Below are positions 1 to 37,943 of a stretch of DNA of 37,943 nucleotides, one piece after another. The position numbers and the translations under genes were made by a program. Numbering within the stretch: the first letter of the stretch is position 1; every line of letters starts with the position of its first letter. Below the pieces are notes generated by a model. The model was not told the origin of the DNA, searched no databases, and saw nothing but the letters and a program-made list of their open reading frames with translations. Origin of the DNA: Brasilonema sp. UFV-L1 (GTDB lineage: Bacteria; Cyanobacteriota; Cyanobacteriia; Cyanobacteriales; Nostocaceae). The DNA lies in assembly GCF_012912105.1 (NCBI RefSeq), contig NZ_QMEA01000061.1, positions 1 through 37,943 on the forward strand, in the 5' to 3' direction.

Positions 1-37
1 GCTCCCAAATTTCACATTCTCCCAAAAACTTTCAGCC

Positions 38-277
38 TTAACTGAACCGTATTGTGTTATAGTCAGAAATTCCCCAGCCTAAGAAGCAAGCAAACCCAGC
101 TAAGAATATAACTGCACTCATCCAATGGACGCCTGAGTTAGGAGATGGCATCATCTCAACAGTGGTGCGAGATGAACCCTCAAGGGTAGTACGAATAGGG
201 GTACGTTTGACTGCCGCTATAACATTGAGCGAACATAAGGCTATACAAACTATCGCAGCAGCAAACTTAGTGTACAT
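38..277 (-). CDS. Small exported or membrane protein, function unknown
   Basis: The product is 79 residues. It starts with a classic signal peptide or first membrane segment (about residues 2-22, MYTKFAAAIVCIALCSLNVI, ending near an AA site), then a polar stretch rich in Thr/Arg/Ser, then a second hydrophobic segment (about residues 52-68). I chose the ATG at 275-277 over an upstream TTG because a GGGGGA ribosome-binding site sits just ahead of it. It begins one base after the stop of the upstream 281-residue gene, so translation is probably coupled. It is the last visible gene of a leftward operon of small membrane proteins. The pattern resembles envelope-associated small proteins of mobile elements, but I recognise no family. 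Function unknown; the gene call itself is fairly secure. Confidence 0.65.
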   Translation of the reverse strand: MYTKFAAAIVCIALCSLNVIAAVKRTPIRTTLEGSSRTTVEMMPSPNSGVHWMSAVIFLAGFACFLGWGISDYNTIRFS

Positions 278-278
278 G

Positions 279-1124
279 TCATCCCCCTGATTTATTAACA
301 ACAGGCTGTTTATTAAGAACTGCCTTATGCTGGTTTTTCTTCGTCTGCTGAAGATATATCTGCCTTTGCTCCTCCCGCTGCTTTATCCTCTCGCGGATGT
401 CTGCCACTTGCGCCATCTGCTCAACTGGATCTAGATATCCCTGCGCTCGTAATAACTGCGCCTGTGCCAAAGAATACGGCTCTTGAGCATTTCTAATTTG
501 AATGAACATTTGATTCAAATCTACCGACGGCTGGGATTCTAAATTCTGGGCATAATCAATAGCCTCAAGTTTGCCCAATATCAAAACAGCAGCCGCACCA
601 GAAGGTATTTTCTCCTCAACTTTCATACCATCAGTTCTGCGATATCCCCAGTAAAAAGTATTATTTCCAGAAGCTGCTTCTAATAAAACATCCAACGAGT
701 TGAATTTAACTATCTCCAGCGCTGGCATATAATGCAAGCGGTAAAATCCTGAGTTTTCGTCAGCTTGCATTCTGGATATTTCACCCCGCAGTTGTTGTCC
801 CCACAATGCTGCTGCTAACTGTCGCCATCCCGTCAGCGTAGGCGCACCCTCGACTGAGGAATAACTGGAAAGATGATCCATGTTGTAGTCAGTACGCGAA
901 AGCTTCTCCAAATAAACCTCCCGAATCTGAGAAACTTGCGCCTTGGCTTGTTGCACCTGGGATACAGAATTTTTGGGAATTTGCTGCTTCCACCCTACCA
1001 TTAGAGCAACCGAACCAATTACAGATAGCGCCCCAACGGTTGAACAAACAGTCCATAAGGTAACATTTACCTTTGTCCGCTTTCTTGTTTGCTTGGTATT
1101 TCGCACAGGGGTAGGAGTAAACAT
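279..1124 (-). CDS. Single-pass membrane protein of unknown function
   Basis: The product is 281 residues. A basic cytoplasmic N-terminus (about 1-20, rich in Arg/Lys) precedes one membrane segment (about 21-44) and a long soluble part with predicted coiled-coil character near both ends (about 53-75 and 225-265, Gln/Arg/Lys rich). This N-in, single-span topology resembles bitopic components of secretion or conjugation machines, but no motif confirms that. It lies between two small hydrophobic genes in a leftward operon, 7 bases from the upstream gene's stop and one base from the downstream start. I do not recognise the family, and the conjugation-like idea rests only on context and topology. 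Confidence 0.7.
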   Translation of the reverse strand: MFTPTPVRNTKQTRKRTKVNVTLWTVCSTVGALSVIGSVALMVGWKQQIPKNSVSQVQQAKAQVSQIREVYLEKLSRTDYNMDHLSSYSSVEGAPTLTGWRQLAAALWGQQLRGEISRMQADENSGFYRLHYMPALEIVKFNSLDVLLEAASGNNTFYWGYRRTDGMKVEEKIPSGAAAVLILGKLEAIDYAQNLESQPSVDLNQMFIQIRNAQEPYSLAQAQLLRAQGYLDPVEQMAQVADIRERIKQREEQRQIYLQQTKKNQHKAVLNKQPVVNKSGG

Positions 1125-1131
1125 AACCTAC

Positions 1132-1350
1132 CTATGTATTATTAATCACTAGACGCAAACGCGGACGTTTATTCAACTGACGGGCAACTGCTATTCCCGC
1201 ACCACCCACAACTATCCCAGTTACGAGTAACAATGGGTGCAAGGCAAGAGCTGCTCCTACTCCCATCAGTTGCCCTACCATACCAGATACCCCGAGGTTC
1301 ATTAATAATCCACCTGCAGCGTTCATCAAAAAATCAAATGCCGCTTGCAT
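1132..1350 (-). CDS. Small hydrophobic membrane protein
   Basis: The product is 72 residues and mostly hydrophobic and Gly/Ala-rich. There are two likely membrane segments (about 10-30 and 33-57), then a basic tail (KRPRLRLV). Length and glycine-rich hydrophobicity recall VirB2/TrbC-type pilins or holin-like proteins, but there is no clear signal peptide and no diagnostic residue. It starts two bases after the preceding 86-residue gene ends, within the leftward operon. Function unknown. Confidence 0.6.
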   Translation of the reverse strand: MQAAFDFLMNAAGGLLMNLGVSGMVGQLMGVGAALALHPLLLVTGIVVGGAGIAVARQLNKRPRLRLVINNT

Positions 1351-1352
1351 AA

Positions 1353-1613
1353 TTACTGCTCCCTAGACATCCAAATTACTATTAGTGCCAAAACAAACCC
1401 AATTAATTCGCCTAAACCGACACCAACCAAAATTGGAACAATACTTGAAATCTCGTGTTTTTCTTGAGTTGGAGGAACAGCCACCCACGTTCCAACTACT
1501 GTACCAGTTACCAAACTCAAACAATTTATACTAACTGCTACGGTAGATGTTTTACGAGCATTGAGCAAGCTCTCATCACGCAGTTGGTAAGAAACTGCAA
1601 GCATCTGGGACAC
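1353..1613 (-). CDS. Small two-span membrane protein
   Basis: The product is 86 residues with two membrane segments (about 25-47 and 58-82) separated by a short polar loop. I use the GTG at 1611-1613, which overlaps the upstream stop codon as TAGTG and has GAAGAAG just upstream. An ATG three codons in (1602-1604) is the alternative but lacks a good ribosome-binding site. The stop-start overlap argues for translational coupling to the upstream 206-residue protein. No recognisable family. Confidence 0.6.
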   Translation of the reverse strand: MSQMLAVSYQLRDESLLNARKTSTVAVSINCLSLVTGTVVGTWVAVPPTQEKHEISSIVPILVGVGLGELIGFVLALIVIWMSREQ

Positions 1614-2233
1614 TACTTCTTCGGAGATGGCTCGGTTTTCGGCTGCGAGGACTTCAAACGTCTGGGCTGTTGTGTCGATGTACCTACTAGTAAGGGATGA
1701 GTCTGTTCCCCCCAGTTGATCTTGCCGAAAAAATCGTTATCTATCCGAGTTTGAATTCGCTCTTGTGCTTGATCGTAACCAGTAATACCCTTGTTTGAGC
1801 TACTATTTACATCAGTACCGCCGTGAAAAATGAGCTCCTCAAGAGCGAGAGTAGAAGATTCTAGCACTACCTTATGACGCAAGTTTCCGAGCTGAATACC
1901 CTTGTCAACATCAAGGGTAAGCATTCCTACAAAACTATCAGGAGCAGCTTGTTCGGGATCAATACCAAACCGTTGTTTGATATACTCGCGCTTATCAAAA
2001 CGATGCTCTCCACCTTCAGAATTCTTTTGATCACGCATCTCTAGTAAATGACGAGCAGCTTCTTCAAGGGACATATCTTCAGAGCTTGCAGCAGTCTTTA
2101 ACTGAAGCAATTGTTGTTCCACTTGCTCGCCAACTGTGTCGCCTTGAATTTCTAGATTCAAAATTTGACAAACAGTCCGCACTACATCATGCGACACCTG
2201 CAACTGTTGTGCTAGTTGATTTATATGCTTCAT
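1613..2233 (-). CDS. Uncharacterised protein with N-terminal helix-turn-helix-like segment
   Basis: The product is 206 residues. The first 25 residues (MKHINQLAQQLQVSHDVVRT and on) look like a helix-turn-helix or IF2-N-like DNA/RNA-binding helix bundle. The middle is charged and helical, and the C-terminus is polar and basic, ending in lysines. The start at 2231-2233 is favoured over an upstream in-frame codon because AGAGGA lies about 8 bases ahead of it. The start lies inside the 3' end of the preceding gene (47-base overlap), which is compact, element-like organisation. It probably acts with that MerR-like protein, perhaps as a regulator or partition/replication adaptor of an accessory element. 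That role is inference. Confidence 0.6.
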   Translation of the reverse strand: MKHINQLAQQLQVSHDVVRTVCQILNLEIQGDTVGEQVEQQLLQLKTAASSEDMSLEEAARHLLEMRDQKNSEGGEHRFDKREYIKQRFGIDPEQAAPDSFVGMLTLDVDKGIQLGNLRHKVVLESSTLALEELIFHGGTDVNSSSNKGITGYDQAQERIQTRIDNDFFGKINWGEQTHPLLVGTSTQQPRRLKSSQPKTEPSPKK

Positions 2234-2585
2234 GACGTTCAATCCTCTTAATGACTGTCTGAACAATTAAGTTGTTTTTTTCTTCATTAGATATATGCTT
2301 CGTCAAAAAGTCATAAAGGCTTAAGTCATTGACTTTTTGCAAATAAGCATCTAAGCCACCAGCAGGAATCACCTGTTGTAAATATTCTTTACATGTCAAC
2401 CGTCGAATCTTGATAGCAACATAAAAAATGTCTGCAATTTCAACTGCTGCGGCATCAAAATAGCCTCCCCGCTTTCGTGGTTTGACTATACCAGCATAAG
2501 GATACCACCGTTGTAAAGCAGCAATCGAAATCCCGTATCTTTCAGCAAGTGTTTTCTGGGTGTAGATAACGTTTTCACATATCAT
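2187..2585 (-). CDS. MerR/excisionase-like helix-turn-helix protein
   Basis: The product is 132 residues. Residues about 7-45 form a winged-helix/MerR-like DNA-binding unit (TLAERYGISIAALQRWYP, then a wing-like PRKRGGYFD stretch), followed by helical segments to the C-terminus. The C-terminus lacks the effector domain of true MerR regulators, so it is closer to small excisionase or terminase-small-subunit-like DNA-binding proteins. It is the first gene of the leftward operon and is divergent from the DNA methyltransferase. The 404-base gap between them carries an inverted repeat and a palindrome that could be its operators (inference). Confidence 0.6.
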   Translation of the reverse strand: MICENVIYTQKTLAERYGISIAALQRWYPYAGIVKPRKRGGYFDAAAVEIADIFYVAIKIRRLTCKEYLQQVIPAGGLDAYLQKVNDLSLYDFLTKHISNEEKNNLIVQTVIKRIERHEAYKSTSTTVAGVA

Positions 2586-2651
2586 TTATCAAGCTCAATT
2601 CCAACTGAAAGAGAACATCAACTTCAAGACAATTAAACTAAGTCTTTACTA

Positions 2652-2672
2652 AAGAAAGTGTAAATCTTTCTT
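2652..2672. repeat. Perfect 7-bp inverted repeat (possible operator)
   Basis: AAGAAAG and CTTTCTT are separated by 7 bases (one helical turn between half-site centres is about 14 bp). It sits about 70 bp upstream of the MerR-like gene start, in the divergent gap 2586-2989. It could be a repressor site or a weak hairpin. Regulatory role is inferred. Confidence 0.3.
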
Positions 2673-2799
2673 GGATTCACAAGTCCTATCACTTTAGTAC
2701 AAGTTTCATTCAACTAAAACACAATACAAATTCAGCGAATCTCCTACTCAACTTCACATTTGTCAGGTTACATACTGTTTGTGGAGAATGCAAGCACAT

Positions 2800-2811
2800 T
2801 TGTATATACAA
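2800..2811. promoter_or_regulatory. Perfect 12-bp palindrome TTGTATATACAA
   Basis: This is an exact two-fold symmetric sequence in the divergent region between the MerR-like gene and the methyltransferase gene, about 180 bp before the latter. Such sites are common dimeric-repressor operators. No family-specific match is claimed. The rest of 2586-2946 shows no convincing gene; a 77-codon open frame there starts with TTG and has no ribosome-binding site. Confidence 0.3.
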
Positions 2812-2946
2812 CTTTAAGAAAAGAGAAGTATGATTCATCAGGTAAGAAAGTACTTAGACAGAAACATAGAGCCAAAAGTCAAGTTATTGTGAAGGATGAA
2901 CGATTTTATGGTAGTTTTTTCGTCAGAATACAACCCTTGACTTTTC

Positions 2947-2975
2947 TTGATTTTTTCAGTCAAAATAACTATAAT
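2947..2975 (+). promoter_or_regulatory. Sigma-70 promoter of the DNA methyltransferase gene
   Basis: The -35 box TTGATT (2947-2952) and a perfect -10 box TATAAT (2970-2975) are 17 bases apart. Transcription would start near 2982, leaving only about 7-8 untranslated bases before the ATG at 2990, where no Shine-Dalgarno sequence is visible. The message is therefore probably leaderless or nearly so. Confidence 0.55.
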
Positions 2976-2989
2976 TATGACCAAATCAA

Positions 2990-4147
2990 ATGAAGCTTGA
3001 GAAAACAGTAGCAGACTTTTTTGCAGGAATTGGTCTCGTTACAATGGGGCTAATTAAGCAAGGATGGCAAGTGAAATATGCCCTTGACTATAGCGACGAG
3101 AAACGCCAAATGTACCAGAATGCTTTTGGAGTCGGGCACTATCACTGTAAAGATATCAGAGAAATAAGTGGAACTGAAGTGCCTAAAGTAACCTTAGCCC
3201 ATGCCTCTTTTCCATGTACTAACATCTCTGTTGCAGGTTCTAGAAGTGGGCTGCACTCTGGAGAATCATCTACATTCTGGGATTTTGTCCGACTCCTACA
3301 TGAAATGGGGGAACTGAGGGAAATAGGTAAACCTCCTTTGATTCTTATTGAAAATGTGGAAGGTTTCCTAACTTCTGGGCGTGGAGAAGATTTAATCGTT
3401 GCGTTAAAAGCTTTAAATAATCTTGGTTACGCAGTCGATATTTTAATCATCGACGCTGCCCATTTTGTTCCGCAAAGCAGAGTGCGTTTGTTTATCATAG
3501 GTAATCTGTTTGGTTTCTCACAAAGTTATGATGAAATTGAACGGATTGTGAATAGACCAACTCATGCAAGACCTCAAAAAGTCAAAGATTTTATTGCTTC
3601 TAATCCAACAATCAAATGGAGCCTTCGCAATCTTCCGGACTTACCCCAAAGAACAATTAACTTAGCTGATATTGTTGATGAAACCGAGGAATGGTGGGCA
3701 AAAGAACGAACAGAGTATTTGTTCAATCAGATGTTTGAACGTCATAAAGCCCAAATTTGTTTAATGATGCAAAACGAATATTGGTCTTACGGAACTGTCT
3801 TTCGACGCATGAGAATGCGTGATGGCATTAAACAATCAACCACAGAACTAAGAACCGATGGAATTGCTGGATGTTTGCGAACACCGAAGGGAGGAAGTGC
3901 TCGTCAGATTATTGTAAAAGCAGGTTTTGGACGTTTTGATGCTAGATTAATTAATGCTTGTGAAAGTGCCCGTCTCATGGGGGCATCGGAGTATTTGATT
4001 CCTCAAAATATTTCACTCAATAATATACTTTTTGGTTTTGGCGATGCTGTTTGTGTTCCAGTCATCGAATGGATTGCTGCGAATTATCTTAATCCATTAT
4101 TTAATGAATTAAATAGCATGATAAAAGCTTCGCAAAGAGCTGCTTAA
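2990..4147 (+). CDS. C5 cytosine DNA methyltransferase
   Basis: The product is 385 residues and transfers a methyl group from S-adenosylmethionine to C5 of cytosine in a specific DNA site. The family motifs are in order: motif I FFAGIG (10-15, cofactor binding), motif IV with catalytic Cys76 in SFPCTNIS, motif VI ENV (121-123), motif VIII QSRVR (162-166), a target-recognition region (about 175-320), ESARLMG (325-331), and motif X as GDAVCVPV (351-358). All key residues are intact, so it is likely active. No cognate restriction endonuclease is recognisable beside it, so it may be a solitary methylase of a mobile element or an epigenetic regulator. Specificity cannot be read from the sequence. 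It is followed by the convergent gene pair at 4249-5430. Confidence 0.92.
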   Translation: MKLEKTVADFFAGIGLVTMGLIKQGWQVKYALDYSDEKRQMYQNAFGVGHYHCKDIREISGTEVPKVTLAHASFPCTNISVAGSRSGLHSGESSTFWDFVRLLHEMGELREIGKPPLILIENVEGFLTSGRGEDLIVALKALNNLGYAVDILIIDAAHFVPQSRVRLFIIGNLFGFSQSYDEIERIVNRPTHARPQKVKDFIASNPTIKWSLRNLPDLPQRTINLADIVDETEEWWAKERTEYLFNQMFERHKAQICLMMQNEYWSYGTVFRRMRMRDGIKQSTTELRTDGIAGCLRTPKGGSARQIIVKAGFGRFDARLINACESARLMGASEYLIPQNISLNNILFGFGDAVCVPVIEWIAANYLNPLFNELNSMIKASQRAA

Positions 4148-4210
4148 TTGGTCATAGGAAATGTAAGCATACCATCCTCAATACTCATAACGACTTGACC
4201 ATGTACTTTT

Positions 4211-4237
4211 ACTGTAAGGTTAAGTCCAAATTACAGT
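4211..4237. terminator. Weak hairpin between convergent genes
   Basis: ACTGTAA (4211-4217) pairs with TTACAGT (4231-4237) across a 13-base loop, in the 101-bp gap between the convergent methyltransferase and 178-residue genes. There is no clear T tract, so terminator function is uncertain. Confidence 0.25.
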
Positions 4238-4248
4238 CAATATATGAC

Positions 4249-4785
4249 CTATGCTGAAATTTTTTCAACAGAAACTTGATGCAGAATTCGCTCTTTTAAT
4301 GAATCTGCTGCAACTGCTGCAATAGTTTCCCAATCTTCTTGTTTCAACAACACCGCAAGCAATTCGCGCAGTATCTCTCGGTTAGAGATAAACTCTTGGC
4401 TATAAAGTTCATCTGTTCCCAAAACAACGAGTATGTGTTCTCTGACTTCTGGTGTAGGTAGCCTTAATCGTTGAAGTAGTCTCTCTCTTGCAGTTTTTAC
4501 CGCAATTTTCGTAGCTGTTCCTAAATTCCAATTATTCAACAATAGCCGCACTTCTCTATTAAGAGAAATACGTAAGGTTGTTAAACGTCCCAAAAGTTCG
4601 AGGTTCAGCATTAGGTCGCCAAACCCAGAACCCCAATCCAATCCAGCACCAATGTTACCACCTACTTTCTCCTCAGCAACAACCGCTTTTCGCAACCATT
4701 CTTCATCAAACAATAAATTCATCGGATTTACTGCGTTTTCTTGGCTAAAGGTGCTTTGATTGTAATTAGGTTCTTGCTGACTCAT
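4249..4785 (-). CDS. Uncharacterised helical protein
   Basis: The product is 178 residues. After a polar Gln/Asn-rich N-terminus (1-20) it is almost entirely predicted helix, including regularly spaced leucines (LLGRLTTLRISLNREVRLLL region, about 64-83) and an Arg/Leu-rich amphipathic stretch. No signal peptide, membrane span or catalytic motif is visible. The start is supported by GAGGA about 8 bases upstream. It lies 18 bases after the stop of the GNAT-like gene, so the two are probably one transcript and may work together. A pairing such as antitoxin or immunity partner is only speculation. Confidence 0.6.
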   Translation of the reverse strand: MSQQEPNYNQSTFSQENAVNPMNLLFDEEWLRKAVVAEEKVGGNIGAGLDWGSGFGDLMLNLELLGRLTTLRISLNREVRLLLNNWNLGTATKIAVKTARERLLQRLRLPTPEVREHILVVLGTDELYSQEFISNREILRELLAVLLKQEDWETIAAVAADSLKERILHQVSVEKISA

Positions 4786-4803
4786 TTACTTATCCTCGCT
4801 ACT

Positions 4804-5430
4804 TTATTCAGGAGAACGGCGAACTCCATACTCAAAATAAACTAGGTCGTCGTAATCTTCATCCTCACCTAAATCAATCATGCCTTGATTTTCATAAAAT
4901 TCTTCTGCTCCTGGTAGCGAATGCAACCCAACTCTACCCTCGTAACCTAGTTCTATACTGCGGTTTCTGGCAAAGGCTAAGAGCGCAGTACCAACACCTT
5001 TAAGTTTTGGTGGACGTTGGATAAATTCGCGGTTCCAAGGCGCAGAAGCAATTCCATCAATATATACCAAACGTTTACCCTCACTGATACGCGAACCGTG
5101 CATTTGAGTTTCGATAAGCATTAACCCTTGAGTTTCACCTGAGTACTCAATTGCATAGCCTTCGCGGTTCTCTTGTCTGTTAATGATGAACTTCAGTTTA
5201 AACTCCCAGTCCCAAAATTTATCTTCTTGTCCGTACAATCTTAATTGCTCTTTCCAGTTTGAGGTATAATCATTGACGTGATTTTGCGCTAATTCTACTA
5301 AATCTGCTTCCACAGCTATGCTATCTTGACCGCGAATTAGTGATACTTTTGTTCGCATCGCACCAGAATCGTGTGCATTAGTAGATTTTGATATTATCAG
5401 ATTTTTGATGTGCAATACGCACTTTGGCAC
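4804..5430 (-). CDS. GNAT-like acetyltransferase
   Basis: The product is 208 residues from a GTG at 5428-5430; GAGGA lies about 10 bases upstream. The ATG at residue 25 (near 5358) is an alternative start. The C-terminal half carries the GNAT acetyl-CoA signature: LKGVGTALLAFARN (about 143-156), in which the G-V-G-T loop binds pyrophosphate, followed by helix and LPGAEEFYENQGM (about 172-184), the usual last strand-helix pair. The N-terminal half is divergent and may recognise the substrate. Such enzymes acetylate proteins, small molecules or, in toxin types, aminoacyl-tRNA. The length and the lack of a paired ribbon-helix-helix gene in the same operon do not favour a classic GNAT toxin. The substrate is unknown. 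Confidence 0.65.
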   Translation of the reverse strand: MPKCVLHIKNLIISKSTNAHDSGAMRTKVSLIRGQDSIAVEADLVELAQNHVNDYTSNWKEQLRLYGQEDKFWDWEFKLKFIINRQENREGYAIEYSGETQGLMLIETQMHGSRISEGKRLVYIDGIASAPWNREFIQRPPKLKGVGTALLAFARNRSIELGYEGRVGLHSLPGAEEFYENQGMIDLGEDEDYDDLVYFEYGVRRSPE

Positions 5431-5587
5431 TTTGGCACGTCCTCAATGCGGACTAGACCAGCATCCGTAATCATTCTGTGCTATTGCTTATTCACCGTCG
5501 TCCTTCTTCCTGTCCGTTCTTATCAAACCTAATGGGGGATATCAGCTCCTTCATATGTGCTGAATCTACACCAAACCGACCATAAAT

Positions 5588-5638
5588 TGCACTTGTTTAC
5601 ATTCACGCTGCCGAAATCATGCCAAAAGAGCTAAAGAG
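5588..5638 (+). pseudogene. 51-bp relic of the duplicated helix-turn-helix gene
   Basis: This stretch matches 6257-6307 (inside the gene at 6015-6602) with 4 differences in 51 bases, and still reads YIHAAEIMPKELKS against YIHAAEIVPKELKS. Similarity stops abruptly on both sides. It is best explained as what remains of a second copy of the neighbouring gene after deletion. The rest of 5431-5698 shows no convincing gene. Confidence 0.6.
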
Positions 5639-5698
5639 CACACTTACGCACTTACTCCGTTACGTCAAGTGGACATATTCTAGCTTGTTGTGCATTCC

Positions 5699-5893
5699 TC
5701 ATGATTGCTTCCCTCTGTGCTTTAACCACTCATTCATCGCTTGCTCAATTAATAAATTGCATAAATTGCTGACTGTCCGCTTTTCCTCTTTAGCTCGTTC
5801 CTCAAGAGCTTGCATCAGTTCAGGTTCAAGATAAATTGTTGTTCTGGGTTTTTTTGTAGGCACGTCATGACATAAAGACTGGTTACAGTTCAT
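5699..5893 (-). CDS. Ribbon-helix-helix (CopG/Arc-type) DNA-binding protein
   Basis: The product is 64 residues. The fold signature is clear: a short beta strand TTIYLEPELMQALEERAK (about 18-35), then a second helix (KRTVSNLCNLLIEQAM). These proteins form dimers that insert the strand into the DNA major groove and usually repress their own promoter or act as antitoxins or plasmid copy-control factors. A GGGAG ribosome-binding site precedes the ATG by about 8 bases. No toxin gene follows it, so it is not an evident toxin-antitoxin pair. It is divergent from the 6015 gene, and the promoter at 5940-5968 could be its target (inference). Confidence 0.75.
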   Translation of the reverse strand: MNCNQSLCHDVPTKKPRTTIYLEPELMQALEERAKEEKRTVSNLCNLLIEQAMNEWLKHRGKQS

Positions 5894-5939
5894 TATTTTT
5901 GCTCCCTTCTAAATATTTGTCACTTAAGTGCATTACCTG

Positions 5940-5968
5940 TTGACACAGTTCATTACTATTCGTACGAT
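5940..5968 (+). promoter_or_regulatory. Predicted promoter of the 6015 gene
   Basis: A consensus -35 TTGACA (5940-5945) is followed after exactly 17 bases by TACGAT (5963-5968), a 4-of-6 match to the -10 box. It lies about 47 bases before the ATG at 6015 in the divergent gap. No Shine-Dalgarno sequence is obvious before that ATG. Confidence 0.45.
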
Positions 5969-6014
5969 ATCACTATCGGTAAAAAACTTCCACAGATTCC
6001 ATAAATAAGCAAAT

Positions 6015-6602
6015 ATGAAAAACTACGAACTGCTAAAAAATCTACCTAAAGAGGGCTTAGAACCTAGGCAATTCCTACGCCACTGCTTCGGTATAGCCTC
6101 ACTCAGTCCCCCAGAACTTCTCGAAGAGGAAACAGATTCTCAATACCGCAAAAAATCGATCACAGTACTGTGTGCGGTTTTAGGTGTACAAAGACCAACA
6201 GTTCGCAAGTGGGGAAGTGACCTCAATTTTGATGGGATACCCAACTACTGCAAATTTGCACTTGCTTACATTCACGCTGCTGAAATTGTGCCAAAAGAGC
6301 TAAAGAGTATCCTGCAAGGAGAATACAGCGCACCTAAAGTAGATGCTCAAACGTTTCTAGAAAAAATACTCCTCTACGGATTAACCGAACAGCAAGTACT
6401 GCAAACTGTTTCCCATGCTAACTTTCGCACAACTTGTGTCAAAATCCTCACGCAGGTATTACATATCGGCACTAAGTCAGTTCAAGACTGGGGTCAAGAT
6501 ATGTCATTTCGTAAAATGCCCACAATTCACAAACACACCTTGGGTTATGCCTTGGCTGCTATCTCTAAATCATCAAAAGCTTGGAACAAACAAGCAGCTT
6601 GA
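6015..6602 (+). CDS. Internally duplicated helix-turn-helix-like protein
   Basis: The product is 195 residues made of two tandem copies of one unit, offset by about 93-94 residues. FLRHCFGIASLSPPELL (20-36) matches FLEKILLYGLTEQQVL (114-129), and VLGVQRPTVRKWGSDL (55-70) matches VLHIGTKSVQDWGQDM (148-163); each is followed by a Tyr/Ala-rich helix. The conserved V-L-x-x-x-x-x-x-V-x-x-W-G core looks like a helix-turn-helix recognition helix, so it may bind a repeated DNA site as a pseudo-dimer. It is followed about 100 bases downstream by the 473-residue gene in the same direction, and a relic copy lies at 5588-5638. The duplication is directly visible; the DNA-binding role is inferred. Confidence 0.65.
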   Translation: MKNYELLKNLPKEGLEPRQFLRHCFGIASLSPPELLEEETDSQYRKKSITVLCAVLGVQRPTVRKWGSDLNFDGIPNYCKFALAYIHAAEIVPKELKSILQGEYSAPKVDAQTFLEKILLYGLTEQQVLQTVSHANFRTTCVKILTQVLHIGTKSVQDWGQDMSFRKMPTIHKHTLGYALAAISKSSKAWNKQAA

Positions 6603-6700
6603 ATTATTCGCGTTGACTCAAATTGGTGAGGCGATCGCCATTCCACCAAGAACTTGCGACCGCCTTCCTCAATAAAACCCAAAAATGGGAACTAAATAAT

Positions 6701-8122
6701 ATGATGCCACAACAAGCAATAATCGCAGATGATTATCAAGCGTTCGCCCAACAAGAATTGGAAAGATATATTGAAGCTCAAGCCGAAAAAATTGCCCCAG
6801 ATGTAAATTTCTCTTTCCAAGCGCTACCAATTGCCACTGAGACTATCCTACGTCACGCACTAGCTCTGGCTAGTGAGAAACAAAAGCGGTCGCGCACAGA
6901 GTACAAAAAGCTGTTATCTGAGCATGGTTGGCTCAATGAAGACAAGAAATACCTCAAGGTGGCTGCTGCATTTGGTTCTTTCTCGCCCCAGGATTTAGTA
7001 CAAATCGAGCCAGATACCATCTTCCTACTGGCAAAGAACAGCAAGAAGTACCAGCCCGTCATTAACCAATTGCACGAGTCTGGAAAAGTTAGCCAACAGG
7101 TGGTTAGAGAACTCATTAAACAACAGCGCAAGTCCAGAGAGCCAAAGCCTGAGAAACCTAGTATATGGCGGCGAACGAAAAATGGTGGACGCTACTGTCA
7201 AATCCCACCTATCCACGAGGAACATGAGCGCACTGGTGTCACCTTACAGCAGATGATGGATTTTGAAGGGTTAACTGCACAGCAAATCGTGGCAGAAGCG
7301 ATTTCACTAAGGCAGGCATACCAGCAAGGGCGGCTGGTATTGGTTGATGATGCATACGCTTTGGAATCCCAACTCCACCAAAGTCTAACTCCTGAGATGA
7401 ACAGCGACCAAACAAATACGGTAGGAACAGACGAGGAAGGGGATGCCTGGGCGCAAGTTGTCGAAAAAACCATCAATCCAAATAATTTTAGTCAATTCCA
7501 AGCCCAGGAGCATCCAACAGCAGAAGAGGAAAATACCGATGGGTTGGATAAGCAACAACTCATTGAGTGCGATTGCACAGAGTGCAGCGCCCTTGCGGAG
7601 GATCATTCCAGTTCGAGTGATAACGTTTTAACTGTTGATGAGCAATCTTGGCTTGATTTTGTATCTGAGCCACAACTCAACCCTGGAACTAACTGCACGG
7701 GCGAACTAAAGTTTAACTCTGAGGTGAAACCGCCAGAACCTCCAGTTGAAATATCTGCCATTTCCCTACCAGTAGAGGAAAAGCCACTGACTTCAAGCCT
7801 TATAGCCCAAATGGTAAAACAAGCTGCTACTTGGTCAGAAGTTGTTCACATTACACAAAACTGCTCTCATGAATTAAAAAGCACTGCTTGGGAAATGCTA
7901 AATCCTCAAGAAAAGTGCCATATTCACCAACTGAAAAACCAACACTTAGAAAAATTAGCACTCATACCACAAGTAGGAAACAAAGTTTACTGGATGAATT
8001 GTCCTGCTCATCTTGCGAACTGGCAGCCGTTTTCAATTACCAGTATTCAAGGTGAGGAGGCAATGCTAGATATTTGTGCTTATCCAGTGCCACTGGCTCA
8101 ATTGCAGCTTTGCTCTACTTAA
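6701..8122 (+). CDS. Large uncharacterised protein with acidic central region
   Basis: The product is 473 residues from the ATG at 6701 (a second ATG follows directly). Upstream in-frame sequence exists but overlaps a HIP1-containing spacer and has no better signal. The N-terminal part (1-150) is helical and charged. A basic segment with KPSIWRRTKNGGRYCQIPP (about 152-170) looks like a nucleic-acid-contacting patch. A long acidic, Gln/Glu-rich disordered centre (about 220-340) follows, and then a compact C-terminus containing VYWMNCPAHLANWQPF. No family is recognised. Its position behind the duplicated helix-turn-helix gene suggests a shared role, perhaps in maintenance of an accessory element (inference). 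Confidence 0.6.
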   Translation: MMPQQAIIADDYQAFAQQELERYIEAQAEKIAPDVNFSFQALPIATETILRHALALASEKQKRSRTEYKKLLSEHGWLNEDKKYLKVAAAFGSFSPQDLVQIEPDTIFLLAKNSKKYQPVINQLHESGKVSQQVVRELIKQQRKSREPKPEKPSIWRRTKNGGRYCQIPPIHEEHERTGVTLQQMMDFEGLTAQQIVAEAISLRQAYQQGRLVLVDDAYALESQLHQSLTPEMNSDQTNTVGTDEEGDAWAQVVEKTINPNNFSQFQAQEHPTAEEENTDGLDKQQLIECDCTECSALAEDHSSSSDNVLTVDEQSWLDFVSEPQLNPGTNCTGELKFNSEVKPPEPPVEISAISLPVEEKPLTSSLIAQMVKQAATWSEVVHITQNCSHELKSTAWEMLNPQEKCHIHQLKNQHLEKLALIPQVGNKVYWMNCPAHLANWQPFSITSIQGEEAMLDICAYPVPLAQLQLCST

Positions 8123-8271
8123 ACACCTTCTTAGAACTTAAGCGAACCGTATTACGTCCAAGGTGAGGCAATAGCCATCACTGAAATTACCTGCGTTGTC
8201 TCCAGTTGTATAGTCCTCTTGCTACAATTTGGGGAAGTTAGAAGAAAATCAGGGTGAATAAAAGCCAAGCA

Positions 8272-11200
8272 CTATCTTGGTTGAAACCACTGGTAACAAA
8301 CAAGCTGAATATCTTCTGACTGAATAATTTTCGACGAGTTTAATTCTTTCTCTTCTTCAATTTGGTAATAATGGTCTTGATCAACAAACACCTCGTCTAG
8401 TTCAGAAACCAAAGCATTTAAATCTTTATGTTTAACATATTTTTCCCAAATGACTTTCATATCACGTTCGTAGATACTCAGGTTAACTGTAGTAATAACC
8501 TTTAATACCCGTCGCTTAACTTCCTGGTATGCTGCATCTTCATGTGTTGGACTAAATTGAGTCAAAGCTTGATAAATTTTCTGTAAAATCTTGCTTAGCT
8601 TAGGTTTGACTTGACTGCTAGTTTCCTGCTTTTTAAAGTTTGTCATCAAGTTACTTAAAGCCCCTTCTAAAATATCAAAGATGAAGTTATCAAACTTAAC
8701 CGGAAGTAGTTTGTTTGGAGGAGGAAAATCCTCAGCTTTACACTTGAGCCAGTTAAAAATTTTACGCTTATCCGTAACTAACTGATTTGGGTTAAGCGAA
8801 ATCACACCATTAATACGAGGGTAAAATTGCCAAAAGTGCTTATCTTTAGCACGAAATGCCATAAATATGCCTCCATCTCTAGCTTCAGGAATATAGAAAT
8901 GGCGGGTACTGTGAATCCCCAGTGGAATTTCTTCAGCTGCTTCCTCTCCTTCTTGTTTAAAAAATTCCAATAGGGGCAAACGCATTTCATCAAGAGACGC
9001 TAAATCAGCCGCTTGCTCAAGTTCCTCTAAAATTGCTTCTTTATCTGCATCGGTCACTGCTTTCTTAAGTCGGTATAATTCTTCTAATGATTTCTCTGAG
9101 ATGATTTCTCCTAAAACGCTAGCGTCTAATCCTACTTCTTTATCAATCACGGCTATTCGGGCTTGTAATCGTCGTACCAATCCGAGCAATGCCTCCAAAC
9201 CTTCTTCTGGAAAGCAGTTATAAATAAATAATTTTTCGTAGCTAGTACCCAAACGGTCAATTCGACCAGCACGCTGAATCATTCGTACTGGGTTCCAATG
9301 CAGGTCATAGTTAACTAAAACACCAGCATCTTGTAAATTTTGTCCTTCAGATAAAACGTCAGTGCAAATCAGAATATTAATTTCCTGATCTTGAATCTTT
9401 TGCTGTTCTTCCTGGCTTTGGCTGTTAGCTTTAGGCGCAAAGCATTTAACTTTTTCCTCTCTTTGCTTACTAGGAGTTTCACCAGTGATTTTGTCAATTC
9501 TAGGTAAGCTCTCATCTATTGCCAGTGTCTTTAACCAGTCTTCATCTGACAGTAACTGATTGTACAAATAATCAGCCGTGTCTTTGAAATAGCTGAAAAC
9601 CAAGACTTTCTGCCTCTTAAGCTCGCAAGCCAGCAATTCTTTGAATGCTGCTAGCTTGCGGTCGAAATCACGTCCTAGTTCTACATCTTTTTCAATTTGA
9701 CAAAGTGTGTTTATAATACTATTGAGAATATTGATGTCTGATTGAATTTGCGAACTTAATTCCTCAATTTGGTAATCATTGGGATCAATCTCATCTAAAG
9801 AGTTGATAAGTTCTTCGACGGAAATATTTTCCTCTTCATCTGTCTGTGCTGCTAGAATCTTGCGAAAAATCTTACTATCTAGCAGCTTACCTTGTTGTAA
9901 AAATGTAAAAAATCTTGATTGAAAATCCCTCTGATTGCAGATACTACTTTCAAAAGCAATCAGGGAACTTTCTAGCCGCTTCAGATACAGCGACTTTATT
10001 AGGCTAACAAGAGCGTCTTTGCGCTTGATATCATCTTCTTCTTGATTAGTTTTTCGCTTCTTAAACGCTTTAATGTTATAAGGAGCGAGATGCAATTCAT
10101 CAATTTTATTTGCTATCCCAGCGTAAAGTCCCTGAAAACTAGCTTCAAAATTATAGGTAAACTGTTTTAATTCTCGTTTGGGAAAGCGAATCTTTTGACC
10201 AGCGATATAAATTTCTTCTCCAGCAAGCTGCCGCTTGATAACATCCTGGCGAGAGCGCCTTACCATTGATTGGAAAAGCAGTTCAGTAATCTCTACATCA
10301 CCCTTGCTCAAAGCTTTAAAGTAAGTTTTTAGATTGGGAATACCCCACTCTCGGTAATATGTTTCAGTATTACGCGTTAGTAATAAAATTTGATGGTAAA
10401 GGTCATAAATGCTAGTATTTATTGGCGTTGCAGTTAATAGTAATACCTGCTTGTTTCGCTTACCACTGCCAATAATTTTTTGTAAATTTCGGTATCGATT
10501 GGTTGCACTATTACGAAAGTTATGCGATTCATCGACGACGATGATGTCATATTTGTTGTAGCGGCGGTTATCGAAGGTTTTAAGGCTAATTTCCTCCTGG
10601 GAAACTACATCTGCTTTAACTCCGTACTCATCCAGCTTTTTGAGCCACACCAAATCCCGCAATTGGGCTGGACATATCACCAGCGCACGAGGCACATAAC
10701 CAGGACGTCTGTCTTTAATAAGGTAGTGGTCAATCACTCGCAAGCCAATATAAGTTTTACCCAAACCTACAGCATCTGCCACCATACAACCCCGGTGACG
10801 CTCCAGCAACCTTACAGCACGCTCAAACCCTTCTTGTTGAAAACTAGCGAGTTCTAAGCTTGTGCGAACACTCCCTTGTGCCAAAGTGTCTTCTTTAAAA
10901 AGTTCGTAAAGTGCTTTTAAAAAGACCTGATAGGGTGTATATGCTTTACTGCCAAATTTAGAGGCATTCAGAGCATCAATTAGTTTGGCTTTGTACTCTT
11001 TATCAACACTTTTGTCATTCCAGAATTTCTCAAACCAATTTTGGCGAAGGTCTTGAGCAATTACTGATGTTTTATTCAAAACATTTAATTCTGTATTACC
11101 ACTCAATCCAGCAGGAGTGAAGTTACTAGAACCAATGATACTGTAGTTGTCAAAAATGTAAGCTTTGGCGTGGAGAAATGGCACATTTTCAGTTATGGCA

Positions 11201-11553
11201 CCATAAAGTCTGACATGGATATGGTGTTGTTGTAGATATGCAATTAAACGGTCAATTTGCTGTTTGTATTGCAACTTGAATTTCTCTGTTTCTAGTTGCT
11301 TTTGAATATCGTAACGGAAGTAGCGGGTTAAGTCGATGCGATCGCCTTCTGCTGGTCGAATCGTGGGATCACGACCAATTAGCAGGCGTAGGTGAGTTAA
11401 AGTGTTGAAAGCTTGCTCTAACCGTATCCATGCCTCAATCCGGAAAAACCCAGTCGCTATGTCTAAGTTTGTTTGCCTCTCATCCAGAACCAGCGAGCGC
11501 AAAACATCTTCTAATTTATGTTGATTATTGTCTACATAATCTGGGAGAGCCAT
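8272..11553 (-). CDS. PLD-nuclease/SNF2-family helicase fusion
   Basis: The product is 1093 residues from the ATG at 11551-11553 (AGG about 10 bases upstream; the longer start has no support). Residues about 25-180 form one phospholipase-D-type nuclease domain with the H-x-K pair H128/K130, followed by GSSNFT (141-146); such domains work as dimers. A superfamily 2 SNF2-like helicase follows: Walker A DAVGLGKT (260-267), DESH box (341-344), LTATP (373-377), motif V TDVLSEGQNLQDA (731-743) and motif VI QRAGRIDRLG (760-769). The C-terminal 300 residues are uncharacterised. SNF2 proteins with PLD domains occur in several phage-defence operons (for example DISARM encodes separate SNF2 and PLD proteins). 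It lies 109 bases downstream of the sigma/ATPase fusion gene, so the two likely form one operon. The defence role is inferred. Confidence 0.88.
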   Translation of the reverse strand: MALPDYVDNNQHKLEDVLRSLVLDERQTNLDIATGFFRIEAWIRLEQAFNTLTHLRLLIGRDPTIRPAEGDRIDLTRYFRYDIQKQLETEKFKLQYKQQIDRLIAYLQQHHIHVRLYGAITENVPFLHAKAYIFDNYSIIGSSNFTPAGLSGNTELNVLNKTSVIAQDLRQNWFEKFWNDKSVDKEYKAKLIDALNASKFGSKAYTPYQVFLKALYELFKEDTLAQGSVRTSLELASFQQEGFERAVRLLERHRGCMVADAVGLGKTYIGLRVIDHYLIKDRRPGYVPRALVICPAQLRDLVWLKKLDEYGVKADVVSQEEISLKTFDNRRYNKYDIIVVDESHNFRNSATNRYRNLQKIIGSGKRNKQVLLLTATPINTSIYDLYHQILLLTRNTETYYREWGIPNLKTYFKALSKGDVEITELLFQSMVRRSRQDVIKRQLAGEEIYIAGQKIRFPKRELKQFTYNFEASFQGLYAGIANKIDELHLAPYNIKAFKKRKTNQEEDDIKRKDALVSLIKSLYLKRLESSLIAFESSICNQRDFQSRFFTFLQQGKLLDSKIFRKILAAQTDEEENISVEELINSLDEIDPNDYQIEELSSQIQSDINILNSIINTLCQIEKDVELGRDFDRKLAAFKELLACELKRQKVLVFSYFKDTADYLYNQLLSDEDWLKTLAIDESLPRIDKITGETPSKQREEKVKCFAPKANSQSQEEQQKIQDQEINILICTDVLSEGQNLQDAGVLVNYDLHWNPVRMIQRAGRIDRLGTSYEKLFIYNCFPEEGLEALLGLVRRLQARIAVIDKEVGLDASVLGEIISEKSLEELYRLKKAVTDADKEAILEELEQAADLASLDEMRLPLLEFFKQEGEEAAEEIPLGIHSTRHFYIPEARDGGIFMAFRAKDKHFWQFYPRINGVISLNPNQLVTDKRKIFNWLKCKAEDFPPPNKLLPVKFDNFIFDILEGALSNLMTNFKKQETSSQVKPKLSKILQKIYQALTQFSPTHEDAAYQEVKRRVLKVITTVNLSIYERDMKVIWEKYVKHKDLNALVSELDEVFVDQDHYYQIEEEKELNSSKIIQSEDIQLVCYQWFQPR

Positions 11554-11662
11554 AATTGACACACCTTTTACCAGGAAAATATGATTCACAAATATTTTTG
11601 TTAGGTGAGTATCGCCCACCAGGATAAGTTTTACCCTTCCTTACCAAGAAAGGGATGCAGTC

Positions 11663-14600
11663 TTAATCTCTAGTAGCTTTCAGAATATGACCAATCACTG
11701 GTTGAACACACCAATAGTCCTTACCCTCTTTTTTTCCGACAGGATAGACAAAACTTAGTAGATCTGCCCATCTCAAAACTTTTTTCACAACATCGGGTTG
11801 GATATCATCTATTAAAGCTACTAATTCTTCAGTAGAAATACTATCTTCCGAATTTTGACACCAATCAGCTAAATCTTGTAGTACTTTCTGTTGCTCATAA
11901 TGCTCAATACCTAACTGTACTGTAATGAAGTCAAGTGCTTCTTGAGAGTTATTAAATGAATCTTTGAGTTCTTCTAAATGAAGTTCCCAATGATGTATAG
12001 CAGACTTGGAATTTTGGTAGAAACGGTTTAGTAGTGTTGACCAATTTCCTGTAACTGCGGTAATTTTTTCTCGACTGTCTTTATCACTGGGAAAATTACA
12101 ATCTTGTAACCATTGCCGTAAAGCTGTATCATGCCAAGGTTTTAAACTCAAAGTGGTCAGTCCATTCATTGAATGAAATTCTGTGTTATTTTTGCTAATT
12201 AACTGCCACGCTTTTTGAGGATCAGCAATAAATACCACCCGTACAAAGGAATTTTTTGCCCTCAATCTTCCAACAGGTTCTATTGCCTCATTAATCCAGT
12301 GCTGATTCCAAGGACAAGAAGCAGACACAAAAATGATTGTTATACCATCTTTTTGGCGATTGCGAAGTCGCTCTTTTAAGCGTTGGAAAAAATCATCTTT
12401 TGATAAGATGTCCTCCCAATAATAGTAGAAAAATTCCTTTTTCTTAGCTAGAACTGATTCCAGATAAAGCTTCAAGTTATCAAGTCCTGCTGCTAGAGTA
12501 CCAAATATCATGGAGACTCCATTTTCAGGAAGCAGAATTTTTGATTCCTGCTGAGCTGTTAAGAAGCTGCGCTTGGAGTTATCCTTAGTACTGATGATGC
12601 AACGAAAAGTTGCAGGTTCATATTCTAGGGGAATTTCGCGGGGTTCTAAAAGTGCTGCTTCAATTTCTTCAGGAGTTCCCATTAGCAGTAGTACGTTGGG
12701 ACTTCTTAAGGTGAAGCGACCCTTACTGGTCACACGTAAAACCCCTAATCCGACCATTTCTTCTAGCAGAACCTGAATTTCATCTGATGATAAACCTTGG
12801 AAGCCTTCATACCACCATGTCAGCACTTCATTACGAATCCAAGACACACCGAAACCATCCACCATACCATTTTCACCTTCTATGGAGTCATTGGCAATTG
12901 TGTAAGCAATCACTTCGTAGCGTCGGTCTAATTGCAGCGTCCACATAAAGCGATCGCGGATAGCTTTACGTAAGTCTTGGTTATTGTAAGCGTCATCAAC
13001 TTGCTGCGAAGTGATTATATAAGGAGGACTGTCTTTGGCATCAAAATTAGCGATATCAGGGTTAGTAACGTGCCTGAGCAATTGTTGACAGTAAAGTTGT
13101 ATTAAGCTGGGATAATAATTAGTCTGCGAAAGAATACGTGTTACCAAATCAGGAGATTCAAAGCGATAGCCAATGCTAGCAAATGGACGTTCAATTAAGG
13201 CTCTCGCTTCCCGCATTTCACCATTATTTAGCAGCGGACCAATACAAATCGGTTCTCCCAAATGAGCCAAAGGATGGTTCTCAAGCTTGGTAGTGCGCTG
13301 TACGTTATGTAAACCAGCAAATACTACCTTGAAGCGGCGATTTGTTCTGTCCATTAATCCTTTCAAACGAGCTGAGCGGATAAAGTCTCCCTTTTCCTTG
13401 TCTGCTGTGGATTTTTTGCTATCAGCTTCCAGAAACTTATCGGCTTCATCTAGTAACAACAAAATCTGGCGATTTTCGTCTTGCTCAAGCCAAAGTTGGA
13501 TTTGCTTGAACAGTTCATCAGGCTTTACACGGCTGGACGTTGTATCAGGAATGACGCCCAAACGTTTCAACTCAGCTGCCAGTATATTCCAAATTTCATC
13601 AATGTCTCTGTCATAACCAATTGCTTCGGCTTTGAGGTCGAGCCAAATTGCGATTTTTCCTTGCCTTGGTGAGTGAAAAGTACGCTCGACGAAGCGCAGC
13701 AAGACTGTTTTACCTAACTGTCGTCCGCCATAAATAAAGCAAGAACCTGTAGGAGCAATAATTGAGTCTCGCTCTCGTTCCCGCCCATAAAACATTTCTG
13801 GGGGAACAAACCCTGAAGTAGTTGTATACGGTTCTAGGAAAGTGAAAGGCAAGGTACACTCAAACAATATAGGTAAACGTGCGCCCCTTTCTCCGCACAG
13901 ATAAAACATGACAGCATCGTCGATAACTATGAAGGTGCGGCGACGTTCCTGACATAAACGCGCGAGGTCTCGGCGTCTTTTTTCCGTCATTCGTCCAAAA
14001 TGGAACACAAGTACTTTAGAGCCAACAGATGTATTCCCTACTGCATTGAGAATATCCTCCTCAGGTGGTCTATCCCATACACACAATATGCGGTAGCGCC
14101 CTTTAGCTTCTGAACCATAGGCTGGAACGGGACAACGCTTTTTGTCTTGAATTGCTTCAGTGGTAAAGTCAACCCAAAGAGAATTACCAACTTTTTTGAT
14201 AATAATATCTGCTATGTTAAAACCTAGACTGCTAAGAATTTGACTGACATCTTTATCAGTGATTGCTTGCTTTCTTCCCTTAACCGCAAACCAAGTATCA
14301 AGCATTTGAGCTGCTTGTTTTGCCTGAGCGCCCGGTACTTGCCGCATCTGGAGTGGTTCAATACTGCTACTACTTGCATGAATTTTGTTAATTAACTCGC
14401 GTCGCCTGTTTGGATTCCGGTCAGCAGGCTCAAGTAGTTCTTCTATTGAAGAATAGTTATCCCTAAAGAAGTCTACAAAAGCATCTCTCCTATTTTCTGA
14501 TTCGGGTATTTGTCGTCCCTGCTGCACCATATCTATATATTCATTGGCAGTCAGGACATCACCTTTATCTAATACACTGTTAATTCGTGCATAAGCGGGT

Positions 14601-17600
14601 TTGTCTTCCCCTATTTCTTGAATTAGTTTTTTTCTAGTCTCATCGATTTTTTCTTGTCGTTTGGTGTTAATTGCTTCACGTATAGCTTGTAGATGCAAAA
14701 GTTTATCGGTAAAACGTAGAGTGATTTTTATAGCATTTTCTATGCTTTCAATTTGTGCTGCATAATCTAAACGCTCAGTTTCTCTCAACAAACCCAAACC
14801 AACATTATCTTCTAGTTTTTTTCTCGTTTCATCGACAGCTTTCTCTAATTCTTCTCGACAGTTATCAATATCACGCGTTCGTTGTTGTTCAAGTTGCTCA
14901 ATATCAATTGTGGTGTCTGGATTGGCTCGAATATACTCAATAATTCGCTCAGTCGCCTCGTGGTCTTTACTATTGCTTTGCAACTGAAAAGCTGTTACCC
15001 AATTACAATGATCTTGTTCAACTATATTAATAATTTCCTTCACAAGCAAGTTTGAGCTTTTGACTTGAGGTTGCCAATCAGAGTCCATTACCAGCGAAGG
15101 GATTTTGAGCAATTCAGCATGAAGGAGATATTTTAACTCCGGCTCGATATTTGGTAAAGTCCCGTTGGGTTCAAAAAGATTGCGAATGTCTTCTACTGCT
15201 TTTCTACAACAAGAAATTCCCGCCTTAATCAATACAGAAGAATTTCTCGTATCGAAATTATCTAATTCTTGTAAAACGATTTTGTGAAGATTTGTAAGGT
15301 TTTGTTGCAATTGTTGAGCTTGAGTGTGAGCATAATTGTTGTTATTGCCCATGCGAGATTCTTGCAGTAAAATCCATTGACGTGCAAAGTTCACGGCTTC
15401 CCGAATGTGCTGACGAATCTGATTGAGAGCAATACCAGTGATGGTTTCACCGCTACTACGAATCAGACCTAGCTCGCGTTGCATACGTTTGACTTCTTCG
15501 TTAATCTGGGCTTCAGAAGACAATCGCTGCACATAATTTTTGACAACATCTAGCTGTCTCAAATTATTTTGCCTGATAGGTAATAGCAGTGAATAAATAG
15601 GTTGATTGGGCTTAATCCACTCGTTCCACACTGCCTTGGCTGGTCCATAAATCATATTTAAACGCGGAGCTTGAGTCCACCAAGCTTCAGCAGAGGAACG
15701 CAAAGCAGCTATCTCGGCTTCCCGCACCGTTTGATTCCTGACTATCTTGATGGCTGCGGTATCCAAAGCTAAACCTTGGTTACCATACTTAGAGATGGTT
15801 TGGCAATATTTATATAGTTGGTTAAAACCTTCTCCTAACCGCAGTAAGAGGAGAATTGCTGGAGCTTGAGTATTTGGTGCTAGCAATGCTGGACGTAATG
15901 CGGCTGTTGCTAGAAGTAAACTAATTGCTTGGTTCCACTCAGTGTCTCCATCAACAAAACAGTTGTTGCTTATATTAGTGAAATCACTCCTAAGAATGGT
16001 TGCAATCTCTCCTAATCCTGCGTCATAGCGCACATGGCAACCTAAAATGACTCCCCGAATTATTTCTGGCGGTAAATGGGGTTGGAAATTAGGGTATAGC
16101 TCTATCAAGCAACATGCTAAATGATACGCAAAACTAAGTTTCTTTTCTCCAAGCAGTTGCCAAATTTGGTTACGAAGGGCTAACGGATGTTGTTCATTAA
16201 TATTATCGCTGATGGAGATAGTATTTTTTTGTTTTGTATCCTCTGCCGTTAACTCGTATTGAAGCTGTACCTCTTCCTCCCTTAATTCCTCCTCAAAAGC
16301 ATTCTGAGAAACTTCGAGTTTGGGCAAGGGCGGAGTTACAATTTCTTTGTTAGCTGTTGTTTGAGAAGGTGTGGTTAATGTTGTAGCTGGTTGAGGATCT
16401 ATTATAAGTTCATTGCTAGCTAGTGTAATAGCTGACTCTAGCTGTGCTGCATTTGATTTTCTTGTAGTTTGTTGCTTTGGTGGAGCCACTATTTTTAGTT
16501 TAGGAGGCTCAAAATTGGAGATTGCCTCATCTCCTTTAATACTTGAAGCTGAGGGTAAATCTTGTATGAGTTCTTCTCGAACTATAAGTCCTCCTGTCAA
16601 CGCTGCTAAAGCTAAAGGCATACCCAACGATTGGGTAACAGCTGTCTGTAATTCTGCTAAATGTTGGTAGTCAGCAGACTCGCGAACTGATATCAGTGCC
16701 AACAATTTCGAGAATACATGATTGCTATCAGCTAAGCTTTGAGTATCAGGATGTTCAGACCCCTGTGATTCTAAAAGGGCTTGGTAGAGTTCACGGGCTT
16801 TTATCTGACATTCCTGTAAAGGTTGAAAATCGCTTTCTACTCGATGGGCTATAGCCAAAATACGCTGTAAAACTGTCAAAGCAGAAATACGTACTTCCTC
16901 GCCTTTTGCTTTTTTCTTCTCCACCTCTACAACAGATTGCAACAAAGATTCAAGATCACGGCAGGAAACAATTTCATCAAGCTTAGGAATGGGCGATACT
17001 TCAGAGGAGGCAGCTAATTCCAGCACGATGTTACACAACTGAGCAAAAATTTTTCGACATTCCTCTATCTCTAAAATTAACTCTTCGGTTAGAGGTATAC
17101 CAGGGTTTTGTAACTCTCTCGTCGCCTTTATTAATTGGTCACCAAGTTTAGAAAATCTAGTTTGTAGAGAAGTAAGTTGTGCCAGTATATTTGTTGAATT
17201 GTATTCCATGATTTTCATCGTTCGACTCAAAGGAATTTCTCTCATATTGGTGACGCTGTGAAGAGTCTCTTGACCAGAAGTATAATTCTGATTTTTTTCT
17301 TCTAAATTGACTCTATTAGTTGAAGCTTTGGGGGAGAGAAAAGTCTCTTCTTTAGAAAAAGGAGTAACCCTTGGAAGAATATATTGCTGATGTTTAATTA
17401 TTTTGGGCTTCCATAAACGTAATTTATTTAATCCTTTCTCCTCAATTTGACGAATTCGCTCGCGTGTTAAATTATAGTAATCACCAATTTTTTGTAATGA
17501 TTTCCCGCTTTGAGCGTCAAACCCATATCTCATTTTTAAAATATCTCGGGTGCGAGTGTCGAGGATATTCAAGAGAGTTTCTATTTCTTCCTGCAACAGA

Positions 17601-18856
17601 GTTTTATGTAGCTGTTCTTCCGGTGTATCGCCATCAAATTCAATCCAGTCTCCTAATGTAGTGTCTTCTTCCTCGCCAATGCGAGTATCTAAGGAAATTA
17701 AGGGAAGAGCCATTTTAACTATAGAACGCAGCTTTTCAGTTGTCATCTCCAAGCTAGTGGCGATTTCTTCTTGTTTGGGAATACGACCCATTCCTTGAGA
17801 AAGCAGCTTGGTTGTTTTCTTAACCTGAGACATTTTTTCCCAAAGATGAACGGGTAGGCGGATTGTACGGGATTGGTCATTAAGCCCTCGTTTTATCCCC
17901 TGCCTAATCCACCAAGTTGCGTAAGTGGAAAACTTATTACCCTTTGTATAATCAAATTTTTCAACCGCTCTGATTAATCCTAGATTTCCTTCTTGAATTA
18001 AATCTAAAAAATCAACGCCTAGATTGGTATATCTCTTAGCAATTGAAACGACTAACCGCAGGTTTGCCTCTATCAGCTTGTTTTTAGCATATCGACCATT
18101 AGCTATTTGTTTGCGCAGTACTAATGAGGATATACCAACTGCTGACGCTAGCTCTTCATCTTGAGGATTTCGTTGAAGTTGCTTTTGTAAGCGTTTTCTA
18201 ATTTTTTCTAACTCTTCTAACTGTGCTATTTGACGAGCAAGAACAATCTCTTCTGATACTTTTAATAGTTTAATTCGCCCAATTTCTTGCAAATACAAGC
18301 GAACTGAATCTGGGAATTCGTACCGTTGCTGGAGTTGTTTAAACCTAAGTGCTTCGTGCTGGATACGGTGAAGTGTTTGGGGGTTAAGCTTCACAGCAGC
18401 GATTTTTTCTAATCGATTCAGGTCATGATAACTAGGGTCAGCAGTGTTAATCAAACACTTGTGAATGCTGAATGTTAAATTCATTTGAGCGTCAAAGCTT
18501 TGGTGAGGACTGATAAGCATTAGCTGCCTGTAGTCCTTTGTACCTAACAAGAAAAAATAAGAAGAGCGCTGACACAGACTGTTAGCGATCGCCTGCATTC
18601 GATAAGTAACAGCACCAAGCTCAGACCATTCATTAGGTTTCAGTTGAAATAGCAAAACCTGTAATTCTGCATCCCCCTGGTTTGCAATTAAGTAAACCTG
18701 GTTAACTGCTTGAGCGCTTCGCTCTGGAAGCTCCAAGACGCTAATGTCCAAAAGCTGGCAAGTGGTGTTATAACCAAGCTTTTGAAATAATGTTGCGACT
18801 TGTTTTGGACTATTAGCGTTTCGTACATCATCTAAGTGCAGTAACCGTTGAGGCAT
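11663..18856 (-). CDS. Giant sigma-70 factor/STAND-like ATPase fusion
   Basis: The product is 2397 residues in one uninterrupted frame. (1) Residues 1-170 are an uncharacterised alpha/beta domain. (2) Residues about 183-482 are a group-2-like sigma-70: region 1.2 DSVRLYLQEIGRI, region 2 with NLRLVVSIAKRY (265-276), DLIQEGNLGL (285-294) and YATWWIRQGIKR (312-323), region 3, and region 4.2 helix-turn-helix LTRERIRQIEEKG. (3) Residues about 550-760 are a helical domain, then a Thr/Pro-rich linker (about 775-880). (4) Residues about 890-1510 are helical, with coiled coil near 1310-1420. (5) Residues about 1530-1685 are an alpha/beta domain. (6) A FYGRERERD box leads into a P-loop ATPase, Walker A GGRQLGKT (about 1710) and Walker B LLLLDEADKF (about 1800), with a winged helix after it. 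(7) Residues about 2090-2397 look like a second NTPase-like module without Walker A. No frameshift is seen at the junction (485-550), though internal ATGs near residues 538-550 could give a separate ATPase product. Function unknown; anti-phage sensing is a hypothesis. Confidence 0.9.
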   Translation of the reverse strand: MPQRLLHLDDVRNANSPKQVATLFQKLGYNTTCQLLDISVLELPERSAQAVNQVYLIANQGDAELQVLLFQLKPNEWSELGAVTYRMQAIANSLCQRSSYFFLLGTKDYRQLMLISPHQSFDAQMNLTFSIHKCLINTADPSYHDLNRLEKIAAVKLNPQTLHRIQHEALRFKQLQQRYEFPDSVRLYLQEIGRIKLLKVSEEIVLARQIAQLEELEKIRKRLQKQLQRNPQDEELASAVGISSLVLRKQIANGRYAKNKLIEANLRLVVSIAKRYTNLGVDFLDLIQEGNLGLIRAVEKFDYTKGNKFSTYATWWIRQGIKRGLNDQSRTIRLPVHLWEKMSQVKKTTKLLSQGMGRIPKQEEIATSLEMTTEKLRSIVKMALPLISLDTRIGEEEDTTLGDWIEFDGDTPEEQLHKTLLQEEIETLLNILDTRTRDILKMRYGFDAQSGKSLQKIGDYYNLTRERIRQIEEKGLNKLRLWKPKIIKHQQYILPRVTPFSKEETFLSPKASTNRVNLEEKNQNYTSGQETLHSVTNMREIPLSRTMKIMEYNSTNILAQLTSLQTRFSKLGDQLIKATRELQNPGIPLTEELILEIEECRKIFAQLCNIVLELAASSEVSPIPKLDEIVSCRDLESLLQSVVEVEKKKAKGEEVRISALTVLQRILAIAHRVESDFQPLQECQIKARELYQALLESQGSEHPDTQSLADSNHVFSKLLALISVRESADYQHLAELQTAVTQSLGMPLALAALTGGLIVREELIQDLPSASSIKGDEAISNFEPPKLKIVAPPKQQTTRKSNAAQLESAITLASNELIIDPQPATTLTTPSQTTANKEIVTPPLPKLEVSQNAFEEELREEEVQLQYELTAEDTKQKNTISISDNINEQHPLALRNQIWQLLGEKKLSFAYHLACCLIELYPNFQPHLPPEIIRGVILGCHVRYDAGLGEIATILRSDFTNISNNCFVDGDTEWNQAISLLLATAALRPALLAPNTQAPAILLLLRLGEGFNQLYKYCQTISKYGNQGLALDTAAIKIVRNQTVREAEIAALRSSAEAWWTQAPRLNMIYGPAKAVWNEWIKPNQPIYSLLLPIRQNNLRQLDVVKNYVQRLSSEAQINEEVKRMQRELGLIRSSGETITGIALNQIRQHIREAVNFARQWILLQESRMGNNNNYAHTQAQQLQQNLTNLHKIVLQELDNFDTRNSSVLIKAGISCCRKAVEDIRNLFEPNGTLPNIEPELKYLLHAELLKIPSLVMDSDWQPQVKSSNLLVKEIINIVEQDHCNWVTAFQLQSNSKDHEATERIIEYIRANPDTTIDIEQLEQQRTRDIDNCREELEKAVDETRKKLEDNVGLGLLRETERLDYAAQIESIENAIKITLRFTDKLLHLQAIREAINTKRQEKIDETRKKLIQEIGEDKPAYARINSVLDKGDVLTANEYIDMVQQGRQIPESENRRDAFVDFFRDNYSSIEELLEPADRNPNRRRELINKIHASSSSIEPLQMRQVPGAQAKQAAQMLDTWFAVKGRKQAITDKDVSQILSSLGFNIADIIIKKVGNSLWVDFTTEAIQDKKRCPVPAYGSEAKGRYRILCVWDRPPEEDILNAVGNTSVGSKVLVFHFGRMTEKRRRDLARLCQERRRTFIVIDDAVMFYLCGERGARLPILFECTLPFTFLEPYTTTSGFVPPEMFYGRERERDSIIAPTGSCFIYGGRQLGKTVLLRFVERTFHSPRQGKIAIWLDLKAEAIGYDRDIDEIWNILAAELKRLGVIPDTTSSRVKPDELFKQIQLWLEQDENRQILLLLDEADKFLEADSKKSTADKEKGDFIRSARLKGLMDRTNRRFKVVFAGLHNVQRTTKLENHPLAHLGEPICIGPLLNNGEMREARALIERPFASIGYRFESPDLVTRILSQTNYYPSLIQLYCQQLLRHVTNPDIANFDAKDSPPYIITSQQVDDAYNNQDLRKAIRDRFMWTLQLDRRYEVIAYTIANDSIEGENGMVDGFGVSWIRNEVLTWWYEGFQGLSSDEIQVLLEEMVGLGVLRVTSKGRFTLRSPNVLLLMGTPEEIEAALLEPREIPLEYEPATFRCIISTKDNSKRSFLTAQQESKILLPENGVSMIFGTLAAGLDNLKLYLESVLAKKKEFFYYYWEDILSKDDFFQRLKERLRNRQKDGITIIFVSASCPWNQHWINEAIEPVGRLRAKNSFVRVVFIADPQKAWQLISKNNTEFHSMNGLTTLSLKPWHDTALRQWLQDCNFPSDKDSREKITAVTGNWSTLLNRFYQNSKSAIHHWELHLEELKDSFNNSQEALDFITVQLGIEHYEQQKVLQDLADWCQNSEDSISTEELVALIDDIQPDVVKKVLRWADLLSFVYPVGKKEGKDYWCVQPVIGHILKATRD

Positions 18857-19019
18857 CTCATCATAGAAGAAATAATTTCAGTTAGTTGTCAAAAGAAAAA
18901 TGCTTAATATCTCCTTGCCCATGCTTTGCAAGTTTCCCTAGCACCGCCGAAATCAACTTCATCAGCTAAAGCAAGGACTAAGTGCGTCAGTTATCCGAGG
19001 TTATCCAAAAGACAAGTGA

Positions 19020-19181
19020 TGTTTATTTAGTAGGAAACTGTTTTTGTATAAATCTAATCAAAAACAAGAGTTGGCGTATAAGGCTAATCTACCTCTAGCT
19101 ACTTTATTACTAGAAGAAGGGTTTTTAATTGCCATCAGCCTTTTGAACCCTGAAATACGTAAGATTGCTGAAACTTTTTGA
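19020..19181 (+). pseudogene. Possible gene remnant (C-terminal fragment)
   Basis: A 53-codon open stretch without a credible start codon ends in a protein-like sequence (LPLATLLLEEGFLIAISLLN, then PEIRKIAETF). Its composition looks coding, unlike the AT-rich surroundings (18857-19293), which otherwise hold no gene I can support. It may be the tail of a lost gene. No family recognised. Confidence 0.3.
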
Positions 19182-19293
19182 ATTTATTTTATATATGTTA
19201 CTATATTTCTAGTGAGTTTACCAAGAGTAATTTTACTTAGAAAAATAAAAATCCAAAATTCTATTTGTGACTAATTTTTTATTTAAATGTTGC

Positions 19294-19443
19294 TTAATCC
19301 CTCGGCATGGCTGTTTTTGGAGGGGACAATGCGTCAACCTTATTGACAAGGGAGACGTTTTTACCTCCCGCTCCTTGGGAACGAACTGCACTAATTTCGA
19401 TGTCACACTCAGGAATAATAATTTTGTGAGAAATTTGCAGTAT
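19294..19443 (-). pseudogene. arfB: Broken ArfB-like ribosome-rescue factor gene
   Basis: Reading leftward, the sequence gives LQISHKIIIPECDIEISAVR, then SQGAGGKNVSLVNKVDAL. This matches the N-terminus of the ArfB/YaeJ peptidyl-tRNA hydrolase family, whose intact form has I-P-x-x-E-I-E-I-S-A-I-R-x-x-G-A-G-G-Q-N-V-N-K-V. Three lesions are visible: the expected start codon is ATA (19441-19443), the catalytic GGQ is GGK, and about three extra codons split the N-V-N-K motif. The frame then runs into an unrelated end, and the remaining two thirds of the protein are gone. Intact ArfB rescues ribosomes stalled at the ends of truncated messages. This copy cannot function. Confidence 0.65.
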
Positions 19444-19497
19444 GACTTACATATAGCTTATTGTGCCTCAACTCAACAGCCTATAAATATAAGGTGC

Positions 19498-19774
19498 TCA
19501 ATCGTCTGTTCCATCTAGTTTTACGATAAATTCTTCTGCAACTGGTTGCTGTGCTGTAAATTTTTTTTTGGATGCGCGCAATCGCTTTACGACTCGGTTT
19601 AGAAGCAGTCGTTTTTTGTGGGCGACATTCCAGGCAATATAATGGTTGTGACGGGTAACAGGTGCGCTCTACCACCTGATTGCAATTTTTGCAGACGAAT
19701 CGGTAAACTCGTTGCCCCCAGGATTCGAGTGTGAGCTTTAATGAAAACTTCCAAAATTCCCCCTGTCTTATTCC
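19498..19774 (-). pseudogene. Zinc-ribbon protein gene with a frameshift at an A9 tract
   Basis: The leftward frame open from 19774 encodes a two-CxxC zinc ribbon: FVCKNCNQ, then CYPSQPLYCLECRPQ, then a basic KPSRKAIARIQKK segment. At the run of nine T on the + strand (19561-19569, A9 in the message) the frame passes into a poor basic tail ending at 19481. Removing one A instead continues as FTAQQPVAEEFIVKLDGTDD and a TGA at 19498-19500, a convincing acidic C-terminus. Either a homopolymer mutation or sequencing error has broken the gene, or polymerase slippage restores the frame. There is no good ATG in the zinc-ribbon frame upstream, so the 5' end may also be lost. Probably a small nucleic-acid-binding protein. 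Confidence 0.45.
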
Positions 19775-19909
19775 TTACTGAAAACGTAAATGGTATAGTT
19801 GATGCATCTAAGATTCTGAGTTTACACAAAACTTGAGCGGGAGCGCTACGTATCACAAGCAGCTCAGTTGGAGTGTTGCTTGTTTTTAATCCGCAACCAG
19901 ATTACTACT

Positions 19910-20056
19910 TTAAAATCTCTTATATAAGGCTACGCCCTTGAAGAGTAGATGTATTCCCCCCAAAGGCATTTTCCATTTACGAACAGTACTGCTGTACTTA
20001 TGAACAAACAGCTCAACCTCTGGAGGCTGATATTTCTGATATTCCCAACTAAACAT
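19910..20056 (-). CDS. Short open frame, possibly a gene fragment
   Basis: It encodes 48 residues (MFSWEYQKYQPPEVELFVHK, continuing with a basic KWKMPLGGIHLLFKG segment). The frame is open upstream of the ATG with plausible coding sequence (NTGTLPSLLL) back to a stop near 20096. The composition looks like a real protein fragment rather than chance, but I do not recognise it and see no Shine-Dalgarno sequence. It lies in decayed DNA between the zinc-ribbon fragment and the CoiA/GIY-YIG gene. Confidence 0.3.
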   Translation of the reverse strand: MFSWEYQKYQPPEVELFVHKYSSTVRKWKMPLGGIHLLFKGVALYKRF

Positions 20057-20151
20057 CAAAAGAAGACTGGGAAGTGTACCAGTGTTAACAGAGTTTCAAG
20101 AATACTCGATACAGAAACGCTATCCTAATTCTGATGCACCGCCGACCAGAT

Positions 20152-21087
20152 TTACATTTTCACATTGATGCGCTCATTCGCAACCTTTAAAAGATCTATT
20201 TCAACCGAATTAAGTACTTTAGGCTTCATCTGTTGTAAGTCACCTAGCACAATTTTGACATCCTCCGTCTGGAATTTGTAGTACTCAGTTAAGTTCCCAA
20301 TGGGATAGTTAAAATCTCGATAGCGATGTTTAAAATACAGTTCTACATTCCCTCGATGTTCCCAAGTTCCTAGCACTTTGATATCATCAACGCTTTGATA
20401 ATGAGCAAGTAAATCTATTTTTATCTCTGCCAACCGCTCTGAAATAGGTCGTTGAGTTACTCCTATCTTGTGTAAAGTATCTTGATTTGTATAAATTTCT
20501 AAAAAGTACAACCGACAGGAGAGGATACGTTTGAATTGAGCGCAATATAGTTTGAGATCTGTAAATATGTAGTCCAAATCAGGAGCATTTTTGTGAAGAG
20601 CGTGTTCTACAGCTAACTCTAACTTCAGTAATTTTTTGAGTAGTAGTGGCTCTTGTACCTCGTTAAATAGCATTAACTCTAGCGCTCCTATAGGAATTTT
20701 ACCTAGATTGGTAAATTCATATTGATATGGGAAAGTAGAAATATTTTTTTGTAATAATCCTGCTCGAATTAGACCAGAAGGAACTAGGTCAGGACTTATA
20801 AAGTAATATGCGGAGCCATACTCTTTCCATAGTAATTTCAATTGCTGAAAATCCTTACTCGATAAATGAATGTCGAAGTTGTCATAGAGTGGTAGAACTG
20901 GAAATTCACGGGTTAATACCGGACGGCAGGTTTGTTTAGTATGGGCAAAATGATGCTCTTTTATCTTGCCTTTTTTGGCAGTCAGTTTACAATCGCAATA
21001 GGGGCACTTAAGTGAGGTTTTTCCCTTGGTGACGTCTGAGATATTTACCAGTGTTCCATTTTCATCTATACCATATTTTAGCCACAT
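20152..21087 (-). CDS. CoiA-type zinc finger protein with GIY-YIG-like (T5orf172/MUG113) domain
   Basis: The product is 311 residues. The N-terminus has a zinc-binding set as in competence protein CoiA and related nucleases: CPYCDCKL (Cys28, 31, 33) and EHHFAH (His45, 46, 49). The middle (60-185) is helical and uncharacterised. The C-terminal part (about 192-272) fits the T5orf172/MUG113 branch of the GIY-YIG nuclease fold: LYFLEIYTN replaces the GIY strand, KIGVTQRPISERL (207-219) supplies the K-I-G-x-T and Arg residues, and NVELYFKHRYRDF (247-259) holds the expected Glu (Glu249) and helix. It may act on foreign or branched DNA. It stands alone, with weak AAGG before the ATG, in a degraded neighbourhood. 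Nuclease activity is inferred from fold motifs. Confidence 0.72.
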   Translation of the reverse strand: MWLKYGIDENGTLVNISDVTKGKTSLKCPYCDCKLTAKKGKIKEHHFAHTKQTCRPVLTREFPVLPLYDNFDIHLSSKDFQQLKLLWKEYGSAYYFISPDLVPSGLIRAGLLQKNISTFPYQYEFTNLGKIPIGALELMLFNEVQEPLLLKKLLKLELAVEHALHKNAPDLDYIFTDLKLYCAQFKRILSCRLYFLEIYTNQDTLHKIGVTQRPISERLAEIKIDLLAHYQSVDDIKVLGTWEHRGNVELYFKHRYRDFNYPIGNLTEYYKFQTEDVKIVLGDLQQMKPKVLNSVEIDLLKVANERINVKM

Positions 21088-21772
21088 TGAAAAACCTTGA
21101 TTAATACAGTCGCTGCAATTCTAATAGAGTTAAGCTAATGAGCATTTAAGTTGCATAAAACCAGGGTTGAAACCCTTACTACAAGAGAATCAGTCTGAAA
21201 AAATGAATGATGATTAGCTTATCTAAGATAAATGCTGATGCAAATTCATTACCACTATCAATGGAAGTAGAGAAGAAGTTATGGAAGTCATCAAGATGAT
21301 TGATACCGTAACCAAAATGCAGATTCAGTTACATACTTTTCAAACAGAGAAAATTTAATTTTAGTCGTCTTTCAATCACAATAAAAGCGTGAAGTGGCAG
21401 AAGGGTTGTTGTGATACTAGTTATTTAGCATATGCCACTGTCAATGGAACTCGATCTAACCATTTGAGGTTTTTGATTGATGCAAGGTTTGAGGCGCTGT
21501 ATAATGCACTATCCGCTCTCGAACAGGGATTTTCACTCGTTAACAAAAATCAGCCCTCTGCCTTCCTATCCATTTGTCATAAGTCTAGTTAGTGTTATAA
21601 TATAAGAAGAATTTATTTGTGAAACCCATAAATAGTAAGGAATAAGGCTCGGTTCTTAGAGCGGGATTAGTCCAAAGGTAGCAAGGTTTTGGGATGCTGA
21701 TCACTCAATTATGCCGCCTTTTTGCTCGCATTGGATTTCTATAATCATTAATAAATTGATATTCATATTCCT
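21088..21772. other. 685-bp gap without a secure gene
   Basis: This AT-rich stretch separates the CoiA/GIY-YIG gene from the 86-residue gene. It holds only short frames: one at 21389-21592 (listed separately), and coding-looking fragments near 21230-21358 that switch frame and lack start signals. I see no repeats, terminator or RNA gene that I can support. It is probably decayed coding DNA. Confidence 0.4.
21389..21592 (+). CDS. Doubtful small protein
   Basis: It encodes 67 residues from a GTG with no ribosome-binding site. The central part (NGTRSNHLRFLIDARFEALY) has protein-like composition and predicted helices, while the ends do not. It may be a remnant of a longer gene. No family recognised. 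Confidence 0.22.
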   Translation: MKWQKGCCDTSYLAYATVNGTRSNHLRFLIDARFEALYNALSALEQGFSLVNKNQPSAFLSICHKSS

Positions 21773-22033
21773 TTAATCTGCACCAAACCTACTAAAACTA
21801 TCCAGTCTAATTTCCCGCAGAATATCTGATTCTTTCCAACCACTATAACCAATGTTTCCAAAGCTTTGATTCACTGGTTCTACAATGTCTATTGGTTCTA
21901 AGTAGAGTTCTTGTGATTGTTCGATTGTTGGAGTTTGAATACTAATCTCTAGCTGTTGAGATTCATCTTCATTTTGCTGTGTTTGGTCTTTAATAATTGA
22001 TTTTGAGATTTTGATGATTGTTTCTTTTGGCAC
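21773..22033 (-). CDS. Small acidic protein of unknown function
   Basis: The product is 86 residues from a GTG at 22031-22033 with GGAG about 11 bases upstream. It opens with a basic/hydrophobic stretch (KETIIKISKSIIKD), continues with a Gln/Glu-rich, probably disordered centre, and ends in a compact motif (GYSGWKESDILREIRLDSFS). It has no membrane span. The C-terminal motif could be a protein-interaction peptide, as seen in small adaptors. Unknown family; isolated gene facing away from the DCC gene. Confidence 0.45.
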   Translation of the reverse strand: MPKETIIKISKSIIKDQTQQNEDESQQLEISIQTPTIEQSQELYLEPIDIVEPVNQSFGNIGYSGWKESDILREIRLDSFSRFGAD

Positions 22034-22222
22034 GAGCAGATTTCTCCAATTTTTTCTTTGATGCGATTAAGTCCTCATTATAGCTTTTTTCCTTGTAAAG
22101 CTTTTTGTTTCAAGGTTTTTTGAAATTTCTGTCTGAGCGCACCTTCAGATAGAGTTCTATTCCATCAAAAGAATTCAGAAGTCATCAATCAGCCAGAATT
22201 GAGTAGAATTTTAATGTGTGAC

Positions 22223-22244
22223 CATGCTGACTGTTCACAGCATG
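22223..22244. repeat. Hairpin CATGCTG/CAGCATG
   Basis: A 7-bp perfect stem (22223-22229 with 22238-22244) with an 8-base loop lies in the 296-bp divergent gap between the 86-residue gene and the DCC gene. No T tract follows on either strand, so it is more likely a regulatory or chance hairpin than a terminator. The rest of the gap shows nothing I can support. Confidence 0.3.
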
Positions 22245-22329
22245 TGGATTCATATCATTTTAAGGGTTTCCCAAGTCCACTCTTCGTTACACCGTAACTG
22301 CCGCGAAAACAAACTTAATTTAACTACGA

Positions 22330-22836
22330 ATGTCCTCACTACCAACCCAATCCTACAGTTCTGATAACCCACTCAACCAGCCTTTATCCACTCCGCCGTG
22401 GAAAATCAAACTGCTGTATGACGGCGAATGTCCCTTGTGCGTGCGTGAAGTTAACTTTTTGACTAAACGTGATGCGGGTCGGGGATTAGTGGCGTTTGTG
22501 GATATTGCAGCTGATGACTATAACGCCGAAGCTTATGGTGGAGTTGACTACGAAACTGCAATGGGGCGCATTCATGCTGTGTTGCCAGATGGAACCCTAG
22601 TTAAAAACGTTGAAGTATTTCGCCGCGTTTACGAAACTTTAGGAATGGGCTGGGTTTATGCTGCGACCAAATTGCCAATTGTAGGCGCGATCGCTAACTT
22701 TCTATATGGCATTTGGGCAGACTTACGACTTTCGCTTACAGGACGAGCAGATTTACAAACTATTGTAAGATTACGTCAGCAACAACTGGAGTGTAAAACC
22801 CAGGAGCGTTGTCGCTTAAAGGATGGGAATGAATAA
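22330..22836 (+). CDS. DCC-family thiol-disulfide oxidoreductase (DUF393)
   Basis: The product is 168 residues. After a polar N-terminus (1-25) comes the family signature YDGECPLC (30-37), a thioredoxin-like active site with Cys34 and Cys37, preceded by Asp31, which gives the family its D-C-C name. The remainder matches family expectations: an AAD segment, a GRIHAVLPDG strand-turn, and F-R-R-V-Y then G-W-V-Y motifs that lead to the C-terminal helices. Members are predicted redox proteins of the thioredoxin fold, common in cyanobacterial chromosomes. No Shine-Dalgarno sequence is obvious. Its 3' end is only 20 bases from the IS630 fragment, so an insertion landed immediately downstream. Physiological substrate unknown. 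Confidence 0.88.
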   Translation: MSSLPTQSYSSDNPLNQPLSTPPWKIKLLYDGECPLCVREVNFLTKRDAGRGLVAFVDIAADDYNAEAYGGVDYETAMGRIHAVLPDGTLVKNVEVFRRVYETLGMGWVYAATKLPIVGAIANFLYGIWADLRLSLTGRADLQTIVRLRQQQLECKTQERCRLKDGNE

Positions 22837-22856
22837 GTACCAAGTCTTATATAAAA

Positions 22857-23192
22857 ATGATGGAGAAAGAAGCTCAAGAGGCAGAAGAAGCGGGACGTAC
22901 CAGAGTAATTGTGCAGGATAACGGGCCGATACACCGATGTAAAGAAGCGCAAAAACTATGGTTAAAGTGGGAAAGTCAGGGTTTGTACATCTTTTTTTTG
23001 CCCGAATACTGTTCACAAATGAACCCAATTGAGTTGGAGTGGCAGCACCTTAAAAAAGATGAACTATGTGGGCAAATGTTTGATGATGAGTTAGACCTCG
23101 CTTATGCCGTAATTGATGGGGTTAAAGCTAGGGGAGAAAAAGGGAACTTCAGTACACAACGTGTTAAATTTAACTCTATTCACTTTGCTTAA
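22857..23192 (+). pseudogene. 3' fragment of an IS630-family transposase
   Basis: The 111 codons correspond to the last third of an IS630/Tc1-like transposase. The second catalytic Asp is in VIVQDNGPIH, and the final Glu is in YCSQMNPIELEWQHLK, followed by the family's C-terminal helix. The N-terminal DNA-binding part and first catalytic Asp are missing (usual length about 340 residues), so it is inactive. Sequence directly upstream is not transposase-like; the deletion point is near 22850, right after the DCC gene stop. Confidence 0.85.
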
Positions 23193-23286
23193 CTTTCCGT
23201 TACATAGTTAGACCCAGATTGATGCAATGTTACTGGTCAGCGCGGTAGCCACAACACGTATGCTTAGGTTAACGCAGAGGTCAATC

Positions 23287-23362
23287 GTATTAGACTTATC
23301 CAGAAATTAACCTTAAGGGCATACTCTGTATGTGTTTCTTGATCTGCGGATAGGTCTAATAC
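23287..23362. mobile_element. 76-bp element with 15-bp terminal inverted repeats
   Basis: GTATTAGACTTATCC (23287-23301) and GGATAGGTCTAATAC (23348-23362) are inverted repeats with one mismatch. The small size and the flanking IS debris suggest a miniature inverted-repeat element or the joined ends of a deleted insertion sequence. No clear target duplication is seen. Its right end lies two bases from the ATG at 23365. Confidence 0.55.
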
Positions 23363-23364
23363 TC

Positions 23365-23511
23365 ATGAAGAAAGTGAAATTTTTGACTTTCCTGATTTGT
23401 TTTGCAGCTGCTTGTCTGCTTGCTGTGTTGCTTGCGTTGTTACCTACCCTTGCACCTGCTCAAACTTCCAGCGTGCATCAGGGCAAACGCACCTTAAAGT
23501 GGCACAATTAA
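23365..23511 (+). CDS. Short secreted peptide or truncated exported protein
   Basis: The 48-codon frame starts with a textbook signal peptide: MKK, a long hydrophobic core (about residues 6-28) and a likely cleavage site after A-P-A. Only about 16 residues (QTSSVHQGKRTLKWHN) remain beyond it. The end falls where IS4-like transposase sequence begins, so this is probably the 5' stub of an exported protein cut by transposition, although an intact short gene cannot be excluded. The inverted-repeat element at 23287-23362 ends just before the ATG and may supply its leader. Confidence 0.4.
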   Translation: MKKVKFLTFLICFAAACLLAVLLALLPTLAPAQTSSVHQGKRTLKWHN

Positions 23512-23810
23512 GATTGACTCTCAAATAAATATATGTATTCAAATTGGTTTACATCGTTTTTGTCAGGGTACTCTACTTGGGATATATCGTTGGTTTATTC
23601 TTTCTCTTACTGCTTACCTCATAGCTCATTGGACTCCAGCTTGAAATTCACTTCCCATTACCACCTGATTGGGGTGAGGCTACACAAACTGCCAAGGAAT
23701 CTATTTTCCCTCAAATAGTCGTGTCTCTTCTTTTACTTGACATTGAGCGATTGATTCCCCTTGCACGTAGTTGTGGTTTTGACATCAATTTTTCCAGGTG
23801 CAAGATGTGA
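23510..23810 (+). pseudogene. Frameshifted 3' fragment of an IS4-like transposase
   Basis: Two adjacent frames give the C-terminal end of an IS4-type DDE transposase: IQIGLHRFCQGTLLGIYRWF and LSLTAYLIAHWT, then after a stop and frame change LPPDWGEATQTAKESIFPQI, and VVSLLLLDIERLIPLARSCG ending at TGA 23808-23810. The pattern (GLHRF-x-QGTLLG-x-YRW, then a PQ-V hydrophobic helix with DIERL) is familiar from cyanobacterial IS4 elements. Most of the protein, including the catalytic core, is missing, so it is dead. Confidence 0.65.
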
Positions 23811-23846
23811 GCCTCCCACTGGCGGCGTACCGCAAGTGAAATATGA

Positions 23847-23911
23847 AAGAAACACATTTTCCTTAAATCTCGAAAAGCCTTGCTATATATGGGTTTGAAA
23901 ATGTGTTTCTT
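23847..23911. repeat. Perfect 15-bp inverted repeat spanning 65 bp
   Basis: AAGAAACACATTTTC (23847-23861) and GAAAATGTGTTTCTT (23897-23911) are exact inverted repeats. It follows the IS4-like fragment by about 40 bases. It could be a small inverted-repeat element inserted beside the old transposon, or a strong hairpin. No coding sequence lies in 23811-24126. Confidence 0.5.
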
Positions 23912-23966
23912 AGAAGTTTGGGTAGCTTTGTCTAGGTTTCTATGAGCGGTAACCTTTGCATTTTAT

Positions 23967-23985
23967 ACTAGATAAAAAATCTAGT
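23967..23985 (-). terminator. Hairpin 2 downstream of the injection-system operon
   Basis: ACTAGAT and ATCTAGT form a perfect 7-bp stem around a 5-base A (T in the leftward transcript) loop. It is the second of two hairpins met by leftward transcription leaving 24127, and may act as a terminator together with the one at 23995-24022. No T tract follows directly. Confidence 0.35.
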
Positions 23986-23994
23986 AGTGACACT

Positions 23995-24022
23995 CCTACA
24001 CCTGTGTTCGAGTAGGTGTAGG
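23995..24022 (-). terminator. Hairpin 1 downstream of the injection-system operon
   Basis: CCTACACCT (23995-24003) pairs perfectly with AGGTGTAGG (24014-24022) over a 10-base loop. It lies about 105 bases beyond the last gene of the leftward operon. The strong stem is plausible as a terminator or mRNA 3'-end stabiliser; the absence of a U tract keeps this tentative. Confidence 0.4.
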
Positions 24023-24126
24023 CTTCTGGCGGACTGCTCCTTCGGTGAAATTCGTTCGTGGTACTCTAACTGTTTCCCACTACCGCAGTTTATAGTCAGG
24101 GGAGGTACCTTGAATGCCTGAGCTAG

Positions 24127-24708
24127 CTAAAGCAATATAATCTCGAAAAACTCAGCTTGACCGACATTATAACGAATGCTATCTTGCGATGAATACAATT
24201 CGTTACCCTGCATATCATTAACCCGGATGTATAAATCTGGTTGTTTTTCGATAATATCAGCAAAATCGCGTTCGTGATAAATCACGGCAAAGTCCCCATA
24301 CTCGTCTGTTTCTGTATCGCCAAGAAGGTCATCATAAACACAATCACGGTCAAATATACGTACCTGCACTCCCGACACTGGGTTTCCTTGGGAATTGAAG
24401 ACTGTGCCAAATACTACCCACTCACCAGGTTTAACTTGGGGGCGACGTTGGGCGCGGGTGAGGGTTGTTTGCAAATTTTGCTGGAGTTGATTGGCGAAGG
24501 TAGCAGCTTCCCGCAAGGCGATAACTTGGGGATGATTTTCTCCTAAACTTGCTTTTAGTCGGTCTTCTGCACTAGCTAGACGTGCAGCACGTTGTTGCTG
24601 TAAGCTGGCAAGTTGAGTAAAACTACCAACAATTGCATCGTTGGTTTGCTTTTGCAATTCATTGAAGAGATTCTTAATATTATCTAAAGGAATATCGTTG
24701 GCGTTCAT
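24127..24708 (-). CDS. Coiled-coil protein with transthyretin-like domain, injection-system accessory
   Basis: The product is 193 residues. The N-terminal half (about 1-90) is helical and Gln/Ala-rich with coiled-coil character. The C-terminal half (about 98-190) looks like a carboxypeptidase-regulatory/transthyretin-like beta sandwich: WVVFGTVFNSQGNPVSGVQV, an Asp-rich turn region and the closing Y-G-D-F-A-V strand. Such sandwiches often mediate binding or cap a fibre. It starts 7 bases after the beta-helix fibre-like gene and is the last gene of the operon. A tail-fibre partner, chaperone or cargo are the main options; no toxin motif is visible. Confidence 0.65.
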   Translation of the reverse strand: MNANDIPLDNIKNLFNELQKQTNDAIVGSFTQLASLQQQRAARLASAEDRLKASLGENHPQVIALREAATFANQLQQNLQTTLTRAQRRPQVKPGEWVVFGTVFNSQGNPVSGVQVRIFDRDCVYDDLLGDTETDEYGDFAVIYHERDFADIIEKQPDLYIRVNDMQGNELYSSQDSIRYNVGQAEFFEIILL

Positions 24709-24715
24709 ATATTTA

Positions 24716-27700
24716 TCACCCTCCAGATGTTGTTATTGTGTTGATTCTGGGACAAAATGTATTGATGATTATTTGGTTCAACTCTGAGGTTGGCTGAATT
24801 GTTCCCTGGATTGTCAGACAATGAGTTGCCTGATTGTTTGTAGCTAGGTTAATTAATCCAATAGATAGGTATGACCATAAGGCTTGTTGAGGTAATTCGT
24901 TAAAGCGATTGCCAGAAGCGCGAATTGTGGGAGCCAGTGTTAATACATTTATTAATAAGGGAGGTACTCTGTTTTGATTGATTTGTACATTACCAAGAAT
25001 TTCGATGAGAATTTGATTGTTTTGCAGGGATATGTCATCTAGAGAATAGATAAATACAGTTGTCCAGATGGGTTGAGAAACGGTTTGTAATTCCTGCAAT
25101 GTCACTTGATTGTCGTGAAACATTACCCGTCCATCGGTAACTCTGCGGGGTTGTGCGATCGCAATTCTACCAAAAGTAGTATTGGAAACTGCAAAATTAT
25201 TATTCAACTGATAACTAAGAGCGGTGTTAACTAGGAATGGATCTTGACCAAGATTAAAAATAAAGACGCATCTGCCGAATATATTAACCAGATTGAGATT
25301 CAAGCTCTCTGGTTGTTGGACAAGTCCTTGAGAGGTTAAAGTATTTCCGATCACCGACATTGAACCCGCACCAAATAATATTAGGGCTTGACCTGCGGGA
25401 GTCACAACGATATTGTTATGAATGAATGCAGCTGGAGCAGCAGCTTGTACGCGAGCAAGTCTTTCTACATTTGGTGTTTGGGATTTACCAGCTAATACTA
25501 CCCAGCCAACAATCCCTGCTTGTAAGGTTGTGTTGTCTTCTTGTTGCGCCGACGAACCATTGTTAACTATAGTGTTATTAGTTACTTCTAATTCAAAGCA
25601 CTGGAAAACAAAAATACCACATGCTCTGACATTTTCCTTGACACCATTGTCATTTCTCTGTACACCATTGTCAGCAATATAATTGTTTTGGATACGGACT
25701 TGCGAAACTTCTCGGAGAATAATTCCACCCACCGTTAGGGAATCAAACAAAGGATTGACTCCTTTTGCAGCACATTCAACAATGTGGTTGTGGGCAATTG
25801 TGATATTTGTAATATCACCAAAATTGATTTTTTCTGTGCCTTCGAGATTATCAACAGTACTAATACCACTGTTAGACATCTTGGAGATGCGATTGCCAAT
25901 AATTTCGATGCCAAGAATACCTGTGCTGCGCTTTGAAGGATTGACTTGTTGAGGTAATTTTCCTAAAATAATTCCTGCACCAGCACCTTGGGAAATATCA
26001 TTGTCGTGAATAAGGATGTTTGCAGAACCGTCGCAAATCCAAAGACCTCCACCAAGAAGCCGATTCTTGAGAAGTTGTAAATTTTCTGCTTGGATGCAGA
26101 GATTGCAAAATGCGGATTGGTTTTGGTTAACAAATTGGCAACCAGTTACAGTGATGTTATCACTTTCGGTTGCCCAAATGGAACCCAACTGGGAGTCTAC
26201 TTCTATCCACAAGGATTCAAAGATGATGTTGTTGCAGGAGTTTAACTGAAATACTGGTTGATTATTCTGTCCTTGGATGTAAGCTTGACGATCGCACCCA
26301 CTAATAATTAAATGACTACCACTGTTAATGACGATTGGTTCCGCAATTTTGTAAACTCCTGGTAGGATACAGATTTTTACCCAGGTATTCTCTTTTCTTT
26401 CTCCCAACACATAAGCGATCGCATCTTCAATTCTTGTAAAGTCTCCTTGACTTTGCACTCCATCAGCAACTGTTACTGTGCAGCATCCACCCGTTTTTGG
26501 TAATTCTGTCAATGGTGGGAAAATGGGACGACAGTCAGTAATAACTTTTAATGTTTCAGTTTCAAGTTCAAGTTGAACAAGAGCTAAACGACAGTAATGG
26601 TGCTTAATTCCCAAAGGTAGCTGTGGTATCGGAGATAAAGATAATGTCGAATTATCGATAAACCACTCAATTTGTCCGGTGGCTGTGCGTGCGGGTATGA
26701 GCCAGTAATCGCCTGTTTTATAAGTTCCAGAATCAAATTTAACTTCAATTCCTCCTTCCAACTGCATCCAGTTGTTGGTGATCTTTACACCATCAACTGT
26801 GGCGGTAATTCCCTGCTGTTCCCAACGGCGTAATTTAGGATGTAGCTGCAAATTCACACCACTATTAGGTTGACTGGAATCAAAAAGGCTAGGGATAACA
26901 CTCAATTCAATAACCCGCGTTGCTGCATCAAGTTTGATAATTTGTAATAACTGCCCTGGTTTCCCATTCAATTCTAATTCATCATTGATGACTTCCACCC
27001 ATTGACCAGGAGCAAAACCTAACACTTCATCCTTACCCACATTCGCCACTATCAGATTTTGACCGTTGATTTTCTCAATAGCAGTAACAACTGAACCATT
27101 TTCCCGCGACCATTTAAAGGTTACACCATTTGGGTGGTCGCTGCCATAATGAATTTCCACGCGGTAGAGTTGATTTTCTAACCGTTGATAACCAGCAGTA
27201 GGGGGAATCAAACAAGGGTTTTTTGGGTCTTCAATGGGTTTGGTTTGGGCATTTAATTTTCCTGTACTGCTCGCAATTAATTTATCCCATTCTGTTAGTT
27301 GAGTTTGACAACTTAATTGTTCTGAGATTGGATGTTTAACTGGTAAAAATTTTACCTGCCACACAGTTTTAGCACGAGTTGCTGTATCTGCACCACCCAA
27401 AGCCACTTCTCGAATTCGTTGGTCATTCAGGGCTGTAATATGGCGTTGCCAAACATCCAAATAGACAATACCTATATCTGTCTTAGCATCACTCAGTAAC
27501 TTAATGATATCATCAGCAGAATTTGGTAAGTTGGGTTGTTTTGTGTATAGTAGTTTTTCGTGGTTTTCACACAAAATACCATGTACATAAAACCGACCTT
27601 TACTAATACTTAATTGATTGTCTGTAATTGTAATTTCAAAACCAGCATCATGCTTAGGCGTACCACATTTACCAATAACATCTTGAGTTTCAGTTTCAAT

Positions 27701-27826
27701 CCGATACTGATGAATGAATTGTTGTTCATTCCAATCTGCATCAACTTGCACCCGTCCTTGTTGCATCAAAACGGCGCTGTAGTGTTTTTTTGGGTCAAAA
27801 GTATAACGACTAAAATCTCCTTGCAT
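24716..27826 (-). CDS. DUF6519/right-handed beta-helix protein, putative tail fibre
   Basis: The product is 1036 residues. The N-terminus (MQGDFSRYTFDPKKHYSAVL, then QQGRVQVDADWNEQ) is the DUF6519 signature found in proteins of contractile injection system loci. It is followed by beta-rich sequence to about residue 455. Residues about 460-900 are a parallel beta-helix of the pectate-lyase type, with repeated N-N/I-x-I-x-x-N turns such as ILIHDNDISQGAGAGI and VRIQNNYIADNG. Such helices form the shafts of fibres that recognise surfaces. No catalytic pectate-lyase triad is obvious. A very strong GAGGAGGT ribosome-binding site lies just before the ATG, inside a purine-rich leader. It follows the other tail/beta-helix protein by about 130 bases that hold a dispersed repeat. 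Confidence 0.8.
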   Translation of the reverse strand: MQGDFSRYTFDPKKHYSAVLMQQGRVQVDADWNEQQFIHQYRIETETQDVIGKCGTPKHDAGFEITITDNQLSISKGRFYVHGILCENHEKLLYTKQPNLPNSADDIIKLLSDAKTDIGIVYLDVWQRHITALNDQRIREVALGGADTATRAKTVWQVKFLPVKHPISEQLSCQTQLTEWDKLIASSTGKLNAQTKPIEDPKNPCLIPPTAGYQRLENQLYRVEIHYGSDHPNGVTFKWSRENGSVVTAIEKINGQNLIVANVGKDEVLGFAPGQWVEVINDELELNGKPGQLLQIIKLDAATRVIELSVIPSLFDSSQPNSGVNLQLHPKLRRWEQQGITATVDGVKITNNWMQLEGGIEVKFDSGTYKTGDYWLIPARTATGQIEWFIDNSTLSLSPIPQLPLGIKHHYCRLALVQLELETETLKVITDCRPIFPPLTELPKTGGCCTVTVADGVQSQGDFTRIEDAIAYVLGERKENTWVKICILPGVYKIAEPIVINSGSHLIISGCDRQAYIQGQNNQPVFQLNSCNNIIFESLWIEVDSQLGSIWATESDNITVTGCQFVNQNQSAFCNLCIQAENLQLLKNRLLGGGLWICDGSANILIHDNDISQGAGAGIILGKLPQQVNPSKRSTGILGIEIIGNRISKMSNSGISTVDNLEGTEKINFGDITNITIAHNHIVECAAKGVNPLFDSLTVGGIILREVSQVRIQNNYIADNGVQRNDNGVKENVRACGIFVFQCFELEVTNNTIVNNGSSAQQEDNTTLQAGIVGWVVLAGKSQTPNVERLARVQAAAPAAFIHNNIVVTPAGQALILFGAGSMSVIGNTLTSQGLVQQPESLNLNLVNIFGRCVFIFNLGQDPFLVNTALSYQLNNNFAVSNTTFGRIAIAQPRRVTDGRVMFHDNQVTLQELQTVSQPIWTTVFIYSLDDISLQNNQILIEILGNVQINQNRVPPLLINVLTLAPTIRASGNRFNELPQQALWSYLSIGLINLATNNQATHCLTIQGTIQPTSELNQIIINTFCPRINTITTSGG

Positions 27827-27865
27827 CCTAACCTCCTCTTTTCTTTTTTCTTTCTTCTTTGGCGT

Positions 27866-27948
27866 TCTTTGTGTACGAGTGCGGTTTGTTTTTTATCTCA
27901 CGCATTCGGCGGAACCGTTCTCGCAGAGTAGACGCAAAGGCGCAAAGA
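27866..27948 (+). repeat. Dispersed cyanobacterial repeat (CGCAAAGGCGCAAAGA type), interrupted copy
   Basis: TCTCACGCA (27896-27904) and GACGCAAAGGCGCAAAGA (27931-27948) belong to the well-known short repeat of Nostoc-type genomes. About 26 bases containing TTCGGCGGAACCGTTCTCGC separate them, as if a second small repeat had entered the first. The GGCGTTCTTTGTG region from 27871 probably belongs to the same element. It occupies the gap between the two beta-helix genes. Confidence 0.55.
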
Positions 27949-27956
27949 TTATATAT

Positions 27957-29963
27957 TTAAGTCACATAAAAAATTCCTGCTTCTAAACCGAAACGCAGAT
28001 ACTCATCAAGATGTACTCTCAAATGACTTTCCCGTTGAGGCTGATACAAATCATGAAATACCCCCATTTCAGATTCGTCATCCGCACCCTGACGAATCTC
28101 CACCGCACAACGATTGCTTAACTGACAATAACCCGGTTCGCTGTAACGTCTTGATGTAAACTGGGGATACACCCGCGCAGCATCGACTATCGTTTTTGGC
28201 TGACAATAATAACGGCGTGGAACTTGCGATGCTAACGATACATAGGAAAAGCGTACACAACCTTGCTGTCGGCGTTCGGCGCGTACCAATCCGAGAAAAA
28301 TAGTGTTTGATGCTAATTCCATTAAACCTGTATAAACGCTGCCGATAACCGTACTGTTTTCAATATGTAATGGTGCGCCTGATTTTCCAGGTGTAATCCC
28401 CTCATAGGCGGTTTTGTCTTCAGCGATCGCATCAATAATACTATTACGAATTTGCACTTGGGCATCATCGTTCACCCTGATTCCACCCAGGATAGAATGA
28501 TCAATTTCCACAGCCGTCTCCCTTGTTTCTACTATTAAACTTGGTGTATCTGGAAACTCAGGTGTTCCATCGGTTTTTAATCTCACTCCAGGTACAAGGG
28601 TGCAATGACGCAGACGCAGCAAGCGTAACAAGTTGTGGCTACCATCAGCTTTCGTTGCAGGAACCTGTAAACTTTTACCGCTAATTAATATACCGTTAAT
28701 AGTGACTTCGCTATTCTCGCCACCAATAATTTGTAAATCACCACCTAAAATTAGCGTCGGGTGAAATTCATCTTTAGCACGTAGTTCGAGTTTTTGACCT
28801 GGATTAATAGTAATAGAGAGGGTTTCAGAATAGCGATCGCTGTTTTCAATCTCGACGACACCCCCATTTCTCAAATTATCTAGTGCTGCTTGAATGGTAT
28901 TATATTGTGATGGAACTTGGACGACTGGTTGTAATTCGTAATTTAAAGATGTATCGCGGTCATATTCTCCACCTCCGATATCAGTACTAAAACCATAGTG
29001 ATAGGTGACACGAACATTTTCTGGATTTTGACTATCAGGAAAAGCAATTCTGCCTAAAACTGGGTCAATGGCAATTTTATCCGTGGGTTTGTGTGCCCAT
29101 TCACCACCACTTTTATCTGATAGATTGCAAACAATAATTTGATTTACCTCAATTAGGGTATCACCAAGTTTTAAAAGTAAACTTTTTCCTTTGCCGTAGT
29201 AGTCAGTTAAATATTGACTTAAAACACGACGACTCAACGGCATAGCAACATTAATTCTCGTAGCAATGCTGGTTATTTCTTCTTCAGTTTCTGGCTGATT
29301 AAATAATTGTGTATTGATACCCAAAGGATGAAATAAGAAGCGGTTGGCATCTAATTTTAACGCAGGAGAATTAGTCAAAGAGTATGCAGTTAATCGCCAG
29401 AGAAAAATCCCAAGATTGGGAATGTTATAACGTCCTCTTCCAGGGGAAATACGACGCATTTCCGCAGTATGTGCCAAGCTATCAAAGGCAGTGTTAATAT
29501 TTTCTAACGGTTCCCATCGCCGCATATCTACCCAAGCGCGGTTTTGTGGACGTAGGTGTTTCATGTATTGGGTAGTTGCTAATAACTCAAAAAATTCAAC
29601 CACCCGCGCATCCCACCCCGTTACATCCCGCGCCAACTGTTCCAACACAGAGGCGGTACCTTTACGGCGACGATAGGTGATGGTATTAGCGACAAAAGCA
29701 CGGGAATTCAGGATTTTTTGGTTAAGCTGATTGACATTCCGAATCGAACGAGTCCCAACTAAATCACCAATATAAGGAATGACCCACTCAGCACAAGTTT
29801 CGATAAATTGGTCATCGTAAAGTTGCTGTAAATCTTCTTCAACCACAGCAACTTGTTCAGCAATAACAGACAGTAAAGCTTGCAATTGTTTACCTTGCTC
29901 ATCATCACGAATACGGTGAATCGCAGGTAATAAATTATATAATTTTTCTGTATCAAAACTCAT
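27957..29963 (-). CDS. Phage tail protein/beta-helix fusion of the injection system baseplate
   Basis: The product is 668 residues from the ATG at 29961-29963, preceded by GGAGGAG. An in-frame extension upstream is just the translated repeat and is rejected. The N-terminal 200 residues match the tail-protein family near the P2 gpI type: LPAIHRIRDDEQG, then EEDLQQLYDDQFIETCAEWV and IPYIGDLVGTR. The centre (about 200-355) is beta-rich. From about 355 it turns into a parallel beta-helix (SQYNTIQAALDNLRNGGVVE, then repeated short strands such as VTINGILISG and QVQIRNSIIDAI). It probably connects the baseplate periphery to the fibres, in keeping with its place between the baseplate J-like genes and the fibre-like gene. 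Confidence 0.78.
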   Translation of the reverse strand: MSFDTEKLYNLLPAIHRIRDDEQGKQLQALLSVIAEQVAVVEEDLQQLYDDQFIETCAEWVIPYIGDLVGTRSIRNVNQLNQKILNSRAFVANTITYRRRKGTASVLEQLARDVTGWDARVVEFFELLATTQYMKHLRPQNRAWVDMRRWEPLENINTAFDSLAHTAEMRRISPGRGRYNIPNLGIFLWRLTAYSLTNSPALKLDANRFLFHPLGINTQLFNQPETEEEITSIATRINVAMPLSRRVLSQYLTDYYGKGKSLLLKLGDTLIEVNQIIVCNLSDKSGGEWAHKPTDKIAIDPVLGRIAFPDSQNPENVRVTYHYGFSTDIGGGEYDRDTSLNYELQPVVQVPSQYNTIQAALDNLRNGGVVEIENSDRYSETLSITINPGQKLELRAKDEFHPTLILGGDLQIIGGENSEVTINGILISGKSLQVPATKADGSHNLLRLLRLRHCTLVPGVRLKTDGTPEFPDTPSLIVETRETAVEIDHSILGGIRVNDDAQVQIRNSIIDAIAEDKTAYEGITPGKSGAPLHIENSTVIGSVYTGLMELASNTIFLGLVRAERRQQGCVRFSYVSLASQVPRRYYCQPKTIVDAARVYPQFTSRRYSEPGYCQLSNRCAVEIRQGADDESEMGVFHDLYQPQRESHLRVHLDEYLRFGLEAGIFYVT

Positions 29964-29970
29964 TTCTCCT

Positions 29971-30000
29971 CCTCTGCGCCTTTGCGCCTCTGCGTGAGAC
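29971..30000 (-). repeat. Dispersed repeat carrying the ribosome-binding site of the next gene
   Basis: Read leftward it is TCTCACGCAGAGGCGCAAAG followed by GCGCAGAGG, a clean copy of the same family as at 27866-27948 but in the opposite orientation. The GAGG at its end forms part of the Shine-Dalgarno sequence for the ATG at 29963. Confidence 0.65.
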
Positions 30001-30005
30001 AAAAT

Positions 30006-32702
30006 TCATGTCAAAGTTCTAATCACCCCCAACTCCAACAACAAAGCGTCAATTGTTAACAACTCAGCAGCTTGAACCATACCATCTGCACCAGGTTGGG
30101 GCGCAGCAGCAATCAGACGGTTATTATTTAAAACACCTGGTGAATCAACGCGATACAATTTATCTAGGTCTACAGCAATCACTCCCGGTACAGATTGGAT
30201 ACAAGCAATCACTTCACTTGCTGTTACTCCTTGACCTAACTCTTGTACCTCAAAAGAAAAATTTGATAATAACGACTCTCGTACCGAAGACAAAACTTTT
30301 TCTTCTAAATAATCTGGGTCGATTTTGACTTTGGCTGCAATTCTAAAAGGCGCAGGGCGGTAAGATTTAATTGTCAAAGAGACAAAAGGATCCCCTGCTT
30401 TCTGCATTTGTGTCAGTAAATTTTTGTAGGTAACACTATCTACGCTTACCAGTTGGGCGTTGTAACCTGCGACAGTCACAAATACACCCCGTACTTGTCC
30501 ATTCCACGTCCAAGTCGCCAAGGCTTTGGCAATACCCGCAAATGCACGGGCAAAATCTTCGTAATCTTGTAAAGAAACAATCCTATCAAGGGTGAGAACT
30601 GTTAGTGGGGCGTTACGACGAGCTTCCCGAAGAGATTCCCGATCTTGTGCGCCAGTCGCAGCGATGGGGTTGTTAACGCTTTTGACACCTAACGGACGAG
30701 TCATCAACAAACTCAGTTGTCCCGCTTTCACCAATCCGGCTAACCCGATACCTTGGCGATAGGTGGCTTTGATATTCTCCTGTCCAGTGGGGAGACGTGC
30801 GCCGGTTTTACCATCGCCAAATTGGATGGTAGTTTTACCATCATCGTCAGTGCGGGTAATGAAAATGCGTTCTTTGTCGCCCTTACCATATAGCGTTGGG
30901 ACTTCATGCCATAAAATATCATTGACACGTAGTTTTAAAGTTGACTCTGCACCAGTTGCATTATCACTACTTACATAAGTCAGAGGTGATTGCCGTAGGG
31001 TAAACTTTTGATAGGCTTGACTAGCATCTCCGCTACCCAGAACATCTGTCTTAGTTTCGCCGTGGGTAGCAAGGGCTATATTAGCATTAATTGTGACGGT
31101 ATCGCGCACATAAGAATTTTGGAGTGCGGTTGTGAGTTTGAGGCGTGTACCACCTTCAGCAGAAATTTTGTTATCTACTTCAGCGATAATTGCGACTTCA
31201 CAACCTTGATTACCCCGGTTATTTTCGTACTCGCCGCAGACAATAATTTTTTGTCCATTAAATAAATTTTCTACCCAACCTTCAAGTTCAATTTCATTCC
31301 CAAAAACTGCTTTGGTTATTGGTAAACGTGCCAGTTTTAATTCTTCGCTTTGACCAAAAACTGTAGTTTCGCGAATCTTAAATTTATCAAAATCATCTTT
31401 GTTGTTTAAACTCAGTTTTGTGATTTTAGCTGAGATTGTAAAATCAGATTTGGAAATTTCAGTTACCTCTTTAACTTGATGCAATTTCCAGGTATTGCCT
31501 GCAACTAAAACCACATAACTATCTTTGACAATATTAGAATAGACATTATCCAGATATAAATTCGTACTATTGACATCACTATGGTAAAGATTTAAGGTAG
31601 TTTCTGCCCAGGAATCTTGACGACCGTTATATGCGCCAGGTACAAATTCATAAGTATCCCCATCCTGAGAAGCATATTCTCCATAACGCTGAGCATTAGG
31701 CAAAGAATCCCATCTTGGTGCATTATGACCAAAAATTGCTGCTCTGACACGGAAAGTTATCACACTCGGTGGGGGTGGTTGAATAGCTATGAGATTATTA
31801 AAGATATTTTGAGTGAAAAAACCATTGATGAACGCGTAAGCATAAAAATCTGGACTGCTAATTGTTTGATTAAGAAATGATTTGGTAATAGCGCTATATT
31901 CAACTAATATTCTCTTGTCCAAAATCACATTGGGTTGAGACAATACACCAGTTGTATCTCCCAGTTTTTGCAACTGAACTAATGTCGTATTTTGTTGGGG
32001 TTGCTGTGTGATTGAAGCAATTTGGCGAAAAACTGGTTGACCACCATCATCAGGAACAATTAATAAACTATCTCCGGCTTTGAGTCCCGTGCTAACTCCT
32101 GCAAACAGCAGAGAACGAGTATCACCTTTAATCGGTTGTCTTTCTGTTAATTTGGGTTTGATAACATTCCATTCTGCCCTAGTTTCAATTTTTTCCACAG
32201 TTTCAAAAGTCTGTGGTTGTTCACCGGGACCAGGAAGACTTTGAACTTTTGTACCAATATCAATAATGGCTTGACGGGGTGCGGTTGGTACATCTTCGAG
32301 GGTAAAAGCTAAATAGGTACTAGCAGCGACACCAGGGCGCAATTCATAACCAATTAATCGAGCAAGGTTGAGAATGGAAAGCCTTTCTTTCGCAGTACGC
32401 AAATATGACTCATTCGCAATGCGTTCTTGATAAAATGTTAATACATCCGCAACAGTTGCCCAAGCATCAAGCAAGGCGATCGCAAAGTCATCATCTTCCC
32501 TTGTCTGCAAACCCTGCAATTGTGGATGAGTGGAAAGTTCCGCCAGCAAGCTTTTTTTAAATTCCGCATGAGTACCCACACGATAAGCGATCGCATCTAA
32601 ACCCGAACGGTTTAAAATCGTCACTGGAGTTTCAACTGTTAATCCTTCACAGCAACCACAGTCGTTTAAATTCTGCAGGCTGGGATAAAATTCTGTACTC
32701 AT
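30006..32702 (-). CDS. Putative baseplate assembly protein (second baseplate J-like), wedge component
   Basis: The product is 898 residues. The N-terminus carries a Cys-rich CGCCEG and then the family pattern LDAWATVADVLTFYQERIAN, with LNLARLIGYELRPGVAAS, typical of the large putative baseplate assembly proteins of contractile injection systems that pair with the gp6-like protein. The C-terminal third (about 640-890) has baseplate J features: FGDGKTGARLPTGQENI, NAPLTVLTLDRIVSLQDYED, and a closing domain with GVTASEVIACIQSVPGVIAV. It starts with ATGA overlapping the stop of the preceding gp6-like gene, so the two are coupled. It should form the wedge ring of the baseplate together with the neighbour. 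Confidence 0.82.
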   Translation of the reverse strand: MSTEFYPSLQNLNDCGCCEGLTVETPVTILNRSGLDAIAYRVGTHAEFKKSLLAELSTHPQLQGLQTREDDDFAIALLDAWATVADVLTFYQERIANESYLRTAKERLSILNLARLIGYELRPGVAASTYLAFTLEDVPTAPRQAIIDIGTKVQSLPGPGEQPQTFETVEKIETRAEWNVIKPKLTERQPIKGDTRSLLFAGVSTGLKAGDSLLIVPDDGGQPVFRQIASITQQPQQNTTLVQLQKLGDTTGVLSQPNVILDKRILVEYSAITKSFLNQTISSPDFYAYAFINGFFTQNIFNNLIAIQPPPPSVITFRVRAAIFGHNAPRWDSLPNAQRYGEYASQDGDTYEFVPGAYNGRQDSWAETTLNLYHSDVNSTNLYLDNVYSNIVKDSYVVLVAGNTWKLHQVKEVTEISKSDFTISAKITKLSLNNKDDFDKFKIRETTVFGQSEELKLARLPITKAVFGNEIELEGWVENLFNGQKIIVCGEYENNRGNQGCEVAIIAEVDNKISAEGGTRLKLTTALQNSYVRDTVTINANIALATHGETKTDVLGSGDASQAYQKFTLRQSPLTYVSSDNATGAESTLKLRVNDILWHEVPTLYGKGDKERIFITRTDDDGKTTIQFGDGKTGARLPTGQENIKATYRQGIGLAGLVKAGQLSLLMTRPLGVKSVNNPIAATGAQDRESLREARRNAPLTVLTLDRIVSLQDYEDFARAFAGIAKALATWTWNGQVRGVFVTVAGYNAQLVSVDSVTYKNLLTQMQKAGDPFVSLTIKSYRPAPFRIAAKVKIDPDYLEEKVLSSVRESLLSNFSFEVQELGQGVTASEVIACIQSVPGVIAVDLDKLYRVDSPGVLNNNRLIAAAPQPGADGMVQAAELLTIDALLLELGVIRTLT

Positions 32703-35284
32703 TTACCCCCCTCCAAACTGAAACGTAAAACACCTTGTTCGGGAAAATTCCGGTCATTATTGAGACGGGCTATTTCCAAACGTCCCAAAACTAAAAAACC
32801 CTTGTCCAATGCTTCCTGACTGGGCGTACCCTGACGCTGAAATTTGCTAAATATGACCGAATCTACGCCGGGAACCGCCAACGCTGCTGCATACAACGGA
32901 CTCAGATAAACAGGTTGTCCGAAAGTAAAATTATCTGGGTGGAATACTCCCCGCGTACCATTAGGAAGTATCCGATTACTAAAGACTTGTAACAAAGCAG
33001 ATTTGACATCGCTGCGGAAATAACCAGGGTTGACACAAACTTGCATATCGATTTCTAAAGACACAAAACGTGGTGCATCAATTTCCAAGTCATAGCCTGC
33101 CATGCGATACTTTTCTAAGAATTGACGAATTTCTCGTTTAAATTTATCGTCAACAGCTAAACCGCCAAGTCTATCTACCGTCACAAACACGGTGTACCAA
33201 CTACCAGTCCAACGAAACGTCGCCGCAGCCTTTTGGACTTGGGGATGACGTGCGGTGACTTCAGCATAATCTTCAGGAGTCACCGCCCTTTCTTGGGTGC
33301 GAAAAGCAAAGGGTGCTTTTTGCCTAACATCTTCAATACTTTCTGGTTCCACACCACCAGAAGCAGGTAATGGGTTGCAAACACCTGTAATCTGGTTATT
33401 ATTAGTTACGATATGAGCGATCGCTCTCGCACCCACATTCCCTGCGACACCATTACCCACCCGATAAATAGCCCTAAACTCAGTTCCCGAAGCCGGACGT
33501 AAACCGCTAATATCATCGCCAAAGCGGATATATGTTCTGCCATCCTCTTCGACTTCCGCCACAAATTGCCGATCTGCTGAACGAGACTTGAGTAAATCTG
33601 GCTTTGCTTCCCAATCGTCAATTCTACTATTTAAGTTACTAGTTAAGTGAATTTGCGGTACTGCATCTTTAGTTAACCACTGCATTAACCGCGTTGCCGA
33701 TAGCTTGTCATCATACTTTACGGCTTGTGTCAGAGGTGCAAGTTGCAAACGCGGATTGAAGCGGGGAGGAACCGGTTCAGGGGGAATTTCTTGACAGCGA
33801 CTGGCTTGAGTTGCTGCTGGTACTTTGTAAATTGTTGGTTGCGGTACAGCCCCCAATAACTCTGGTTCGGGAATCGTTTGACCGTGGTCTGCTAAGACAA
33901 TATTACCAAGGGCAACACTTACATTTTTGATCAACTTTTCACCATGTTCACGATCAGTCTTAGCAGAAATACACAACGCAAATGGTAATGCATCTTCTGC
34001 ATCCCAAACAATCTCTGTCACCGGAACGGGTGTCACCGGAACGGGTGTCACCGGAACGGGATCATTGTTGCGAGTTTCCTCAAATAGTCCACCTAATCGG
34101 TCTTCTTTCAACTTCACATCAATTAAACGCACAGCATGACGATGCGTCGGGTCAGCATCTTCCATCTCCCCAGTCTGTGGTCCCAGAACTTCGGTAAAAA
34201 TTAATATATCACCAACTTTGAGATTAGAATAATGTTCTCGCAAAGTTGCACGCGTCGTACCTTTAGGCAAACAACACTCATCATCACCCCAAGTATAAAA
34301 ATTTAAGGTATTGTGTTTGGCAAATAACTTCGCCTCATATATCGTTTCAAACACTTCCGGACGCTGGAAAAGGGCGCGTTTATAAGTCTCAGAACCTGGA
34401 GCAATTTGCTTTTGTGCCTCACTTACCTGTGTCAGCAACTGCGTACTTTTAGTCAAATTTATATCCGCTTCTACCTGCACCTGTACCCAAACCCGGGCAT
34501 TGCAACCATTGTGCATGAAATAATCTACCAACCGGGCATGACGACGCACCGAAATCCGACTGCGGCTAGAATCTAAATAGGCTTCAGTTGCGATCGCATC
34601 CTGTTGATAGCTAAGATGATCACCCACATAAGCCAATAATTCAACTAGTGTGATACCAATATCTGCTAAATTACGTTCTTGCCACTGTGGCATTAGTAAC
34701 GCCATTCTATCCAGCATCAATTGTCGAAAACTGGCAAAATCCTTCGCTAAATAATCTATTTCTGGCTGAAGTTGGACTTCTGGCGGACAAACTCGTTCAG
34801 TTCGACAATCAAAATCACTTGGACATTCAACCTTGAAAGAAAAATCAACCGCCGCTAGCTGGGAGTCAAAATTCGCCGGAGGTTCAGAACTCGTCGAAGA
34901 TTCCCGCAAAATCAATCGATAAGTCGAAAAATCTCCCGCCGAATCCGTTCGGATCACCAAGACATTACCAGCTTCAGGTAGAGAAGTGAAAAAAGCTTGT
35001 TCTAGAGGAGTAGCCGGTGGCGTGGTGACAGCATTAGCTACAGCTACCCATAATATTTTTACAGGATAAATCCGCGTCCCGCCTTCAATATTAACAGTCA
35101 GTGCAGGCGAGACTACATTATTAACAGTCTTTGTAGGCAAGGCTTTAAAACACCGCACTAACAAAGTTTGCTGGCGGGGACTATCTATAGTATTTTCGTC
35201 TATTACTTCCAAATAGTCAATCCCATTAAAGGTGGATTCTTTCACCACCTCCCGACGCTGCTGATTGCAACAGAAGTACATCAT
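32699..35284 (-). CDS. Baseplate J/gp6-like wedge protein
   Basis: The product is 861 residues (the first two codons are both ATG). Family features are the IDYLAKDFASFRQLMLDRMA segment, then DIGITLVELLAYVGDHLSYQ and ATEAYLDSSRSRISVRRHAR (about 195-255). Further on come RTYIRFGDDISGLRPASGTE and the baseplate-J C-terminal domain with APFAFRTQERAVTPEDYAEV. It is the large dimerising wedge protein that links hub to sheath in contractile baseplates. A linker near residues 410-425 consists of three copies of PVPVT encoded by an exact 15-base tandem repeat. The ribosome-binding site is poor, and the region just upstream is an inserted repeat array, unlike the tight junctions of the other operon genes. 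Confidence 0.85.
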   Translation of the reverse strand: MMYFCCNQQRREVVKESTFNGIDYLEVIDENTIDSPRQQTLLVRCFKALPTKTVNNVVSPALTVNIEGGTRIYPVKILWVAVANAVTTPPATPLEQAFFTSLPEAGNVLVIRTDSAGDFSTYRLILRESSTSSEPPANFDSQLAAVDFSFKVECPSDFDCRTERVCPPEVQLQPEIDYLAKDFASFRQLMLDRMALLMPQWQERNLADIGITLVELLAYVGDHLSYQQDAIATEAYLDSSRSRISVRRHARLVDYFMHNGCNARVWVQVQVEADINLTKSTQLLTQVSEAQKQIAPGSETYKRALFQRPEVFETIYEAKLFAKHNTLNFYTWGDDECCLPKGTTRATLREHYSNLKVGDILIFTEVLGPQTGEMEDADPTHRHAVRLIDVKLKEDRLGGLFEETRNNDPVPVTPVPVTPVPVTEIVWDAEDALPFALCISAKTDREHGEKLIKNVSVALGNIVLADHGQTIPEPELLGAVPQPTIYKVPAATQASRCQEIPPEPVPPRFNPRLQLAPLTQAVKYDDKLSATRLMQWLTKDAVPQIHLTSNLNSRIDDWEAKPDLLKSRSADRQFVAEVEEDGRTYIRFGDDISGLRPASGTEFRAIYRVGNGVAGNVGARAIAHIVTNNNQITGVCNPLPASGGVEPESIEDVRQKAPFAFRTQERAVTPEDYAEVTARHPQVQKAAATFRWTGSWYTVFVTVDRLGGLAVDDKFKREIRQFLEKYRMAGYDLEIDAPRFVSLEIDMQVCVNPGYFRSDVKSALLQVFSNRILPNGTRGVFHPDNFTFGQPVYLSPLYAAALAVPGVDSVIFSKFQRQGTPSQEALDKGFLVLGRLEIARLNNDRNFPEQGVLRFSLEGGK
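34016..34060. repeat. Three exact 15-bp tandem repeats inside the gp6-like gene
   Basis: The unit TGTCACCGGAACGGG occurs three times without mismatch (34016-34030, 34031-34045, 34046-34060) and encodes PVPVT repeats in a linker. Fifteen is a multiple of three, so copy-number changes would only lengthen or shorten the linker. Confidence 0.85.
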
Positions 35285-35287
35285 AGG

Positions 35288-35324
35288 TGATTAGTCATTA
35301 GTCATGAGTTATTAGTCATTAGTC
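35288..35324. repeat. Short tandem repeat array (TTAGTCA type), left part
   Basis: Degenerate heptamers TTAGTCA/TTAGTCATGAG are repeated between the gp25 and gp6-like genes. The array appears to resume at 35413-35425 (ATTAGTTATTAGTC), the two parts being split by the element at 35325-35412. These are the short tandemly repeated repetitive sequences known from heterocystous cyanobacteria. Confidence 0.7.
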
Positions 35325-35412
35325 AGACATCTCCAGAAATTAATAATGTATTACCTGAAACCCTTGTAAAGACCATACTGTACAGTCTCTACATTCTTTT
35401 TCGGAAATGTCT
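35325..35412. mobile_element. 88-bp miniature inverted-repeat element nested in the tandem repeat array
   Basis: The left end reads AGACATCTCCAGAAAT and the right end, reverse complemented, reads AGACATTTCCGAAAAAG: imperfect terminal inverted repeats. The centre has its own near-palindrome, TGTAAAGAC with GTCTCTACA around CTGTACAG. It has the look of a cyanobacterial MITE and lies within the 169-bp gap (35285-35453) between gp25 and the gp6-like gene. Confidence 0.6.
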
Positions 35413-35453
35413 ATTAGTTATTAGTCAAGAATTCTTCTCTCTCACTCCCCTCC

Positions 35454-35810
35454 TCAAAATTGACGCACAAACTGACCAACTTGTCGCTGCTGGCTGCGCC
35501 TGACGACGTACTGTACCAAAACTTTGAGGGTTGAGTCTTGACTTTGCACCTCCACCGCCTCAACTAGAATCAAATCACCCAGCCACTGTTGCAATGCTCC
35601 CTGTACCGTCGCTTGGGTAGCAGCGGCTAAAGCATCGCTGTTGGGAGCAAACAAAAGTTGCAAGATACCGCTACCAAAAGTTGGACGATTCAGACGTTCT
35701 CCAGGGGAGGTAAACAAAACTTGTTCAATTAAATCACGAATGTGTTCATCTTGGGTGGTACTAGCAGTCCGCCCGCGACTATCAAAATGGAATGGATAGT
35801 CAACTTGCAT
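35454..35810 (-). CDS. gp25/W-like baseplate wedge protein
   Basis: The product is 118 residues from the ATG at 35808-35810, which overlaps the upstream stop as TAATG and follows AGGGGA by about 6 bases; a longer frame upstream is inside the PAAR-like gene. The gp25/W family core is plain: RDLIEQVLFTSPGERLNRPT, then FGSGILQLLFAPNS, and a C-terminal beta hairpin (LKVLVQYVVRRSQQ). This small lysozyme-like wedge protein nucleates sheath assembly on the baseplate by copying the sheath handshake fold. The length is normal for the family. It is translationally coupled to the tip protein gene. Confidence 0.9.
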   Translation of the reverse strand: MQVDYPFHFDSRGRTASTTQDEHIRDLIEQVLFTSPGERLNRPTFGSGILQLLFAPNSDALAAATQATVQGALQQWLGDLILVEAVEVQSQDSTLKVLVQYVVRRSQQRQVGQFVRQF

Positions 35811-36127
35811 TACATCCCCTTCACTCGTATTTGCGTGACTAGTATATTTAAAGGTGTACCCGTTGGAGCACAAATTGCCTGACTATCTTGTAGTAAAACA
35901 GGTAAACCCCCAGCCCGGACTCGCGTAGCAGCACTCACCCATTGTGCAGTCACGCAAGGTCCGCCTGCTACGGGTGGTAATGAACAACCTGCAACTAAAT
36001 AAGGATTAGGCTGGGTAACAATAGGTTGTCCACTCACTCTCACGCGGGGATACGGTACTGCTGGCTGTGCTTGACCACCATGAGTACATAACACCGTCGC
36101 CCCTTGATGTAATAAGTATCCTGGCAT
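35810..36127 (-). CDS. PAAR-like spike tip protein
   Basis: The product is 105 residues. The sequence begins MPGYLLHQGATVLCTHGGQA, the PAAR-like (DUF4280-like) opening in which Cys and His residues bind the metal ion that sharpens the spike. Further Cys residues (CSLPPVAGGPC, then SQAICAPTG) and a repetitive strand pattern fit the small conical fold. It starts in a TAATG overlap with the spike gene and has a strong GGAGGTGA ribosome-binding site. It would cap the spike trimer encoded just upstream and pierce the target membrane, or carry cargo. Confidence 0.82.
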   Translation of the reverse strand: MPGYLLHQGATVLCTHGGQAQPAVPYPRVRVSGQPIVTQPNPYLVAGCSLPPVAGGPCVTAQWVSAATRVRAGGLPVLLQDSQAICAPTGTPLNILVTQIRVKGM

Positions 36128-36633
36128 TAAATCACCTCCAATGCTCCCTGATTAATTGATACCTGTGGTCCCATCAGCTTGATGCTTGCTCCTTGTCCGT
36201 TATCAATCTCTACTCCAGTAGCACTGAGGACTATTTTTTGCCCGCTGGAAGTTTCCAGAGTCATCCCGCCAATACCAGGAGTATCGTCAAGTAAGATACT
36301 CTGACCACCCTCGGTTTTTATCAGGAATTTTTTATAAGGAGGTGCTAAGAGTATCGGTGGCATTTCTGTAGCTGAACCCCACCAACAACCAGACCAAATT
36401 GGATAATCAGGATCACCATGTTCAAATTCCATCCAAACCCCAGACCCAGTTGTTGGTAAAGCAAAGAAACCTACACCACTACCACCAAAAGGAACACAAG
36501 GCATAGCCCAACCACTTTCTTGGTCACCCATAACATCTGGAATTCGCGCCTTAATTCTGCCCATCATCAAGGGGTCTTGAATATCGGTGACAATACCGCG
36601 ATATTTGCCGTAAAAAGTACAGTTACCGTTCAT
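36127..36633 (-). CDS. gp5/gpV-like spike protein
   Basis: The product is 168 residues. It has the OB-fold of the phage baseplate assembly protein V/VgrG-spike family: YGKYRGIVTDIQDPLMMGRI at the start, RIPDVMG, then VGFFALPTTGSGVWMEFEHG, DPDYPIWSGCWWG, and a C-terminal repetitive beta segment (ILLDDTPGIGGMTLETSSGQ and on) that makes the triple-stranded needle. The gene begins directly after the hub stop (TAG then ATG), with GAGG a few bases upstream. Hub and spike are thus separate genes here, not one VgrG fusion. Confidence 0.9.
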   Translation of the reverse strand: MNGNCTFYGKYRGIVTDIQDPLMMGRIKARIPDVMGDQESGWAMPCVPFGGSGVGFFALPTTGSGVWMEFEHGDPDYPIWSGCWWGSATEMPPILLAPPYKKFLIKTEGGQSILLDDTPGIGGMTLETSSGQKIVLSATGVEIDNGQGASIKLMGPQVSINQGALEVI

Positions 36634-37812
36634 CTAAAACCTCACTTGCAGACCAGCCGCAATCCCAGCAAATCCCAAAGGTGATAGGCTAACTGGTACG
36701 ACTGGGAGGAGTGCGCCAGTCCCTTCTCTACTGAGTGTAAATAGTTGCTTATATTCTCCCTTTCTTATGCTGTGAGTCACACTTCGCACATAGTAAAAAC
36801 CATCATAAGACAAGCCCGCACCCCTTACCCCCACTAGTTTGCGTGCCCGTAAGATATTTCCATAACGGACTGTATCCAACTCGCCCTCTCCACGTACAGC
36901 TTCGGGAGAATTAGTCACAGTTGATACTGCAGATTGAGCCGCTTGGGCAGGATTTTGATTTGCCGATCGCCGCAGTTGAACTTTGCGCCTTGCTGAGGTA
37001 GAGGAACTCGTCAAAGGTGGAATACGTAAAGAAGGTAGCGGAGGAATCGGGATTCTCTGTTTGGTAATCGGTTCTACAAAAGAACCTTCCGTACCCACAG
37101 GCGCAAGAGAATCATTGGCAAAATTCAACGATATTAGATTCGTATAAACCCCCATATTCATTGTTAATGCAGGTTGAGGAACACCCAGACGATTTTCTGG
37201 TCCCCAGTAAGCTGTATTGACACCAAAAGTCACTGGCTCTGTGTAAAAAACAAAACCATTGCGTTGCGCCAAACGCTGAATAAATTGCCCATCCGTTTCG
37301 CACTGACGCGGTACACGTTGCAGTTCAATTGGCACATCGGTTGTTGGTGTGACTTGGAAAGGAGGAATTAAACCATACTGTGCATAGTTAGCAAGAATAC
37401 GATTCACAATTAAGAAATCCGGTTGATTTCTAAATTCTTCGTTTCTTTCCTCCAGATCCATCATCATACTAATATCTCTACCCATAACGGTTAGAGTTGA
37501 CATTCCCGGTTCATCACTAGGCGAAAGCTGGTGATGGGTAATGATACCATCAATCAACACTTCGGGAGATACGCCTAGTAGCACTCCAATTATGACTCGC
37601 GAAAAGGGGTTAAGAAAACGACTTTGCAACAAGTTGTAATCTCTCGTTTTATCCTTACCAAGAGTAAAAATAATCTGAAAACCATCTCCATTTTCGGAAT
37701 CATTAGTGACTTCCACACTAGAGAGAGCAGTCATTATCTCATAAGGTGCTGGACGGGGAACAGTTTCACCCATCCACAAAATCAGACGAACACCCAGTAG
37801 GCTTGTGAACAT
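36634..37812 (-). CDS. gp27/gpD-like baseplate hub protein
   Basis: The product is 392 residues. It carries features of the late control protein D/gp27 hub: an early beta-rich domain (IMTALSSVEVTND, then ETDGQFIQRLAQRNGFVFYT at about 193-212) and, after a Ser/Pro-rich linker (about 255-300), a closing barrel with GFYYVRSVTHSIRKGEYKQL. Hub trimers sit between tube and spike. The first ATG (37810-37812) has no good ribosome-binding site; the ATG at residue 14 (37771-37773) is an alternative, since conserved-looking sequence begins with GETVPRPAPYEIMTAL. It is the first visible gene of the operon, and upstream injection-system genes probably lie beyond the window. Confidence 0.82.
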   Translation of the reverse strand: MFTSLLGVRLILWMGETVPRPAPYEIMTALSSVEVTNDSENGDGFQIIFTLGKDKTRDYNLLQSRFLNPFSRVIIGVLLGVSPEVLIDGIITHHQLSPSDEPGMSTLTVMGRDISMMMDLEERNEEFRNQPDFLIVNRILANYAQYGLIPPFQVTPTTDVPIELQRVPRQCETDGQFIQRLAQRNGFVFYTEPVTFGVNTAYWGPENRLGVPQPALTMNMGVYTNLISLNFANDSLAPVGTEGSFVEPITKQRIPIPPLPSLRIPPLTSSSTSARRKVQLRRSANQNPAQAAQSAVSTVTNSPEAVRGEGELDTVRYGNILRARKLVGVRGAGLSYDGFYYVRSVTHSIRKGEYKQLFTLSREGTGALLPVVPVSLSPLGFAGIAAGLQVRF

Positions 37813-37862
37813 TTAAATTTGTTGGTTATTAATTGGTGGTTACTTTTTGATGGGTAAGCTGT

Positions 37863-37883
37863 TGCATTTATAAATAAAATGCA
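37863..37883. repeat. Inverted repeat upstream of the hub gene
   Basis: TGCATTT (37863-37869) and AAATGCA (37877-37883) form a perfect 7-bp inverted repeat with a 7-base AT spacer, about 50 bases ahead of the hub start. It could be an operator or a weak hairpin in the leader. Confidence 0.35.
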
Positions 37884-37906
37884 TTTTTTAACTTTGAAGA
37901 AATCCT

Positions 37907-37943
37907 TTCCCTCACTCCCTCCCTCCCTCACTCCCTCACTCCC
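37907..37943. repeat. Low-complexity CTCC/CTCA tandem repeat at the window edge
   Basis: Degenerate repeats of CTCCCTCA run to the end of the window (purine-rich GGGAGTGA on the leftward transcript). A shorter stretch of the same kind (CTCTCACTCCCCTCC) lies at 35441-35455. The array may continue outside the window. Confidence 0.6.

Follow-up and report, generated by a model that had tools for sequence, protein, structure and literature searches.

Restriction systems need a rule that tells self from foreign DNA, methylation being the textbook rule, and in those that are built on a translocating nuclease the methylase or specificity subunit takes the nuclease to its site. Several described defence systems share single traits with the locus analysed here. 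According to the accessible part of PMC12839542, BREX-related Type-2 systems combine an HKD-SNF2 helicase with an N6-methylase and a DUF499 ATPase, and both these systems and DISARM follow a logic reminiscent of restriction-modification (ATPase, N6-methylase, HKD-SNF2 helicase), which they have in common with our locus. Use of a sigma factor as a defence component is a likeness to mzaABCDE, whose subunit MzaA is a sigma factor and which is described as a validated defence system in the available text of PMC9523054. Sigma-like HTH domains occur in BrxL (PMC12839542) and in some DndH proteins (PMC10853773), as far as the accessible sections of these sources go; however, these are HTH domains only, whereas the protein described below contains a complete sigma factor including core-binding region 2. 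Finally, pairs of a Type IIG-like/Eco57I methylase and an HKD-SNF2 helicase resemble our locus in the helicase family, in the N-terminal domain of the partner protein and in gene order, with the helicase downstream as in clade A (see below). They differ in the remainder of the partner, which in our case carries a sigma-70 factor, with or without an ATPase module of 1900 residues, instead of the methylase and target-recognition parts.

The locus is located in a stretch of 37,943 nucleotides from Brasilonema sp. UFV-L1 (contig NZ_QMEA01000061.1), subsequently designated the window. Positions 11663..18856 represent a single ORF on the minus strand, which starts with ATG and encodes a protein of 2397 aa (P0001) without internal stops. 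A first-pass annotation, which gave no strand, had claimed a continuous 7.2-kb frame in which a sigma-70 factor is fused to a STAND-like ATPase. Indeed, continuity of the frame was borne out and the sequence motifs WWIRQ, GRERE, GGRQLGKT and LLLLDEADKF, on which that reading relied, are all present in the translation. Sigma regions 1.2 to 4.2, likewise proposed to be intact, were all recovered above cut-off by a Pfam domain search between residues 182 and 479, i.e. Sigma70_r1_2 (residues 182-214, E 1.2e-10), Sigma70_r2 (260-330, E 3e-23), Sigma70_r3 (339-414, E 1.4e-23) and Sigma70_r4 (428-479, E 2.4e-13). The ATPase is a candidate STAND protein: a P-loop with Walker A and B is present and AAA_22, at 26.9 bits, fell just short of its cut-off of 27 (residues 1703-1849, E 7e-6); the STAND model itself stayed below cut-off (nSTAND1, 25.2 versus 27.1 bits) and was hit solely in a relative, L059; repeats named by Pfam were absent from P0001. 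The sigma part aligns over nearly its full length with the cyanobacterial SigA structure 8h3v (E 2e-112) and shares ~60% identity with SigA-like proteins, both those of relatives and those encoded in its own genome, in which (8.3 Mb, 337 contigs) 14 matches to sigma region 2 were found, P0001 included. Stretches related to the MID1 region are also found as separate, smaller proteins, and the MID2 region is mostly absent from the 1882-aa versions L060 and L075. A methylase domain was not found in P0001, which has the N-domain alone in common with the Type IIG-like partner.

Table 1. Features of P0001 and of the adjoining helicase gene. Positions refer to the window.
Feature	Position	Strand	Basis or remark
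N-terminal domain (N-domain, residues 1-170)	18347..18856	minus	related to N-terminus of Type IIG-like adenine methylases
SigA-like sigma-70, regions 1.2-4.2 complete (residues 171-490)	17387..18346	minus	Pfam, SigA structure match
MID1 region (residues 549-860)	16277..17212	minus	
MID2 region (residues 861-1480)	14417..16276	minus	
P-loop ATPase region (residues 1481-1960)	12977..14416	minus	Walker motifs, AAA_22
Walker A (GGRQLGKT)	13706-13729	minus	P0001 translation
Walker B (LLLLDEADKF)	13433-13462	minus	P0001 translation
C-terminal region past ATPase (residues 1961-2397)	11666..12976	minus	Pfam: no match
HKD(PLD)-SNF2 helicase-nuclease, 1115 aa	8272..11619	minus	next gene downstream of P0001, 43-bp gap

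The initial reading of P0001 as a fusion of sigma-70 with a P-loop ATPase thus stands, but it had missed three traits: the neighbouring helicase-nuclease, the methylase-like N-domain and the fact that the ATPase is optional. The helicase of the window matches the PADLOC profile C3a139 'HKD+Snf2' with E 2e-63. The DISARM profiles DrmD and DrmMI match as well, the former the helicase and the latter the methylases that serve as alternative partners. A helicase of this kind adjoins the sigma protein in the window and in L058, L060, L062, L064-L069 and L075, plus further loci, following it in clade A and preceding it in clade B, where helicase identity is 27-28%. Walker A, motif II and motif VI are intact in 39 of the 39 helicase rows compared, comprising 13 from the methylase side and 26 from the sigma side (the latter including three special cases, in which the partner is unknown, a sigma remnant or an ATPase alone). 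H and K of the HKD motif are intact in 38 of these rows, L098 being truncated, and the D is present in 25 of the 38, including the window, and replaced in the other 13, which include each of the six sigma rows of clade B. RapA chains top the list of PDB matches for the helicase profile, the best stretch covering 49 positions; kinship is a lead only. Phage records yielded distant helicases only (59 records, all below 60% identity).

DUF499 and DUF3780 gave no Pfam match in P0001 or in the 18 other window ORFs that were scanned, DrmA/DrmB (DUF1998) were absent from these 18 ORFs by Pfam, and MutL, Z1 and AIPR had no Pfam match among them; assignment to the BREX-related Type-2 systems, DISARM and MzaABCDE, respectively, is therefore not supported. 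The PADLOC profile of MzaA matches P0001 in its sigma part only, and identity with MzaA was rejected, as the genome's own SigA-like sigma scored 218.9 bits compared to 173.4 bits for P0001. In the searchable open literature, which leaves subscription journals mostly outside, we found no description of a complete sigma-70 factor that either carries a methylase-type N-domain or neighbours an HKD-SNF2 helicase. Within this literature the original statement that no system of this architecture has been described holds, but sigma factors in defence have a precedent in mzaA (PMC9523054, accessible part).

To survey the partners of the N-domain and of the helicase, we searched 388 genomes of the order. 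Residues 1-175 of P0001 were matched in 49 of them. At 17 of the 20 N-domain places fetched, a helicase was present within the stretch, one being a fragment (L093); the exceptions were L094, L100 (contig edge) and L104. The N-domain was found in three contexts: with sigma, with sigma plus ATPase, and with ~900 residues of Eco57I methylase carrying a TaqI_C specificity domain, the latter classified by PADLOC as Type IIG (REase_MTase_IIG). With a threshold of E 1e-40, a search with the helicase detected 63 of the 388 genomes (G248 was interpreted from the match alone, which starts at base 2 of the contig) and delivered a close group of 27 substantial places with at least 58% identity, three fragments being excluded. 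A sigma partner is present at 13 of these 27 places (sigma only, 10; sigma plus ATPase, 3) and a methylase at 9, one of which is split over two frames, the remaining ones being an ATPase alone (1), a sigma remnant (1) and contig edges (3). At none of the 27 places do an intact sigma and an intact methylase both stand beside the helicase. No methylase of this family is found beside the window pair; elsewhere in its genome (G000) there is one distant methylase place with 34% identity. A helicase-alignment scan of a collection of genome contigs, partly sharing genomes with the census above, gave 569 confirmed stretches, of which the best 80, corresponding to 79 loci, were evaluated. Among these, the 19 cyanobacterial loci carried methylase (6), sigma (5), sigma plus ATPase (1) or neither or a contig edge (7), whereas the 60 loci from outside the cyanobacteria carried methylase in 34 cases, an unfused sigma at some distance in one and neither or an edge in 25; a fused sigma was found in none of these 60. 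Across the loci sampled, the helicase is widely partnered by methylase, and sigma is its cyanobacterial partner. Association of the sigma protein with the helicase is well supported by these gene neighbourhoods, and in these loci both proteins probably function together.

The fusion itself recurs. A full-length frame 95% identical to P0001 is present in G004, and positions 8000-19500 of the window match plasmid pBOCT2 of Brasilonema octagenarum (CP030123.1) at 96.8% over 97% of the stretch; the G004 and pBOCT2 copies of the gene are letter-identical and were counted once, and on pBOCT2 the pair is annotated as 'helicase' and 'hypothetical protein'. Fusions of sigma and ATPase in a single ORF were also found in other cyanobacterial genera, so neither uniqueness nor a frame error applies: together with the 95% identical plasmid copy, they argue that the frame of P0001 is not an assembly error. 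Among the loci fetched, N-domain (or N-domain B, see below), sigma and ATPase are encoded by one ORF in the window, L058, L060, L064-L070 and L075 and partially in L076; the contig-cut L036 has sigma and ATPase in one ORF. The possibility that P0001 is a degenerating or chance fusion without function may appeal to the broken loci L063, L093 and L113. However, continuous frames in several genera, sigma parts that are 51-72% identical between the window and L064, L065, L070 and L066, and a dN/dS of 0.33 for the closest pair of orthologues all speak against it, and in view of this conservation we consider it extremely improbable.

The ATPase part also exists on its own. In the order-wide search with P0001 residues 549-2397 (388 genomes, threshold E 1e-10), 82 genomes were matched, many over part of the query only. 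L059, L071, L072 and L073 encode the region 549-2397 as a separate, sigma-less protein of 1781-1824 aa, which in three of the four loci (L072 being the exception) is followed by a gene for 379-387 aa, designated the ~383-aa family; Druantia-type genes neighbour the ATPase at L059 and Avs2 at L073. These ATPase/~383-aa pairs have the same large region as P0001, but without sigma. Plasmid records revealed more distant sigma-less relatives in Salinibacter, Azospirillum and Thiodictyon. For the gene following the ATPase relative, the profile of the ~383-aa family gave E 6.5e-49 in Salinibacter, a weak match of 4.6e-19 in Azospirillum and no match in Thiodictyon. The Azospirillum protein contains a partial RNaseH_pPIWI_RE match close to its N-terminus. 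A scan of the genome-contig collection with the whole P0001 protein had no match, although the helicase-alignment scan did match. Judged from this distribution, the ATPase is a travelling module, optional for the sigma partner and also existing without sigma.

The partner of the helicase changes as well. When 116 helicase rows were placed on a tree, built with a quick method, the labels sigma and methylase change at least eight times over the 81 rows that were labelled; the other 35, unlabelled or ATPase-only, were left out of the count. The helicases of L114 (sigma; short contig of an incomplete genome) and L099 (methylase) are 91.3% identical at the DNA level over 3303 bp, i.e. approximately the whole gene and nothing beyond, and their partner proteins have the N-domain alone in common, at 29% identity. 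Moreover, decayed methylases adjoin sigma genes. Pieces corresponding to query residues 1-71 and 881-1108 (L062), 1-192 and 866-1146 (L095) and the last 46 methylase residues (L097) are located just upstream of the sigma gene, making three of the ten sigma-only places, and L113 has pieces 1-51 and 1082-1116 upstream of a broken sigma gene; the end points differ. No remnant was detected at the other seven sigma-only places or at the window-type loci (window, L058, L064, L065 and L070), some of which have little upstream DNA. On plasmid p4 of Planktothrix agardhii (L212), a methylase frame, a gene for a 434-aa protein, N-domain-sigma and the helicase form one gene run. The p4 methylase is annotated as DNA methyltransferase and shows a gap in profile coverage followed by a 64-aa frame with the methylase end, leaving its integrity unsure. 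The p4 gene run and the remnants adjoining sigma genes are what one would expect if sigma merely timed expression of a restriction operon, comparable to C proteins, and lingered after loss of the methylase. But a mere regulator would hardly require a methylase-like N-domain, and sigma has been retained beside a motif-intact helicase after the methylase was lost, in some cases fused to a giant ATPase. We regard such a controller role as highly unlikely.

The history of the N-domain bears on how the alternation arose. In a tree of 33 N-domains, those of ten methylases form one group (support 90/93) and 11 of the 14 sigma N-domains from helicase-type loci form another (96/99), L092, L098 and L070 falling firmly in neither. 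These separate groups indicate that methylase and sigma partners are sister genes of old standing, and in that case the alternation may reflect differential loss from two-gene operons rather than repeated exchange. The initial idea that domains were simply exchanged on a single N-domain is weakened by the separate groups, by N-domain-sigma proteins without helicase and by p4 with both partners; the alternation may have come about by whole-gene exchange or by repeated loss from operons carrying both genes. Structurally, AlphaFold2 predicts a mixed alpha/beta fold for the N-domain (pLDDT 92.3), for which Foldseek returned no convincing match in the PDB; the model of N-domain plus sigma has a pLDDT of 78.9 and a pTM of 0.39. 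The idea, suggested by Type IIG enzymes, of an inactivated PD-(D/E)XK nuclease in the N-domain found no support: the top Foldseek hits have a TM score of ~0.27 and F24, Y29 and A58 are the sole invariant residues. The sigma-ATPase protein of clade B (L060, L066-L069, L075) begins with a different N-terminal domain, N-domain B, which is also present on the clade-B methylases L129 and L131. Between N-domain and N-domain B, hhalign detected no similarity (probability 0.2%, from shallow alignments).

Nine complete N-domain-sigma proteins of 481-502 aa without adjoining helicase were identified (L061, L104, L216-L222) plus a tenth that is cut (L223). L061, L221 and L222 belong to one genus and have neighbours in common, and L104 and L216-L220 are from a different family. 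No close helicase was found anywhere in the ten genomes, several of which are incomplete; three contain partial matches of 29-40% identity. The N-domain thus does not need this helicase, and the stand-alone proteins may represent either former members of the system that became regulators outside it or the origin of its sigma. Their occurrence in two lineages with shared neighbours, like ordinary regulators, raises the question whether N-domain-sigma acts throughout as a working alternative sigma that activates the helicase or other genes upon a trigger, i.e. as an effector rather than an aiming part. The promoter-contact residues of regions 2.4 and 4.2 are largely intact in the fused sigmas, in line with such a switch, and ECF sigma genes are present in other conflict loci according to the accessible part of PMC8195603. 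On the other hand, in two helicase clades a sigma on a related N-domain occupies the methylase's place beside the helicase, and the DNA upstream of the P0001 gene has no excess of promoter-like matches (3 versus a shuffle mean of 3.8). On balance, we consider a transcription switch unlikely. Repeats in the DNA upstream of the P0001 gene amount to merely two short two-copy ones.

Preservation of the sigma part was assessed for 27 distinct fused sigmas, L061 and L104 included. The first-pass annotation had made its proposal dependent on core-binding residues, and these are kept: DLIQ of region 2.2 is intact in all 27, the window reading DLIQEGN. In the melting motif the second W is present in 27 of 27, and the first is replaced by G in two and by H in four. 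The -35 motif RERIRQ is altered in a few (e.g. L067 and L070) and region 4 is absent from the L116 sigma. The window sigma has K in place of a T of SigA (T440 in E. coli numbering). For the closest pair of orthologues, dN/dS is 0.63 for the N-domain (6 changes), 0.47 for sigma (21 changes) and 0.11 for the ATPase. In the sigma tree, from which 10 of 45 sigma rows were dropped (8 near-copies of SigA, one truncated, one unrelated), the AU test rejected a single clade of all fused sigmas against the free ones (p 0.00081; the tree has long branches) but did not reject a common sigma clade of the two ATPase-fusion groups (p 0.076).

Such a pattern could also arise if the SigA-like part were an integrated decoy, serving as bait for phage proteins that attack sigma or polymerase and triggering ATPase and helicase-nuclease when bound. 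Recaptured bait is expected to lack a common clade, as found here, and closeness of the sigma part to SigA (the match with 8h3v and ~60% identity), its fusion to a P-loop ATPase and its faster evolution relative to the ATPase (0.47 versus 0.11) all fit this idea. However, the ATPase is absent from 10 of the 13 sigma partners at the 27 close helicase places, several fused sigmas are distant from SigA in the sigma tree, and a decoy leaves both the methylase-like N-domain and the methylase-like place unexplained. We therefore judge it distinctly unlikely.

The explanation that we prefer, with a probability of roughly 0.38, is that P0001 may serve the HKD-SNF2 helicase-nuclease as partner subunit, both belonging to a restriction-like anti-phage system in which sigma replaces the recognition subunit and would steer the complex to polymerase or promoters. 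In most of this helicase family, the partner is an N6-adenine methylase of Type IIG-like character, by which DNA is recognised and marked. Because methylase and sigma partners share no other part, residues 1-170 are the candidate for docking on the helicase-nuclease. The sigma part, having retained core-binding and -35-binding residues, would then bind RNA polymerase core and/or promoter DNA, and the helicase-nuclease would thereby be taken to promoters or initiating polymerase rather than to methylation sites, where it would cut or strip DNA. Where present, the ATPase module might gate this activity upon an infection signal, perhaps takeover of the polymerase or foreign transcription. In its full form, i.e. 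sigma-guided restriction that aims the helicase-nuclease at promoters or initiating polymerase on invading DNA and tells self from non-self by transcription state instead of DNA marks, the proposal is tentative and somewhat doubtful. The separate N-domain groups, the helicase-free N-domain-sigma proteins and plasmid p4 lowered our estimates for the preferred explanation, for sigma-guided restriction and for the decoy, and raised those for the transcription switch and the controller.

Taken together, sequence comparison establishes the association of sigma protein and helicase, the alternation of partners, the presence of decayed methylases beside sigma genes and the retention of most sigma and helicase motifs. 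Family kinship and neighbourhood make it likely that P0001 belongs to a defence system, and its sigma part possibly allows it to ride on RNA polymerase. As a separate matter, the aiming reading gives no account of how a cell's own promoters would be spared.

Many cyanobacteria thus possess a restriction-type helicase with kept motifs that has a sigma factor beside it and no adjoining methylase. As near-identical helicases exist with either partner, the idea is testable. If sigma aims the nuclease, this would represent a new, transcription-based rule of recognition and would naturally connect RNA polymerase with DNA cutting; and if the reading, which is based on anatomy, is true, cells may aim a DNA-cutting defence via the transcription machinery.

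Parts of the sigma protein P0001 also occur apart from the fusion. Stretches resembling MID1 (P0001 residues 549-840) are present in separate proteins, mostly of about 420-670 aa, across many genomes of the order (for example G383:C10:9953-10675). The N-domain-sigma proteins L061, L104 and L216-L222 stand alone at 481-502 aa; their neighbours are common to the members within each lineage, and a close helicase was not found in the genomes carrying them. Possibly, these are domesticated sigma factors. In the N-domain-sigma protein of L098, pentapeptide repeats occupy the position taken by the ATPase in the fusion proteins and represent a different add-on.

Coordinates of features in the window and at related loci
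Position	Strand	Feature	Remark
Window 2990-4147	+	C5 cytosine DNA methylase	opposite strand to sigma gene and helicase
Window 20152-21087	-	CoiA-like N-terminus and GIY-YIG-type (MUG113/T5orf172) domain protein	upstream of sigma gene
Window 22857-23192	+	DDE_3 transposase fragment	domain match
Window 24127-37812	-	contractile injection system/phage tail, baseplate-type genes	domain matches
L059:14296-15459		~380-aa gene	after sigma-less ATPase
L071:11966-13117		~380-aa gene	after sigma-less ATPase
L073:12388-13527		~380-aa gene	after sigma-less ATPase
L213:13233-14366		~380-aa gene	after sigma-less ATPase
L074:4180-9863 (= L148)		helicase (992 aa), then ATPase C-terminal part (902 aa)	no sigma
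L098:7619-9835		N-domain-sigma protein	pentapeptide-repeat region at C-terminal side
L106:7554-8414	same as pair	gene for an Mrr-type restriction endonuclease	directly upstream of N-domain-sigma/helicase pair

Within the window, the C5 cytosine methylase could mark self DNA; it was not seen within the conserved sigma-helicase unit. The baseplate-type genes encode gp25, Phage_base_V, two Baseplate_J and Gp48/Tail_P2_I-like domains and a DUF6519 beta-helix protein, and the DDE_3 fragment is a trace of a mobile element. GIY-YIG genes also lie close to the Planktothrix p4 locus (L212).

Since the L074 ATPase is nested within the sigma-fusion clade, absence of sigma at this locus is likely a secondary loss. 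The sigma-less ATPase and the ~380-aa gene following it, which in two of the four cases adjoin Druantia-type genes or Avs2, look like a separate candidate defence module of two genes.
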